From positions 1 through 56,332 of the forward strand of contig DASYZR010000066.1 of NCBI GenBank assembly GCA_035945995.1: a stretch of DNA of 56,332 bases, given 5' to 3'. Below, piece after piece: positions 1 through 56,332 of the stretch. The DNA is from a bacterium (GTDB lineage Bacteria > Sysuimicrobiota > Sysuimicrobiia > Sysuimicrobiales > Segetimicrobiaceae). The position numbers and the translations under genes were made by a program. Each line of letters opens with the position of its first letter. Position 1 is the first letter of the stretch. The notes beneath the pieces are model-generated. The model did no database searches, was not told the origin of the DNA, and saw only the letters and a program-made list of their open reading frames with translations.

Positions 1-74
1 ACTGGCACGCCTCGGATCTGCTCGGCGTGCTGCGACAGCTGGGAATCTTCCCTCCGCCCGCCCCGACGCGGTGA
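1..74 (+). CDS. C-terminal end of an unidentified gene (left-truncated)
   Basis: An open frame enters from the left edge (first full codon at position 3) and stops with TGA at 72-74, giving a 23-residue tail that begins WHASDLLGVLRQ and ends in a proline-rich stretch. It is too short to assign to a family. The start lies outside the window. Codon choice is GC-rich like the rest of the window, so a real gene end is plausible but not proven. Confidence 0.35.
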   Translation, partial: WHASDLLGVLRQLGIFPPPAPTR

Positions 75-132
75 CGTCCCGCACGGTCGGCGGGCGAAGG
101 GGACTCGCGGCGACCGGCGACTATGCCGCGCC

Positions 133-393
133 ATGCTTCCCGGGATCCGGGCCGGATGGTGCGCCGGCGTGCTCACCCTGGCCGGTGCGGCCGCGGCCGT
201 GCTGCTGGGGAGCGTCTCGCCGGCGGCGTCCCAGACGCCTACGATGCTCCCCCCGGCGATCGTACCTCCCGCTTCCAGAGTTGAGAGCACGTTTGTCCCT
301 GACGCCGAAGCGCAGTTGCTCGCGATGCTGAACCGGACACGAGAGGAGCACCATCTCGTACTAGCCGCAGGTGATGCCATCAGAGGTGGGTAA
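133..393 (+). CDS. Short secreted protein, possibly a truncated CAP/SCP-domain protein
   Basis: The 86-residue product starts with a clear signal peptide: a hydrophobic stretch near residues 10-31 followed by an AAS-Q type cleavage region. The mature part is only about 50 residues. It contains a segment (EAQLLAMLNRTREEHHL) like the first helix of CAP/YkwD domains, where a normal protein would continue for another 100 residues. None of the later CAP histidine or glutamate motifs are present before the stop. This looks like a remnant of a secreted CAP protein or a very small secreted protein. No strong ribosome binding site is visible, so the start is uncertain. Confidence 0.35.
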   Translation: MLPGIRAGWCAGVLTLAGAAAAVLLGSVSPAASQTPTMLPPAIVPPASRVESTFVPDAEAQLLAMLNRTREEHHLVLAAGDAIRGG

Positions 394-460
394 GCATACG
401 TATAGCGCCGGCACGGCCGTGTCATCCGCTGCGGCCTTGGTGCGGAGGAGGTCAAGACGG

Positions 461-1015
461 ATGCATCCTCATCGAACGCTCGCGTGGGCGACATGTCTGT
501 TCGTGCTCGGCGGGCTCGTCCTTCCGGCGGTATCCCAGGCCAAGACCGCGGGGGAGATCGACGCGGGCGCCAATGCCACACTGGCTCGATTCGACAAGGA
601 CGTCAAGGGAGGCGCCCGGTTCCTCGCCAGGTCCAAAGGTGTCCTGGTCTTCCCGGGTGTCGTGAAGGCCGCGCTCGTGTTCGGCGGGCAGTACGGCGAG
701 GGCGCGCTGCGTGTGGGGGGCGGCACCCGCGGCTACTACAGTATTACGGGCGGGTCGTGGGGCGCGTCGATCGGCATTCAAAAAAAGGATCTCCTCCTCG
801 TCTTTCGCGATGCCGATGCCCTCCGAAGCTTTGAAAACGCCTCGGGCTGGCAGGTCGGCGTGAACGGCGCCGTCACCCTGATCAACGTCGGGGTGGGCGC
901 GGACGTCAGCACGATGCAGATCAATCAGCCGATCGTCGCCTTCGTCATCGGGCAAAAGGGCTTGATGTTCGACGTGTCGCTACAGGGCGCCAAGATCAGC
1001 CGGATCAAGCGGTAG
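461..1015 (+). CDS. Secreted SYLF (YSC84-like) lipid-binding domain protein
   Basis: The 184-residue protein has an N-terminal signal peptide (hydrophobic segment about residues 7-24, ending AVSQA) followed by a SYLF/YSC84 domain. Typical landmarks are the ARSKGVLVFPGVVKAALVFGG region near residues 45-65, a YYSITGGSWGASIG core, and the C-terminal SLQGAKISRIK stretch. Bacterial members are exported proteins thought to bind phospholipids; the exact role is unknown. The start at 461 is chosen because GGAGGAGG lies at 444-451; an upstream in-frame ATG at 371 would bury the signal peptide. The 3' end overlaps the convergent radical SAM gene by 11 bases. Confidence 0.85.
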   Translation: MHPHRTLAWATCLFVLGGLVLPAVSQAKTAGEIDAGANATLARFDKDVKGGARFLARSKGVLVFPGVVKAALVFGGQYGEGALRVGGGTRGYYSITGGSWGASIGIQKKDLLLVFRDADALRSFENASGWQVGVNGAVTLINVGVGADVSTMQINQPIVAFVIGQKGLMFDVSLQGAKISRIKR

Positions 1016-2186
1016 GCTCGAGCACACCCGCCAGATCGGACGCGAACGCGAAACTGCCCGGCTGATACGGGCAGAGCGGATCGTCCCCGGTAGGGTCGTT
1101 CGTCGACGCGTACGCGCGGGAGCGCGAGCCCCCGCAGACGTCGCGGAACTCGCACCGGCCGCACCGCCCATGCCACGCCGCCGGATCGCGGAGGGCACGC
1201 AGGAGCGGACTGTCGCGATAGATCTCCGCAAGCGGGCGCCGGCGAATGTTGCCCGCCGCCAGCGGCATGAAGCCGCTTGGATGGACCGTGCCGGTGTGGG
1301 ACACGAAGACGAACCCACGGCCGGCGTTCACGTCCATCGGGCTGCGCCGCCGTCCGGTGCCGGCGGGCCACGGTCCCAGCATCGATCGCAGGGCGTAATA
1401 GACTGGGCCGAACGGCAGCACGGAGTCGGGCGCGATTCCCCGGCGCTCCAGAATGAGACGCTGGAGGACGATCCGCTTGAAGTGATGGCCCTCGGTCGTC
1501 TTGACCGGCAGCGCCGCGCCGACGTCGTAGAGAAAGTGCAGCACGTCCTCGCCTTCCGCCGGCGTGATCTGCGGAAGCGCCGCGCCCCGTCCTACGGGCA
1601 CGAGGAAGAACGCGCTCCACACCATCACGCCGCGTTCTCGGACCAGCCGCGCGATGCCGGGCAGCGCCATCACGTTGGCGCCGGTCACCGTGGTGTTGAT
1701 CTGCACCTTGAGCCCGACCGTCTGCGCAGTGTCCCACGCGTCGAGCGTGCGGTCAAAGACACCCGCGACGCCGCGAAACGCGTCGTGGGTCGCGCGGGTG
1801 TCGCCGTCGAGGCTCAGGGACAAGGCGACCGCCCCCGCCGCCCGCACGTCGGCGATCACCCGGCTCGTCAACAAGGGCGTCGCCGAGGGTGAGAACCCCA
1901 CCGGCAGGCGGCGCGCCGCCGCGTACTCGACCAGGTGCGGCAGGTCCGGCCGCTTGACCGGGTCGCCCCCCGTCAGCACGAACAGCGGGGGCGGCGAGCC
2001 AAACGCGGCGACTTGATCGATGAGCCGCCGCCCCTCCTCGGTGGTCAGTTCGCCGGGATGGGCGTACGGCGCGGCCTCGGCCCGGCAGTGGAGGCAGGCG
2101 AGATCGCACGCCCGGGTGACCTCCCAGATTACGATGAAAGGGCGCCGATCGACGTCGATCGCGGGGTGCCGCACGGGATGTGGCAT
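1005..2186 (-). CDS. Radical SAM/SPASM domain protein
   Basis: This 393-residue protein has the radical SAM CxxxCxxC motif (C27, C31, C34 in RACDLACLHC) that binds the [4Fe-4S]-SAM cluster, and a C-terminal SPASM region beginning CGRCEFRDVCGG near residue 340 that should bind auxiliary clusters. The layout resembles heme-modifying (NirJ/AhbD-like) and peptide-modifying SPASM enzymes. I would place it with the broad TIGR04053-like group, but no substrate can be read from the sequence. No small precursor peptide gene is visible beside it. It sits just beyond the terminator of the hydroxybenzoyl-CoA reductase-type operon and may have its own promoter near 2190-2230. Confidence 0.8.
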   Translation of the reverse strand: MPHPVRHPAIDVDRRPFIVIWEVTRACDLACLHCRAEAAPYAHPGELTTEEGRRLIDQVAAFGSPPPLFVLTGGDPVKRPDLPHLVEYAAARRLPVGFSPSATPLLTSRVIADVRAAGAVALSLSLDGDTRATHDAFRGVAGVFDRTLDAWDTAQTVGLKVQINTTVTGANVMALPGIARLVRERGVMVWSAFFLVPVGRGAALPQITPAEGEDVLHFLYDVGAALPVKTTEGHHFKRIVLQRLILERRGIAPDSVLPFGPVYYALRSMLGPWPAGTGRRRSPMDVNAGRGFVFVSHTGTVHPSGFMPLAAGNIRRRPLAEIYRDSPLLRALRDPAAWHGRCGRCEFRDVCGGSRSRAYASTNDPTGDDPLCPYQPGSFAFASDLAGVLEPTA

Positions 2187-2209
2187 TTGCGCCTACCGTA
2201 GCACCGGTG

Positions 2210-2230
2210 CCGTCCGGATGCATCGGACGG
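2210..2230. promoter_or_regulatory. 7-bp inverted repeat upstream of the radical SAM gene
   Basis: Arms CCGTCCG (2210-2216) and CGGACGG (2224-2230) flank a 7-base spacer, just upstream of the radical SAM start on the minus strand. It could be an operator or a small hairpin; nothing else supports a function. Confidence 0.3.
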
Positions 2231-2258
2231 CTACCTGATTCTCGTTCGCCTCTCGACC

Positions 2259-2288
2259 CGATCCCGGGCGGTCCCCTGCCCGGGATCG
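2259..2288 (-). terminator. Hairpin terminator at the end of the hcr/bzd-type operon
   Basis: An 11-bp perfect stem (CGATCCCGGGC at 2259-2269 pairing with GCCCGGGATCG at 2278-2288) has an 8-base loop and lies directly after the stop of the iron-sulfur subunit gene. It marks the likely 3' end of the long minus-strand transcript. No clear T-run follows, as is common in high-GC genomes. Confidence 0.6.
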
Positions 2289-2289
2289 A

Positions 2290-2814
2290 CTAGCCGTTCG
2301 TGTGCGCCGGCCCGAGCACCCCGGCCACCGCGGTGTGCTGCGGGTCATCCTGGGTCCTTGCCGCCGCCGCGAGGACGGCGTCCTCGATCTTGCGATAACC
2401 GGTGCAGCGGCAGAGGTTGCCCGAGATCGCCGCGCGGATGTCCTCGCGCGTCGGCGCCGGGTTGCCGTCCAATAGCGCCTTTGCCGAGAGCAGCCAGCCC
2501 GGCGTGCAGAAGCCGCACTGCACCGCGCCGTAGGCAACCGCGGCTTCCTGCAGCGGATGGAGCGTGCCGTCGCGTGCCAGACCCTCGACGGTCGTGACGT
2601 GCTTGTCGTCGCACCGGACCGCCAACGTCAGGCAGCTGAGGGCCGGTTCTCCGTCGATGAGCACGGTGCAGCACCCGCAGGCGCCGCCCTCACAGCCTTT
2701 CTTCGTGCCGGTCAGCGCCAGCCGGTCCCTCAGCACGTCCAGGAGCGTCCAATGCGGCCGCACGATCACGTCGTACGCTTCCTCATTGACGGTTAGGGCG
2801 ATTGTGATCTCCAT
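2290..2814 (-). CDS. hcrC: 4-hydroxybenzoyl-CoA reductase-type molybdoenzyme, [2Fe-2S] small subunit
   Basis: The 174-residue protein is a standard two-domain [2Fe-2S] subunit of the xanthine oxidase family. The plant-type cluster ligands are C41, C46, C49 and C61 (CEGGACGCC...C). The helical domain ligands are C100, C103, C135 and C137 (CGFC and CRC). It passes electrons between the molybdenum centre and the FAD/Fe-S subunit. The ATG at 2814 is chosen because it begins the usual beta-strand of the family; a longer frame upstream overlaps the neighbouring gene and has no domain content. It is the last gene of the operon, 11 bases after the FAD subunit gene. The substrate assignment rests on the neighbouring subunit and context. 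Confidence 0.85.
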   Translation of the reverse strand: MEITIALTVNEEAYDVIVRPHWTLLDVLRDRLALTGTKKGCEGGACGCCTVLIDGEPALSCLTLAVRCDDKHVTTVEGLARDGTLHPLQEAAVAYGAVQCGFCTPGWLLSAKALLDGNPAPTREDIRAAISGNLCRCTGYRKIEDAVLAAAARTQDDPQHTAVAGVLGPAHTNG

Positions 2815-2825
2815 GCCGCACCTCG

Positions 2826-3821
2826 TCAGTGTGCCGCGGCGTCGCGCGCCTGCCGCAGCGCCGACTCCGCGTAGACGTTCACCATGTCCCGGCGATACCG
2901 GACCGGGATGCCGCAGACGTTGTTGACCGCATGGGCCCGCTTGCGGGCCACGGCGGCCAGTTCCCGGATCGACTCGTCGGTGAGCAGTTTCCCCTGGAGC
3001 CGGCCCGCTTCGTCGACCATCACCGGAGCCCGGTCGACGCCTGTCAGGGCGAGCGCAGCCTCCCGGCAAATCGCGCCGCCGGTCTCCAGGGTCACGTGTG
3101 CCGCCACCCCGAGCAGCGGATAATCGAGCGTCTCCCGCTGCCGCAACTTGAGGTACGCGCCGCCGGAGCGAGGCGCGGTGTTCGGGATCCGGATCTCGGT
3201 GATGATCTGTCCGGGATGGAGCGTGTGGGGGCGCTGCCCGTCCCCGGAAAAGAGAGCACGCAGCGGTAGGGTCTTCTCCCCGTCGGGATCCGCGATCACC
3301 AGAGTCGCGCGGAGCACCAGCAACGCGGGCGCGAGGTCACCCGCGTAAGTGGCCCAGCACCGTGCGCTGCCGGCGACCACGTGGCAGACGTCGCCGTCGA
3401 GCTTCAGGCACGGCTCCAGTGATTGCCGCGCGCCGGTCGCCCGGTGGAGGTACATGCAGCAGGTGTTCTGGCACAAATTGCCCCCGAGCGTGGCCATCGC
3501 CTGCAGCTGGACGCTGCCGGCGGCGCGGGCGGCCTGCGCCAGTACCGCGAATTTCTCTCTGACCAGCGGATGAGCGGCGAGATGGCGGAGGGACACCAAC
3601 GCCCCGATCCGCAGCCCCCGATCAACGGCGTAACTGATCCGGTCGAGCGGGAGCGCGCCGAGATCCACGAGCAGGGCGGCGTGGTCTTGCCGGTTCCGGA
3701 GCGCCGTGAGGAGCTCGGTCCCGCCGGCGATGGCGCGCGCCCCGCCGTCACCCGCCGCGAGCGCCCGGCACGCATCCCGCACCGATCGGGGCGCCGTGTA
3801 CTCGAACTTAGGGAGCTTCAT
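2826..3821 (-). CDS. hcrB: 4-hydroxybenzoyl-CoA reductase-type FAD and [4Fe-4S] subunit
   Basis: This 331-residue FAD_binding_5/CO_deh_flav protein has an FAD-binding AIAGGTELL motif near residue 32 and a TLGGNLCQNT motif near residue 111. Most relatives such as CoxM lack any cluster here. This one carries an insertion rich in cysteine (C117, C121, C122, C138, C146, C155), and the 122/138/146/155 spacing matches the extra [4Fe-4S] site known from 4-hydroxybenzoyl-CoA reductase beta subunits. In that enzyme the cluster helps feed low-potential ferredoxin electrons to the molybdenum site for reductive dehydroxylation. Its start overlaps the large-subunit stop by 14 bases, so the three subunits are co-translated. 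Confidence 0.88.
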   Translation of the reverse strand: MKLPKFEYTAPRSVRDACRALAAGDGGARAIAGGTELLTALRNRQDHAALLVDLGALPLDRISYAVDRGLRIGALVSLRHLAAHPLVREKFAVLAQAARAAGSVQLQAMATLGGNLCQNTCCMYLHRATGARQSLEPCLKLDGDVCHVVAGSARCWATYAGDLAPALLVLRATLVIADPDGEKTLPLRALFSGDGQRPHTLHPGQIITEIRIPNTAPRSGGAYLKLRQRETLDYPLLGVAAHVTLETGGAICREAALALTGVDRAPVMVDEAGRLQGKLLTDESIRELAAVARKRAHAVNNVCGIPVRYRRDMVNVYAESALRQARDAAAH

Positions 3822-6126
3822 GGCGGCCCTCCTCGCCCACCCTTCTCAAGGCCGCCAGGATCTTGTCCGGTGTGATGGGCAGGTCCTTGATCCGCACGCC
3901 GACCGCGTCGAAGATCGCATTGGCGATGGCCGGCGGAACAGGAACGTTGGTGGTCTCTCCCAGTCCCTTGGCGCCGTACGGGCCCCAGGGATGCGGATGC
4001 TCAACAAGAATCGGGACCACCTCGGGGACGTCCGGCGCCGAGAGGTGCTTGTAGGCGAGGAACGACGGATTCATGACCTCGCCGTCCTGAAAGATCACCT
4101 CCTCCGCCAGGGCAAAGCCGAGCCCCATCGCGGCCCCTCCCTGGATCTGCCCTTCGCAGTTCATCGGGTGGATGGCCTTGCCGGTGTCGTACGCGCCCCA
4201 GATCTTCAGGACGGTGACTTCGCCCGTCGTCGTGTTCACGTCCACCTCGGCGCCGTTCGCGCCGAGGAGCCAGTAGACCATGTACCGGGAGTAGTATTCC
4301 GCCGACGGTTTGGGCATCGAGGGGAAATAGTAGCCTCGTCCGAGTACGGTCCCGCTGGGTCCGTAGTGCCGGCTCAGCACCTGGGCGATGGGCAGGACGC
4401 TTCCAGAATCCCGCGTCACGAAGACGTTCCCGTTCTTGATCCCGAGGTCGCCCGGGCCCGCGCCGAAGAGCGGCGCCGCCAGCGCGAGGAGCTGCGTCCT
4501 GGCGTCCGCGGCGGCCATCTTGACCGCGTTGCCCATGTGAAAGGTGGACCGGCTGGACGTCGTCGAGGCGTCGAACGGCGTAAACGCCGTGTCCGGCGCG
4601 TCCTTTTTCACACTCTCCAACGGCACGCCGAGCTCCTCGGCGGCGATCTGCCGCAAGACCGTCTCCGAGCCCTGGCCCACCTCCGTCGTGCTGCTGATGA
4701 CGTCGACGGTTCCGTCTTCGTTGACCTGGACGTAGGCCGCCGACCCGAATGGCGTCTTGACGGCCCGCTCCATGCACGCGATGCCCCGGCCCCGATTCCC
4801 GCCGAGCGGCCTCCCCCACTCCATGCGCCCGGCAACGGCGCGCAGACATTCCGTGAGGCCCTGAGAGACGTTCTCCTGGCCGGTGATGTGCTCGTCGCCC
4901 TCTTCGTAGACCTGCTTCAGTCTGATCTCCAGCGGGTCCAGCCCCAACTTGCCCGCGATGATGTCCATCTGCGACTCATAGGCCCACGCGGCCTGCGGCC
5001 CGCCATACCCGCGCATCGCGCCCGCCACGGTCTTGTTGGTGTAGACACAATACGCGTCGACCTTGACGTGGGGGATCTTGTAGGGGCCGGCGGCCGAGAC
5101 GCCGGCGAAGGCGGCCACCGTCGGCCCCTTCTCGGCGTAGGCGCCGGTATCGAGGTACAGTTCCACCTGACGCGCGACAATCGTGCCGTCTTTCTTCACC
5201 CCGGTTCGCATCCGGGTCATGGAGGGATGCCGCCCGAGCGCGCAGCAGAATTCCTCTTCCCGCGTGTACACGATCCGAATCGGCCGGTTCCGGAGCTTCC
5301 ACGCGAGCGCGATGGCCGGGGCCTCCGCCTTGAGCCCGCCCTTGCCGCCAAAGTTGCCGCCGATGGCGGGGGCCGTGATCACCCGGACGTCTTTGAGCGG
5401 AACGTTGAGGGCGTGGGCGATCTCCTTGCGGCAGCGGTAGGGCGAGTCGTTATGGAGCCACAGGGTCACGGCGTTGTCGTTGCTGATCCGGCAAATGGCA
5501 ATGTGCGGCTCGATGCTGCAGTGCTGTTGCATGGGCGTCGTGAAAGTATCCTCGAAAATCTCGTCCGCTTCCGCCATCCCCTGCTCCACGTTGCCCCGGA
5601 AGAGCTGGAAATGGTTGCAGATGTTGCTCCCCTTGATCGGCGTGATCCCACGTTCGCGGCGGTACGTGTCCAGCGCCTCGTGCACCAGGACCGCGTCCGG
5701 CTTGACGGCCTCGCTGAGATCGAGGACCGCCGGCAGGGGATCGTAGTCGACCGCGATCAGCGCCAGCGCTTCCTCCGCGGTCTCCTCATCGACGGCGGCG
5801 ACCGCCGCGACCGCCTCTCCCTGGTATCGAACCTTCTCCCTGGCCAGGAACGGCTCGTCCCAGATGGATTCCCCGTGGACGAACGGGAAGTCCGCGCCGG
5901 TGATCACGGTGCGGACGCCGGGCAGCTTCTTGGCCCTGGAGGTGTCGATATTGAGGAGGCGGGCGTGCGAGTGCCGGCTGCGGAGCACCTTTCCGTAGAG
6001 CATACCGGTGAACCGGAGATCTTCGAGATAGAGGGCGGCTCCCGTCACCTTGTCTCTCACATCCGTGCGCGGGTACGATTTCCCGACGACCGCGTAGGTA
6101 TCGATCCCTTCGACCGGGGATGTCAC
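3808..6126 (-). CDS. hcrA: 4-hydroxybenzoyl-CoA reductase-type molybdopterin large subunit
   Basis: The 772-residue xanthine-oxidase-family catalytic subunit binds the molybdopterin cytosine dinucleotide cofactor. Landmarks are GGNFGGKGG near the middle, AMRGYGGPQ, a GQGSETVLRQIAAEELG cofactor loop, and the conserved catalytic glutamate in GLGET (E724). The CO dehydrogenase signature AYRCSFR is absent. The length fits the family alpha subunit. With its HcrB-like partner the likely reaction is reductive removal of the para-hydroxyl from 4-hydroxybenzoyl-CoA, giving benzoyl-CoA. The GTG start at 6126 is preferred because it follows a strong GGAGGGAGGGGAG sequence and overlaps the hemerythrin stop as GTGA. 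The true substrate could be another hydroxyaromatic acyl-CoA. Confidence 0.85.
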   Translation of the reverse strand: MTSPVEGIDTYAVVGKSYPRTDVRDKVTGAALYLEDLRFTGMLYGKVLRSRHSHARLLNIDTSRAKKLPGVRTVITGADFPFVHGESIWDEPFLAREKVRYQGEAVAAVAAVDEETAEEALALIAVDYDPLPAVLDLSEAVKPDAVLVHEALDTYRRERGITPIKGSNICNHFQLFRGNVEQGMAEADEIFEDTFTTPMQQHCSIEPHIAICRISNDNAVTLWLHNDSPYRCRKEIAHALNVPLKDVRVITAPAIGGNFGGKGGLKAEAPAIALAWKLRNRPIRIVYTREEEFCCALGRHPSMTRMRTGVKKDGTIVARQVELYLDTGAYAEKGPTVAAFAGVSAAGPYKIPHVKVDAYCVYTNKTVAGAMRGYGGPQAAWAYESQMDIIAGKLGLDPLEIRLKQVYEEGDEHITGQENVSQGLTECLRAVAGRMEWGRPLGGNRGRGIACMERAVKTPFGSAAYVQVNEDGTVDVISSTTEVGQGSETVLRQIAAEELGVPLESVKKDAPDTAFTPFDASTTSSRSTFHMGNAVKMAAADARTQLLALAAPLFGAGPGDLGIKNGNVFVTRDSGSVLPIAQVLSRHYGPSGTVLGRGYYFPSMPKPSAEYYSRYMVYWLLGANGAEVDVNTTTGEVTVLKIWGAYDTGKAIHPMNCEGQIQGGAAMGLGFALAEEVIFQDGEVMNPSFLAYKHLSAPDVPEVVPILVEHPHPWGPYGAKGLGETTNVPVPPAIANAIFDAVGVRIKDLPITPDKILAALRRVGEEGRHEAP

Positions 6127-6692
6127 GGGCGCTCCCCTCCCTCCACCGCCGCACAAAGCCCCTCGGCGAGCCCGTGCGCACCGGCCCCGAGCGCGGCGTC
6201 CATGTCCGCAAAGCACTGCCCCGTCCCGGCCTCGTCGTCGTCGCCCATGACGGCGTCGCCGAGACGGAAAAGCACCTGGGACTCTTTCTCGATGTGGGTC
6301 CGCAGCAGATCGACGTAGTCGCGGCAGGCCCCGAGCACATCGTCGAGAGCCGCGCGGCCGTCTTCGTGACGGACCAGCGTGTCCTCGATGACTCCCACAA
6401 GCCGGCGCCCCTCCTCATGCTCCCGCAGCATGACCTGGATCGGCCCGCCCTCGGCGGGGACGCCGCGCTTCACGAGGCACGGAAAGAAACACCGCTCTTC
6501 CTTCCCATGGTGGCATTGGTCGACGAACGACCGGCTGAACGTCACCAGCTGCTTGAGGAACGTGACGGGTACGACACGTGTGCGCTCCGCGTCGGCCACG
6601 ACGCGGTCCAGCGCCGCGAGCACCTCCTCGATGACCCGGTGCTCCGCCGCCAGTTGCTGTGTCGCGCGCACGACCGCCGCTCCCCCGCCCAT
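6123..6692 (-). CDS. Hemerythrin HHE-domain protein
   Basis: The 189-residue protein is a four-helix hemerythrin-like domain with iron-ligand motifs in the expected order: AAEHRVIEE near residue 17, CHHGKEE near 60, LREHEEG near 88 and HIEKE near 133. Such proteins bind a di-iron centre and sense or carry oxygen or nitric oxide. It is translationally coupled on both sides (ATGA overlap with the SDR gene upstream, GTGA overlap with the large molybdoenzyme subunit downstream), so it is part of the aromatic operon. A protective or sensing role for the very oxygen-sensitive reductases is a reasonable inference, not something the sequence proves. Confidence 0.82.
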   Translation of the reverse strand: MGGGAAVVRATQQLAAEHRVIEEVLAALDRVVADAERTRVVPVTFLKQLVTFSRSFVDQCHHGKEERCFFPCLVKRGVPAEGGPIQVMLREHEEGRRLVGVIEDTLVRHEDGRAALDDVLGACRDYVDLLRTHIEKESQVLFRLGDAVMGDDDEAGTGQCFADMDAALGAGAHGLAEGLCAAVEGGERP

Positions 6693-7435
6693 CAGATCAT
6701 GGTCAGGCCGCCGCCGACGCTGAGGGTCTGGCCGGTGATGAACGACGCGCCGTCCGATGCGAGGAAGACGACGGCGTCCGCCACCTCCTCCGGCCGGGCC
6801 AAGCGGCCGAGCGGCGTTGCCTTGACGATCGAGGAGATGATCTTCTCGTTGCCCGCGGCGATCATGCCCTGCAGCAGGGGGGTGTCGGTGAGGCCGGGGG
6901 CGACGACGTTGACGCGGATTCCGTCGCGGGCCGCCTCGCGCGCGATCGCCTTGGTGAACGCGATGATGGCGCCCTTGGTGCCGGAATAGACCGCTTCCCC
7001 GGATGAGCCCGCGCGCCCCGCTTCGGACGCGACGTTCACGATCACCCCGCTCCGTCGCGCGATCATGTGGGGCAACACAGCATGGCACGTCGCGAGGATA
7101 CCCCGGTAGTTGATGGCGATCACCCGGTCCCAGAAATCCTCGGTCGTATCCACGAACCGTGCGATTCGGTCCCATCCGGCCGCGTTGACCAGTACGTCGA
7201 TGCGGCCCCACGCGGCCACCACCTGATCGACCCCGGCCACGACGCTCCGGCGGTCGGTCACGTCTATCGCCACCGGCATGCCCCCGGGGGTCGCGGCGGC
7301 AACCTCCTCGGCCCCCGGGCCGTTGATGTCGGCGACGGCGACACGATCGCCCGCCGCGGCAAACGCCGCGCAGATCGCCTTGCCGATGCCGCTTGCTCCG
7401 CCGGTGACCAGGATCGTGCGATTGTCAGTGGCCAT
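6692..7435 (-). CDS. SDR-family alicyclic hydroxyacyl-CoA dehydrogenase, BadH-like
   Basis: This 247-residue short-chain dehydrogenase has the cofactor motif GGASGIGKA (residues 12-20), NAAG, and the catalytic Ser/Tyr/Lys triad with VYSGTKGA. Several stretches (NAAGWD, RAGSSGEAVY, the GQTLSVGGGLTM end) closely resemble BadH, the 2-hydroxycyclohexanecarboxyl-CoA dehydrogenase of Rhodopseudomonas. Here it sits between the ring-opening hydrolase and the hemerythrin. No zinc-type Had/BzdX dehydrogenase is visible in the window, so this enzyme is the best candidate to oxidise the 6-hydroxy intermediate before ring opening. That role is inferred from position. Confidence 0.8.
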   Translation of the reverse strand: MATDNRTILVTGGASGIGKAICAAFAAAGDRVAVADINGPGAEEVAAATPGGMPVAIDVTDRRSVVAGVDQVVAAWGRIDVLVNAAGWDRIARFVDTTEDFWDRVIAINYRGILATCHAVLPHMIARRSGVIVNVASEAGRAGSSGEAVYSGTKGAIIAFTKAIAREAARDGIRVNVVAPGLTDTPLLQGMIAAGNEKIISSIVKATPLGRLARPEEVADAVVFLASDGASFITGQTLSVGGGLTMI

Positions 7436-7453
7436 GGGCGTGCCCCATCGCCG

Positions 7454-8431
7454 CTACAACTGCTGCCCGCAATGGCCGCAAAACGCCATACCCTCCGGCA
7501 GGCCCCGCGCCCCGCACGCCGGACACGCGCGCACCGGAGGTCCCCACACCGACTCCGACGATCCGCCGTCGCGGGCGCGGGCGCGCAGCGCCCGGTAGTC
7601 GACGGGCCGCTTGTCGACGAACGCCGTCATGCCCTCCCACGGCTCGCGAGAAGCGAAATGCAGGCTCAACCACTCCCGGGCGTGGCCGGCCGTCATGTGC
7701 CAGGCGAGGTCCTTCCAGAAGTTCACCTGCTGCTTGGTGTACCTGAGACACTCCGGGAACTTGTCGATGAGGTTCTGACAGAGGGTGTCGACCGCGGCGT
7801 CGAGTTCGCCCCGCGGCACCACGCGGTTTACGAGCCCCCAGTCCAGCGCCTGCTGCGCCGTGATGGGCTCACACGTGAGGAGCATTTCGCGGGCCCGCCG
7901 GTCCCCGATCATAATGGGCAGCCACTGCGTCGCGCCGCCCGCTGCCACGCTGCCGACCTTCGTCCCCACCTGGCGGATCGTGACGTCGTCCGCGGCCACG
8001 GCGAGGTCGCAGTCCATGTTCCATTCGTTCCCGCCGCCGGCCACGATCCCGTTGAGCCGCGCGATCGCGGGCTTGCCGATGTTCCGCAGCGCGTCGTGTG
8101 CCTCGATGAAGAGCGTCATGTACTTCCAGTAGTCGCGCGGCCGCCGGGTGTACTCGCCGGCATACTCCGCGACATCCCCGCCGGTGCAGAACGCCCGGTC
8201 GCCCGCCCCGGTGAGGACCAGCACGGCGACGCCGTCGTCGTAGGCGGCGTCGCGAAACGCATCGCGCATCTCGGCGAGGGTGTGCGCGCGGTAGGCGTTG
8301 TAGACCTTCGGCCGGTTGATCGTGACCCGCGCCACCCAGTCGCGCTTTTCGTAGAGAATGTCCTGAAAATGAAACTCCTCGGCCGGTCGCGCGTGCAGCG
8401 GCGCTGGAGCCACCTCAGACATGATGCTCAT
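7454..8431 (-). CDS. Ring-opening crotonase (Oah/BamA/BadI-like) with C-terminal zinc ribbon
   Basis: The 325-residue protein has a crotonase fold at residues 25-275. E136 in GGGNEWNMDCDL matches the first catalytic glutamate of hydratases. The second glutamate position is glycine (G156 in QVGTKVGS), the pattern seen in MenB, BadI and BamA, which make or break C-C bonds in rings. Matches to BamA/Oah-type sequences (FCTGGDVAEYA, GSVAAGGATQWLPIMIG, FPECL) point to 6-oxocyclohex-1-ene-1-carbonyl-CoA hydrolase, which opens the ring to a hydroxypimeloyl-CoA. Unusually, the C-terminus (303-325) is a four-cysteine zinc ribbon (C303, C306, C318, C321). The ATG at 8431 follows GGAAGGGGG. Confidence 0.8.
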   Translation of the reverse strand: MSIMSEVAPAPLHARPAEEFHFQDILYEKRDWVARVTINRPKVYNAYRAHTLAEMRDAFRDAAYDDGVAVLVLTGAGDRAFCTGGDVAEYAGEYTRRPRDYWKYMTLFIEAHDALRNIGKPAIARLNGIVAGGGNEWNMDCDLAVAADDVTIRQVGTKVGSVAAGGATQWLPIMIGDRRAREMLLTCEPITAQQALDWGLVNRVVPRGELDAAVDTLCQNLIDKFPECLRYTKQQVNFWKDLAWHMTAGHAREWLSLHFASREPWEGMTAFVDKRPVDYRALRARARDGGSSESVWGPPVRACPACGARGLPEGMAFCGHCGQQL

Positions 8432-8464
8432 CGTCGATCCCCCTTCCTCCACGCTCTCCGCCCC

Positions 8465-9292
8465 TCAGGCGGTTCGTTGCTGGGCCAATTTGCGGCTCCG
8501 CTCGCGGCCCAGCAGCGCGGCTCCCATGGCGCCCGCGTACACGCCCAGGTCGTCGGAGGCGACGTGGAATGTGACGCCGAGCGCGTCCTCGATCGCCCGG
8601 CGGAGCAGGGGCACCCGGGTGAGGCCGCCCGTGAGCGCGTACTCCGGCTCCGGCCGGACCCGCTTGAACACCTGGCCCGCGCGTTCCGCGAGCGCCATCA
8701 CGGCGCCCGCGCACACATCTTCCGCGCTGCGCCCGGCGGTCAGGTGGTTGATGACTTCGGACTCGGCGAAGACGGCGCACACGCTGGAAATCGTCACGGG
8801 CGCCGTCGCGGCCCCGGCGAGCGGCGCGATGTCCGAAGCGCCGTACCCGAGATAGCGCATCGTTTTCTCTAAGAACGCGCCGCTGCCGGCCGCGCATTTG
8901 TCGTTCAGGCGAAACGCCTTGACCCGTCCGCGCTCCCCGAGGCGGATCGCCTTCACCGTCTGGCCGCCGATGTCGAGCACAGTGCGGACGGACGGAAGGA
9001 GCCGGGAGACCGCGTGCGCGTGGCACGTCAGCTCGGTGATGGCGAGATCCCGAAACGGCACCATGTACCGGCCGTAGCCCGTGGCGGCCACGTACCCGAC
9101 CTCGTCCCGGGAGATCCCCGCCGATTCGAGCGCCGCCGCGAGACCTCGCTCGGCGGCCCGCGCGAAGTCATAGCCGCTCGGGATCGCCGTGAGGCCGGCG
9201 AGCCGGCCGTCGTCGTCCCCTGTGGGGAACAGGCCGGCGAGCACCACCTTGGTGTACGCCGAGCCGACGTCGATGCCGGCGGTGAGGGTCAT
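8465..9292 (-). CDS. bzdQ: Benzoyl-CoA reductase ATPase subunit, BzdQ/BcrD-like
   Basis: This 275-residue BadF/BadG/BcrA/BcrD-family ATPase has the acetate/sugar kinase-Hsp70 fold motifs: phosphate 1 loop GIDVGSAYTK (residues 6-15), ATGYGR (70-75), DIGGQTVKAI (107-116) and a late GG motif in ALTGGL. The cysteines that hold the [4Fe-4S] cluster between two ATPase subunits are C133 (NDKCAAGSG) and C172 (SSVCAVFAES). ATP hydrolysis here lowers the potential of electrons passed to the ring-reducing subunits. It is distinct from its neighbour and overlaps it by 4 bases, so the pair would form a heterodimer as in Azoarcus-type enzymes. Confidence 0.87.
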   Translation of the reverse strand: MTLTAGIDVGSAYTKVVLAGLFPTGDDDGRLAGLTAIPSGYDFARAAERGLAAALESAGISRDEVGYVAATGYGRYMVPFRDLAITELTCHAHAVSRLLPSVRTVLDIGGQTVKAIRLGERGRVKAFRLNDKCAAGSGAFLEKTMRYLGYGASDIAPLAGAATAPVTISSVCAVFAESEVINHLTAGRSAEDVCAGAVMALAERAGQVFKRVRPEPEYALTGGLTRVPLLRRAIEDALGVTFHVASDDLGVYAGAMGAALLGRERSRKLAQQRTA

Positions 9293-10221
9293 GACGGCCC
9301 GCCTCCCCCGGCGCCGGTCGCGTCGGCCGTCCCGCCCCGCGCAGCCGGGGCCGTCCCGCCCCGCGAAGACGGGGTCGCCCGCACGGGCTCGGCAGAACGC
9401 GTCGGCGAGACAGGCTGAGCGAATTCGGCAGATGCGGCTTCCGCGCCCACCAGCATCCGGTCGAGAGCGTACAGCGCCGCCCCGATGGCGCCGCAGTAGT
9501 GCGACTCCTCGCTCACGTTCAGGGGCACGCCCGTCAGATCCGCGAGCAGCTTCACCATCGCGACGTTCCGGGCCACCCCGCCCGTGAACGTGAGCTCGGG
9601 CTCGATCCCCACGCGCCGCAGCAGCGATAGACTGCGGGAGGCGATCGCCGTGTGCACGCCCATCAGGACGTCCTCGGTCTTGCGGCCCCGGGCGAGCCAT
9701 CCCAAGATCTCCGATTCCGCGAAGACGGTGCACGTCGTGGTCATCGTCACCGCGTTTCTGGCGCGCAGCGCGAGCGGACCGAGCTCGCCGAGCGGGATCT
9801 CGAGCGCCTGCGAGGCCGCGCCCAGAAACCGCCCGGTCCCGGCCGAGCACTTGTCGTTCATGCTGAAGTCCAGCACCTGTCCGGTCTCGCTCACACGGAT
9901 CGCCTTGGTGTCCTGCCCGCCGATGTCGAGGACGCTGCGGGTCCCCGGGAACAGGTAGACCGCGCCGCGCGCGTGACAGGAGATCTCCGTGACCTGGGCG
10001 TGTCCGAACTCCACCCGGAAGCGCCCGTACCCGGTACCGATGACGCACGCCACGTCCGCTTCGGCGGCCCCGGCCGCCGCGAGCGCCTGGCGGAACGCGG
10101 TCCCGGCCGCGTCGGTCAACCGGACGCCGGTGTCGACGATCGCGCGGCCGAGAAGGCGCGTGTCGTCCATGACCACGGCCTTGGTTTGGGTGGATCCCAC
10201 GTCCACGCCGCCGACCAGCAT
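9289..10221 (-). CDS. bzdP: Benzoyl-CoA reductase ATPase subunit, BzdP/BcrA-like
   Basis: The second ATPase subunit (310 residues) has GVDVGSTQTK (5-14), GTGYGR (62-67), DIGGQDTKAI (99-108), cluster ligands C125 (NDKCSAGTG) and C164 (TTTCTVFAES), and a late FTGG motif. The kinase fold ends near residue 255. The last 50 or so residues are a Pro/Ala/Gly-rich tail containing an 8-residue repeat also found in the preceding gene, an unusual extension for this family. The ATG at 10221 has GAGGTG six bases upstream. A GTG at 10230 would overlap the upstream stop as GTGA and is an equally possible start. Confidence 0.87.
   Translation of the reverse strand: MLVGGVDVGSTQTKAVVMDDTRLLGRAIVDTGVRLTDAAGTAFRQALAAAGAAEADVACVIGTGYGRFRVEFGHAQVTEISCHARGAVYLFPGTRSVLDIGGQDTKAIRVSETGQVLDFSMNDKCSAGTGRFLGAASQALEIPLGELGPLALRARNAVTMTTTCTVFAESEILGWLARGRKTEDVLMGVHTAIASRSLSLLRRVGIEPELTFTGGVARNVAMVKLLADLTGVPLNVSEESHYCGAIGAALYALDRMLVGAEAASAEFAQPVSPTRSAEPVRATPSSRGGTAPAARGGTADATGAGGGGPS
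9330..9377 (-). repeat. Two tandem 24-bp repeats, each with a GC hairpin
   Basis: Units at 9330-9353 and 9354-9377 share most bases. Each contains CCCCG-6 nt-CGGGG, a 5-bp stem (9336-9351 and 9360-9375). In the minus-strand gene they encode the repeated PAARGGTA-type tail of the BzdP-like protein. The same unit occurs twice more at 10243-10290. Confidence 0.75.
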
Positions 10222-10226
10222 CCCCC

Positions 10227-11585
10227 TCACCTCGCCGCCGCGGTGCCGCCCCGCGCAGCCGGGGCCGTGCCGCCCCGCGCAGCCGGGGTCGCCCGGCGGC
10301 CCGCGAGCGACTCGATGAACGCGTCGATCCGGTTCTTGAGCTGCGCGTCCGACCACATTCGCGGGTCCACGAGATCCGATTGGATGAACAGCCCCGGGAT
10401 GTCGAAGTGGGTACGCAGCCACTCGCGGACGTCCGGCAGGCCGGTGGAGGTGGTGCGGCACGACTTCACGCCGTGGAAACAGATCCCGTCGACGGACCAC
10501 TCCCGGACCGTCTGCGCGAGCCAGTCCTGCGCGTAGAACATCGGCGTGCTGAATCCCCGCCAGGCGGAGAGGAGCAGCGTCTCGGCCAGGCTCTCGAGCG
10601 GGCGGGTCACGTCATAGGCGAAGCCCGAGGCGAAGCCGCCGCCGGCGAACATCATGTACGTGCTGTGCACGAAGACGCCGCCCCACTCCTCGAACATCTC
10701 GGCGAAGCGCTTCAGGGCAGCGTAGCAGGTGGTGCCGGTCAGGAGCAGCCGGTACTTCTCGTTGAGTGTGCCCATCCCCAGATGGATGCGGTCGCGCAGT
10801 TCGTCCGCGGCGAGCTCGAAGAACCGGGACCCCTCGGGCGCGCCCCGGTAGAGGTTGGAGATCCCCTGGAACACGATGCCCTCGCGGATCGCGCTGAACG
10901 GCGCGGGCCGGTGCTGGTTGACCGTCAGCACGGTCTGGTAGGCGGCGGCCATGCGGTTCACCTCGGCCATCACCTCGCGCAGGCGGTCGATGTCGAAGCG
11001 CCGGCCGGTCAGGCGCTCGCAAAGCCCGATCAGGTCCCGCAACTGCCCCTCCACATAGCGGCGGTCGTTCCGGAACGCCTCGCCGTCGACACGCGGCTCG
11101 GCGGCGCCCCCTTCGGGGAATGCGCGGGCGTCGCCGCCGCGCCAGGCCGGGAGGTCGAGGACGAACACCGGGCAGTGGTACATCTGCTCCCAGATCTCGG
11201 CCCACTTGATGTAGGTGTTGCACATGTTCGTCGCGATCGCGAGCGCGGGCTTGGGGACGGTGCCGTTGGGATGCCGCCGGTCCTTGAGCTGCAGGCCCAC
11301 GTCCGCCTTCACGTAGCCGCAGATGTCGGGGGAGTAGCCGTACCCCTCGGCGCTCTGCAAGTACGCGAGGGACTGACCGCGCACCGCGGTCTGCAGGGAC
11401 GTGATCTCGGGACAGTTGATGGGCAGATCGAAGACTCTCAGGATTTCGTCGAGAGATCCCATCACGAAGACGTAGGCGGTCGGCGTTTGCGCGTCCGCGG
11501 CGGCCGTCATCTCCTGCCACCACTGGTCCATCAGGCGGCGGCCCTCGTTCCGGATGAAGCCGATCCTCGTCGGTGTCTCGGCCAT
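10227..11585 (-). CDS. bzdO: Benzoyl-CoA reductase ring-reducing subunit, BzdO/BcrB-like
   Basis: This 452-residue HgdB/FldB-superfamily protein matches the length of the BzdO/BcrB subunit. Conserved features include INCPEIT, the NMCNTY cysteine, TTCYAALKRF and FHGVKSCRTTSTG, cysteines expected to help hold the cluster at the active site. With the BzdN-like subunit it forms the module that binds benzoyl-CoA and performs two-electron dearomatisation. The ATG at 11585 has GGGAGG upstream. A start at 11630 would overlap the upstream stop as ATGA and add 15 residues. The C-terminus ends in two copies of an Ala/Arg/Gly repeat shared with the next gene. Confidence 0.87.
   Translation of the reverse strand: MAETPTRIGFIRNEGRRLMDQWWQEMTAAADAQTPTAYVFVMGSLDEILRVFDLPINCPEITSLQTAVRGQSLAYLQSAEGYGYSPDICGYVKADVGLQLKDRRHPNGTVPKPALAIATNMCNTYIKWAEIWEQMYHCPVFVLDLPAWRGGDARAFPEGGAAEPRVDGEAFRNDRRYVEGQLRDLIGLCERLTGRRFDIDRLREVMAEVNRMAAAYQTVLTVNQHRPAPFSAIREGIVFQGISNLYRGAPEGSRFFELAADELRDRIHLGMGTLNEKYRLLLTGTTCYAALKRFAEMFEEWGGVFVHSTYMMFAGGGFASGFAYDVTRPLESLAETLLLSAWRGFSTPMFYAQDWLAQTVREWSVDGICFHGVKSCRTTSTGLPDVREWLRTHFDIPGLFIQSDLVDPRMWSDAQLKNRIDAFIESLAGRRATPAARGGTAPAARGGTAAAR
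10243..10290 (-). repeat. Two tandem 24-bp repeats, each with a GC hairpin (second pair)
   Basis: Units at 10243-10266 and 10267-10290 differ at one base. Each contains CCCCG-CGCAGC-CGGGG (stems at 10249-10264 and 10273-10288). They encode the C-terminal tail of the BzdO-like protein immediately before the BzdP-like start, so in mRNA they could form hairpins at the gene junction. Confidence 0.75.
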
Positions 11586-11626
11586 CGTGGGGCCTCCCGT
11601 CAACACGCGTCGGTCGGCGTCCGTGC

Positions 11627-12796
11627 TCATGCGAAGTCGAGCAGCAGGGATTCGGCGAACGTCTCGACTTCCATCCGCATCTGCTCGAAGACCGTCATCT
11701 TCTCTTCGAACTCCATCACGAGGTGCGGGATCCCCGCCCCCTCGAGCGCGCGGATGTGGTTGACCTGTTCCTCCAAGCCCGGCTCGCACATCTTGGGCGC
11801 GGCGACGATCGCGGCCTCGGCGTCGGCCTCCCGGATGCGCCGGAGCAGCATCTCCGACTTGGGTTTGCGCGGATCGTGCTGCACGGGGCTGTAGCTCGAC
11901 CCGTCGAGATACGCGCGCGCCAGGTTCGCGAGCGGCTCCCCGTCGGTGGGGACATCCCCGGTCAGCCAGCGCAGCCCGATCAGCAGATCGTCGTCGACGA
12001 TGTAACAGGCGTCCTGGATCACCGCGAGCAAGTCGGCGGGGGGCTGCTCGCAGTAGCCGCCCTCGAAGACGACGCGAATCTTGTCCTGCCGCTTGCCCTG
12101 CCGCTGCGGCAGCAGGTCGAGCACCCGGCGGAGCAGCACATTGTGCTCGTCCCGGGGCATGAGCCCGCCGGCGCGCACGAGCGTGTACGCTTCCACGGCG
12201 GACAGCAGCCACGGTGTCTCCCGCTTGACGCGGTAGATTTCGCGGAGGAGGCGCCGGTTCTCGTTGAACAGCGTGATGCTCAGGCGCAGCGCGTCCTCCG
12301 TGATCGGCCGCCCGACGGCCTCTTCGATGACGCCGGCAATGCGCCGGTACTCGTCCCGAAGGTAGAGCGCGGCGTGCGGCGACGTGACGTTCTGCGGCAG
12401 GTAGAGCATCTGGCAGTTGAGCCGTGGCAGGTTGCGCACCCAGACCCCGCAGGCATTCCGCGCCGCGTCACAGATCGGTGGGGTCACGAACACGGACAGA
12501 AAGTCCAACCGGCCTGTGAGGGCCAGTTCGAGCGAACTGCGGATGATGGAGCACACGAATGCCGCGATCCGGGCGTCGGCTTTGCGGATCTGTACCGCGC
12601 TGCCGGCGCCGAGGATCTTGATCGGCAGCATGCCGGCGGCGTGGGCGATCTCCTCGGGGAAGTACACCTGGAAGTGACCCAGGACTTTGCCCTGCGGGTT
12701 GGCCTCCAACCAGCGGTGGACCGCGGGAAACCCCGGGTCCTCTACGAGGGTCCGGCAGTCCTCGAGGATGGAGTCCAGGGTGTGCCCCGAGGCCAT
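11627..12796 (-). CDS. bzdN: Benzoyl-CoA reductase ring-reducing subunit, BzdN/BcrC-like
   Basis: The 389-residue protein is the smaller HgdC/FldC-like subunit of class I benzoyl-CoA reductase. Family marks are YFPEEIAHAAG near residue 45, C82, FVTPPICDAARNACG (C109, C116), GGYCEQPPAD and KMCEPGLEEQ; these cysteines are candidates for cluster ligation. It is the first gene of the reductase run, and the order N-O-P-Q is the one known from Azoarcus bzd operons. A two-hydroxyacyl-CoA dehydratase is the main alternative, but those need only one activator ATPase, whereas two different ATPases follow here. Confidence 0.87.
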   Translation of the reverse strand: MASGHTLDSILEDCRTLVEDPGFPAVHRWLEANPQGKVLGHFQVYFPEEIAHAAGMLPIKILGAGSAVQIRKADARIAAFVCSIIRSSLELALTGRLDFLSVFVTPPICDAARNACGVWVRNLPRLNCQMLYLPQNVTSPHAALYLRDEYRRIAGVIEEAVGRPITEDALRLSITLFNENRRLLREIYRVKRETPWLLSAVEAYTLVRAGGLMPRDEHNVLLRRVLDLLPQRQGKRQDKIRVVFEGGYCEQPPADLLAVIQDACYIVDDDLLIGLRWLTGDVPTDGEPLANLARAYLDGSSYSPVQHDPRKPKSEMLLRRIREADAEAAIVAAPKMCEPGLEEQVNHIRALEGAGIPHLVMEFEEKMTVFEQMRMEVETFAESLLLDFA

Positions 12797-12810
12797 GGAA
12801 TCCGCCTCCC

Positions 12811-12826
12811 GACCGAGCGCTCGTTC
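12811..12826. promoter_or_regulatory. Palindromic operator candidate upstream of the benzoyl-CoA reductase genes
   Basis: A perfect 10-bp palindrome CGAGCGCTCG at 12814-12823, followed by NTCG, lies 18 bases upstream of the BzdN-like start. The identical 10-mer occurs at 33011-33020 upstream of a tetR gene, also followed by NTCG. Even-length palindromes of this kind are typical TetR-family operators. Confidence 0.55.
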
Positions 12827-12905
12827 GAATGCCTTGGTCCAACGGTATCGCGGTGGGGCCGCTGGGACAATGACGCGGCCGGCTTATTTCTCTGGGGCAG
12901 ATGCC

Positions 12906-13598
12906 CTAGATGATTCCGCTGCGGAACGCAAGCGCGACGGCTTCGAGGCGGCTGTGCACGGCGAGCTTTGTGAGGATGCTCTGCGTGTGGTTTCGGACGG
13001 TGGCGGTGCTGATGAAGAGACGCCGCGCCATGGCTTGGGTCCCCTCTCCGCGCGCCATAAGGCACAGTATCTCCCGTTCGCGCGCAGTCAGCTGATCGGA
13101 GACGTCCGCCCTGTCCTCGCCGCCGGCGACGGCCTCCAGGGGGCGTCCTCCGCGGACGGCCGTCACGTCCCGAAAGAGGTGGACGATGATGTTGCCGGCT
13201 GCACCCGGCACGAGCACCGTGCTGACGTTGAGCCGCCGCTCCGACCCGTCCCGGGCCTGGGTCGTGATGTCGTAGGCGTGCGCCATCTCGTCACGCCGCG
13301 CCATGGTCAGCACGCTGCAGTGAGGATGGCAGAACAGATTCCCGACGGCGTCGCGTCCGCGCACCACGTCGTGACACGCCCGGCCGAGCACCTCGGCGGC
13401 CGTATATCCCAAAATAGACTCGGCGGCGCAGTTCCAGAGGATCACGCGGCATGTCGGGTCCACCGCCACCACGCCGTCGGTAGTGCGCGTGAACAAATCG
13501 AGAAGGTCGGTGGAGTCCGCCGCCGCGGCGGGCGCTCGACGGGCCTCATTCTGCCCGGCTTCTCGGGCTGTCTTGCCGCGTCGATCCAATCGCGCCAT
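12906..13598 (-). CDS. PAS-LuxR transcriptional regulator
   Basis: This 230-residue protein has an N-terminal PAS domain (about 30-150) and a C-terminal LuxR/GerE helix-turn-helix (about 165-230, TAREREILCLMARGEGTQAMARRL and TVRNHTQSILTKL). The PAS domain carries C75, C90 and C94 in a GRDAVGNLFCHPHC context, which suggests a redox, metal or heme sensor, though no ligand is proven. It is encoded just upstream of the benzoyl-CoA reductase genes on the same strand and is the obvious local regulator. It lacks a receiver domain, so it would act as a one-component sensor. Its 5' end lies in the degraded xdhC region. Confidence 0.8.
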   Translation of the reverse strand: MARLDRRGKTAREAGQNEARRAPAAAADSTDLLDLFTRTTDGVVAVDPTCRVILWNCAAESILGYTAAEVLGRACHDVVRGRDAVGNLFCHPHCSVLTMARRDEMAHAYDITTQARDGSERRLNVSTVLVPGAAGNIIVHLFRDVTAVRGGRPLEAVAGGEDRADVSDQLTAREREILCLMARGEGTQAMARRLFISTATVRNHTQSILTKLAVHSRLEAVALAFRSGII

Positions 13599-13681
13599 GT
13601 TGCGGCGGGCGTTCGGTAGTCCGCGCGGAGAATCCTCTCCGATTTCAGCAGGGGCGGATCGTCACTATGAAGATATGGACG

Positions 13682-13829
13682 CGAGCCGGCGACTTCCAGA
13701 CCGTCGGTGACCGCCAGCACGGCGGCGGGACCCCGGGGCGCGGAGCGTTCGGTACCGATCACGGTCGCAAGACCTACCTGCTTGCCCCCGGCAAGCCAGC
13801 CCCTCAATGCGGTCCAGGACGTCCTTCAT
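13682..13829 (-). pseudogene. Frameshifted, truncated XdhC/CoxI-like remnant
   Basis: An ATG at 13829 overlaps the upstream PrpF-like stop as ATGA and begins MKDVLDR, a typical XdhC start. One base out of phase, the reading continues as RGWLAGGKQVGLATVIGT and SAPRGPAAVLAVTDG...VAGS, the conserved N-terminus of XdhC/CoxI proteins. After AGS the similarity stops near 13682 and the expected SGGCVE motif is missing. XdhC-family proteins mature and insert the sulfurated molybdenum cofactor into xanthine-dehydrogenase-type enzymes, so its decay beside a molybdoenzyme operon is notable. A sequencing error could explain the frameshift but not the truncation. Confidence 0.6.
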
Positions 13830-14977
13830 CTCCGTGTGCCGGCATATTCGCCGAGGACCGCGCGGCGGATCAGCGCGTGTCCCTCCATCAGGCGCCGGGC
13901 GGTGCGGAAGTAACCCGCCTCACGGACCGTCCACGGCGGACCGTCCGACACCCAGGCCCGCGCCGGCATGACCCCTCCGGGATGGCCGATGCGGATCTCT
14001 CGATTGTGCTGAGGCCGGCCCGACGCCGCGGCGGTGACGGTTCCTGCGATCCGCGCCGCGACGGCGGCGCACGTGGCCGCGGTGCCGGGAAACGTCTTGT
14101 GTAACATCGGCGGGCGGCCGCCGGCCAGGCGCGCCAGCAGATCCATGTCATCCGGACGCACGCGCCGGCCGGTAAGCGTTTGATAGGCGATAGGCGGCGC
14201 GACGGCCACGGGCAGCGGCACGAGTCCGTCGGGGGAAAGGTCCAGGTGCGCCGCGGCGGCGTCTTTGACCGCGATCAGGGCCCGAAGGTGCGCGGCGGTG
14301 AAGTCACCGGGGCCTTCGGCACCGGTCATGCCCACGTCGGCCGCCGAAACAAACACGCACAGGTTGGCGACGTCGACGATGCTCGCCTCCACCGAACGGC
14401 CGAGGGCCGGCACGGTCAGGCGGTCAAGGGGCCGCCCCGTGGGCAGCAGGCGTCCCGTGACTGCGCCGACGGTGCCGGTGAAGTCGAGGACGATCTCCGC
14501 ACCGCTTCCCGGAACACCGTCGATCACGGTGTCCCCCTCCACAACCGGAGAACCGTCACGGACCGGCACGTGCGCGACGAAAATCTTTGCGGTGTTCGTG
14601 TTGTGGACCCGCACGGACGTCACGGGCTCCGACGCCCGGACGAAGCCTTCTTCGACGGCGTAGACCCCGACGGCCGCGGAGAGATTTCCGCAGTTGATGT
14701 CATAGTCGACGACCGGCTCGCGGATGCTGACCTGGCCGAACGTGTAGTCCACGTCGGCGTCGGAGCGCGTGGGCGCGCCGATGATCGCGACCTTGCTGGT
14801 CAGGATGTCCGCACCGCCGAGCCCGTCGATCTGGCGGGGATCGGGACTGCCGAAGAGCGCGAGGATGACCCGGTCGCGGGTGGCCCGATCGGCGGGCAGG
14901 TCGGCCGCGCGGAGAAACACCCCTTTGCTGGTGCCGCCCCGCATCAACACGCACCGGATGGCGACCTGTTCCCGCAC
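13826..14977 (-). CDS. PrpF-family isomerase (methylaconitate/oxalomesaconate isomerase-like)
   Basis: The 383-residue protein has the PrpF family signature: CVLMRGGTSKGVFLRAADLP near the start, GSPDPRQIDGLGGAD near residue 45, DVDYTFGQV, and the NCGNLSAAVG motif carrying the catalytic cysteine, plus GHPGGVM near the C-terminus. Relatives move double bonds in tricarboxylic or dicarboxylic acids (2-methylaconitate isomerase, 4-oxalomesaconate tautomerase). No methylcitrate or gallate pathway genes are here, so the substrate is unknown; an unsaturated acid from the LeuCD-like isomerase in the same operon is one possibility. The GTG at 14977 is chosen for its GAGGGGGG upstream. Confidence 0.82.
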   Translation of the reverse strand: MREQVAIRCVLMRGGTSKGVFLRAADLPADRATRDRVILALFGSPDPRQIDGLGGADILTSKVAIIGAPTRSDADVDYTFGQVSIREPVVDYDINCGNLSAAVGVYAVEEGFVRASEPVTSVRVHNTNTAKIFVAHVPVRDGSPVVEGDTVIDGVPGSGAEIVLDFTGTVGAVTGRLLPTGRPLDRLTVPALGRSVEASIVDVANLCVFVSAADVGMTGAEGPGDFTAAHLRALIAVKDAAAAHLDLSPDGLVPLPVAVAPPIAYQTLTGRRVRPDDMDLLARLAGGRPPMLHKTFPGTAATCAAVAARIAGTVTAAASGRPQHNREIRIGHPGGVMPARAWVSDGPPWTVREAGYFRTARRLMEGHALIRRAVLGEYAGTRR

Positions 14978-14991
14978 GGTCCGTCCCCCCT

Positions 14992-16134
14992 CTACGTCGT
15001 CACGATCTGCACGGTGCACGCCGCGCCTTCGATGCCCGCCGCCTTGCCGCCGCGGCAGTGGGCCAGGCCCACTCGGGCGCCCTGGACCTGCCGGGTCCCC
15101 GCCTCGCCGCGCAGCTGCCGGACGATCTCGACGACCTGCGCGACGCCGGTCGCGCCGAGCGGATGCCCTTTGCCGAGCAGACCGCCGCTGGGATTGATCG
15201 GCCGGCGGCCGCCGATGTCGGCCTCGCCGCGCTCGAGCGCCGCGGGGTACGTCCCCGGCGCGTAGAGGCCCAGTCCCTCCACCCGCAGGATCTCGGCGAT
15301 GGAGAAGCAATCGTGGACCTCCGCGAGGTCGATCTCCTCGGGTCCCAGACCGGCCCGCTCGTACGCGTCCCAGGCCGTGTGCCGGGTCAGGGGCTCAAAC
15401 GCCATCGACCGCGGCTCGGCCTCGACGACGCCGGTCCGCAACGCCGACGCCGCGAGGCGCATGGCCCGGCCCGGGCCGGATTGGCGCGCGACGCGATCGC
15501 TGCACAACACCGCGGCGGCGGCCCCGTCGCTCACCGGCGAGCAGTCTTGGAGCGAGAGCGGGTCCGCGATCGGCCGCGACTCCAGCACCTCGTCGAGCGT
15601 GACCGGCGTCCGGATCTGGGCCAGCGGGTTTTGACTGGCGTTCCGCTTGTTCTTCACCGAGACCATCGCGATCTGCCGGCGGGTCGTGCCGAACTCCGCC
15701 ATGTGCCGCCGCGCGCGCATCGCGTAGATCGCGGGCATGGTCAGGCCGACCGCGCCCTCGATGTCGTCTTCGTCGGGAGTGAGCGCGCCGCGAAACCTGG
15801 CCGTGAGATGCTCGACACCGAAGGCGAGCACGATGTCATGCGCGCCGGCGAGGATGGCCAGCATCGCCTCGCGGATGGCGACCGCGCCGCTGCTGCACGC
15901 GTCCTCCACGTTCACCAGCGGGATACCGGCGAGCCCGGTGTTGGCGAGGACGCGCTGGCCGGTCACCATCCCCTGGAAGACGTGGCCGCAGTACGCCGCC
16001 TCGACGCGGCCCGGGTCCAGGCCGGAGTCCGCGATCGCCTCGAGCACCGCGTCCGCGCCCAATTCCGCCGCGGTCCGGTCCGGATGCTTTCCGAACTTCG
16101 TCATCCCGACGCCGACGATCCACACGTCAGCCAT
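14992..16134 (-). CDS. Thiolase-family acyl-CoA acetyltransferase (SCP-x/BbsB-like)
   Basis: The 380-residue thiolase has the nucleophilic cysteine C80 in EDACSSGA, HDCFS with the conserved histidine near residue 285, and KGHPLGATG near 325. The SCP2-thiolase-like subclass usually works only together with a DUF35 zinc/OB protein, and exactly such a gene overlaps it upstream by 8 bases. In toluene degraders the same pair (BbsA-BbsB) is the benzoylsuccinyl-CoA thiolase. Here it could act there or in cleaving a 3-oxopimeloyl-type CoA after ring opening. The ATG at 16134 begins the usual VWIVGVGMT strand. Confidence 0.82.
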   Translation of the reverse strand: MADVWIVGVGMTKFGKHPDRTAAELGADAVLEAIADSGLDPGRVEAAYCGHVFQGMVTGQRVLANTGLAGIPLVNVEDACSSGAVAIREAMLAILAGAHDIVLAFGVEHLTARFRGALTPDEDDIEGAVGLTMPAIYAMRARRHMAEFGTTRRQIAMVSVKNKRNASQNPLAQIRTPVTLDEVLESRPIADPLSLQDCSPVSDGAAAAVLCSDRVARQSGPGRAMRLAASALRTGVVEAEPRSMAFEPLTRHTAWDAYERAGLGPEEIDLAEVHDCFSIAEILRVEGLGLYAPGTYPAALERGEADIGGRRPINPSGGLLGKGHPLGATGVAQVVEIVRQLRGEAGTRQVQGARVGLAHCRGGKAAGIEGAACTVQIVTT

Positions 16135-16579
16135 CGCGCGTCTCCGATTTCTCGGGTTGCGCCGGGTGGAACCGGTAGCCCAGCACCGGCCGGCCTTCCG
16201 CATTCACGCCGACCGGTTCAACCCGCAGCTCCACCGGCATGCCGATGCGCACGTCGCCGGGAGCGGTCACCAGCTGCGCCAGTAGACGGACGCCCTCCGG
16301 AAGATCGGCGTAGGCCAGCACGTACGGCGTCGCGAACGCGGGCGTGGACTGGTACACCGTCGTGTACGTGTAGAGTATTCCGCGCGTGCTCAACGGCACG
16401 GTCGACGTCGCCGAGGACCGGCACCGCGCGCATATCCGGCGCCGGGGAAAGAAACGGGCTCCGCAGGCCTCGCAGCGCGTGCCCACGAGGCGGAGCCGTC
16501 CACCGGCGTCACCCTCAAACAGTCCGGGACGAAGCGGCACTGCCGGTCCGGCTTCGTGTACGGCCACATGGTCGGCCAT
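16127..16579 (-). CDS. DUF35 zinc-ribbon/OB-fold protein, BbsA-like thiolase partner
   Basis: The 150-residue protein has a rubredoxin-like zinc ribbon (CEACGARFFPRRRICARC, near residues 36-54) followed by an OB-fold (GILYTYTTVY onward). DUF35 proteins bind acyl-CoA and form complexes with thiolase-like proteins; BbsA of the toluene pathway is one. Overlap with the downstream thiolase gene supports a shared complex. The ATG at 16579 follows a strong GAGGAGGTG site. The 110 bases upstream of it show no convincing gene. Confidence 0.82.
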   Translation of the reverse strand: MADHVAVHEAGPAVPLRPGLFEGDAGGRLRLVGTRCEACGARFFPRRRICARCRSSATSTVPLSTRGILYTYTTVYQSTPAFATPYVLAYADLPEGVRLLAQLVTAPGDVRIGMPVELRVEPVGVNAEGRPVLGYRFHPAQPEKSETRDG

Positions 16580-16689
16580 GGCTCCCACCTCCTCGCGTCC
16601 CTCCGCCGGCACCCGATCGGCCAGACCCGACCGGAGGGCGGCTGCAGCGCCCGGCGCACGAGCGCTGCGAACAACCGCGTCATGTCGTC

Positions 16690-17436
16690 TTAGTAGGCTC
16701 CTACACTGCGCCCACCGCACACGTACAGGAGCTGTCCGGTCACGTACGACGCCTCGTCGCCCGCGAAGAACCCCACCGCGTTGGCGATGTCGGCGGGGGT
16801 GCCGATGCGGCCGACGGGCACGGTCTTGAGCAGACGCTCCTGGATGTCGTCTTTGAGCCCGCGGAACAACGGCGTGTCGACCAGCGCGGGGGCGATGGCG
16901 TTGACCGTGATCCCGAACTTGCCGAGCTCCAAGGCGAGCGTGCGCGTCAGGCTGACCACGGCGCCCTTGCTGGCCGCGTAGTTGACCTGGCCGGGGTTCC
17001 CGAGCCACGCCCGCGACGCGATGTTCACGATGCGACCGCGGCGCTGCTCCATCATGAAGGGCACGGCCTCGTGGCAAAGCAGGTAACACGACTTGAGGTT
17101 CACGCGGAGCACCTCGTCCCAATCTTCCTCGGACATCTTGGTCAGGTAGCGGTCCCGGGCGATTCCGGCGTTGTTGACGACGATATCGACGCTTCCGAAA
17201 GCCTCGCGCGTGCGCCGCACCACCTCCGTCGCGCCGCCCGCGCGGCTGATGTCCGCGGCCACCCCAACGACGTGCGCCCCCGCGTCTTCGAGGCCGGCGA
17301 CGACGCGCTCCACCCGGTCCGCGATCACGTCGTTCACGACCACCTTGGCGCCGCCGGCGGCCAGGTGGCGCGCGATCCCCTCGCCGATGCCCTGACCGGC
17401 TCCGGTGACGATTGCCGCCCGTCCCTGAACACCCAT
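16690..17436 (-). CDS. SDR-family 3-hydroxyacyl-CoA dehydrogenase/reductase
   Basis: A 248-residue short-chain dehydrogenase of FabG type: GAGQGIGEG cofactor loop (residues 12-20), NNAGIARD, catalytic Ser in NIASRAW, YAASKGA with Tyr and Lys, and the end GQLLYVCGG. Within a run of thiolase, DUF35, hydratase and CoA-transferase genes the likely job is oxidation of a 3-hydroxyacyl-CoA during beta-oxidation. BbsC/BbsD in the toluene pathway are two SDR subunits of this kind; only one copy is present here, so a heterodimer like BbsCD is not supported. Confidence 0.78.
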   Translation of the reverse strand: MGVQGRAAIVTGAGQGIGEGIARHLAAGGAKVVVNDVIADRVERVVAGLEDAGAHVVGVAADISRAGGATEVVRRTREAFGSVDIVVNNAGIARDRYLTKMSEEDWDEVLRVNLKSCYLLCHEAVPFMMEQRRGRIVNIASRAWLGNPGQVNYAASKGAVVSLTRTLALELGKFGITVNAIAPALVDTPLFRGLKDDIQERLLKTVPVGRIGTPADIANAVGFFAGDEASYVTGQLLYVCGGRSVGAY

Positions 17437-17518
17437 CGTTGCTCCCTCCCTATCCGGACGCGTCGATCAGTATCGCCTTGGCTCCAGTGCCGTAGGCATC
17501 AACTGCGGGATCTGCGCG

Positions 17519-18307
17519 CTACCGCCCGGCGAAATGAGGCTCGCGTTTTTCCACGAACGCCTGAATGCCCTCACGGCGGTCGCGGCTGGCACGCAGCACC
17601 GCGTGGGCGGTGCGCTCGAACGCGAGTCCGGCCTCGAGACTCACATCCGGACACAGGTGCACCGCGGTCTTGATGGCGCGGATCGACAGCGGGGCGCGCG
17701 AGGCGATCGTGCGGGCCAGCGCCCGGGCGCCCTCCAGCAGGCCTTCGCGCGGCGCGAGCCGGTTGACGAGACCGAGGCGATACGCCTCGGCGGCGTCGAT
17801 GTGTTCGCCGGTGAACATCAACTCCTTGGCCCGCGCGGGACCGATCGTCCGGGTCAGCCGCTGCGTGCCGCCCGCGCCGGGCATGCTGCCGACCTTGGCC
17901 TCCGGGAACCCGAAGCGCGCGCTGTCCGCCGCCACGCGGAGATCGCACGCCAGCGCGAGCTCCAGTCCGCCCCCGAGCACATAGCCATGGACGGCGGCGA
18001 TCACCGGCAGCGGGAGCGTTTCGATCTGGCCGAAGACACGGCGCACGCGCTCGGCGAGCGGATCGGGGCCGGCGCCATCGTCCTCGTATTCCCGCGACCG
18101 CGCTTTCAGGTCGGCGCCGACGCAAAACGCCTTCTCGCCCGCGGCGGCCAGGATCAGCACGCGGACCTCCCCGCGCGCCTCCACTTCTGCGAATACCTCA
18201 CCCATCCGGTCCAGCATCCCGACCGTCAGGGCGTTCAGCGCTTCGGGCCGGTTGAGAGTGAGCACGCCGATCGCGTGCTCGCGATCGAACAGCACAACCT
18301 CGCTCAT
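17519..18307 (-). CDS. Enoyl-CoA hydratase/isomerase family protein
   Basis: This 262-residue crotonase has both catalytic glutamates of a true hydratase: E in [12 protein letters not shown] near residue 110 and E in [20 protein letters not shown] near residue 130. It should add water across a 2-enoyl-CoA. It lies between the SDR and CoA-transferase genes, giving a hydratase-dehydrogenase-thiolase set. The ATG at 18307 is preceded by GGAGGAGGTG. The equivalent place in bbs operons is bbsH. Confidence 0.83.
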
Positions 18308-18345
18308 GCGTATCACCTCCTCCGGCGCGGGCGGTTCCCCGCGCT

Positions 18346-19554
18346 CTAGGTGCGAACCTCGACGGCCCGCGCCGGCACGATCCCCGCGGCCGCAAGGCCG
18401 GCGATCTCGCGGGCGGCGAACCCCGCCTCGAGGAGCACCTCCTCGGAGTGCTCGCCCGGCAGCGGGGCGGGACGCGTCACCGCCGCCGGCGTTTCGCTCA
18501 GCCGCACCGGACTGCCGACCACGGCCGTCCGTCCGAGCGTCGGGTGGTCGAGCGCCACCACCATCTCGTTGTGGACGACCTGCGGGTGGGCCACCACTTC
18601 CGGATAGGTGGCGATCGAGCCGCACATGATGTCGGCGGCGTCCAGCACGGACACCCACTCCGCCGAGGTCCGCGTTCGAAACATCGGGACGAGCGCATCG
18701 CGCAGCGCGCCGCGGTGGCGCACGCGTCCCTCGTTGGAATCGAAGCGAGGATCGGCGGTGAGGTCCGGCCGGCCGAGCACCTCGCACAACCGGACCCAGC
18801 GCTCCGGGGTATATGCGGCCACCATGACAAAGCCGTCGCGCGTCGGGAACGCTTCGTTCGGGGCGGCGTACGCGGCCCCGCTGCCGGTGCGGCCGGGCGG
18901 CTCCCCCGAGGCGAGATACATCGCGAGGGGCACGGCCTGAAATGCCAGCAGCGCGTCGAGCAGCGCCACGTCCACCCGCTGTCCCCGGCCGGTGCGCTCG
19001 CGCGCGAACAGCGCGGCGAGCACGCCCTGCGCAGCCAGAAACCCCGCGCAGGTGTCCGCCGCGGGAACGCCGACCTTGACCGGGCCGCCGTCCGGCTCAC
19101 CGGTCACGCTCATCAGGCCGCTCGCGCCCTGGACGATGCCGTCGACGCCCGGCCGGTGACGCCACGGGCCGTCCTGGCCGAACGCCGAGATGGCGCAGTA
19201 GACGAGCCGCGGATGGCGCGCGGTCAGCGTCTCGTAGTCGAGCCCCACCTTGCCCATCACGCCCGGCCGGAAGCTTTCGACGAGGACGTCGCTGCGCGCC
19301 GCGAGCCGCGCGACGACGTCGCGCCCGCCGGGCCGCTTGAGGTCGACGACAATGCTGCGCTTGTTGCGGTTCATCCCGATGAACGCCGCCGCCACCCCTC
19401 CGACGAACGGCGGGCCGAGCGCCCTTCCCCACTCGCCGCCGGGCGGCTCGACCTTGACGACCCGGGCGCCGAGATCGCCGAGATGCATCGTGCAGATCGG
19501 CCCCGCGGCCCCCTGCGAGAGGTCGAGAACGCGAACGCCGTCAAGCGCGCCCAT
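18346..19554 (-). CDS. Class III (CaiB/BaiF family) CoA-transferase
   Basis: The 402-residue protein matches family III CoA-transferases: [13 protein letters not shown] at the start, [35 protein letters not shown], and the AFGQDGPW region, with the expected active-site aspartate probably in the VPAADTCAG segment. It would move CoA between acids, for example succinyl-CoA to an aryl- or alkylsuccinate as BbsEF does. Only one subunit is encoded, so a homodimer is likely. The start overlaps the tetR stop by 14 bases. Confidence 0.82.
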
Positions 19555-20257
19555 CCCGCCTCCTCGCGCCGCCGAGCGCGCCGACCGCGTAGTCGCCGAA
19601 TTCGTCGGCGATCTGCTCGGCGCGATACTGGCCGGCCGGCTGATACCAGCGCACGACCCAGTTGACGATCCCGAGCACGGCGAACCCGGCCAGCCGCACG
19701 TCGGTCGGCGCGAACTCGCCGGCGTATACGCCGTCCGCGACGATGCGGCGGAACAGGGCCTCGTAGCGATCCCGCGTGGCCTGATGGGCGGCCCGGTACT
19801 CGGGCGCGAGCCAGCGTCCTTCCTCGAGAAAACATGCGACATTGTCACGGTCGCGCGCCAGCGTGAGAATGTGCAGACCCACCGCCTCACGAAGCCGCTC
19901 GGCCGCCGGCGCGTCGCCGGCGGCGATGCGTTCGAGCTCCGGCAGCGAGTCTTCCAGCGCGTGCTGGAGGATCTCAAAGAGCAGCCGCTGCTTGCCGGTG
20001 ATGTAGTGGTACAACGATCCCTTCTTCAGGCCCACCGCGTCCGCGATGCTCTGGACCGTCGTGCGTTCGAACCCCTGCCGGCGGAACAACGCGGCGGCCG
20101 CCTTGAGGATCTGGCCGCGCATCCCCTCGTCCCGCGCCCGTGGACGTTCGGCCGCGGCGACCGGCCCCGCCGGCCTCGCCCGAAGCGCGGGCACGGCGTC
20201 CGTGTTCGCCGCCGCTCCCGGCGGTGCGGAGGCACGATGCCGGAGGGTCTCCGTCAT
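19541..20257 (-). CDS. TetR/AcrR-family transcriptional regulator
   Basis: The 238-residue regulator has a TetR helix-turn-helix at about residues 48-95 (ILKAAAALFRRQGFERTTVQSIADAVGLKKGSLYHYI split around the turn) after an unusual 45-residue Ala/Pro/Arg-rich N-terminus. The C-terminal ligand domain resembles acyl-CoA-responsive members (VGLHILTLARDRDNVACFLEE). It sits inside the operon, overlapping korC (ATGA) and the CoA-transferase gene, so it is probably an autoregulated sensor of an acyl-CoA intermediate. The start could be shorter, at a methionine near residue 46. Confidence 0.82.
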   Translation of the reverse strand: MTETLRHRASAPPGAAANTDAVPALRARPAGPVAAAERPRARDEGMRGQILKAAAALFRRQGFERTTVQSIADAVGLKKGSLYHYITGKQRLLFEILQHALEDSLPELERIAAGDAPAAERLREAVGLHILTLARDRDNVACFLEEGRWLAPEYRAAHQATRDRYEALFRRIVADGVYAGEFAPTDVRLAGFAVLGIVNWVVRWYQPAGQYRAEQIADEFGDYAVGALGGARRRDGRA

Positions 20258-20907
20258 GACCCGCCCGGGCTCCGCCGCATCGCCGGCAGGAGGCCGCGAA
20301 GCGGCCGGCCGGAGGTCCCGCGCCAGACGGGGAGGTCCTTGGGCCTGCGGCGCGGGCCAAAGATGCGCAGAGAGGGCGCGCCGGCCGCAAGTTTCCGTCC
20401 CGCATCGAACGCCGCCAGATTGAGCGTGCGCGAGAACTCCGGCACGCGGCGCGCGGCGACCTCCGCGAGGATCTCCGGCGGGACGGCCGCGGTAAGCTCG
20501 CACACTAGACCCAGCATCACCATGTTCGCGCCCAGTGCCGATCCCGTGAGGGCGCGGGCCGTCTCGATGATCGGCAGCGCGTAACCGGCGGCCGCATCGT
20601 CCGCGGCAACTGTGACCCGCCCCGCGTCCACGATCGCCATCCCGGAGGACACGAGCGCGCGCCGCGATCGGTCCCATGCCTCCTGCGTGAGCGCGGCCAG
20701 CACGTCGAGCTGGCGGGGCACTGGAAACGCCACGCGGCGTTCGCTGATGATCACGTCGGACCGGCTCGCGCCTCCCCGCGACTCAGGCCCGTGGGCCTGG
20801 GTGCAGACGACCCGGCGGCCCGCCGCCACGGCGGCTTCGGCCAGGATCAGCCCGGCGAGCGCGATGCCCTGTCCCCCTGCGCCGCCGAGGCGAATCGCGA
20901 GCGTCAT
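20254..20907 (-). CDS. korC: 2-oxoacid:ferredoxin oxidoreductase, gamma subunit (KorC-like)
   Basis: The 217-residue protein is a gamma-type subunit: IRLGGAGGQGIALAG at the start, HGPESRGGASRSDVIIS near residue 40, and GANMVMLGL near residue 130. With the alpha and beta subunits just upstream it would oxidise a 2-oxoacid (2-oxoglutarate most likely) with CoA and pass electrons to ferredoxin. In Thauera this activity regenerates the reduced ferredoxin used by benzoyl-CoA reductase. Coupled by 4-base overlaps on both sides. Confidence 0.85.
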   Translation of the reverse strand: MTLAIRLGGAGGQGIALAGLILAEAAVAAGRRVVCTQAHGPESRGGASRSDVIISERRVAFPVPRQLDVLAALTQEAWDRSRRALVSSGMAIVDAGRVTVAADDAAAGYALPIIETARALTGSALGANMVMLGLVCELTAAVPPEILAEVAARRVPEFSRTLNLAAFDAGRKLAAGAPSLRIFGPRRRPKDLPVWRGTSGRPLRGLLPAMRRSPGGS

Positions 20908-21746
20908 GATCGGGCCCCCACCGCGGGCACGAGCGCGCGCACCCGCGCACCGAACTCCGGCCGTTCGACCTCGACGAGCACGCCGGTCTCGACGGGCCCC
21001 GCCGCCACCGCCGGGCGGCTCTCGTGCAGGAGCGTGGGCTCGCCGAGCGCGAGCGGGGCGTCGATCGCCGCCGCCGCGCGCTTCTGGCCGTACAGCATCG
21101 CCGTGGGGCTGCCCAGCCGGTTGTAGCGGCCGTACACCTCCGGGCAGTCGCTGATCACCTCGACGAAGGCGAACCCCGCGTGGCGCAGCCCGCGCGCGAA
21201 GAGGTCCTCGAGCACCGCCGGCTCGTAGGCGATGCCCCGCGCCACGAACGTCGCGCCGGCCGCGGCCATCAGGCGGCACGCGTCGAACGGCGGCTCGATG
21301 TTCCCGTACGGGGACGTGGTCGTCGTGCCCGCGGTCGGCGTCGTCGGTGCAAGCTGCCCCCCGGTCATCCCGTATACCTGGTTGTTGAAGAGCAGACACG
21401 TCAGGTCGATGTTCCGCCGCGCGGCGTGGATGAGGTGGTTGCCGCCGATCGCCAACCCGTCGCCGTCGCCGGTGATCACGATCACGTGGAGATCCGGGCG
21501 CGCGAGCTTCAGGCCCGTGGCAAACGCCGGCGCCCGCCCATGGGTGGTGTGCAGCGTGCAGAAGTCCATGCTGCCCGGCAGCCGGCTGCTGCACCCGATG
21601 CCGGCCACGACGGCCACCGAGTCCTGCGCCAGCCCGAGGCGGTCGATGGCTCGGAGGAGCGCGCCGGCGACGATCCCGTGGCTGCAGCCCGGACAGAGAA
21701 TGTGCGGCATCTGCTCCGGACGCAAGAAGCGGCGGATGTCGCTCAT
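20904..21746 (-). CDS. korB: 2-oxoacid:ferredoxin oxidoreductase, beta (TPP) subunit (KorB-like)
   Basis: The 280-residue thiamine-diphosphate-binding subunit has CPGCSHG (residues 18-24), GIGCSSR and the ITGDGDGLAIGGNH TPP/Mg motif, plus NNQVYGMTGGQLAPTTP. Cysteines in the first two motifs, with one further downstream, hold a [4Fe-4S] cluster in the family. The size and motifs fit KorB. It begins with TGATG overlap after korA. Substrate preference cannot be read with certainty; 2-oxoglutarate or a branched/aryl oxoacid remain options. Confidence 0.87.
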   Translation of the reverse strand: MSDIRRFLRPEQMPHILCPGCSHGIVAGALLRAIDRLGLAQDSVAVVAGIGCSSRLPGSMDFCTLHTTHGRAPAFATGLKLARPDLHVIVITGDGDGLAIGGNHLIHAARRNIDLTCLLFNNQVYGMTGGQLAPTTPTAGTTTTSPYGNIEPPFDACRLMAAAGATFVARGIAYEPAVLEDLFARGLRHAGFAFVEVISDCPEVYGRYNRLGSPTAMLYGQKRAAAAIDAPLALGEPTLLHESRPAVAAGPVETGVLVEVERPEFGARVRALVPAVGARS

Positions 21747-22897
21747 CACACGCGCCCCCCGACCGGACAGCGCGTCTCCAGGCACGCGAGGATTTGCTCG
21801 GGATCGATCAGCTCCCCATCGGCGCGGCAGCACGGAACGACGGGCACCCGGCCGCCCACGGCGCGCTCGACCTCCCGGCTGATCTGGCCGAGGTTCATCT
21901 CCGCGACCACAAGCGCCTTGACCGATGCGGCGACGCTGCGCACGATGCGGTCGGGAAACGGCCAAAGCACGAGAGGGCGCAGCAGACCCGCGCGGAGCCC
22001 GAGCCGCCGCGCCTCGCCGACGGCCTCTTCCGCCGCGCGCGCGGCGCTTCCGCAGGCGACGACCGCGATCTCGGCATCGTCGAGGTGGAGGCTCCGGACC
22101 GGCACCACCACGTCCTCGAAGGTTGCGATCTTGTCCAGCCGGCGGCGCTGGTGCGCCGCGATCGTTCCGGGGTCCTGGGTGGGATAGCCGCGATCGTCGT
22201 GCGCCAGGCCGGTGACGTGGAACCGGTACCCGCTCCCGAAGTCCGCCATCGGCGCGATACCGTCCGCGTCCGGTGCGTACGGCCGGTACACCGGGGGCGC
22301 CACCGCCGGACGCCGCCGGCCCGGCACGCCGCCGCGCGGCGCCTCAAGCAGCACCGCCTCCTCGCGCATGTGCGCGATCACCTCGTCGTAGAGCACGACG
22401 ACCGGTGTCCGGAAGCGCTCCGCGAGCGCAAACGCCGCGACGGTCAGCTCGTACACCTCGGGGACCGACGCCGGGGTCAGGACGAGGCTCGGGACGTCGC
22501 CGTGCGTCCCCCAGCGCGCCTGCATGACGTCCCCTTGGGACGGCGAGGTCGGAAGCCCGGTGCTCGGCCCGCCGCGCATGACGTTCACGATCACGCACGG
22601 CACCTCGGCCATGGCCGCGAAGCCGATGTGCTCCTGCATGAGGGAGAACCCGGGCCCGCTCGTGGCCGTCATCGCGCGCAGGCCGCCGAGCGATGCCCCG
22701 ATCACCGCGGCGAGGGAGCCGATCTCGTCCTCCATTTGCACGAACACGCCGCCCACGGCGGGGAGCCGCCGGGCCATTCCCTCGGCGATCTCCGACGAGG
22801 GCGTGATGGGATACCCGGCATAGAAGCGGCAGCCGGCCGCGACCGCGCCGGCCACGCACGCGGCGTTCCCCTGTACAAGTTGCGGCTGATCGCTCAC
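21746..22897 (-). CDS. korA: 2-oxoacid:ferredoxin oxidoreductase, alpha subunit (KorA-like)
   Basis: The 383-residue protein shows the alpha-subunit marks: GNAACVAGAVAAGCRFYAGYPITPSSE at residues 9-35 (the YPITP motif), MEDEIGS and TSGPGFSLM, and GPSTGLPT. The gamma domain is separate (korC), as in korABC. The GTG at 22897 overlaps the preceding stop as GTGA. No separate korD ferredoxin gene is present; the ferredoxin fused to the upstream IorB-like protein may serve the complex. Confidence 0.87.
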   Translation of the reverse strand: MSDQPQLVQGNAACVAGAVAAGCRFYAGYPITPSSEIAEGMARRLPAVGGVFVQMEDEIGSLAAVIGASLGGLRAMTATSGPGFSLMQEHIGFAAMAEVPCVIVNVMRGGPSTGLPTSPSQGDVMQARWGTHGDVPSLVLTPASVPEVYELTVAAFALAERFRTPVVVLYDEVIAHMREEAVLLEAPRGGVPGRRRPAVAPPVYRPYAPDADGIAPMADFGSGYRFHVTGLAHDDRGYPTQDPGTIAAHQRRRLDKIATFEDVVVPVRSLHLDDAEIAVVACGSAARAAEEAVGEARRLGLRAGLLRPLVLWPFPDRIVRSVAASVKALVVAEMNLGQISREVERAVGGRVPVVPCCRADGELIDPEQILACLETRCPVGGRV

Positions 22898-23748
22898 GAG
22901 AGTCCTCCCGCCGGGCGCACGGCGATGGCGAAATCGGGACAGAACCACTCGCAGAGCCGGCAGCCCGTGCACGCAGCCATGTCGACGACCTCGACGACGG
23001 CGCGATCGTTGAGGCGAAGGCAGGCTTCCGGGCAGATACGCACGCAGATGTCGCACCCTTTGCACCACGCGGCGGTGATCTCGGGCGCGCCGGCACGGCG
23101 CTCCTCGGCCGGCCTCACGGGGCGTCTTGGCTCATGGCGTAGGCCCGCGGCCGGCACCGGCTGGAGGACGCCGCCTTCCCGAAATGCGCGCAGGTTCATC
23201 TCGACGGTGCGCGCGGGCACGTGCCGGGCCAGCGTCGCCTCCCACACGTCCCGGGGAAAATCCAAGGTCTCGGCGAGCACGCCGAGCAACACCGTGTTCG
23301 CCACATGCGCGGAGCCGAGACGCCGCGCCACCTCCAGGGCGTCGACGGTCTCTACCGGCCCGCCATGATCGCCGAGGGCCGCACCGTCGAACGAGGGATA
23401 GGCCCGCGTCCATCCACGATGATCAAGGTGGGCGGCCGGCGGCACGATCTGCGCCGTGTTCACGATCAAGACCCCGCCGGGGCGCAGGTAGGCGCGCCAC
23501 CGCAGTCCCTCGGCCCATTCGAGCGCTACCACCGCATCGGCCTCGCCGGCCCCGATCAGGGGGCTGTGGACCGTGGGGCCGTAGCGGACGTGACTGAAGA
23601 CGATGCCGCCGCGCTTCGACATGCCGTGGACCTCGCTCTTCTTGACGTCGAAACCGGCGGCGAGCGCGACGTCCGCGAGGATGTTGCCGGCCAGCACCAC
23701 TCCCTGACCGCCCACGCCCACGATGAGCACGCTACGCGTTGCGGGCAT
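22894..23748 (-). CDS. Fusion of IorB-like subunit and 2x[4Fe-4S] ferredoxin
   Basis: Residues 1-190 are an indolepyruvate:ferredoxin oxidoreductase beta-type domain (VLIVGVGGQGVVLAGN, EVHGMSKRGGIVFSHVR). After a linker, residues 228-275 form a KorD-like ferredoxin with two cluster motifs (CKGCDICVRICP and CTGCRLCEWFCP). IorB proteins normally lack such a domain. The gene lies between iorA upstream, which it overlaps by 17 bases, and korA downstream. The fusion may tie the Ior enzyme to the Kor electron flow or make a shared electron exit. Confidence 0.83.
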   Translation of the reverse strand: MPATRSVLIVGVGGQGVVLAGNILADVALAAGFDVKKSEVHGMSKRGGIVFSHVRYGPTVHSPLIGAGEADAVVALEWAEGLRWRAYLRPGGVLIVNTAQIVPPAAHLDHRGWTRAYPSFDGAALGDHGGPVETVDALEVARRLGSAHVANTVLLGVLAETLDFPRDVWEATLARHVPARTVEMNLRAFREGGVLQPVPAAGLRHEPRRPVRPAEERRAGAPEITAAWCKGCDICVRICPEACLRLNDRAVVEVVDMAACTGCRLCEWFCPDFAIAVRPAGGLS

Positions 23749-25600
23749 CGGCCGCTCCCCCCCGCGCGGCGACGCCTCCGCGGCCGCCGGGCGGCGCGGA
23801 CTCCCCTCGAAGCAGCACAATGGCGCCGGTGGGGCACAGTTGCGGGCAGATCGCGCATCCGGAGCACAACGCGGGATCGATCGTGACCTTGAACCGTCTC
23901 TCGTACCGCGCGGGCGTCCAGCCCAGCGCCGGACACCCGATCGCGATGCACGCCTGACAGGCCGTGCAGGCCTCGGCGACCACCCCGAACGGCGGCCGGC
24001 GGATCTTGGCCGGGGCTTCCACGCAGGGACGGTTCGTGATGACGACCGAGACCCCGGGATGCGCGACGGCGGCCTCGAGCGTCCGATGGGTAGCGCCGAC
24101 GTCGTACGGGTCCACGACCTCGATCCACTCCACGCCCAGCGCGCGGCACAGCGCGACGAGGTCGGTGCGCGGCGCGCCGTCGCCTCGGATTGTCCGGCCG
24201 GTGGCCGGGTGTGGCTGTCCGCCGGTCATCGCGGTGGTGCCGTTGTCGAGGATCAGCACGGTAATCGGCGTGCGATTGTAAACGGCGTCCAGCAGCGCGG
24301 GAATGCCGGCATGGAGGAACGTCGAATCGCCCAAGGTGGCCACGATGGGGCCGGTGCGCGCGCCGGAACGCGCAAGCCCGATCGCCATCCCGATGCTCGA
24401 CCCCATGGCCAGCGTGGTATCAATCGCCCCGAGCGGAGGCAGCGCGGCCAACGTGTAGCAGCCGATGTCGCCGGCGACGACCGCCCCCATCTCTCGCAGC
24501 GCCATGTACGGCACCGTGTGAGGACAGCCGGGGCACAGGACCGGAGGTCGGGGAGACGCCGGCGCCGCCGGCACCTCCCGCGCCGGGGGCGCCGCCAGTC
24601 CCCCGGCCCGGGCGAAGCCGTCACGCACGAGGTCCGGCGTGAGCTCGCCTGTCCTCGGGAAGTACGCCTTGCCTTCCACGGAGAGGCCCGCGGCCCGCAG
24701 GGCGTCTTCGACCACCGGCTCGAGCTCTTCGACGACGAACAGCCGGTCGACCGACGCGGCAAAGTCCCGAATGCGGCCGAGGGGCAGTGGGAACGAGAAC
24801 CCCAGCTGAAGGACGCTGGCTTCGGGCAGCACCTCGCGCACGTACTGGGCGGCGACGCCGCTTGTGATCACGCCGAGGCGTCGATCGCGCAGTTCCACGC
24901 GGTTGAGGGGCGAGGTCTCGGCCTCGGCGGCGAGACGGGACAGCCGGTCAAGCAGGACGGGATGACGGCGGCGGGCATGCGCCGGCAGCATGACGTACTT
25001 GGCGGGGTCGCGGCGGAATCCCCGGGCCTCGGGGCACCGCCGTTCGCCGATCTCGACGACTCCGCTCCCGTGGCTGACGCGCGTCGTGGTCCGCACGAGC
25101 ACCGGAGTATCGTAGGCCTCGCTCAGATCGAACGCCGACGCGGTGAACGCCTTGGCCTCCGCCGAATCCGCCGGCTCCAGCAGCGGGATCCCGGCGAACC
25201 GGGCGTAAAGGCGATTGTCCTGCTCGTTTTGAGAACTATGCATCCCGGGGTCGTCGGCCGAGACGACAACCAAGCCCGCCCCCACGCCCGTGTACGCCGC
25301 CGAGAGGAACGTGTCCGCGGCCACGTTCAGCCCGACGTGTTTCATGGCGGCCAGCGCGCGAACGCCGCCGAGGGAGGCCCCCAGCGCCACGTCCAGGGCG
25401 ACTTTCTCGTTGGGGGACCACTCGACGTACACGCCCTCCCACTGCGCCAGTGTTTCGAGGATCTCGGTGCTGGGCGTGCCGGGATATCCGGCCGCCACCA
25501 TCACGCCGGCTTCGTAGGCGCCCCGCGCCACCGCCTGGTTGCCGAGGAGCACCCCGCGCGAGACGGGGGCCCGGTCTTCCGGCTTAGGCTGGAGGCTCAC
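23732..25600 (-). CDS. iorA: Indolepyruvate:ferredoxin oxidoreductase alpha subunit
   Basis: The 622-residue protein has the fused pyrimidine and TPP domains of IorA: LLGNQAVARGAYEAGVMVAAGYPGTPSTE at residues 17-45, CPGCPHT near 350, GDIGCYTLAALPPLG, GDSTFLHAG, and two C-terminal cluster motifs (CTACQACIAIGCP and CSGCAICPQLCP). It converts aryl pyruvates to arylacetyl-CoA with ferredoxin reduction. A ligase of the phenylacetate-CoA family is in the same operon, so aromatic amino acids or arylacetates could feed or drain this step. The GTG at 25600 overlaps the synthase stop. The C-terminal 25 residues are Gly/Ala/Arg-rich and lack family support. Confidence 0.88.
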   Translation of the reverse strand: MSLQPKPEDRAPVSRGVLLGNQAVARGAYEAGVMVAAGYPGTPSTEILETLAQWEGVYVEWSPNEKVALDVALGASLGGVRALAAMKHVGLNVAADTFLSAAYTGVGAGLVVVSADDPGMHSSQNEQDNRLYARFAGIPLLEPADSAEAKAFTASAFDLSEAYDTPVLVRTTTRVSHGSGVVEIGERRCPEARGFRRDPAKYVMLPAHARRRHPVLLDRLSRLAAEAETSPLNRVELRDRRLGVITSGVAAQYVREVLPEASVLQLGFSFPLPLGRIRDFAASVDRLFVVEELEPVVEDALRAAGLSVEGKAYFPRTGELTPDLVRDGFARAGGLAAPPAREVPAAPASPRPPVLCPGCPHTVPYMALREMGAVVAGDIGCYTLAALPPLGAIDTTLAMGSSIGMAIGLARSGARTGPIVATLGDSTFLHAGIPALLDAVYNRTPITVLILDNGTTAMTGGQPHPATGRTIRGDGAPRTDLVALCRALGVEWIEVVDPYDVGATHRTLEAAVAHPGVSVVITNRPCVEAPAKIRRPPFGVVAEACTACQACIAIGCPALGWTPARYERRFKVTIDPALCSGCAICPQLCPTGAIVLLRGESAPPGGRGGVAARGGAADARNA

Positions 25601-26853
25601 GCGACCGGTGCCGTCCGGTATGACGACGCCCCTGACGTCACCAGCGCGAGGATCTCCTCGTCGCAGAGGACATGCGTGCTCGCTTTGGCACAGTCGAGCA
25701 CGCGACGTACGAAGTCCGGATGCGGCGGGACGCGGTGCTGTTCGCACCAGTACACCACGTTGGCCTGTCCGCTCATGGGCCCGATGGTGAGCCGCTGTTC
25801 CCGGCCGACCTCCTCGGCGGGAACGCTGCTGTAGACTCGGTCCGCGAGCCAGCGGTCGTCCCGCCGCAACGCCTTGAGGATCGCGGCGGCGTGCACGCCG
25901 CTGCTCGTCTCGAACGCATCCTTGCCGACGACCGGATAGTTGGGCAGCATCGGCAGCCCCACGGCGTCGGCGACGGCCCGGCAGTACGCGGGGAGCGCCC
26001 GCAGATCGATCTCGACCCAGCCCATCCAGTCGAGCAGCCGCAGATTGACGAGCAATTGCTCCATGCTGGTGTTGCCGACCCGCTCGCCGATCCCCAGCGC
26101 GCACGCGTGCAACCGGTCCGCGCCGGCCTCTGCGGCCGCGAGCGCATTGATCACGTCCAGCCCACGATCGCGGTGGCCGTGCCAGTCGATGGCGATCGCA
26201 TCGCCGACGACGCGACGCATGAACCGGACCAGCCGCCAGGCCCCCCAGGGCGTCGCGTGCCCGACCGTATCGGCCACACAGATCCGACCCGCCCCCGCCG
26301 CCACCGCAGCGGTGTAGAGACGCCGCAGGTCATCCGGCCGGGCCCGCGTGGTGTCCTCGGTGACGAACATCACCTCGAGCCCCAGGCGGCGCGCGTGCGT
26401 CACCGCGGCGTCGGCGGTACGAAGCAGAAACTCGACGTCCCAGCCCTCGACGTACTGGCGGATGGGGCTGCTCCCGAGGAAGAGCGCGGCTTCGATCGCG
26501 ACACCGCTCCGCTGCTGGGCCTCCGCGATCGGGACGATGTCGGCCTCGGTGGTCCGGCCGGCGCAATTCGGCCGGAGATGCAGCCGGTGGCCGCGGATTT
26601 CGCGGGCCAGCGCCACCACGTCGTCGAGCGCCTGCGGGCCGGCGCCGGGATAGCCGAGATTCACGGCGGAGATTCCGAGATCGTCCATGAGGTGCAGGAT
26701 CACGCGCTTCTGCTCCGCCGACGGCTGCCGCACGGAGGGACTCTGCAACCCGTCGCGGAGCGTCTCGTCGTTGATGTCGAGCGGTCCGCGTGGCCGGCGC
26801 GGGCGTTGCCCCGCCGTGTTCCAGTCGTAGATCAGATCCACGGGCTTGATCAT
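25597..26853 (-). CDS. DRE-TIM metallolyase, 2-isopropylmalate/homocitrate synthase-like
   Basis: This 418-residue TIM-barrel enzyme has the metal and catalytic motif DETLRDGLQSP (residues 29-39), DWHGHRDRG with the HxH metal ligands, and the GIGERVGNTS signature. It is shorter than LeuA and appears to lack the C-terminal regulatory domain. Family members join acetyl-CoA to a 2-oxoacid, or split 3-hydroxyacyl compounds. With leuC- and leuD-like genes in the same operon it looks like a chain-extension or branched-acid pathway, but the oxoacid is unknown. The start at 26853 has AGGAGGGG upstream. Confidence 0.78.
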   Translation of the reverse strand: MIKPVDLIYDWNTAGQRPRRPRGPLDINDETLRDGLQSPSVRQPSAEQKRVILHLMDDLGISAVNLGYPGAGPQALDDVVALAREIRGHRLHLRPNCAGRTTEADIVPIAEAQQRSGVAIEAALFLGSSPIRQYVEGWDVEFLLRTADAAVTHARRLGLEVMFVTEDTTRARPDDLRRLYTAAVAAGAGRICVADTVGHATPWGAWRLVRFMRRVVGDAIAIDWHGHRDRGLDVINALAAAEAGADRLHACALGIGERVGNTSMEQLLVNLRLLDWMGWVEIDLRALPAYCRAVADAVGLPMLPNYPVVGKDAFETSSGVHAAAILKALRRDDRWLADRVYSSVPAEEVGREQRLTIGPMSGQANVVYWCEQHRVPPHPDFVRRVLDCAKASTHVLCDEEILALVTSGASSYRTAPVA

Positions 26854-28142
26854 TTGGTTCCCCTCCTGGGGCGTCGGTCGATGACGCGGAGTGCCTTCCC
26901 CTCGCTCCGCGGGATTTCGCCCGGTGCCAGCACGGCGACCACGGCCGACAGTCCGAGATTCGCGCGCAGGGCGCTCTCCGCGCGGCGCGCGAGCGCAACG
27001 GTCTCGGTCGCGCCGGCGTCGCGGCGTTCGATGTGCACTTCGAGCACGTCGAGCGCCCGCGGCCGGTGGATCACGATCTGGTAGTGCGGGGTGAGATCCG
27101 GAATACGCAGGAGCACCGCCTCGATGTCCGACGGGAACAGGTTGACGCCGCGTACGATCAGCATGTCGTCGATCCGGCCGCCGACGCGCGCCATGCGGAC
27201 GAGCGTGCGGCCGCACGCGCATGGCTCCGGATCGAGCGACGTGATGTCGCCCGTCCGGTACCGGAGCAGCGGGGCCGCCTCCTTGGTCAGCGTGGTCAGC
27301 ACGAGTTCCCCCGGCGTCCCCGGCGGAAGCGGCGCGCCGGTCGCCGGGTCGACCACCTCGGGGAAGAAGTGGTCCTCCTGCACGTGCAGCCCGCCTCTGG
27401 CTTCGCACTCCGCCGCGACGCCCGGCCCGATCACCTCGCTGAGCCCGTAGATATCCGAGGCGCGGATGCCGAGACGGCCCTCAATCTCCGCCCGTGTCGC
27501 CTCGCACCAGGGCTCCGCCCCGAACGCCCCGCAGCGCAACGCGGGCGGCGGGCCGCCCGCCCCGTCGATGGCCTCCGCGATGTGCAGGGCGTACGATGGA
27601 GTGCAGCACAGGACCGTGACGCCGAACTCGCCCAGCAGCCGCACCTGGCGCGCCGTGTTCCCCGACGACGTGGGAAGGACCGCGGCCCCCAGACGCTGCG
27701 CTCCGTAATGGAAGCCGAGGCCCCCGGTGAACAGCCCGTATCCGAACGCGTTCTGAATGATGTCGCCGCGCCCCACGCCGCTGCTGGCCAGGCAACGCGC
27801 CATCGTCTCGCCCCAGGTCTCCCAATCGGCGCGCGTATAGGCGGCCGCGGTCGGCGTCCCGGTCGTGCCCGACGAGCAGTGAAACTCCGCAACCTGGTCC
27901 CGCGGGCAGGCGAGCAGGTCGAACGGGTACGCGCGGCGCAGGTCGTCCTTCGTCGTAAACGGCACACGGGCGAGATCGTCGACGCCACGGATGTCCCCCG
28001 CGCGGATGCCGGCGGCGTCGAGCCGCGCGCGGTAGAACGGCACGGCGTGGGAGACGCGCGCCACGGTCGCCTGCAGCCGTGTGTCTTGCCGCGCCCGGAG
28101 GGCCTCACGGTCGAGCGTCTCCACGCCGGGATTCCAGATCAT
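26850..28142 (-). CDS. Phenylacetate-CoA ligase family protein (PaaK-like)
   Basis: The 430-residue adenylate-forming enzyme has the PaaK hallmarks: FHCSSGTTGTPT (ATP loop, near residues 88-99), SDIYGLSEVIGPG, LRYRTGDITSL and a late RSEGKALRV region with the catalytic lysine. PaaK makes phenylacetyl-CoA from phenylacetate, CoA and ATP, and homologues accept other aryl acids. Gene order places it between leuD-like and synthase-like genes, both by 4-base overlap. Benzoate itself would normally use a different ligase, which is not in this window. Confidence 0.85.
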   Translation of the reverse strand: MIWNPGVETLDREALRARQDTRLQATVARVSHAVPFYRARLDAAGIRAGDIRGVDDLARVPFTTKDDLRRAYPFDLLACPRDQVAEFHCSSGTTGTPTAAAYTRADWETWGETMARCLASSGVGRGDIIQNAFGYGLFTGGLGFHYGAQRLGAAVLPTSSGNTARQVRLLGEFGVTVLCCTPSYALHIAEAIDGAGGPPPALRCGAFGAEPWCEATRAEIEGRLGIRASDIYGLSEVIGPGVAAECEARGGLHVQEDHFFPEVVDPATGAPLPPGTPGELVLTTLTKEAAPLLRYRTGDITSLDPEPCACGRTLVRMARVGGRIDDMLIVRGVNLFPSDIEAVLLRIPDLTPHYQIVIHRPRALDVLEVHIERRDAGATETVALARRAESALRANLGLSAVVAVLAPGEIPRSEGKALRVIDRRPRRGTK

Positions 28143-28666
28143 CCGCGGCTCCCCGCGGCGCGCGCACGGCGCCGCAACAGCGGCCCGATCCCGCCGGCCC
28201 GCAGCACCTCCAGCATCGGCGCCGCGAGCGGCTGGCCCTGCAGGGTCGCGCCGGTTGCCGGGTTACGGACGATGCCGACCTCGAGGTCGACCTCGATCGC
28301 ATCTCCGTCGGCGACGGCGTCCGCAGCGCCCGTGCACGGCAGCACCGGCAGGCCGATCGCGACCGCGTTGCGCAGAAACAGGCGTGCGAACGAGGCCGCG
28401 ACCACGCACCCGACGCCGAGCGCCTTGAGCCCCTCCGGCGCCGTCTCGCGGCTACTCCCGCAGCCGAAGTTCCGGCCGGCGACGACGACGTCGCCCGAAC
28501 GCACCTCGGTGGCGAAGCGCGGATTGACCGCCTCGAGCGTGTGCGCCGCGCGTTCGGCAAGCGGGACGACCGCGTAGGCGCCCGGAGACAGGACATCGGT
28601 ACTGATGTCGTCACCGAGGCGCCACGCCCGGCCGAGAATGCGGAGACCCGGCTCACCCGTGGTCAT
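28139..28666 (-). CDS. LeuD-like small subunit of an aconitase-family isomerase
   Basis: The 175-residue swivel domain shows GRAWRLGDDISTDVLSPG at the start, NFGCGSSRE near residue 66, and a hydrophobic SFARLFLRNAVAIGLP loop, all typical of LeuD or homoaconitase small subunits. It must pair with the LeuC-like protein encoded directly upstream (ATGA overlap) to form a hydro-lyase that moves a hydroxyl between neighbouring carbons. Together they resemble the archaeal and thermophile type of isopropylmalate or homoaconitate isomerase. Confidence 0.83.
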   Translation of the reverse strand: MTTGEPGLRILGRAWRLGDDISTDVLSPGAYAVVPLAERAAHTLEAVNPRFATEVRSGDVVVAGRNFGCGSSRETAPEGLKALGVGCVVAASFARLFLRNAVAIGLPVLPCTGAADAVADGDAIEVDLEVGIVRNPATGATLQGQPLAAPMLEVLRAGGIGPLLRRRARAAGSRG

Positions 28667-29994
28667 GGAATCTCCTGCGCCGGCGGACCGAGGCCCAGGC
28701 CTGTGCCGCGCGCGCGCCACGGCCCCCGCGGCACCGGACACAGCAGGCGGCGCGGATCCGTGATGCGGCCGCGTATGGCGGTCGCGGCGACCGTCGCAGG
28801 CGACGCGAGGAAAATCTCCGCCTGCGGACTGCCCATCCGCCCGGGAAAGTTGCGGTTGTGCGTGCCGATGCAGCGCTCGCCGGCCGCGAGCACCCCGCCG
28901 TGTCCGCCAAAGCACGGCCCGCACCCGGCGGGCATCAGCAGCGCGCCGGCGTCCACGAGCGTCTCGAGAAGCCCTTCCGCCATGGCCTGACGCTCGACCT
29001 GCCAGGACGCGGGAGCGACCAACAGCCGGGTGCGCGGGTGCACGCGATGTCCCGCCAGGATCCGGGCGGCCACGCGCAGATCCTCGAGGCGGCCGTTCGT
29101 GCACGAGCCGAGGAACGCCTGATCGATCGGCGTGCCCTCGACCGCCTCGACGGGCTTGACCCGATCGACGGCGTGCGGGACGGCAACCTGCGGCCCGAGG
29201 GTCTCGAGTTGAATGCGCACGGTGCGCGCGTAGCGGGCATCGGCGTCGGGGCCGAACGCGTCCACGTCAATGCCGAGTTGGCGATAGTGCCGGAGGGTCC
29301 CGTCGTCGGCGGGAAACAGGCCGAACTTGGCGCCGAGTTCGACCGCCATGTTCGCGATCGTCAGGCGGCCCGCGACGTCCACCGCGCCGGCCGCCGGCCC
29401 GCCAAATTCCAGCGCCTGGTACTGGGCGCCGTCGGTGCCGATCTGTCCGGCCAGGGCGAGCACCACGTCCTTCCACATGACGCCCACGGCGAGCCGGCCG
29501 GCCAGCTCCACCAGGATCGTCGGAGGGACCTGAAACCACAGCTCTCCGGTCGCCAGGACGTAGGTCATTTCCGAGGTCCCGATTCCGGTGCCGCCGATCC
29601 CGAGGGCGCCGGCGGTCGTCGTGTGGGAATCGGTACCCACGAGCAGTTGCCCGGGCTGCGCCAACCCTTGCTCGGCGACGAGCTGGTGGCAGATGCCCGT
29701 GCCGGCGTCGAAAAAGTGCAGAATCTCGAACTCACGCACGTAATCGCGGATGCGGCGGTGAACCTCGGCGGCGGCCACCGACGGCGAGGGTACCAGGTGA
29801 TCCAGCACGACCACGACGCGGGCCCGGTCCCACACCGACGCGAAGCCCGATCCGCGGAGCAGGTCGAACGCCGGAACCGCGAAGATGTCGTGGAGGAGCG
29901 CCAAATCCACGCGTCCCGTGACGAACTGGCCGGGAACCACGTCGGGCCGGCCGGAGGCGCGAGCGAAGATCTTCTCCGCCATGGTCATTCCCAT
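28663..29994 (-). CDS. LeuC-like large subunit of an aconitase-family isomerase
   Basis: The 443-residue protein has the aconitase-superfamily [4Fe-4S] ligands in GSCTNGR (near residue 300) and CGPCFGGHGG (near 360), plus GTDSHTTTAGALG near residue 115. The size fits two-subunit isopropylmalate or homoaconitate isomerases. The ATG at 29994 is chosen for the GGGAGGG upstream; two further methionines lie within 5 codons. It is the first gene of the long block 2 operon. No leuB-type dehydrogenase accompanies it, so ordinary leucine synthesis is doubtful. Confidence 0.84.
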   Translation of the reverse strand: MGMTMAEKIFARASGRPDVVPGQFVTGRVDLALLHDIFAVPAFDLLRGSGFASVWDRARVVVVLDHLVPSPSVAAAEVHRRIRDYVREFEILHFFDAGTGICHQLVAEQGLAQPGQLLVGTDSHTTTAGALGIGGTGIGTSEMTYVLATGELWFQVPPTILVELAGRLAVGVMWKDVVLALAGQIGTDGAQYQALEFGGPAAGAVDVAGRLTIANMAVELGAKFGLFPADDGTLRHYRQLGIDVDAFGPDADARYARTVRIQLETLGPQVAVPHAVDRVKPVEAVEGTPIDQAFLGSCTNGRLEDLRVAARILAGHRVHPRTRLLVAPASWQVERQAMAEGLLETLVDAGALLMPAGCGPCFGGHGGVLAAGERCIGTHNRNFPGRMGSPQAEIFLASPATVAATAIRGRITDPRRLLCPVPRGPWRARGTGLGLGPPAQEIP

Positions 29995-30033
29995 CGGGGG
30001 CCCTCCCGATCGCGACGGCATGCCAACAGCCGC

Positions 30034-30049
30034 CCGACCAAACGGTCGG
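30034..30049. promoter_or_regulatory. Operator-like inverted repeat upstream of block 2
   Basis: CCGACC (30034-30039) and GGTCGG (30044-30049) flank a 4-base spacer, 40 bases upstream of the LeuC-like start. Read on the minus strand, ACCGACCGTTTGGT is close to TetR-family operators reported for phenylacetate/fatty acid regulators such as Thermus PfmR. It is a candidate site for either of the two TetR proteins here. Confidence 0.5.
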
Positions 30050-30083
30050 TTGATGTTCACTATGGGGCCGCACCCCGGCCAAG

Positions 30084-30107
30084 ACAATGAAGCGTCCGCT
30101 TCATTGT
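30084..30107. promoter_or_regulatory. Perfect 11-bp inverted repeat upstream of block 2
   Basis: Arms ACAATGAAGCG (30084-30094) and CGCTTCATTGT (30097-30107) are separated by TC. This A/T-rich dyad stands out in its GC-rich surroundings and lies 90 bases upstream of the LeuC-like start, downstream of the FAD oxidoreductase gene. It could be a terminator of the upstream gene, an operator, or both. The symmetry is perfect. Confidence 0.6.
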
Positions 30108-30147
30108 GGTGATGCAAACGCTCCCGGCCGCCCGACCGAGGGATGAA

Positions 30148-31332
30148 CTAGCCGGTGATGTGCATCTGATAGCCGCCGCGGAACGCCCGGCGCTCCGCAA
30201 AGCGCGTGATGCTGAACGCCTCGAGATCGACGTAGGAGCAGCGGCCGGTGACGACGTATTCCGCGATCGCCTCGCCCGTGGCCGGGCAAAGCTTGAACGA
30301 GTTGCCGCTGCCGCCGACGACTTGAAGGTAGCCGCGCACGCCTGGCACGGGGCCGAAGATCAGGTGGTAATCCGGGCTGATACCGTCGGGTCCCGACCAT
30401 GAGCGCACGCGGGACATCCGGTCCGCCCACGGACAGCGCCGGACCAGATTGTCATGGATCTCCGCCTCGAAGAGCACCGGGGGACGCGGCGGGACGGCGT
30501 CCGGGTCAAGAACGTGTGTCTCCAACTCCGCGTTCTCGGACGAACCTCCGCCGGCCAGCATGAGGCCCGTCGCGTCCGGCCGGCAGTACGTCATGGTGGT
30601 CATGTCGATCCAGGTCGGGCTCGCACGATTCCACCCGCGGTACTGTGGGTTGAACGCCACCATCTGCAACAATCCCGGCCTCACAGGGATCTCCACGCCC
30701 ACCATCCGGGCAATCCCGGCTGCCCACGCCCCGGCGCAGTTGACGACGAGCGACGTCCGAATCGGGCCCTGGTCCGTCACCACTCCGGACACGGCCCCGT
30801 TCCGGACGATGTCGATCACGGTGACGCCGGGATAGATCGTCGCGCCGAGCTCCCTTGCCTTGTCCACGAACGCCACGGCGGCGGAGTAGGGGTCCGCATA
30901 GCCCGCGTCCGCTTCGTACGCGGCGACCCCGAGGCCGTCGCTCGCGAACTCCGGGATCCAGCCGCGGACCTCCCCGGGATCGATCAGCTCGGTGTCCACG
31001 CCCACCTGCCGTTGCATTGCGACGACCCGCTTCATGTTGAGGACATCGCCCGCGCCGGCGGTGGCGATGAAGCCGTTCCGCACGTAATCGACCGGACGCC
31101 CGAGCTCGGCCTCCAGGTGCGGCCAGAGTTGGGCCGCCCGGTGCGCAAGCCGGACCATCGACGGGTTGGAATAGTGACACCGGATGATGCCGCCCGACGC
31201 CCCGGACGACGCCGCGCCGATGCCGCGGCGCTCGACCAGCGCGACCTGCTTGCCGGCTTTGGCGAGGTGATACGCCACGCTCGCCCCGTGGACTCCTCCG
31301 CCGATCACGACGATTTCGGCCTCAGGAGTCAC
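30148..31332 (-). CDS. FAD-dependent amine/amino-acid oxidoreductase (DadA/SoxB-like)
   Basis: The 394-residue protein starts with a Rossmann FAD motif IVVIGGGVHGASVAYHLAKAG and shows SGGIIRCHYS, the usual flavin-attachment-region style of the glycine/sarcosine oxidase family, then VVNCAGAWA and a C-terminal VVGGSGNSFKLCPATGEAIAEY. It should oxidise an amine or amino acid to an imine. A connection with aromatic degradation is not obvious; amino-acid catabolism feeding the oxoacid oxidoreductases is possible. GTG at 31332 is preferred (AAGGAG upstream); an ATG at 31353 would overlap the cold-shock gene by one base. Confidence 0.78.
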   Translation of the reverse strand: MTPEAEIVVIGGGVHGASVAYHLAKAGKQVALVERRGIGAASSGASGGIIRCHYSNPSMVRLAHRAAQLWPHLEAELGRPVDYVRNGFIATAGAGDVLNMKRVVAMQRQVGVDTELIDPGEVRGWIPEFASDGLGVAAYEADAGYADPYSAAVAFVDKARELGATIYPGVTVIDIVRNGAVSGVVTDQGPIRTSLVVNCAGAWAAGIARMVGVEIPVRPGLLQMVAFNPQYRGWNRASPTWIDMTTMTYCRPDATGLMLAGGGSSENAELETHVLDPDAVPPRPPVLFEAEIHDNLVRRCPWADRMSRVRSWSGPDGISPDYHLIFGPVPGVRGYLQVVGGSGNSFKLCPATGEAIAEYVVTGRCSYVDLEAFSITRFAERRAFRGGYQMHITG

Positions 31333-31352
31333 GGCAGGTCTCCTTCCCGGCA

Positions 31353-31574
31353 TCAGGCCACCCGGCGCACGTCCGACGCCTGAAGGCCTTCCAACCCTCG
31401 GAAGATGGTGAACTCCACTTCCTCTCCTTCGCGGAGGAACGCCGGACCGGGTGTGCCGACCGCCGAGTAGTGCACGAAGACCTTGGTCCCGGCCGGCGAC
31501 TCGATAAAGCCAAATCCGGCGTTGACGCTGAACCAGGTGACACGCCCTCGTACTCGCTCAAGCGACACCGTCAT
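31353..31574 (-). CDS. Cold-shock-domain (CspA-like) protein
   Basis: The 73-residue protein has a single cold shock domain with RNP1 (GFGFIE, near residues 20-25) and RNP2 (VFVHYSA, near 32-38). The usual TVKWF start appears as RVTWFSV. It should bind single-stranded RNA or DNA and may melt hairpins in the GC-rich transcripts. It lies between the hydratase and the FAD oxidoreductase on the same strand, so it may be co-transcribed with catabolic genes, which is unusual. Confidence 0.85.
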   Translation of the reverse strand: MTVSLERVRGRVTWFSVNAGFGFIESPAGTKVFVHYSAVGTPGPAFLREGEEVEFTIFRGLEGLQASDVRRVA

Positions 31575-31621
31575 GACGGGCCTCCTCCTCGATCGCGGGT
31601 GCGCGGTGCTGCGACGACAGA

Positions 31622-32398
31622 CTACGCATGTTTCCAGACCGGCGCGCGCTTTTCAAGAAACGCGGCGATGCCCTCGGCCGCATCTGCGGTCGCGACGAGT
31701 TCCGACGTGTATAGCTCCGTGGCGTCGCGCAGGGCGCGCCGCACGGATTCGCGGCCGGCCGCGACCACCGCGCGCTTGGCGAAGCGAACCGCGGCCGCGC
31801 TGTGGGCCAGCACCGATGACTCGATGTCGTGCGTCGCCCGATCCAGGTCCCCGCGTGGGACGACACGGGTCACGAGTCCCAACCGGTGCGCGTCGACCGC
31901 CGAGATCGGCGCCCCCGTGAGCACGAGGGCGAGGGCACGCGTCTCGCCGACGAGGCGCGGGAGCAGCGCGGCCGCCGCGGGCGGGAACGCCGCCAGCGCG
32001 ATCTCGGGCAGGCCGAAGCGCGCGTCCTCGGCGGCCACCACCAGATCGCACAGCAGCGCGAGCTCCCATCCTCCCCCGAGCGCCGGACCCTGCACCGACG
32101 CGATCAGAACCTGGCGCAGCGACAGCATCCGGTCGGCCACTTGCTCGAACGCCTCGAGCATCGGCCGCGCGCGGTCGGGAGCGTGTGCGGCCACATCCAC
32201 CCCGGCGCAAAAGGCCCGCGGGCCGGTCGACGTCAATGTGGCGATGGTAACGTCCGGCATCGCGGCCAGCCGTCCGCAGGCCGACGCGAGCGCCTGCAAC
32301 ATCGGGAGGGTGAGAATGCCGAGCGGGGGCCGATCGATCACAATCCGGGCCGCGCGGCCGTCGACCGTCAGCGTGACCTGCCCATCGGTCCCGCTCAC
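31622..32398 (-). CDS. Cyclohexa-1,5-diene-1-carbonyl-CoA hydratase-like crotonase (Dch/BzdW-like)
   Basis: This 258-residue crotonase has features of dienoyl-CoA hydratases: RPPLGILTLPML near residue 23, FCAGVDVAAHAP near 62, GGGWELALLCDL with a catalytic Glu, FGLPEIALAAFPPAAAALLPRLVG with the second Glu region. The FPPxAAxLLPR stretch and AGVDVAxH segment closely resemble Dch enzymes, which add water to the diene made by benzoyl-CoA reductase. The GTG at 32398 overlaps the upstream tetR stop. It is physically 19 kb from the reductase genes but shares the same operator sequence through its regulator. A generic enoyl-CoA hydratase is the alternative. Confidence 0.75.
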   Translation of the reverse strand: MSGTDGQVTLTVDGRAARIVIDRPPLGILTLPMLQALASACGRLAAMPDVTIATLTSTGPRAFCAGVDVAAHAPDRARPMLEAFEQVADRMLSLRQVLIASVQGPALGGGWELALLCDLVVAAEDARFGLPEIALAAFPPAAAALLPRLVGETRALALVLTGAPISAVDAHRLGLVTRVVPRGDLDRATHDIESSVLAHSAAAVRFAKRAVVAAGRESVRRALRDATELYTSELVATADAAEGIAAFLEKRAPVWKHA

Positions 32399-32982
32399 CG
32401 GACGCGCGCCTCCCGCGGCGTCGCGTATCCGTCGAGGAAGATCCGGGCCATGCCGTCGGCCAGCGCGTCGGCGTCGCCGTCGACGTCCGGCCGGTACCAC
32501 ATGTGAATCCAGTTGAGCATGCCGAACAGTCCCATCGTCGCGAGGCGCAGCGGCACCGTGTCGATGGCGACGTCCGAGACGACCTTGCGGCAGATCGTGT
32601 AATAGCGGTGACGGAGGGCGTAGATCTGAGCGGCGTGCGCGCCCTGCAGCGCGTCCAGTTCCCGGGTCAGCACTTTCATCTCACTCACGTGGCGCAGAAA
32701 GTGGTCGAGGTGATTGCGAATGAGCGCCCGCACGCGGGCCCTGGGATCGGGCGTGCGGGCCAATTCCTGGGTCAGAGCGTCCAGCACCATGGAGAAACTG
32801 CGCTCGCAGATATGAAACAGCAGTTCTTCCTTGCCGCGAACGTAATAATAGAGACCGGCGACGCTCATCCCGGCGCCGTGCGCGACATCCCGAATCGTCG
32901 TTCGCTCGTACCCCTGGGATGCAAACAGCGACGCGGCGGTCTCGAGAATCGTCTCCCGTCGAGCATCGTATTCCATCGCCAC
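32395..32982 (-). CDS. TetR-family regulator, first gene of block 3
   Basis: The 195-residue protein has a TetR HTH (residues 9-50: ILETAASLFASQGYERTTIRDVAHGAG, GLYYYV) and a C-terminal domain of the kind seen in acyl-CoA-sensing repressors (VLTRELDALQGAHAAQIYALRHRYY). It overlaps the hydratase gene by 4 bases. A perfect palindrome at 33010-33021 lies just upstream of it, implying autoregulation, and the same 10-mer core is found upstream of the benzoyl-CoA reductase operon. It may therefore be the general regulator of the island. Confidence 0.85.
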   Translation of the reverse strand: MAMEYDARRETILETAASLFASQGYERTTIRDVAHGAGMSVAGLYYYVRGKEELLFHICERSFSMVLDALTQELARTPDPRARVRALIRNHLDHFLRHVSEMKVLTRELDALQGAHAAQIYALRHRYYTICRKVVSDVAIDTVPLRLATMGLFGMLNWIHMWYRPDVDGDADALADGMARIFLDGYATPREARVR

Positions 32983-33009
32983 ATCCGTTCGCGTCGTCGA
33001 TCCTGTCGG

Positions 33010-33021
33010 TCGAGCGCTCGA
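33010..33021. promoter_or_regulatory. Palindromic operator candidate upstream of tetR
   Basis: TCGAGCGCTCGA is a perfect 12-bp palindrome in the divergent region between the tetR gene (start 32982) and proline dehydrogenase (start 33062). Its core CGAGCGCTCG is identical to 12814-12823. Confidence 0.6.
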
Positions 33022-33061
33022 TCGCTTGTGCCCACCGTACCGGCCCGGGAGGGAGGAGACA

Positions 33062-34087
33062 ATGACGAACCTGGCTCATTTGCATGAAGCAAACGCCGCA
33101 GCGGCATCGGATCCTCGCCCGATATCCGTGCCGCCCCCTCTGCGCTACTCTCGCGGCAAGATGCCGGGGACCGCCATTCTGCGGAGCGTCCTCCTCGCCG
33201 CGGCGCACCGGCCGCGGATTGCGGCCGCGGTGCGCCGCCACGGCCTGCGGCTCGGCGCGGCCCGGTTTGTGGCCGGGGAATCCCTGGACGAGTGCGTCCC
33301 AGTCCTGCGAAGACTCAACGAGCGGGGTCTGCTCACGAACACGACCATCCTGGGCGAAGGCGTCACGGACGCCGGAATCGCGGAGTCGGTCGTCCGGGGC
33401 TATATTGCCGTACTGGATCGGGTGGCCCGAGAGCAGCTGCAGACGAACATCGCGGTGAAGCTCACGAACCTCGGACTGGACCTCGGCGAGGACATCGCGT
33501 ACCGCAACGTCGCGCGGCTCGTGGAAATCGCGGCCCAGCGCGCCAATTTCGTCCGCATCGACATGGAAGAGTCGCCTCGGGTCGATACCACCCTGCGCAT
33601 CTATAGGCGGCTGCGGGGCGAGGGCCACGAGAGAGTCGGCCTTGCGCTGCAGGCGTACCTCTATCGCAGCGAGCACGATCTGCAGAGCCTGCGGCCGCTG
33701 GCGCCCAACGTACGGATCGTCAAAGGCGCCTATCTCGAGCCGGCGGACGTCGCCTACCCGCGTAAGGCGGATGTCGACCGCAGCTACGTCCGTCTCGCCG
33801 AACACGCCCTCCTGTCAGACGGCTACGCCGCGATCGCCACCCATGACGACCGGATCATCGACCAGGTCATCGACGTGACGACGCGGCGTGGGATTCCCCG
33901 GGAGCGGTTCGAATTCCAGATGCTGTACGGCGTGCGGCCGCGGCTCCAGTCGGACCTCGCGAGCCGCGGGTATCGCGTGCGGATCGCGGCCCCGCACGGC
34001 CCGGAATGGTCGACATATCTCATACGGCGGCTCGCCGAACGGCCGGCGAACGTGCTCTTTGCGCTGCGCAGTCTCGTGCGCCGATAG
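33062..34087 (+). CDS. Proline dehydrogenase (monofunctional)
   Basis: The 341-residue protein is a short PutA-type proline dehydrogenase as in Thermus and Deinococcus. Marks are GLALQAYLYRS, RIVKGAYLEP, and FEFQMLYGVRP near residue 285, all parts of the FAD/proline-binding barrel. It oxidises proline to P5C with electrons going to the quinone pool. No P5C dehydrogenase is adjacent. The ATG at 33062 follows GGGAGGAG. It is the first plus-strand gene after the aromatic island. Confidence 0.85.
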   Translation: MTNLAHLHEANAAAASDPRPISVPPPLRYSRGKMPGTAILRSVLLAAAHRPRIAAAVRRHGLRLGAARFVAGESLDECVPVLRRLNERGLLTNTTILGEGVTDAGIAESVVRGYIAVLDRVAREQLQTNIAVKLTNLGLDLGEDIAYRNVARLVEIAAQRANFVRIDMEESPRVDTTLRIYRRLRGEGHERVGLALQAYLYRSEHDLQSLRPLAPNVRIVKGAYLEPADVAYPRKADVDRSYVRLAEHALLSDGYAAIATHDDRIIDQVIDVTTRRGIPRERFEFQMLYGVRPRLQSDLASRGYRVRIAAPHGPEWSTYLIRRLAERPANVLFALRSLVRR

Positions 34088-34089
34088 AG

Positions 34090-34120
34090 CGCGTCCGCGG
34101 CGGATCCCGCCGCGGACGCG
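34090..34120. terminator. Bidirectional terminator hairpin
   Basis: A perfect 14-bp stem (CGCGTCCGCGGCGG at 34090-34103 with its complement at 34107-34120) with a 3-base loop lies between the convergent proline dehydrogenase and cupredoxin genes, immediately after the former's stop. Confidence 0.75.
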
Positions 34121-34150
34121 GTGGTGCCGAGGTAGGGCCGGGACCGACGC

Positions 34151-34639
34151 CTACATCGCCACGATGAACCCCGCCATATACCCCTCTTTGCTGGGCCCGG
34201 CGTAGCCCTGCTCCATCGCCCAGCCGTGGCCGCCCGCGTCGCAGGTGAGCGCGCAATACCAGCGGTACGTGCCGGCCTTCGGAACCGTGAACTGCGCGGT
34301 CGTGGTGACCGGCTTCACGTCGTCGCCGACCTGCTGGCCGCCTTTGATCGTGATGTTCAGATTCAGTTTGGGCGCGGTGAGGGTGTGCGCGCCCTCGTCG
34401 TAATTGATGAAGTCGATCGCCACCGGCGCGCCTGCCGTGACGACGAAGCTGGACGGGACGAATGCGTCATGGCCCTTGCCGTCGGGCCCGAGAATACCCG
34501 TCTTGCCCCTGAAAATGTACACCGTGACCGTTTGCCCGGCCGCGGCGCGCACCCGCGCGAGCGGTCCGGCCACGAGGACCCCTGCCAACCCGCCGGCCGC
34601 CACAGCCAAAGCCTCGCGCCGGCTCACGTTCTTGACCAT
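34151..34639 (-). CDS. Exported cupredoxin-domain protein
   Basis: The 162-residue protein has a Tat-like leader (SRREALAVAAGG near residues 6-17) ending at ARVRAAAG, then a cupredoxin beta-sandwich. Copper ligands can be read as H in EGAHTL and C-x-H-x-M in WYCALTCDAGGHGWAM, typical of a type 1 blue copper site. It would shuttle electrons outside the cytoplasm and sits beside the cytochrome b-c and Rieske genes, so it is a natural acceptor for that complex. Confidence 0.75.
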   Translation of the reverse strand: MVKNVSRREALAVAAGGLAGVLVAGPLARVRAAAGQTVTVYIFRGKTGILGPDGKGHDAFVPSSFVVTAGAPVAIDFINYDEGAHTLTAPKLNLNITIKGGQQVGDDVKPVTTTAQFTVPKAGTYRWYCALTCDAGGHGWAMEQGYAGPSKEGYMAGFIVAM

Positions 34640-34715
34640 CGGTCTCCCCTCCCCACACTTGACTCGCTGTCGGTCGCGCTATTGAGTCCAAGTGTATTGG
34701 CGCGCCGCGCCTGAG

Positions 34716-34737
34716 CCTATCGGACATCGACCGGATT
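34716..34737. promoter_or_regulatory. CCTATCS-N11-KATY motif, site 1
   Basis: CCTATCG (34716-34722), 11 bases, GATT (34734-34737), 77 bases upstream of the cupredoxin start when read on the other strand. See the four related sites at 39666, 39935, 44795 and 49363. Confidence 0.4.
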
Positions 34738-34782
34738 TCGTATCGGGCGGCGGCACGACCGGGTTCTACGCACCCAAATCTG

Positions 34783-36141
34783 TTACTTGAGTGTCAGGAG
34801 GTAGGCGACCAGCGCCTTGAGATCGTCGCCGGAGAGCTTGTCGAACGCCGGCATGTTGGTCTTGGGATTCACCGATGCCGGGTTGCGGACTTGCGCGGCG
34901 AGTCTGTCGGCCGTCAGACGGCTGCCGACGTGGGTGAGCTCGGGACCGACTTCGGCGCCTTGCCCGGCAACGACATGGCAATTCTTGCACCCGTTGGTGA
35001 CGAACACCTCGTGCCCGCGACTAATCAGCGCCTGTGAGGAGCCCGCCGGCGCCGTCCGCGTCCCGGGCGGCACCTGCACGGCCCCAAAGTACGTCAACCC
35101 GGCCACGACGGCCACCGCCGCGGCCGCGGACACCATCGCGTACGGCCGGCGGGCCGGCCGACGTTCGGCCCGCCGGTCGACGAGCGGGATAACAAAGAGC
35201 AGCAAGATCGCCGCGAGCGGCAGCACGATCACGCCGAACGGCTCCCAGATCGGCCCCTCGAAATACTTGAGCAGCTGGAAGAAGAACAGGAAGTACCACT
35301 CCGGGCGCGGCACGTAGGTGGTCGAGGCCGGATCCGCGCGCACCTCCGTCGGCACGCCCCGCCACGCGGTCAGGGCGAAGAGCACCGCCAACACGAGGAG
35401 CGACACGCCGAGGTCTTCCGCGAGTTGCTCCGGGTAGAACCGCTTGCCCTTGCGCGCCGCCGCTTCGTTCCCCGGCGCCGGCGCGATGCCGTGCCGGTAG
35501 ACGAGATAGAGGTGCAAAACCACGAGCGGTACGAGCAGCGCCGGCAGCAACAGCACGTGAATCGCGTAGAAGCGGGCGAGCGCGACGGGACCCACGCCGG
35601 CTTCGCCGCGGATCACCTGCAGCAGCCATGCCCCGGCGCCCGGCACCGTGCCGACGATCTTCGTGCCGACCACCGTCGCCCAGTAGGAGCGCTGCGTCCA
35701 GGGGAGCAGGTAGCCGGTAAACGCGAATCCCATGACGATCAGTAAGAGGGCGACACCGGCCATCCAGGTGACCTCGCGCGGACGCTTGTACGACCCCCAG
35801 AGGAACACCCGGAGCATGTGCAGGCCCGCGACGACGACGAGGGCGCTCGAGCCCCAGTGGTGAAGGCCGCGGAGGATGGGCCCGAGGAGCACCTGCGACA
35901 TGATGAACTCGATGCTGTCGTAGGCGTGCTCGGGACTCGGCACGTAGTTCATCCCGAGCACAATGCCGGTCGCAACCTGCACGACAAGGAGGAAGAGTGT
36001 TGCGCTGCCGAGCGTGTGCGGCAGCCCGGTCTCGTCCGGCACGTTGCGGTTCAGGAACCCGCCGAACAGCTGCCCGCCGAGGCGTTCTTCGAGCCATCCC
36101 CGGCGCGGGCCCGACGCGCCGTGCCGGGGGTCAGCGGTCAT
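34783..36141 (-). CDS. Cytochrome b fused to a C-terminal cytochrome c domain
   Basis: The 452-residue protein begins with a full cytochrome b core: heme-ligand histidines in GLHHWGSSALVVVAGLHMLR (helix B) and in YAIHVLLLPALLVPLVVLH (helix D), PEWYF, then further transmembrane helices. The C-terminus (about 365-452) is a single-heme cytochrome c with C385-x-x-C388-H389 (CKNCH) and a distal Met in NMPAF. The fusion replaces separate cytochrome c1. With the Rieske protein it should form a quinol oxidase/bc-type complex. It is coupled to the Rieske gene by ATGA overlap. Confidence 0.87.
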   Translation of the reverse strand: MTADPRHGASGPRRGWLEERLGGQLFGGFLNRNVPDETGLPHTLGSATLFLLVVQVATGIVLGMNYVPSPEHAYDSIEFIMSQVLLGPILRGLHHWGSSALVVVAGLHMLRVFLWGSYKRPREVTWMAGVALLLIVMGFAFTGYLLPWTQRSYWATVVGTKIVGTVPGAGAWLLQVIRGEAGVGPVALARFYAIHVLLLPALLVPLVVLHLYLVYRHGIAPAPGNEAAARKGKRFYPEQLAEDLGVSLLVLAVLFALTAWRGVPTEVRADPASTTYVPRPEWYFLFFFQLLKYFEGPIWEPFGVIVLPLAAILLLFVIPLVDRRAERRPARRPYAMVSAAAAVAVVAGLTYFGAVQVPPGTRTAPAGSSQALISRGHEVFVTNGCKNCHVVAGQGAEVGPELTHVGSRLTADRLAAQVRNPASVNPKTNMPAFDKLSGDDLKALVAYLLTLK

Positions 36142-36641
36142 GCGCCGCCCCGGCGCAACGCACCCATGTACAACGTGCCGCCCTCGACTTTGGTGTCGTA
36201 GGCATCGAGCGGCCGCGGCGGCGGACCGGCGAGCACCTTGCCGGTCGCGTCGAACTGCCCGCCGTGGCACGGACAGACAAAGCGCTGCTGCGACGCCTCC
36301 CAGTGATACGGACAGCCGAGGTGCGTGCAGTGATTGTCGAAAACGCGGAAGGCGCCCTGCCGGTCTCTCACCACCCAGACCTGCATCTCGGCGGTCGCGT
36401 TGACCCAGCCTTCATGCGCCGGGTGCAGGTGATGGGCGAGCGACGGCACGGGGCCGAAGGTGCCGGCACCGCCGACCGCCACCCATTGCGCCCGCTCGAC
36501 GGGCTTGAAGGCCGGCGAGAGGAAGGCGCCGACGACCGGAATGCCGACCAGGGCGCCGAGCAGACCGCTAAGACCCCAAAACAGACGGTTGAAAAACGTA
36601 CGGCGATCCAGCGCCGCCTTCGGTCCGGTCTCCGCAGTCAT
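36138..36641 (-). CDS. Rieske [2Fe-2S] protein of a cytochrome bc complex
   Basis: The 167-residue protein has an N-terminal twin-arginine-like leader and membrane anchor (RRTFFNRLFWGLSGLLGALVG, near residues 13-33) and a Rieske domain with box 1 C105-T-H107-L-G-C110 and box 2 C123-P-C125-H126-GG. It moves electrons from quinol to cytochrome c. It is first in a two-gene operon with the cytochrome b-c fusion. An alternative GTG start at 36653 would add four residues. Confidence 0.87.
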   Translation of the reverse strand: MTAETGPKAALDRRTFFNRLFWGLSGLLGALVGIPVVGAFLSPAFKPVERAQWVAVGGAGTFGPVPSLAHHLHPAHEGWVNATAEMQVWVVRDRQGAFRVFDNHCTHLGCPYHWEASQQRFVCPCHGGQFDATGKVLAGPPPRPLDAYDTKVEGGTLYMGALRRGGA

Positions 36642-36794
36642 CCTCGTCCGCACCCCCCGACATCCTCGCGATTGTCGCTCTGAGGATGCGATACTCCGAG
36701 GATACGGACCAAGAACGCGAATGTCGTCAGACCCGGAGTTGATTGTCCGGTCCGGCCGCGACCCTATCCCGGCCTGTGGAGCGAGGGAGCCTGC

Positions 36795-37028
36795 CTAATC
36801 CGCGGCCGACACCAGGGCGGACTCCGACAACTCTTCCAGGGCCCGCCGCCGTGATGCGGCGGCGAGGGCCACCGCGTCTGTGAGGGCGTCGGCGATCTTC
36901 GAGACCTCGACGCGAATCGACGTGCGATCCGGCGCCAGGTGCTCGGCTTCGCGCACGATGCTGAGCGCGTTTCGCAGCTGGCGTTCCACCTCGATCAGAT
37001 CCCAGTACGTTTCGCGGTCCTGCGGCAT
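36795..37028 (-). CDS. Small hypothetical protein
   Basis: The 77-residue product is helical and acidic at its ends, with a charged N-terminus (MPQDRETYWDLIEVERQLRNAL) and an alanine-rich C-terminal half. No domain is recognised. It is encoded between the Rieske gene and the P-type ATPase, on the minus strand. Its codon use matches its neighbours. It may act as a small coiled-coil or regulatory protein, but this is a guess. Confidence 0.5.
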   Translation of the reverse strand: MPQDRETYWDLIEVERQLRNALSIVREAEHLAPDRTSIRVEVSKIADALTDAVALAAASRRRALEELSESALVSAAD

Positions 37029-37185
37029 CGGATCCCTCCCGCGGCGTTCCTGACTGCACGTTCATCATCGTCGACGGCGCCCCGGGACGGCATCCGACCC
37101 GGGCCTGATTTGGAATCAGGCGCCCGCCAGATGCCCCCGGAGCTTCGCTGCGATATGCTGCGGCAGGAGGTTCTCACACACCTCA

Positions 37186-39117
37186 ATGGCGACGCATTCA
37201 ATTGCGCCCGGGCGCCCGGTCTCCGTACGTCCCCGGCGGCATCCACCCGATGCCGCCTCCCCGCTGACGCAGGTGCTGCCCGCCGCGCAGCCGCTGCTCT
37301 GCGCGGCGAGTCAGATCGCCGCCTGGTTGGCCGGGGGCCAAGCCGGCGTCCTACTCTACGCCCTCGCGTACCTCGCGGGAGGAACGGGCAGCGCGGTCGC
37401 GGCGTGGGGCTCGATACGGCGCGGCCGGATCGACGTCAACGTGCTCATGCTCGTCGCCGCGCTCGCCGCCGCCTGGCTCGGCGCGTGGGCCGAAGGCAGC
37501 GTGCTGCTGTTCCTGTTTTCGCTCAGCAATGCGTTGGAGTTCTACGCGATCGGACGGACCCGCCGCGCCATCCGCGCGCTCGTCGCCCTGCGGCCCACGG
37601 TCGCCCTCGTGCGCCGCGGCGGCGAGACCCGGACCGTGCCGGCGGACGCGCTGCGGATCGGAGATGTGGTCATCGTCCGCCCGGCCGAACGGCTGGCGGC
37701 CGACGGCATCGTGATCGCTGGGGAATCGAGTATTGATCAGGCCCCGATTACCGGAGAATCGATCCCCGCCGACGTGGTCCCGGGATCCACCGTCTTTGCC
37801 GGCACGATCAACCAGCGCGGCGGACTGGAAGTTCGCGTGACCAAGGCCCCGGAAGACACGACGCTGGCCCGCATCATCGCCCTCGTCCTGCAGGCGCAGG
37901 CCGCTCAGGTGCCGGCCCAGCGGCTGATCGACCGGTTTGGACAGGTCTACGCGATCGTCATCATCGCGGGAGCGGCGGTCGCCTACGCCGTCATGGCGGC
38001 CGCGGGTATCGGCGGCGGCACCGCCCTCTACCGGTCGGTGACGCTGCTCGTGGTGGCCTCCCCCTGCGCCATCGTCATTTCCACGCCGGCCGCGATCCTG
38101 TCGGCGATCGCGAACGCGGCCCGGCGCGGCATCCTCTTCAAAGGCGGCGCGTCCCTGGAACAACTGGCCGCCGTCGAGACGGTGGTCTTCGACAAGACGG
38201 GCACGCTGACGACCGGACGTCCGGTCGTCACCGATGTCGTCCCGATCGACGGCGATGAGGACCGTGTCCTGGCCATGGCGGCCGGCCTCGAGCAGCGGTC
38301 CGAGCACGCGCTCGCTGATGCCGTGGTGGGCGCCTGCCGCGAGCGCGGCATCAGCTTAGGGCAGCCGGAGTCGTTCGAGTCCGTGACCGGCCGGGGCGTG
38401 CGCGGCCGGCTCGGCGGGGCCGTGGTCCGCGTGGGCAGCGCGGCGTTTATGCGGGAAGAGGCCGTCGCCGTGCCGGAATCGGCGCGCGCGCACATCGCGC
38501 GCCTCCAGGCGGACGGCCGGACGCTGATGTACGTAGCCGACGACCAGCTCCGCGGCATCATCGCCCTCGCCGACGTGCCGCGGCCGCAGGCGGGCGCGGC
38601 GCTCCGCATGCTTCGGGCGCTTGGCATCACGCGCATCACGATGCTGACCGGCGATCATGCCGGGGCGGCCGGCGCCGTCGCGGCGCGTCTCGGCATCCGC
38701 GACGTACGGGCCGAGCTGCTGCCGGAGGAGAAGGCGGACGCGGTGCGGAGCCTCGCCGGGGCGGCCGCGGTTGCCGTCGTTGGAGACGGCGTCAACGATG
38801 CCCCGGCCCTCGCCGCCGCGCACGTGGGTATTGCGATGGGGGCCGCCGGCACGGACGCGGCCCTGGAGACGGCCGACGTCGTGCTGATGGGGGACGATCT
38901 AACGCGGCTCCCCTACGCGATCGAGCTCAGCCGGCGAACGCGTCAGGTGGTTGCGCAAAACTTGTTCGTGGCCGCCTGCGTCATTGCCGGCCTGATCGCG
39001 CTCACGCTGGGTATTGGCCTTAGGCTGGCGTTCGGGGTGGTTGGCCACGAGGGCAGCACTGTCGCGGTCGTGCTGAACGGCCTGCGGCTCTTGACTTACC
39101 GCCCCCGGCCCGTGTGA
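37186..39117 (+). CDS. P1B-4-type heavy-metal ATPase (Co/Fe/Zn efflux)
   Basis: The 643-residue transporter has the P-type core: SPC in the membrane metal site (S292-P293-C294), phosphorylation D336 in DKTGTLT, GDGVNDAPALAAAHVG, and a late HEGST (H621-E622-G623-S624-T625). SPC together with HEGST defines the P1B-4 class (CoaT/CtpD/FrvA), which exports cobalt, ferrous iron or zinc; CPC of copper pumps is absent. There is no N-terminal metal-binding domain, as usual for the class. The ATG at 37186 has AGGAGG 15 bases before it. Confidence 0.85.
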   Translation: MATHSIAPGRPVSVRPRRHPPDAASPLTQVLPAAQPLLCAASQIAAWLAGGQAGVLLYALAYLAGGTGSAVAAWGSIRRGRIDVNVLMLVAALAAAWLGAWAEGSVLLFLFSLSNALEFYAIGRTRRAIRALVALRPTVALVRRGGETRTVPADALRIGDVVIVRPAERLAADGIVIAGESSIDQAPITGESIPADVVPGSTVFAGTINQRGGLEVRVTKAPEDTTLARIIALVLQAQAAQVPAQRLIDRFGQVYAIVIIAGAAVAYAVMAAAGIGGGTALYRSVTLLVVASPCAIVISTPAAILSAIANAARRGILFKGGASLEQLAAVETVVFDKTGTLTTGRPVVTDVVPIDGDEDRVLAMAAGLEQRSEHALADAVVGACRERGISLGQPESFESVTGRGVRGRLGGAVVRVGSAAFMREEAVAVPESARAHIARLQADGRTLMYVADDQLRGIIALADVPRPQAGAALRMLRALGITRITMLTGDHAGAAGAVAARLGIRDVRAELLPEEKADAVRSLAGAAAVAVVGDGVNDAPALAAAHVGIAMGAAGTDAALETADVVLMGDDLTRLPYAIELSRRTRQVVAQNLFVAACVIAGLIALTLGIGLRLAFGVVGHEGSTVAVVLNGLRLLTYRPRPV

Positions 39118-39127
39118 CGGGTCCCGC

Positions 39128-39376
39128 TCATGGGTGTCCGGCGCCGGCGACCTTCCCCCGGGTCTGAGGGCGCCCGGCGGTGCGCTCCCACTCGGACCGC
39201 GTCAGATCGCCTTCCTCATACCGGTGCCACGCTTCGCTAAGGTCGTCGGATCCGCGCGTGGACGGCTTCCTGGTCACGAGAAACAGAAATCCGAGCCCGC
39301 CGACGACGAAGCACAGAAGCGTCGCCGCGACGAGCACACCCCAGATCCAACCGTAACCAAATAATATCGGCCACAT
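39128..39376 (-). CDS. Small membrane protein with a SHOCT domain
   Basis: The 82-residue protein has one hydrophobic segment at residues 10-35 and a SHOCT-like C-terminal motif (LSEAWHRYEEGDLTRSEWE, residues 46-64). Such proteins are common but their function is unknown. It converges on the ATPase gene with 10 bases between them. Confidence 0.65.
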   Translation of the reverse strand: MWPILFGYGWIWGVLVAATLLCFVVGGLGFLFLVTRKPSTRGSDDLSEAWHRYEEGDLTRSEWERTAGRPQTRGKVAGAGHP

Positions 39377-39398
39377 GGCGCGTCCCTACCTGGGCCTT

Positions 39399-39593
39399 CT
39401 ACTGAGTGACCGGGCCGCCGCTGCGGGGTGCCGCCGGTTCTACCGGCCGCGCTCCCGGTACCTCCGCGGGAGCGATCTCCTGGGCTTCACCCCAGTAGCA
39501 CTCGTCGCAAAAGTGCATGACCACGCCGCGCTGCTCCAGTTCGTGGCGCACCGTCCGCAGACCGCACCGATCGCACGCCGTCACCTGTTTCAT
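39399..39593 (-). CDS. Small zinc-ribbon protein
   Basis: The 64-residue product from the ATG at 39593 has a four-cysteine zinc-ribbon-like pattern (C7, C10, then C29 and C32: CDRCG ... CDECY), with a Pro-rich tail. It is of unknown function. The longer frame upstream adds residues with no features. Confidence 0.5.
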   Translation of the reverse strand: MKQVTACDRCGLRTVRHELEQRGVVMHFCDECYWGEAQEIAPAEVPGARPVEPAAPRSGGPVTQ

Positions 39594-39665
39594 TGAACCA
39601 GCCTCCCGCGGCCCGGCTGTGAGCGCCGGCCTTTTCACCAACCCTAGCATCCCCGGCCCGCCGGC

Positions 39666-39687
39666 CCTATCCGGCGGCTATCTGATT
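39666..39687. promoter_or_regulatory. CCTATCS-N11-KATY motif, site 2
   Basis: CCTATCC (39666-39672), 11 bases, GATT (39684-39687). It is 73 bases upstream of the zinc-ribbon start on the minus strand. Confidence 0.4.
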
Positions 39688-39934
39688 CCGGCTCATCCTT
39701 CGACCCGATTCTGCCCCGCCGTCTCGCCGCGAACGTCAAAAGGAGCGCACTTGATGAGCGGCATCCCACCGTCTTCGGCCGGCACCCCGGGCCCTACTGT
39801 CGTCCGGTGCCCTCCGAGGAGGCGCGCTCCCCGAAGTGAACATGGACGACCGTCGGTATCCCGGAGCCGGCGTTTGACTCGGTGACTCGCCGCATGCGCT
39901 CCACTTTGTACCGTAGCACGCCCGCGTCGCAGCG

Positions 39935-39956
39935 CCTATCGGATCGATGTCGTATT
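39935..39956 (+). promoter_or_regulatory. CCTATCS-N11-KATY motif, site 3
   Basis: CCTATCG (39935-39941), 11 bases, TATT (39953-39956), 110 bases upstream of the histidine kinase start. Confidence 0.4.
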
Positions 39957-40044
39957 CCCGGCCCCCCCGGCACCCGATCCGCCGGCCCCGCCCGGAGGGA
40001 CCGCGTCGCGCGGGCCCGAACAGCCCGGCAGGGAGCACGAAGCC

Positions 40045-41838
40045 ATGCAGGCACTCACGACGATCCTCGCGCTCGCGATCGGACTTCACCTCGCCGTTGC
40101 CCTGATGCTGGTCGCGCACTATGTTGAACTGCGCGCTGCGTATGCCTTGTGGTGGGTGGCGGGGGCGGCGGCGCTCGCGGCGCGCGCCGTGGTCGATCTC
40201 GGGGCGCTGGCGCCGGCGGCGCCGTTGCCGCTGGTGCTCCTGCGAACAACCCTGCTGCTTGCGGGCGCCGGGTTTTTCCTGACCGCGTCGGTGTCCCGCG
40301 ACCCCCGCTCCCGCGGCATCGTTGTCGTCGGGACCTTAGGATTCGGGGCGCTGCTCGTTGCGGTGATCGCGGCGTTGCTGCTCTCGGCCCCGGCCGATCC
40401 CGGCCAGGCGGCGCTCGCGCGCGACATCGCGGGCCTGGCAGCAGGCGCCGCGTTCCTGCTGGCCGCCGAAGGCTACCGCCGCGCCGAGCAGATCCTGGAC
40501 GACCTCGCAACGCGGCTGATCTTCGGGGGCCTTATCATCGCGGGGCTGAACTTCATTGCGTGGGCATGGACCCCGTGGACCGCGCAGGCCGCCACCATCT
40601 CTGAACTGCTGGGCGGACTCTTCATCCTGGTGTTCGGCGCGGGGGTCGTGCTACGGTCGATGCAGCGGGCGCGCCGCCTCATCATCCTGAGCCAGCTCAG
40701 CACCGCGCTCCACCAGCCGAACGGCGTCCACGAACTGCTGGGGGACGTCCTTGAGCGCGCGGGCGAGCTCCTGCAGCTGCACACCGGCTGGGTCTTTCTG
40801 CGCCGCCCGGGCACGGACGCGTACGAGCTGGCCGCGGCGTATCACCTGCCCCGCCCGCTCGAGGCCGACGGGCGCGAAGCGATGCGGGGCACGTGCCGGT
40901 GTCTCGACCTGTTGGCCGGTCACCAGTTGACCGAGCCGGTCAACATCGTCAACTGCATGCGGCTGGAGGGCGTCGGGAGCGCCGCCCAGCACGCGAGTGT
41001 GCCGCTGCGCACGTCGAAGGGGATCGCCGGGCTGATGAATCTGGTCCTGCCGGCCGGCCGGCTGTTCGGCCACCGCGAACTGGCGCTCCTCGCTACGGTG
41101 GGAGGTGAAGTCGGTCTCGCGATCGAGAAGGCGCAGCTCCTCGAAGAACTGGCGGTCAAGGAGCGCAGCCGGGGCGAGCTTATCAAGCGGCTGCTGACGG
41201 CGCAGGAGGACGAGCGCCGGCGGATCGCCCGGGAGCTGCACGACGAGACCGGGCAGTCGATCACGGCGCTCATCGTGAACCTCGACATCGCCCGCGCCGC
41301 CGCCGAGGGCGTGCCTCAAATCGCCGAGGCGCTCGACCGGCTCAAGGACCTCGCGGAGGGGACGCTGGAAGAGGTCCGCAAGTTGATCTACGATCTGCGG
41401 CCCACGGTCTTGGACGATCTCGGACTCACGTCCGCGTTGCGCTGGTACGCCCACCAGCAGCTCGAGCCGCGCGGGATCGAGGTTGAGTTTCATAACCACG
41501 TGGGAGAGACGCGCCTCGAGACGGTCGTCGAGACCACCCTGTTCCGCATCGCGCAGGAAGCGATGTGGAACGTCGTCAAGCACTCGGGGGCGACGCGCGT
41601 CGAACTCGGGCTCGACCTCATCCCCGACGGCGTGCGCCTGCGCGTACAGGACAACGGCCGGGGGTTCCGGCCGGACGGTGAGCGCCCGTTTGACCCCCTA
41701 CGGGGCGGCCTGGGGCTCGGTGGCATGCGAGAGCGCGCCGCGCTGATCGGGGGCACCGTCAAGATCTGGTCAGGCGAAGGCCGCGGGACCGAGGTGGTGG
41801 CGGAACTTCCGACGGCGGCGCCCGGCGCGCCCGCCTGA
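40045..41838 (+). CDS. Membrane-bound GAF histidine kinase (NarX/DosS-like HisKA_3)
   Basis: The 597-residue sensor has six or seven transmembrane helices (residues 1-210), a GAF-like domain (about 215-370), a HisKA_3 dimerisation domain with phospho-acceptor H399 in RELHDETGQ, and a HATPase_c domain with NVVKHSGA, DNGRGF and GLGLGGMRERA. The GAF segment holds a CRC pair (TCRCLD) which could sense redox state or bind a ligand. No response regulator is adjacent, so the partner must be elsewhere. It resembles low-oxygen sensors of the DosS/NarX group. Confidence 0.85.
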   Translation: MQALTTILALAIGLHLAVALMLVAHYVELRAAYALWWVAGAAALAARAVVDLGALAPAAPLPLVLLRTTLLLAGAGFFLTASVSRDPRSRGIVVVGTLGFGALLVAVIAALLLSAPADPGQAALARDIAGLAAGAAFLLAAEGYRRAEQILDDLATRLIFGGLIIAGLNFIAWAWTPWTAQAATISELLGGLFILVFGAGVVLRSMQRARRLIILSQLSTALHQPNGVHELLGDVLERAGELLQLHTGWVFLRRPGTDAYELAAAYHLPRPLEADGREAMRGTCRCLDLLAGHQLTEPVNIVNCMRLEGVGSAAQHASVPLRTSKGIAGLMNLVLPAGRLFGHRELALLATVGGEVGLAIEKAQLLEELAVKERSRGELIKRLLTAQEDERRRIARELHDETGQSITALIVNLDIARAAAEGVPQIAEALDRLKDLAEGTLEEVRKLIYDLRPTVLDDLGLTSALRWYAHQQLEPRGIEVEFHNHVGETRLETVVETTLFRIAQEAMWNVVKHSGATRVELGLDLIPDGVRLRVQDNGRGFRPDGERPFDPLRGGLGLGGMRERAALIGGTVKIWSGEGRGTEVVAELPTAAPGAPA

Positions 41839-41876
41839 AGATCCGCGCCTCGCCCCGCGAGCGCGAGCGCCCGGGG

Positions 41877-42161
41877 TCAGGGGCCCTGCCTGCCCGCCAC
41901 CTTCCGCGTCGTGTGCTCGAGACAGGTGTTGATGTCACCGTGCTCGATAGTCTCTCCCGCCTTCGCCGTGAGCGTGATGCTCAATCGATCCTTGCCGGGC
42001 GCGATCCGCATCGACGCCACCTTTTCGTACTGGGTCGTCGGGCACGAGCAGCGCCCTTCCGCGCACTCCGTGAATTCTTTGAGCAGGTCGGCCTGCTTCG
42101 ATCCAACGCCCTCAACCGTGATCGTCACCTTCGCGCCGTCGCCTTGAACGGAATATTTCAT
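41877..42161 (-). CDS. Small cysteine-containing hypothetical protein
   Basis: The 94-residue product starts at the ATG at 42161, preceded by GGAGGG. It has four cysteines (C33, C38, C40, C80), with the first three in ECAEGRCSCP, which suggests a metal site or disulfides. The remaining sequence looks like a beta-rich domain (SVQGDGAKVTITVEG, SITLTAKAG). I do not recognise the family. It is convergent with the kinase gene. Confidence 0.55.
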   Translation of the reverse strand: MKYSVQGDGAKVTITVEGVGSKQADLLKEFTECAEGRCSCPTTQYEKVASMRIAPGKDRLSITLTAKAGETIEHGDINTCLEHTTRKVAGRQGP

Positions 42162-42203
42162 CGCGCCCAACCCTCCGGAATGGTCTCCTCCATTCACCCT
42201 GTA

Positions 42204-42323
42204 TCACGCAGCGCGGCGTCTCACGGCCTGCGGCTCGGCATCCGGCGGTTGCGCGCCTTCCGTCTTTTCGTTCGCTTCGGCCCGCCGTGAGAGAATCACA
42301 ATGACGGCGACGAACACCAGCAC
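42204..42323 (-). CDS. Possible 39-residue single-pass membrane peptide
   Basis: A GTG at 42323 opens a frame for a hydrophobic segment (VLVFVAVIVILSRR) followed by a polar, charged tail ending RRRAA. No clear ribosome binding site is visible, so it is tentative. Confidence 0.25.
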   Translation of the reverse strand: MLVFVAVIVILSRRAEANEKTEGAQPPDAEPQAVRRRAA

Positions 42324-42354
42324 GGCCCGTAGGCGTTTGGGTATGTGACGGCCA

Positions 42355-43446
42355 TCAGACCCGGGTCTTATTTCCAATCGGGTGAAGCTCCGGTCGGCCG
42401 AGCTGGGCGACCAGATCGTTGGCCCACACCAAGAATCGGCCGCCGGCCAGCGGATCGAGAGCGGTCATCTGTTCCACGGTACGCCCCGGGTCCGCCCACC
42501 ACCGCTCGACCGAGTCGCCCAACTCCAGGGTATAGAGCACCCGCGTTCCCGTGCCGGCGATCGCGGCGGTAATCGTCGCGAGGTTCCGGACGTTGGCGGC
42601 GAGGTCGAACCGGCTCCGGTACGACTCCAACCAAAAGCCGGCCCACGCCTGCGGATACGACTGGTAGACAAGGACGTCCAGGCCCGCGGCGGCAAGGTCC
42701 CCGTAATCGATCCCGTGACCCCGCGCCTCGGAGGCGGACATGCCCATCTGATCGTAAGCCAGCAGGACGCCGCCCGCGCCGTGGACGGCCCGGGCGACCG
42801 TTCGGTAGAAGACCGTCCACTCGGGAGTCGTACCGGCCCGATCGTTGTAGCGATCCGGATCCCAAATGCTGCTGAATCCGCAGAAACCGTCGCCCAGCAT
42901 CAGTCCGTCGAAGCCGAAGGCCTCCCGAAGACGCGTGTACTGCCGGCCGATGTACTCGGCGTAGGTCACCCCCTCGGACCTCAGCCGGACGAACGGGTAG
43001 AGCTGGCTGCTCAACGCCATGTGCCGGAGTTCGGGATGCGCCCGCACCCACGGGGGCCGGTGATGGAGCCGCCAGCCGCCGTAGTTCCAAAATCCGATCG
43101 CGACCTTGATGCCCTGCCCGCGAAGCTCCCCGACCAGAGTACGCACGTCCTCGTGCGTGGTCCACGCGCTCAGGGGCCCGTGCCGGTTGAGATCCGCGGC
43201 GCGCCGGGCTTCGTACCCGGTAAAAGAGAGAAAGAACTGCGGATCGCGATCCTCCATGAGGACCACGCCCTCGAGATCGTCCAGGCGCGGCAGCGGCCGC
43301 GGGAAGGCTCCAAGGTCGGTGCAGGCCCACGTCAGACCGCCGGCCACCTCGGTCAGCGAAAGCGACGACGGTCGGTGGCGCCGGAACGCACGGCGCAGCA
43401 ACGCGCGGATCAGGTGGTACGGGGGTGGCGTAACTCGCACGTACAT
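42355..43446 (-). CDS. Probable TIM-barrel glycoside hydrolase-like protein, unknown specificity
   Basis: The 363-residue protein is not confidently placed in a family. It shows features of a (beta/alpha)8 sugar-active fold: a long run of aromatic residues (YGGWRLHHRPPW), a FDGLMLGDGFCGF strand with an acidic residue in the position of many hydrolase catalysts, and YDQMGMSAS. There is no signal peptide or membrane segment, so it is cytoplasmic. It could act on an internal glycan or be a non-enzymatic barrel. Confidence 0.5.
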   Translation of the reverse strand: MYVRVTPPPYHLIRALLRRAFRRHRPSSLSLTEVAGGLTWACTDLGAFPRPLPRLDDLEGVVLMEDRDPQFFLSFTGYEARRAADLNRHGPLSAWTTHEDVRTLVGELRGQGIKVAIGFWNYGGWRLHHRPPWVRAHPELRHMALSSQLYPFVRLRSEGVTYAEYIGRQYTRLREAFGFDGLMLGDGFCGFSSIWDPDRYNDRAGTTPEWTVFYRTVARAVHGAGGVLLAYDQMGMSASEARGHGIDYGDLAAAGLDVLVYQSYPQAWAGFWLESYRSRFDLAANVRNLATITAAIAGTGTRVLYTLELGDSVERWWADPGRTVEQMTALDPLAGGRFLVWANDLVAQLGRPELHPIGNKTRV

Positions 43447-43460
43447 ACCTCGTACGGGGC

Positions 43461-43491
43461 GCGGCGGCCGGCTCCTCCCCCCGGCCGCCGC
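43461..43491 (-). terminator. Hairpin terminator after the VC0807-like membrane gene
   Basis: An 11-bp stem (GCGGCGGCCGG at 43461-43471 with CCGGCCGCCGC at 43481-43491) with a 9-base C-rich loop lies between the membrane protein gene and the barrel protein gene. Confidence 0.6.
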
Positions 43492-43511
43492 GGCCGGGGA
43501 TTACGCGGGGC

Positions 43512-44150
43512 TCATCCCCGCGCCTTCGCCCGCCGCACGTAGGTGAAGGTCCACAAGATCGTGGCGATCGTGACCCCGCCCGTGATCACCGGGGAAACGG
43601 CGAGCACGACGGCCGCCGGCAGTGTGTTGACCATCGTGACCCGGACCACAAACTCCGCGGTGAACGCCGCGCCCCACACCACGGTGATCAGCCGGTTCAC
43701 GTACCGAAAATACGGGCGCTGCCAGCCCGCGTTGAACGTCGCGATTCTGTCGGGGTCGTTGCCCGTCGTAAAGGAGCGGCCAAAGTAGAACATGAGCGGC
43801 CGGGGAAGCGCGAGGGAGACGAAGCAGGCGATCCCGAGCGCCCCCGTGAACAGCGACTCTCGGATCAAGAGCAGTTTCGCGCTGCCTCCGAACGCGACGC
43901 CGATCATGCTGACCGCCACGCCCCCGAGCACGATCAGCGCGATGGGATCGAGCGTGCGGCTGCGGGCGACCTGGACGACGCTCTCCCCAAGCGGGAACAG
44001 CGCCGCGACGCCGAGGGCGACCACCTCGGACGGCGAGAGATAGCGCTTGGTGAGGCGGTACAACAGGATCGGGATGACAGTGTTCAGGACGACGCTTCGC
44101 GCGATGCCCGGCACAAGACGGCGCGGCAACGCATCCTGCTCGCCAGCCAT
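43512..44150 (-). CDS. VC0807-like multi-pass membrane protein
   Basis: The 212-residue protein has about five or six membrane helices (such as NTVIPILLYRLT, PIALIVLGGVAVSMIGVAF, LITVVWGAAFTAEFVV). The layout resembles the VC0807/septation-protein-A-like group of uncertain function. The ATG at 44150 is chosen because it begins the conserved region; a longer start adds 11 residues. Confidence 0.6.
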   Translation of the reverse strand: MAGEQDALPRRLVPGIARSVVLNTVIPILLYRLTKRYLSPSEVVALGVAALFPLGESVVQVARSRTLDPIALIVLGGVAVSMIGVAFGGSAKLLLIRESLFTGALGIACFVSLALPRPLMFYFGRSFTTGNDPDRIATFNAGWQRPYFRYVNRLITVVWGAAFTAEFVVRVTMVNTLPAAVVLAVSPVITGGVTIATILWTFTYVRRAKARG

Positions 44151-44211
44151 AGACGCCCCGGGGGACGCCGGACGCGCTCCCACCCGGCGCCGGTCCCTCC
44201 CCCGCCCTACG

Positions 44212-44736
44212 TCACGATGCCGCGGCCTGCGGCTGTACCGCGAAAATCCCGATCTTGGGCTGCACGAGCCGCTCGAAATCCGCGTAGGTCATCGTGATCA
44301 GGAGGTCGTGCGTACCCGCGTTGAACATGATCACCGGGTCGCGGGTCAACCCCCGGTCCACCAGCACGGGGACGTGGTACAGGTTGCCGAACGGCGGCAT
44401 CGCGCCGGCCTCGCAGTCCGGAAACGCGCGCAGGAACTCGGCTTCCGTGGCCAGCCGCGCGCTCTTCGCGCCCGCCGCCGCGCGCACCCACGGCACGTTG
44501 ATGCGCGACGTCCCCGGGAGGACCACCATCACGAGACGCTGATCCGCCATGACCAGGACCGCCTTGGCGATCAGCTTCCCCGGCACGTGCTCCACCTGCG
44601 CGAGCTCCTGCGCGGTGTACCGCGGCGCGTGCCGCGAGACCTCGTACGCCACGCCGGCCATGTCGAGATATTCCCGCAGACGCCGCAGGCACGGTGCCCC
44701 GAAGGTCGCAAAGTTGCCGGACTCGATCTCGGTCAT
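44212..44736 (-). CDS. YbaK/EbsC-type aminoacyl-tRNA deacylase
   Basis: The 174-residue protein has the YbaK/ProX editing-domain features: AQELAQVEHVPGKLIAKAVLVMAD (the conserved catalytic lysine lies in GKLIAKAV), VLPGTSRINVPWVR, LATEAEFLRAFPDCEAGAMPPFGNLY, and FNAGTHDLLITMTYADFERL. It hydrolyses mischarged tRNA such as Cys-tRNA(Pro) in known members. It is divergent from the CBS gene, sharing the intergenic region with motif site 4. Confidence 0.85.
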   Translation of the reverse strand: MTEIESGNFATFGAPCLRRLREYLDMAGVAYEVSRHAPRYTAQELAQVEHVPGKLIAKAVLVMADQRLVMVVLPGTSRINVPWVRAAAGAKSARLATEAEFLRAFPDCEAGAMPPFGNLYHVPVLVDRGLTRDPVIMFNAGTHDLLITMTYADFERLVQPKIGIFAVQPQAAAS

Positions 44737-44794
44737 GCCGACTCACCTCCCCCGAGTCTTCCGCCCTTACCATAACGCCGCTCGTCCGGACGGG

Positions 44795-44816
44795 CCTATC
44801 CATCACGCAGCCGATT
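44795..44816. promoter_or_regulatory. CCTATCS-N11-KATY motif, site 4
   Basis: CCTATCC (44795-44801), 11 bases, GATT (44813-44816), between the divergent ybaK-like and CBS genes, about 95 bases before the CBS start. Confidence 0.4.
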
Positions 44817-44909
44817 CAGGATCGGGCCTCGGTCCCATGGCGCCGGCCTGGCCCCCGGCGCTACTGTAAGGGTGGGTACAGCGAGCCAGCAGGAATCGGG
44901 GTGATCGGG

Positions 44910-45518
44910 ATGCTCGTGCGCGACCGGATGACGAGCCCGGCAATCACGGCGAAGCCTGAAACGGACACCAGCGCGGCGCTCAAAACCATGTACGTGCACA
45001 AGATCCGGCGGCTTCCGATCGTCGACGAACGGGGTGTGCTGGTCGGGATCGTGACGCAGCGGACGCTCTACGAGCGCGGCAAGGCGACGACGCCGGTTCG
45101 GGACCTCATGACCGCGACGCCATATACGACCGCCCCCGACGTCCCGATCGTCGAGGCGGCCGCCAAGATGCGCACGCTCGGAATCGGCGCGCTGCCGGTG
45201 GTCGACCACGGGCAGCTTGCCGGGATCATCACCGAAAGCGACATTTTCGACTCGTTTCTCGAGCTGCTGGGCGCGGGGCGGACCGGCACGCGCCTCGTCA
45301 TCCCGATCGCCGACGTGACCACCGGCGTCCGCGCGGTCCTCGACGCGCTCGAGCGGGCAAAGGCACCGCTCACCGGCCTGGCCACGTACGCCGACCGGCA
45401 CGGATGGTCGGTAGTGCTGACCGCCGGCGAAGAGGATCCGCGCGATGTCGTGCGCTCGCTGCGTAGCGCCGGATTCGAGCCGTCGCAGATCAGCGTCCAG
45501 ACGACCGCCGGCGTCTAA
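44910..45518 (+). CDS. CBS-pair domain protein (AcuB-like)
   Basis: The 202-residue protein has two CBS domains (about residues 3-60 and 65-125: VRDRMTSPAITAKPETD ... RRLPIVDERGVLVGIVT, and VRDLMTATPYTTAPDVP ... ALPVVDHGQLAGIIT), followed by a 75-residue ACT-like tail. CBS pairs bind adenosine nucleotides and sense energy state. The start may instead be the GTG at 44901, with AGGAA upstream. A role in energy or stress control is likely but the target is unknown. Confidence 0.82.
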   Translation: MLVRDRMTSPAITAKPETDTSAALKTMYVHKIRRLPIVDERGVLVGIVTQRTLYERGKATTPVRDLMTATPYTTAPDVPIVEAAAKMRTLGIGALPVVDHGQLAGIITESDIFDSFLELLGAGRTGTRLVIPIADVTTGVRAVLDALERAKAPLTGLATYADRHGWSVVLTAGEEDPRDVVRSLRSAGFEPSQISVQTTAGV

Positions 45519-45546
45519 GCCCACCGCGGGGCGTACGGCGTCGGCG

Positions 45547-46593
45547 CTAGCGGCGCCCCCGACCGGCCGCTGCGCCGGCCTGCTCCATTGCGGGCGTGTA
45601 CCGCCCTTCCCGCGCCGCCGAGGCGCACCGCGCCCGATGGAGGAACGCCTGCTGAGCCGCCTGCACCGCGTCCGCCGACCCCCGCCACGTCTCCAGCACC
45701 GGCCCCTGTAGCGCGCGCGCGAACGAAAAACTCAGCACCCACGGGCGGGTTCCCGGCATCGCGTTCATAGCGTTCAGGTGCTGCGTGGCGCGTTCGGGGG
45801 TTTGGCCGCCGGAGAGGAACATCACGCCCGGCACGGCCGCGGGTACCGTGCGCCGCAGGCAGCGCACGGTGGCCTCCGCCACCTCCTCCACGCCCGCCTG
45901 CTCCGGGGATTTCGCTCCGGACACCACCATGTTCGGTTTGAGGAGCACCGCCTCCAGCGCGACCCGGTGGTCCCGCAACGAGTGGAACACGCGGTCGAGC
46001 GCGGCCTCGGTCGCATCGAAGCACTGCTGAATCGTGTGGCCGCCGTCCATCAGCACCTCGGGTTCGACGATGGGGAGGACCTCCGCTTCCTGGCAGAGCG
46101 CCGCGTACCGCGCGAGGGCGTGGGCGTTCGCGGCGAGACAGTACCGGCTCGGCCGGCCCTCGCCGATTTCGATCACGGCCCGCCATTTGGCAAACCGGGC
46201 GCCGAGCGTCCGGTACTCCGCCAGCCGCTCGCGGAGCCCGTCGAGGCCCTCCGTGACGCGTTCGCCGGGCGCACCGGCCAGCCGCTTGGCGCCGGCGTCG
46301 ACTTTGATGCCGGGCACGATGCCGAGCCGCGTCAGGATCTCGGGAAACGGCGTCCCGTCGTCGGCTCGCTGGCGGGCCGTCTCATCAAACAGGATCACGC
46401 CGCTGAGCGCGTCCGCGATCCCCGGCGTCAGGAACAGGAGCTGCCGGTACTGCCGGCGATTCTCCGGCGTGTTCTCGACGCCCACCGCGGCGAGCCGCGT
46501 CCCGATTGTGCCGTGGCTCTCGTCCGCGGCCAGGATCCCCTTGCCGGGCGCCGTGAGGGCCCGTGCGGTCTCGACCATCGCGTTCACGCTCAT
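45547..46593 (-). CDS. Class I fructose-bisphosphate aldolase
   Basis: The 348-residue enzyme is of the eukaryote-like class I type. Landmarks are GKGILAADES (with D24), K136 in FAKWRAV, E177/E179 in IVEPEVL, and the Schiff-base lysine K219 in LLKPNMV. It splits fructose-1,6-bisphosphate to triose phosphates without metal. It lies 60 bases downstream of the phosphofructokinase gene on the same strand, so the two are probably co-transcribed. Confidence 0.9.
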   Translation of the reverse strand: MSVNAMVETARALTAPGKGILAADESHGTIGTRLAAVGVENTPENRRQYRQLLFLTPGIADALSGVILFDETARQRADDGTPFPEILTRLGIVPGIKVDAGAKRLAGAPGERVTEGLDGLRERLAEYRTLGARFAKWRAVIEIGEGRPSRYCLAANAHALARYAALCQEAEVLPIVEPEVLMDGGHTIQQCFDATEAALDRVFHSLRDHRVALEAVLLKPNMVVSGAKSPEQAGVEEVAEATVRCLRRTVPAAVPGVMFLSGGQTPERATQHLNAMNAMPGTRPWVLSFSFARALQGPVLETWRGSADAVQAAQQAFLHRARCASAAREGRYTPAMEQAGAAAGRGRR

Positions 46594-46652
46594 CTGCGAC
46601 CTCCCACTTGGATTGTGTTTCCCGCGACGCCGTCAGCCCTCCCGGCCGTCGA

Positions 46653-47939
46653 TCAGTCGCCGTGCGGCGGAACGGGCACCGCCGCACGAGGTACGGCGGC
46701 GGCCACGGGGCGAAAGCGCCGCACGAATTCCGCCTCGGTGAGACGGCCGGCCGCCGCCAGCGTCTTCACCCGCTCCGGATCGGCGAAGTCCTCCGGCCGG
46801 AGCCGGAGCATGTACGAGAGGTAGACCCCGTACATCTCGGACTCCACGTCTACGCGGCGCACCCGGATCCGGCCGGTGGCCGGATCCATGATGTCTCTGA
46901 ACGGGATGGGCACGAGCCGGTCGCCCTGGACGGTGACCATCGCGGCACTGCCGCCCTGCAGCAGGAACCGAATGGCCGAGTAGCCGAGGCCCCGGCAGTA
47001 TTGAATGTCGAACCCGTCCGGCGGCGCGCAGCGCAGCTCGTAGCCGAGGTCGATCGCGACGATCGGCACCTGAAGATGCCGGGCCGCGAGGCCCGCCGTG
47101 ACCCGGGCCCGGAGGAGGCGCCCGAGGTCCAAGTCGGCCAGTTGCAGGTTTCCGTAACTGTCGCGTTCCACCGGCCCCAGCGTCGCCGGATCCAGCATCT
47201 CCAGCAGCCCCTCGGCGAGGAGGGCCACACCGTGCTCGCGGCCGTCGGCCAGGCGCTTGATGATCGCCCCTTCGAGGATGTCGGCGACTCGATCCAGCGG
47301 CAGGTGCGACGCGGGGAATTCCTCCGGCCGGAACTCCTCCGGGATGACGGCAAGTGTGGCTCCGGCCGCACCGGCCACGCCCAGGGCCAGGTGCCCCGCG
47401 TGGCGGCCCATCACCGTGACGAAGAACCACCGTCCGGTCGTCGCCGCATCCCGCATGATGTTGTGCACCAGGTCCTTCCCGAGGTTCACCGCGGTCGTGA
47501 ACCCGAACGTGGGAATGCCCGGCGGGAGGGGCAGATCGTTGTCGATCGTCTTGGGCACATGCACGGCGGCGAGCTGCCCGGTCATCGCCGCCGCGATACG
47601 GGCCGCTCCGAACGCGGTGTCGTCGCCGCCGATGGTAACGAGGTACGCGACGTCCAGGCGGCGGAGCGACTCAACGACGCGCCGGAGGTCGTCGGCGGTC
47701 TTGGCCGGGTTCACCCGGGATGTGCCGAGAATCGAGCCGCCTTCGAAGTGGATCCGCGACACGTCCTGGATGTCGAGGGGCCGGACGCGGCTCACGTCCC
47801 CGGCGACCAGCGGCCGGAAGCCGCCCTGCACACCCACCACGTGCAATCCGTGGTTGCGCGCCTCGATCGTCGCCGCGGCGATCACCGCGTTGATGCCCGG
47901 TGACGGACCACCCCCGACGACAATGGCCAGCGTTTTCAT
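46653..47939 (-). CDS. Phosphofructokinase, pyrophosphate-dependent type
   Basis: The 428-residue PFK has GGDDTAFG (G104-G105-D106-D107) and PKTIDND (K130-T-I-D-N-D135), where Asp107 and Lys130 replace the Gly residues of ATP enzymes and indicate use of pyrophosphate. MGRHAG is also present. The reaction is reversible, so it may serve both glycolysis and gluconeogenesis and saves energy in slow anaerobic growth. The ATG at 47939 follows GGAGG six bases away. It forms a pair with the aldolase downstream. Confidence 0.88.
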   Translation of the reverse strand: MKTLAIVVGGGPSPGINAVIAAATIEARNHGLHVVGVQGGFRPLVAGDVSRVRPLDIQDVSRIHFEGGSILGTSRVNPAKTADDLRRVVESLRRLDVAYLVTIGGDDTAFGAARIAAAMTGQLAAVHVPKTIDNDLPLPPGIPTFGFTTAVNLGKDLVHNIMRDAATTGRWFFVTVMGRHAGHLALGVAGAAGATLAVIPEEFRPEEFPASHLPLDRVADILEGAIIKRLADGREHGVALLAEGLLEMLDPATLGPVERDSYGNLQLADLDLGRLLRARVTAGLAARHLQVPIVAIDLGYELRCAPPDGFDIQYCRGLGYSAIRFLLQGGSAAMVTVQGDRLVPIPFRDIMDPATGRIRVRRVDVESEMYGVYLSYMLRLRPEDFADPERVKTLAAAGRLTEAEFVRRFRPVAAAVPRAAVPVPPHGD

Positions 47940-48112
47940 TGGTTGCCTCCGCATCCCCCTCACCTCCGATTCTCCAACACGGCGCACCGCCGCTCAAGGG
48001 GCGGGCGAACGCATAGGGGAATCAGGCCGCCGCCTGATGGCGGGACCCCCTGGCATCGGGATAGCGTGGACTCTGGGGAAGGCACGGCCGGCCGCGTGCG
48101 GGAGGCAACCGG

Positions 48113-48361
48113 ATGAGACACCTCAGCGTCGGGCAACCAGAGGCCGTAAAGGTGTTGATCGATAAGAACCTCGACCTCCTCGACGGATTCGCGGACGGCA
48201 CGCCGGGCCGCCGGCTGCGCCGCGCGATCAGCCGGGCCGACAAACGGTATCGGCAAATCAGCACCCCGGACACCCGCGGCTTCTATCACGGGCTCATCAC
48301 GGGATATGCGGTCGCGATGAAGGTTCTGCAGGGCAAGGTCGGCGCGTTGCGCTCGGGATAG
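48113..48361 (+). CDS. Small hypothetical protein
   Basis: The 82-residue basic product has a GGGAGG site seven bases before the ATG. It begins MRHLSVGQPEAVKVLIDKNL and holds a helical middle; no domain is recognised. It lies just before the KDG kinase-like gene on the same strand. Confidence 0.5.
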   Translation: MRHLSVGQPEAVKVLIDKNLDLLDGFADGTPGRRLRRAISRADKRYRQISTPDTRGFYHGLITGYAVAMKVLQGKVGALRSG

Positions 48362-48398
48362 GAACCCGGCGTTGCACGGAGGCGCCCAGGGATCAAAC

Positions 48399-49358
48399 GT
48401 GCGTGCAGCCGAAGTCGTCGGAATCGGGGAAGCTCTCATCCGCCTCTCGCCCGCCGGTGCGGAGACGCTCGAAACCGCCTCCACCTACGCGGTCCACGTC
48501 GGCGGCGCGGAGGCCAACGTCTGCGCCGGACTGGCGCGCCTCGACGTGAGGACGGCGTGGATCTCGCGCCTGCCGGCGAACCCGCTGGGGCGGCGCGTGG
48601 CCAGGACGATCCGCGGCTTCGGCGTCGAGGTCGACGGCGTCCTCTGGGCGCCGGAGGGATCGGTCGGCCTCAATTTCTTCCAACCCGAAGCACCGCCGCG
48701 GGCGGGGGAGGTTTTCTATTACCGCTCCGGCTCGGCGTTTACCGAGATCGATCCCGACGCCGTGGGATGGGGCGTCCTGGACGGTGCCGGCCTGGTGCAT
48801 CTCACCGGCATCACGCCGGCCCTCGGCGGCCGCCCCCGGGCCCTCGTCGAGCGCGCCATCGCAGAGGCGCGCCGGCGGGAGGTCCGGATCTCCTTCGACG
48901 TCAACTATCGGGCCGCGCTCTGGACCCGCGCGGCCGCGCGCACGGTCATCGAGCCGCTGCTCCGGGGCGTGGACACCGTGTTCCTCAACGAGCGCGACGC
49001 GCGCGGCGTGTTCGACGCGGAGGGCGATCCGGAGGTCATTGCCGCGGACCTGCGGGAGCGGTTTCGTTGCACGACGCTGGTCCTGACCCTGGGCGCGGCC
49101 GGCGCGCTCGCGCACGACGGAAGCGGCGTCTACCGCCATCCGGCGTTTCCCACCACGATCGTGGACCGGATCGGGCGCGGTGACGCCTTTGCCGCGGGGT
49201 TCCTGTACGGGCATCGCCGTGGAGACGTCCGCGACGGGCTGCGCTACGGCGCCGCGTTGGCGGCGCTCAAGCAGACGTATCCCGGCGACATCAGCCACGC
49301 GACCCTCGCCGACGTCGGGCCGGTCGTCGGCGGGCAGACCGAGACATTCCACCGGTAG
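48399..49358 (+). CDS. PfkB-family sugar kinase, 2-keto-3-deoxygluconate kinase-like
   Basis: The 319-residue protein has the PfkB signatures: a GGAEANVCAGLARL motif near residue 35 and DRIGRGDAFAAGF near residue 260 with the catalytic Asp. The FDVNYRAALW segment is typical of KDG kinases. It would phosphorylate 2-keto-3-deoxygluconate for Entner-Doudoroff-type metabolism; other ketoses are possible. GTG at 48399 is chosen with AGGGA six bases upstream; a TTG at 48372 would add nine residues. Confidence 0.78.
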   Translation: MRAAEVVGIGEALIRLSPAGAETLETASTYAVHVGGAEANVCAGLARLDVRTAWISRLPANPLGRRVARTIRGFGVEVDGVLWAPEGSVGLNFFQPEAPPRAGEVFYYRSGSAFTEIDPDAVGWGVLDGAGLVHLTGITPALGGRPRALVERAIAEARRREVRISFDVNYRAALWTRAAARTVIEPLLRGVDTVFLNERDARGVFDAEGDPEVIAADLRERFRCTTLVLTLGAAGALAHDGSGVYRHPAFPTTIVDRIGRGDAFAAGFLYGHRRGDVRDGLRYGAALAALKQTYPGDISHATLADVGPVVGGQTETFHR

Positions 49359-49362
49359 ACGG

Positions 49363-49384
49363 CCTATCGGGTCCCGCACCGATC
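49363..49384 (+). promoter_or_regulatory. CCTATCS-N11-KATY motif, site 5
   Basis: CCTATCG (49363-49369), 11 bases, GATC (49381-49384), 115 bases upstream of the Hsp20 start. Confidence 0.4.
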
Positions 49385-49498
49385 CCGTTCCGGTTCCGCA
49401 TCCGATGTACGCCCTAGGATCGCCGCTCTACGGTAAAGATGGCGATGGGGCGCGCATCGTCAAACGACAGGGCAATGGGTGCAGGGGAGGGACAGAAG

Positions 49499-49957
49499 AT
49501 GAGCATCATTCGCTGGGAGCCATTCCGGTGGGATCCGTTTGAGGACCTGGGCCTTCGCCGGTCGATGGACCGGGTGTTCGATGAGCTGTTGATGCGCACC
49601 CCGCGGCGGACTCTCGCTCCCAAAGAGTGGGAGCCGCCGGTCGAGATGTTTGAAACCAACAACGAGGTGATCGTGCGGATCGAACTGCCGAACATCGATC
49701 CGAAGCAGGTGGAGATTACGGTCAGCGAGGACACCGTCACCCTGCGTGGCGAGACGAAGCACGAGGAGGAGCAAAAGGAACGGAACTACTACTATCGTGA
49801 GCTGTTGTACGGGGCCTACAGCCGCACCCTCAGGCTCCCCACGACGGTGAAGGGCGTGGAGGCCAAGGCAGTCTACAAGGACGGCGTGCTGGAAGTGAAG
49901 ATCCCGAAGGCCGTGCACGTGAAGCCTGTTCCGGTGAAGGTGCAGGCCGCGGCCTGA
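49499..49957 (+). CDS. Small heat shock protein Hsp20 (alpha-crystallin domain)
   Basis: The 152-residue chaperone has an N-terminal WEPFRWDPFEDLG arm and an alpha-crystallin domain (about 45-140) with VIVRIELPNIDPKQVEITV, LRGETKHEE and YGAYSRTLRLPTTV. The ATG at 49499 has GGGGAGGG eight bases before it. It holds unfolded proteins during stress. The promoter region contains motif site 5. Confidence 0.9.
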   Translation: MSIIRWEPFRWDPFEDLGLRRSMDRVFDELLMRTPRRTLAPKEWEPPVEMFETNNEVIVRIELPNIDPKQVEITVSEDTVTLRGETKHEEEQKERNYYYRELLYGAYSRTLRLPTTVKGVEAKAVYKDGVLEVKIPKAVHVKPVPVKVQAAA

Positions 49958-49980
49958 GGAACCGCGGTCTCAGGACACAC

Positions 49981-50011
49981 AGGGACGGCGCCCGAGCAGG
50001 GCGCCGTCCCT
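49981..50011 (+). terminator. Hairpin terminator after hsp20
   Basis: A perfect 13-bp stem (AGGGACGGCGCCC at 49981-49993 with its complement at 49999-50011) and a 5-base loop lie 23 bases after the hsp20 stop. Confidence 0.8.
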
Positions 50012-50069
50012 GCGCATTCGCTCTCGGCGCCCGGCGGGTGATCCGGCACGCCTGCCGTACACTATCACC

Positions 50070-51458
50070 ATGAGGATCTCATTCCACGGCGCGGACCGCA
50101 GCGTCACGGGCTCCTGCCACCTCGTGGAGTGCGCGGGCCGGCGCGTGTTGGTCGACTGCGGGCTGCACCAGGGCGGCCGCGATCTCGACGAGGAGAACGC
50201 CCGGCCGTTTGGCTTCGAGCCGGCCGAGATCGACTGCGTGCTCCTGACCCACGCGCACCTGGACCACTGCGGCCGGCTGCCGCTCCTGGTGGACCGCGGA
50301 TACCGGGGCGACGTGATCGCGACCGCGGCGACGCGGGAGCTGGCCCACGTCGTGATGCAAGACGCGGCCCACGTGCAGGAGGAGGAGGCGCGGTCCCGCG
50401 CCCGCCGGCAGCGGCGCCGCGGCGGGAAGGTGGAGGCGCGGCCCCTGTACACTCCGCGCGACGCGCTCGACACCCTGCAGCACTTCGGGCGCCGGGCGCA
50501 GTACGGCGAGGCCCTGGAGGTGACCGCCGGCATCCACGCCACCTTTCTCGACGCCGGCCACATTCTCGGCTCGGCCAGCATCCGCCTGGACCTGGAGGAA
50601 GGAGGGCGCCGCACCACGGTGCTGTTCTCGGGGGACCTGGGCGGCCCCGGGCGGCCGCTCCTCCGCGGGCCGGTCGCGCCGCCGCAGGCCGACGCGGCGG
50701 TGATGGAAACGACCTACGGCGATCGCCTGCACAAGCCGCTGGACGCGTCCGTCGCGGAGCTCTACGCCGCGGTCGCCGACGCGTTCCGCCGCGGCGGGAA
50801 CGTCATCATCCCCACGTTTGCCCTGGAACGTGCCCAGGAGCTGCTGTTCTTCCTGCGCGACGGCGTGGACCGCGGGCAGCTGCCCCGGTCAATGCCGGTC
50901 TACCTAGACTCGCCGATGGCGATCTCGGCGACGACCATCTTTGAACATCACCCGGAGTGCTACACGGCGCCCGTCGGCGCGCTCCTCCGTGCCGGCCGCG
51001 ATCCTTTTCATCTCCCCGGGCTGCACTTCACCCGCGACCAGGCGGACTCCGTGGCGCTGAACGCCATTCGAGGCGGCGCGGTGATCATGGCCGGCTCCGG
51101 CATGGCCACCGCCGGACGGGTGCGCCACCACCTCCGGCACAATCTCGCGCGCGAGGACTCCAGCGTCATCTTCGTCGGGTACGCGGCCCGGGGCACGCTC
51201 GCCCGGCAGATCATCGACGGCGCGCAACAGGTGCACCTCTTCGGCGAGGAGATCCCGGTGCGGGCGCGCATCTACACGATCAACGGGTTCTCCGGTCACG
51301 CCGACCGCGACGAACTCCTGGCCTGGCACCGCCGCGTGGCGCCGGAGCGCACGTTCCTCGTGCACGGCGAGGAAGAGGTCATGCGCGCCTTCGCGGAGCG
51401 GCTCGCGGCGGACGGCCGGGTAGAGATGCCGTCCGAAGGGCAGAGTGTCGAGCTGTAG
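50070..51458 (+). CDS. Metallo-beta-lactamase/beta-CASP RNase family protein
   Basis: The 462-residue protein has the metal motif H61-A-H63-L-D65-H66 (THAHLDHCG), a further AGHILGSAS, SGDLG, a beta-CASP insertion (IPTFALERAQELLFFL, YLDSPMA) and the late SGHADRDELLAW RMMBL region. Such proteins are archaeal CPSF-like or bacterial RNA exo/endonucleases, found near stress genes in many genomes. It would process RNA in the cytoplasm. The stop overlaps the lipase-like gene. Confidence 0.85.
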   Translation: MRISFHGADRSVTGSCHLVECAGRRVLVDCGLHQGGRDLDEENARPFGFEPAEIDCVLLTHAHLDHCGRLPLLVDRGYRGDVIATAATRELAHVVMQDAAHVQEEEARSRARRQRRRGGKVEARPLYTPRDALDTLQHFGRRAQYGEALEVTAGIHATFLDAGHILGSASIRLDLEEGGRRTTVLFSGDLGGPGRPLLRGPVAPPQADAAVMETTYGDRLHKPLDASVAELYAAVADAFRRGGNVIIPTFALERAQELLFFLRDGVDRGQLPRSMPVYLDSPMAISATTIFEHHPECYTAPVGALLRAGRDPFHLPGLHFTRDQADSVALNAIRGGAVIMAGSGMATAGRVRHHLRHNLAREDSSVIFVGYAARGTLARQIIDGAQQVHLFGEEIPVRARIYTINGFSGHADRDELLAWHRRVAPERTFLVHGEEEVMRAFAERLAADGRVEMPSEGQSVEL

Positions 51459-52818
51459 CGGCGACGTGCGCCGGCCGGTGAGGTGGCGGAAGCCGGCGAG
51501 AATCGCGCTCGCCCTGCTCCTCGGCGTCGCGGTGGCGGCAACCGTGCGCGGCACGGCGGGACAGGCGCAACCGCCGCTCGGTCTACGCATTTCCCCGGCA
51601 CGGATGGGCGCGCCGGGCCGGGTGGAGGCCGAACTCACGATCACGGGCCTGCAACCGGAACCGCCGCCCACCATCGAGTGGACGATCACCGTGGGCGGCC
51701 AGACGATCCGGCGGCCGCCGCACCCGCTGATCGCCCCGCGCATTCCCGCCTCCATCGACCTGCCGGCGGGCCGGGTTCGCGTCGGCGGCGACGTGTCCGT
51801 GGCGGAGTTCACGCCCGTGCCGCCCATCGACGAAAACTTACAAATCGCGGTCGAGGTCACCGCGCGCCAGGGACCCGCGGCGGCCACCGCCAAACAGATC
51901 GCCCTCGTACGGTTGCCGACCGTAATCGTGCCGGGGTACCTGAACGACCTCGAGGGAAGCGCCGATCCGGCGGTGATCTCGGGGCTCGAGCAGCGCGGGT
52001 TCTCCGCGACGGGGCCGGCGCCCGACCTGTTTTGGTTCTCGTATCGGTCCCGCGCGTTGTCGCTGCGGACCGCCGCCGCGGCGCTCGCGGCGTACGTGCG
52101 CGACGTGGTGCTTCGCGAGTCATACGCGGCGCGGATCAACATCGTCGCCTACAGCCTCGGCGGATTGATGGCACGGTGGAACATCGCCTTCGAGTCCGGA
52201 TGGGATCACCTGGTGGATCGGCTGATTCTGACCGGCACACCCAATGAGGGGTCGGTCACGTCCTACCTGTACGCGTGGTACCCGGCCGCGACCGTGGCGC
52301 GCACGCCCGCCGCGCGTGAGTTGCTGCCGACCTTCCCGTTCTGGCGTCCCGACGATCGGACGCCGTGGAGCGTCCCGCCCGACGGTCAGAACCCGACGCT
52401 CGCGGCCCTCAACACGCACCCGCTGCCCGAGGCGATCCGCGTCTACGCGCTATACGGCAGCCGCGAGCGTACGCTGTCCGGCATTGCCGGCCGCCTTCCC
52501 CATGCGGTGCTGTCCTACGGCCCGGGCGACGGAGTCGTGTTGCAGGCGAGCGCCCTGGGCCTTCCCGTGAACGGCGGCGCCGGCGTGCCCGGGCTCGCCG
52601 GCCATTTCGTCGCGACCATCGACCTCGGCCCGCAGCGGCACCTGCGGCTGCTCGGCGCGGCGATTCCGAAGATCGCGGATCTCCTCCTCGACCGGCGAAC
52701 GGCGCACCGGTCGGAGCCGGTTGAACACGCCGTCGCCCCGGTCGGACGCGGTGCCGCGCCGGCGCGCGCGACGCCCGGCGACCGCGGAACCGCGGGCGTC
52801 CGCCTTCGGCTCCCATGA
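51445..52818 (+). CDS. Exported alpha/beta-hydrolase (lipase-like)
   Basis: The 457-residue protein has an N-terminal hydrophobic signal (about 19-40), then a domain of about 100 residues without a family, and from residue 150 an alpha/beta-hydrolase core with VPGYLND as the oxyanion strand, the nucleophile elbow AYSLGG (Ala replaces the first Gly of GxSxG), and likely His in the GHFVATID region. Lipase or esterase activity is expected but the substrate is unknown. The GTG start overlaps the preceding gene by 14 bases; a later GTG near 51466 or 51478 is possible. Confidence 0.7.
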   Translation: MSSCSGDVRRPVRWRKPARIALALLLGVAVAATVRGTAGQAQPPLGLRISPARMGAPGRVEAELTITGLQPEPPPTIEWTITVGGQTIRRPPHPLIAPRIPASIDLPAGRVRVGGDVSVAEFTPVPPIDENLQIAVEVTARQGPAAATAKQIALVRLPTVIVPGYLNDLEGSADPAVISGLEQRGFSATGPAPDLFWFSYRSRALSLRTAAAALAAYVRDVVLRESYAARINIVAYSLGGLMARWNIAFESGWDHLVDRLILTGTPNEGSVTSYLYAWYPAATVARTPAARELLPTFPFWRPDDRTPWSVPPDGQNPTLAALNTHPLPEAIRVYALYGSRERTLSGIAGRLPHAVLSYGPGDGVVLQASALGLPVNGGAGVPGLAGHFVATIDLGPQRHLRLLGAAIPKIADLLLDRRTAHRSEPVEHAVAPVGRGAAPARATPGDRGTAGVRLRLP

Positions 52819-52862
52819 CGCGGTCGACGCCGGCGGCATGAGGCCATGGTCACGCGGCGCAT

Positions 52863-53276
52863 TCAACGTATCCACCCAACCGCAATCTCTCCGGCCGACT
52901 CGAGCGGCCCGAACTCCCGGCGATCTGCGGAGACAAGCCTCCCCTGTCGCACTCTCGCGAGGCCCCCCGCGAATGCGTCGGCGCATGACAGTCGATACGA
53001 CGCCTTCAGCCTTCCGGCTTCACGCATCAACGCCGGCGAGATGCGGTCTTCCAGGACGATCGGGAGCCGCCGCACGTCGTCGAGCATCTCGTCGGCCAGC
53101 CTTTGACCCCCCTTGCGATAAAAGAGATAGTAGGCCTCCCCAAGATGGATCCGGTGCAGACGCACAACAGTCTGATCGCCGGCACCTGCCAGCAACTCCT
53201 CGACCGCATCGCGGCCCGGTTCATCGTATAGGAAGGCAAGAATGGCGCTGGAATCGAGCACGAATACGGCCGCCAT
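52863..53276 (-). CDS. PIN-domain ribonuclease (VapC-like toxin)
   Basis: The 137-residue PIN domain has acidic residues D8, E47, D100 and D118 in the VapC pattern (VLDSSAIL, HLGEAYY, CADAFA, VSADRR). It would cut RNA. Upstream on the same strand there is only a remnant of an antitoxin frame, so it may be an orphan or inactive toxin. Confidence 0.8.
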   Translation of the reverse strand: MAAVFVLDSSAILAFLYDEPGRDAVEELLAGAGDQTVVRLHRIHLGEAYYLFYRKGGQRLADEMLDDVRRLPIVLEDRISPALMREAGRLKASYRLSCADAFAGGLARVRQGRLVSADRREFGPLESAGEIAVGWIR

Positions 53277-53279
53277 GAC

Positions 53280-53405
53280 CTAACGCTCCCGGCTGATCTC
53301 CTGGGCCTTCTGCGCCAGGAACTCCTCGACCGTGCCGCCGGTGTCCTCGCAGGGTCGCCCGGACGTATGCTGGAATCGGACCGTCGTCGGATGGCCCGCG
53401 TCGCC
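53280..53405 (-). pseudogene. Remnant of a VapB-type antitoxin gene
   Basis: An open frame ends at the TAG at 53280-53282, only 3 bases from the toxin ATG. Its 41 codons encode a C-terminus ending GGTVEEFLAQKAQEISRER, like the toxin-binding tails of antitoxins. The frame is closed upstream by TGA at 53406-53408 and has no start codon, so the DNA-binding half is missing or out of frame. It overlaps the promoter region of the transhydrogenase operon. Confidence 0.5.
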
Positions 53406-53459
53406 TCACTCGGATACGGTGGAAAGGGTGAAACACGGGGCACGAACAGCGGAGACCGG

Positions 53460-54704
53460 ATGATCATCGGCATCGGCACGGAGACGCGAACCGGAGAACA
53501 GCGCGTTGCAGTGATTCCCAGCACCGTTCCCATCCTCACCAAGGCCGGCCATCAGGTGCTTGTGGAGGCAGGGGCGGGGACGGGGGCAGGTTACTCCGAC
53601 GCCCGGTACGCCGAGCACGGCGCCCGGATGGCGCCGGCGCGGGCGGATGTGTTCGCCGAGGCCGACGCGGTGGTGCAGGTTCTGTGCTACAGCGCCGCCA
53701 ACGACGCCGGCCGGGGCGACCTGGCGCGCCTCAGGCGCGGCCAGGTCCTGATCGGCCTGATGGACCCCCTCGCGTCCCCGGAGACGGTGCGGGAGATCGC
53801 GGCCACGGGCGCGACGGCGTTCGCGATGGAGTTGATGCCGCGCATCACCCGCGCGCAGAGCATGGACGCGCTCTCCGCGATGGCGACCGTGAGCGGCTAC
53901 AAGGCCGTGCTGCTGGCCGCCGCCGCGCTGCCGCGCATGTTCCCGATGCTCACCACGGCCGCCGGCACCATCACCCCGACCCGGGTCTTCGTCATCGGCG
54001 CCGGCGTGATGGGCCTCCAGGCGATCGCGACGGCGCGGCGCCTCGGGGCCACCGTGTCCGCGTACGACGTCCGCCCGGCCGCGCGCGAGGAGGTCACGTC
54101 CGTGGGCGCGCGCTTCGTCGAGCTGCCGCTCGACACGTCGGAAGCCCAAGACAGCGGCGGGTACGCGCGGGCGCAAGACGAGGCGTTCTACCGGCGCCAG
54201 CGCGAGCTGCTGGCGCAGACGGTCGCGGAACATGACGTCGTCATCACCACCGCGGCCGTCCCGGGCAGGCGGGCGCCGGTGGTCGTGACCGCCGAGATGG
54301 TCGCGGGGATGGCGCCGGGGTCGGTGATCGTCGACGGCGCCGCCGACCACGGCGGGAATTGCGAGCTGGCCCGTCCGGGTGAGACCACCGTCGCGCACGG
54401 CGTCACCATCATCGCCCCCGTGCAACTGGCGGGCTCCGTGCCGGCCCACGCGAGCCAGCTGTATGCCCGCACGGTGACCGCCTTCCTGCTCTACCTCAGC
54501 CACGACGGCGCCCTCCACCTCGACGCCGGCGACGAGATCGTCCGCGAGACGCTGGTGACGCGGGACGGCGACGTCGTGCAGCCGAGGGTCCGCGCGGCGC
54601 TGGAGCTCGCCCCGCTGCCCGCAGGCGTGAGCCAGAACGCGGCGGACGCGACGGCCGCGGGCACCGCGGCGGCGGGTCCCGCCCGCGAAGGAGGCACCGC
54701 CTGA
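53460..54704 (+). CDS. pntAA: NAD(P) transhydrogenase subunit alpha part 1 (PntAA)
   Basis: The 414-residue NAD-binding subunit starts MIIGIGTETRTGEQRVAVIP and shows RITRAQSMDALSAMATVSGY, FVIGAGVMGLQAIATARRLGA (the NAD Rossmann motif), and DGAADHGGNCE. The tail after residue 375 is Ala-rich. The ATG at 53460 has GGAG five bases before it. It forms, with PntAB and PntB, a proton-driven enzyme that moves hydride between NADH and NADP, providing NADPH. Confidence 0.88.
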   Translation: MIIGIGTETRTGEQRVAVIPSTVPILTKAGHQVLVEAGAGTGAGYSDARYAEHGARMAPARADVFAEADAVVQVLCYSAANDAGRGDLARLRRGQVLIGLMDPLASPETVREIAATGATAFAMELMPRITRAQSMDALSAMATVSGYKAVLLAAAALPRMFPMLTTAAGTITPTRVFVIGAGVMGLQAIATARRLGATVSAYDVRPAAREEVTSVGARFVELPLDTSEAQDSGGYARAQDEAFYRRQRELLAQTVAEHDVVITTAAVPGRRAPVVVTAEMVAGMAPGSVIVDGAADHGGNCELARPGETTVAHGVTIIAPVQLAGSVPAHASQLYARTVTAFLLYLSHDGALHLDAGDEIVRETLVTRDGDVVQPRVRAALELAPLPAGVSQNAADATAAGTAAAGPAREGGTA

Positions 54705-54985
54705 TGTCGACCGACCTGATGACCGGGCTCTACGTGTTCGTCCTGGCCGCGTTCCTCGGCTTCGAGGTGATCCGCCGGGTCTCGCCGCTCCTCCACACGC
54801 CGCTGATGTCGCTCACCAACGCGATCTCGGCCATCGCGGTGATCGGATCGCTGGTGATGGCCGGCGAGCAGCGGACCACGCTCAGTACCATCCTCGGCAC
54901 CCTGGCCGTCACGGCCTCCATGACCAACGTCGTCGGCGGGTTTCTGATCACCGACCGCATGCTCCGGATGTTCAAGCGGAAGTAG
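54704..54985 (+). CDS. pntAB: NAD(P) transhydrogenase subunit alpha part 2 (PntAB)
   Basis: The 93-residue membrane subunit has three hydrophobic helices (LYVFVLAAFLGFEVI, LTNAISAIAVIGSLVM, ILGTLAVTASMTNVVGGF) with the family segments TPLMSLTNAISAI and NVVGGFLITDRML. It is coupled to pntAA by a TGATG overlap. Split PntAA/PntAB is typical of many bacteria outside the enterics. Confidence 0.9.
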   Translation: MSTDLMTGLYVFVLAAFLGFEVIRRVSPLLHTPLMSLTNAISAIAVIGSLVMAGEQRTTLSTILGTLAVTASMTNVVGGFLITDRMLRMFKRK

Positions 54986-54993
54986 CCGGGACG

Positions 54994-56332
54994 ATGCTCG
55001 ACACGGCCGTCTCCCTGGTTTATATCCTGGCCGCGGCGCTGTTCATTCTGGCGTTGAAGTGGCTGAGTGCACCCGCGACGGCCCGTCACGGGGTGCTGGC
55101 GGGCGAAATCGGCATGCTGCTCGCGATCGTAGGCACGTTGCTGCGCACGCACGTGGTCAGCTATCAGTGGATCATCGTGGCCATGGTGCTGGGATCGGCC
55201 AGCGGCGCGCCGATGGGCCTCGGGATACCGATGACCGCGGTTCCCCAGCGGACGGCGCTCTCGCACTCGTTCGGCGCCCTCGCCGCGGCGCTGGTCGGGA
55301 CCGGCGAATACTACCTCCAGGCGCCCCGCGTCGGCACGTTCACTATGACGGCCCTCGCCGTCGAGGTCGTGCTGGGCAGCCTCACGTTCACCGGCAGCCT
55401 CATGGCGTTCGGCAAGCTCCAGGACCTGCTCCCCGGCCGTCCGATCACCTACGGGGGCCAAAACGTCATGAACCTGTCGCTGCTGGGCGTGACGATCGGG
55501 CTGGCGGCCGTCATCGTGATGCGCCCCGGGCTTACGATGCTGTTTCCGGTGATCATCGCGCTCGCGCTCGTGTTCGGCGTGCTGCTGATCATTCCCATCG
55601 GCGGCGCCGACATGCCCACGGTGATCTCCCTGCTCAACTCGTACGCCGGGCTGTCCGCCGCCGCGATGGGCTTCGTCCTCAAGAACCAGTTGCTGATCAT
55701 CGCCGGCGCCCTCGACGGTTCCTCCGGCTTCATTCTCTCGATCATCATGTGCCGCGCGATGAACCGCTCGTTCGCCAATGTCCTGTTCGGCGCGTTCGGC
55801 CAGGTCCAGGCGACGGCGGCCGGGGCGGCCCCCGAAAAGCCCGTCCGGAGCGCGACCCCGGAAGAAGCCGCCTCGATTCTCGCGGCGGCGCGGTCGGTGA
55901 TCATCGTGCCCGGATACGGCATGGCGGTCGCGCAGGCCCAGCATCAGGTGCGCGAGCTGTACGATGCGCTGATGCACCGCGGCGTTGACGTCACGTTCGC
56001 GATCCACCCGGTGGCCGGGCGCATGCCCGGGCACATGAACGTGCTGCTCGCGGAGGCCGACATTCCGTACGACCGGTTGCTCGACCTCGAGCACGCGAAC
56101 ACGGAGCTCGCGCAGGCCGACGTGGCGTTGGTCGTGGGAGCGAACGACATCACGAACCCCGCCGCGCGGCACGATCGGACGAGCCCGATCTACGGGATGC
56201 CGATCCTCGACGTCGACCGCGCCCGCGTGGTGATGGTCGTCAAGCGGAGCATGCGGCCGGGATTCGCGGGGATCGAGAACGAGCTGTACTATCTCGACAA
56301 GACGCTCATGCTGTTCGGGGACGCCAAGGCTT
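54994..56332 (+). CDS. pntB: NAD(P) transhydrogenase subunit beta (PntB), right-truncated
   Basis: The frame from the ATG at 54994 stays open to the window edge (446 codons), about 20 residues short of normal. It begins with membrane helices (LVYILAAALFILALKWL), then has GGADMPTVISLLNSYAGLSAAAMGF and, in the NADP-binding domain, VPGYGMAVAQAQH, HPVAGRMPGHMNVLLAEA, VVGANDITNPAA and the FAGIENELYY end. It binds NADP and carries the proton channel. The stop lies beyond the edge. Confidence 0.88.
   Translation, partial: MLDTAVSLVYILAAALFILALKWLSAPATARHGVLAGEIGMLLAIVGTLLRTHVVSYQWIIVAMVLGSASGAPMGLGIPMTAVPQRTALSHSFGALAAALVGTGEYYLQAPRVGTFTMTALAVEVVLGSLTFTGSLMAFGKLQDLLPGRPITYGGQNVMNLSLLGVTIGLAAVIVMRPGLTMLFPVIIALALVFGVLLIIPIGGADMPTVISLLNSYAGLSAAAMGFVLKNQLLIIAGALDGSSGFILSIIMCRAMNRSFANVLFGAFGQVQATAAGAAPEKPVRSATPEEAASILAAARSVIIVPGYGMAVAQAQHQVRELYDALMHRGVDVTFAIHPVAGRMPGHMNVLLAEADIPYDRLLDLEHANTELAQADVALVVGANDITNPAARHDRTSPIYGMPILDVDRARVVMVVKRSMRPGFAGIENELYYLDKTLMLFGDAKA

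Follow-up and report, generated by a model that had tools for sequence, protein, structure and literature searches.

A xanthine oxidase family enzyme with a 4-hydroxybenzoyl-CoA-reductase-type FAD subunit and a molybdenum subunit of apparently different lineage beside benzoyl-CoA-reductase-like genes

Gene content of the locus

The whole stretch of DNA analysed, called the window below, has a length of 56,332 nt. Near one end it contains three genes for a molybdenum (Mo) enzyme next to a block of genes that resemble those for aromatic-ring reduction. The features needed here are:

2264..6172, minus strand: cassette interval missing from a genus mate (comparison of conserved flanks)
2290..2814, minus strand: subunit with two [2Fe-2S] clusters, 174 aa (Pfam Fer2 and Fer2_2)
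2826..3821, minus strand: FAD subunit, 331 aa (Pfam FAD_binding_5 and CO_deh_flav_C above cut-offs; top match 1rm6_B)
3348..3473, minus strand: Cys-rich insertion of the FAD subunit, residues 117-158 (alignment, residue counts)
3456-3458, 3408-3410, 3384-3386 and 3357-3359: codons of the putative ligands C122, C138, C146 and C155
3459-3461: codon of C121, an extra cysteine of the FAD subunit
3808..6126, minus strand: Mo-binding subunit of 772 aa, beginning with a GTG that overlaps the stop of the gene upstream (Pfam Mo-binding domains, motifs)
6123..6692, minus strand: hemerythrin-like protein, start approximate
6692..7435, minus strand: BadH-like short-chain dehydrogenase (TIGR03206, 272 bits, cut-off 431)
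7454..8452, minus strand: BadI-like crotonase with a Cys-pair tail at the C-terminus (TIGR03210, 206 bits, cut-off 468)
8465..10221, minus strand: two BcrA/BcrD-like ATPase subunits, about 8465-9289 and 9289-10221 (TIGR00241, above cut-off)
about 10227-11624, minus strand: BcrB-like (TIGR02260, 202 bits, below cut-off)
11627-12796, minus strand: BcrC-like (TIGR02263, 301 bits, below cut-off)
20254..26104, minus strand: 2-oxoacid:ferredoxin oxidoreductase subunits with Fer4 motifs

The genes for the hemerythrin-, BadH-, BadI- and BcrD/A/B/C-like proteins lie upstream of the Mo, FAD and Fe-S genes and have the same direction. The stop codon of the hemerythrin-like gene and the start codon of the Mo gene overlap in GTGA (6126-6123), 14 bp are common to the Mo and FAD genes, and only 11 bp separate the FAD gene from the Fe-S gene, indicating that the genes form one operon. 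The Bad/Bcr-like genes are assigned to ring reduction by resemblance, because every Bad/Bcr equivalog score is below its curated cut-off; the make-up of two ATPase and two HGD-D subunits supports this assignment. The gene content thus favours an operon built for the anaerobic breakdown of aromatic rings. Farther along are genes for a thiolase, a short-chain dehydrogenase, a crotonase, a CoA transferase, a PaaK-like CoA ligase, and the 2-oxoacid:ferredoxin oxidoreductases, which are possible sources of reduced ferredoxin.

Three further observations concern the neighbourhood. Genes for a homocitrate/isopropylmalate-synthase-like protein and for homoaconitase-like large and small subunits flank the PaaK-like ligase (25597-30117); their position beside the 2-oxoacid oxidoreductases suggests 2-oxoacid chain elongation next to aromatic degradation. 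Directly upstream of the Bcr-block LuxR/PAS gene, positions 13682-13798 match part of XdhC_CoxI (39 of its 68 positions) within a frame of 127 residues, possibly the remnant of a gene for Mo-cofactor maturation, and in the family member G005 an apparently XdhC-like frame, recognised by eye, follows the hemerythrin gene (L125:9077-10219). The cassette is flanked at 1005-2186 by a gene for a radical SAM/SPASM protein of the TIGR04053 family (above cut-off; 83% identity in the genus mate G002).

Cysteines and predicted fold of the FAD subunit

The enzyme has the three-subunit organisation of the xanthine oxidase family, i.e. Mo domains with the catalytic Glu, a FAD_binding_5/CO_deh_flav_C subunit, and a Fer2/Fer2_2 subunit. 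The FAD subunit, itself a family member, contains cysteines at positions 18, 117, 121, 122, 138, 146, 155, 252, and 303. Its closest solved relative is 1rm6_B (E 7e-53), the beta subunit (HcrB) of the 4-hydroxybenzoyl-CoA reductase (HBCR, HcrABC) of Thauera aromatica, with 38-40% identity. C122, C138, C146, and C155 align with 1rm6_B one-to-one and without gaps, at coinciding residue numbers, and are invariant in an alignment of 55 sequences, which together exclude chance. An additional [4Fe-4S] centre in the beta subunit of the Thauera enzyme is already named in the title of a paper by Unciuleac et al. (2004).

Cys-rich insertions are also present in the FAD subunits of the periplasmic aldehyde oxidoreductase PaoABC of E. 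coli (5g5g) and of a Methylobacillus aldehyde oxidase (5y6q), the second and third best matches both by sequence and by Foldseek. Both differ from the window in their cysteine spacing: in the alignment, the PaoB-type spacing is not found in the window insertion, which has that of HcrB.

The sequence-only reading had placed the four cysteines in an insertion binding an additional [4Fe-4S] cluster, and its positions and numbering were right. It had also called C117 and C121 unusual. This holds for C121: of 99 sequences with the full four-Cys set, 97 have Arg at position 121, and the only two with Cys are the window and one relative, L027. Position 117 is Cys in 83 of the 99, and C117 is therefore ordinary.

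Alignment and structure prediction against the Thauera enzyme had been proposed as a check. An AlphaFold2 model of the FAD subunit, built with the 55 sequences (pLDDT 94, pTM 0.93), matches 1rm6_B over 321 of its 323 residues (Z 44.5, rmsd 1.6 Å). Other folds score clearly lower, i.e. 5y6q_B (Z 37.0), CO dehydrogenase (about 36), and PaoB (33.8). At the level of this overall superposition there is no sign of a failure of the cysteines to cluster, which had been named in advance as the result that would speak against the idea. Judging from the model and the alignment, the four cysteines almost certainly hold an extra [4Fe-4S] cluster, and the site would be occupied in the native subunit.

The insertion and the direction of the reaction

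The beta subunit of the Thauera HBCR binds an additional [4Fe-4S] centre (PMC10223205). A four-cysteine [4Fe-4S] motif in the FAD subunit is likewise characteristic of PaoABC, an aldehyde-oxidising enzyme (PMC13404670). Conversely, the urolithin C dehydroxylase Ucdh of Enterocloster belongs to the xanthine oxidase family, has HBCR as its closest characterised relative, and catalyses a reductive dehydroxylation, but its description lists no centres other than FAD and two 2Fe-2S clusters and gives NADH as the donor (PMC12771579). The comparison with Ucdh is based on this description. The insertion alone is therefore no sign of reduction.

The insertion had been regarded as the strongest clue that the enzyme is a reductase rather than an oxidase, and the examples of PaoABC and Ucdh leave this argument unsupported. 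As had been stated, the insertion is absent from most FAD subunits of the superfamily, yet the scan of the genome collection yielded at least 580 confirmed stretches with the four-Cys motif in many phyla, and the genome of the window itself encodes a second four-Cys enzyme (contig C50, L006/L132). The [4Fe-4S] insertion marks a low-potential electron port and does not prove reduction. From the earlier proposal of a reductive, ferredoxin-driven enzyme the extra cluster thus survives, the deduction of reduction from the insertion does not, and a better case for that direction comes from the operon context. An insertion of this kind is easily taken as a mark of reductive chemistry; the data presented here part the electron port from the chemistry.

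Ancestry of the Mo subunit

HBCR is the top NCBIfam match for all three subunits, but the scores miss the equivalog cut-offs (TIGR03193, 184 of 258 bits; TIGR03194, 588 of 995 bits; TIGR03195, 248 of 405 bits). Among solved structures, HBCR is closest to the Mo subunit and the Desulfovibrio aldehyde oxidoreductase second. Naming the Mo subunit HBCR alpha by its best match was rejected: the insertion-free enzymes L168, L169, and L181 also have TIGR03194 as top match, with similar scores.

For a comparison of active sites we used five HBCRs, i.e. that of Thauera and, by close similarity, those of Magnetospirillum (L067) and Rhodospirillales (L057, L061, L081). They have FAE[VI]NH, ITILY326, RGHGTVD, and GAKEASE726G in common. 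The window has TPMQQH, TVAAF, RGYGGPQ, and GAKGLGE at these places, and L027 has a nearly identical set. Of the HBCR signature (V/I-N-H, Tyr326, RGHGTVD, E726), the window Mo subunit thus keeps the catalytic Glu, within GAKGLGET; relative to HcrA, Tyr326 is replaced by Phe, RGHGTVD by RGYGGPQ, and V by Q two residues before the His (H-2). Gln at H-2 occurs only in the window and L027 among the four-Cys enzymes.

The Mo tree pairs the window with L027 (100%) and nests both among enzymes whose FAD subunits, where found, are free of the insertion (SH-aLRT 99 and 97), whereas the other 40 four-Cys enzymes are found elsewhere. The starred branches place the Mo subunit outside the HBCR clade. After L027, its nearest relatives are the uncharacterised L134-L136 (44-47% identity to the window); for L134/L168 the FAD partner was found, and it is without the insertion. 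In an AU test with unrelated rows removed, joining the Mo subunits of the window and L027 to the four-Cys enzymes costs 31.7 log units (p 0.0137), which is moderate evidence because the group was named after the first tree had been seen. An earlier AU test (p 1e-81) was set aside, as its group was also broken by the insertion-free rows L175-L177.

The FAD subunits behave differently. In a tree calculated without the insertion columns, the window and L027 fall within the four-Cys clade with a support of 100/100, and this clade has a single origin. The most economical reading of the two trees, held with moderate confidence, is that the complex would be a mosaic of an HBCR-type FAD subunit and a Mo subunit from another lineage, so that the electron port and the part responsible for the chemistry appear to have different histories. 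The complex probably resembles HBCR at the electron port, but curated scores, active-site signature, and Mo phylogeny all speak against filing it as HBCR.

Distribution of the cassette

In G002, the flanks of the cassette are conserved with 80-88% DNA identity, and its place is taken by two other genes, one cupredoxin-like and one cytochrome b-like. G002 retains the ring-reduction block, showing that the pathway does not depend on the cassette in all members and that the whole cassette was acquired or lost in one piece. In base composition, the cassette is not clearly distinct from its flanks, so that there is no sign of a recent foreign origin.

The only close relative of the cassette is L027, from an Acidobacteria groundwater MAG (JACQGG010000259.1). 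The identities are 60% for the FAD, 72% for the Mo, and 63% for the Fe-S subunit, and gene order, Mo motifs, and C121 are shared. In contrast to the window, the L027 cassette, also uncharacterised, is on a contig without Bcr genes; its genome encodes BcrCBAD (48-61% identity) on another contig. The mosaic make-up looks to be common to the window and L027 only.

Proposed function and alternatives

We tentatively propose, with a probability of roughly 45%, that the enzyme is a ferredoxin-linked reductase of a hydroxyaryl-CoA, the donor and the substrate being suggested by the context. One-electron, low-potential electrons, most likely derived from ferredoxin, would enter at the C122/C138/C146/C155 cluster. 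By analogy with HBCR, they would pass from [4Fe-4S] via FAD and the two [2Fe-2S] clusters to Mo. The Mo site would most likely strip the hydroxyl group from a hydroxyarenecarboxyl-CoA, the ring of which would then be reduced by the benzoyl-CoA-reductase-like neighbour. This proposal draws on the alignment with HcrB and the 1.6 Å match of the model to 1rm6_B, on the start codon overlap of the Mo gene, whose operon includes BadH-, BadI-, and BcrDABC-like genes of the same direction, and on the ferredoxin-type 2-oxoacid oxidoreductases in the same window. The presence of BcrCBAD in the L027 genome and the recurrence of four-Cys enzymes beside Bcr-like genes, in relatives from the same order and in L072, also count for it. 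Against it count the Mo subunit, which is devoid of the HBCR signature and grouped with insertion-free enzymes, the scores of all three subunits far under the HBCR cut-offs, the HBCR best matches also of insertion-free Mo subunits, and the ring-reduction block of G002 without a cassette.

A serious rival, possible if not probable, is ferredoxin-linked oxidation: Mo would oxidise an aromatic aldehyde or hydroxylate a ring, feeding the CoA ligase and ring reduction, and the [4Fe-4S] cluster would pass electrons to a carrier such as ferredoxin. The motifs of the Mo subunit (IEP after QQH, RGYGGPQ, GAKGLGE) are hydroxylase-like and comparable to those of the Desulfovibrio aldehyde oxidoreductase, and the grouping with insertion-free enzymes, the nearby PaaK-like CoA ligase, and the oxidative PaoABC with its comparable cluster fit this explanation. 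However, no solved structure is closer to either large subunit than HBCR, the Mo gene is translationally coupled to ring-reduction-like genes, and no aldehyde-forming step was identified within the window.

A further reading, less likely than not, is a natural recombinant in which an HBCR-type [4Fe-4S]-FAD port serves an uncharacterised Mo subunit of the insertion-free lineage, its cassette edging a benzoyl-CoA-reductase-like operon, for a ferredoxin-driven reduction other than the dehydroxylation of 4-hydroxybenzoyl-CoA. If the separate histories are real, enzymes of the xanthine oxidase family can switch their electron partner by swapping FAD subunits, and the cassettes of the window and L027 are two named cases for asking which of the two, electron partner or Mo site, sets the direction.

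It is improbable that the complex is simply a diverged 4-hydroxybenzoyl-CoA reductase and that long branches have put its Mo subunit in the wrong part of the tree. The best NCBIfam matches of all three subunits, the exact HcrB spacing of the insertion, and the moderate AU result would agree with this; yet Tyr326, RGHGTVD, and V/I-N-H, kept in five HBCRs, are lost, starred branches keep the Mo subunit out of the four-Cys group, and all scores are far under the equivalog cut-offs. A relic insertion that binds no cluster, or a different one using C121, is suggested by the change from Arg to Cys beside ligand C122 and is very improbable, given that all four ligands are retained in the window and L027 and that the model keeps the HcrB geometry.

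Other four-cysteine enzymes

The residue corresponding to the catalytic E726 of HcrA is Gln in 54 of the 87 four-Cys enzymes scored as Glu or Gln at this position. This Gln (e.g. in GAKEVGQG) nearly always occurs together with GPKRGHG. Loci with Gln-type Mo subunits include L132 (G000:C50), L006, L008-L021, L040, and L047, among others. Replacement of this Glu in the xanthine dehydrogenase of R. capsulatus slows the reaction at least 10^7-fold (PMC9966888), so that the large Gln-type clade probably performs other chemistry. Gln-type four-Cys enzymes are encoded no more than about 7 kb away from BcrABCD-like genes in five relatives from the same order, i.e. L127, L128, and L129 (genomes G031, G019, and G015) and, by coordinates, G028 and G022, as well as in L072, a MAG labelled as a Nitrososphaerales archaeon. 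In the genome of the window, by contrast, the Mo enzyme of the Bcr operon is a different one, and the gene for the Gln-type four-Cys enzyme is on another contig.
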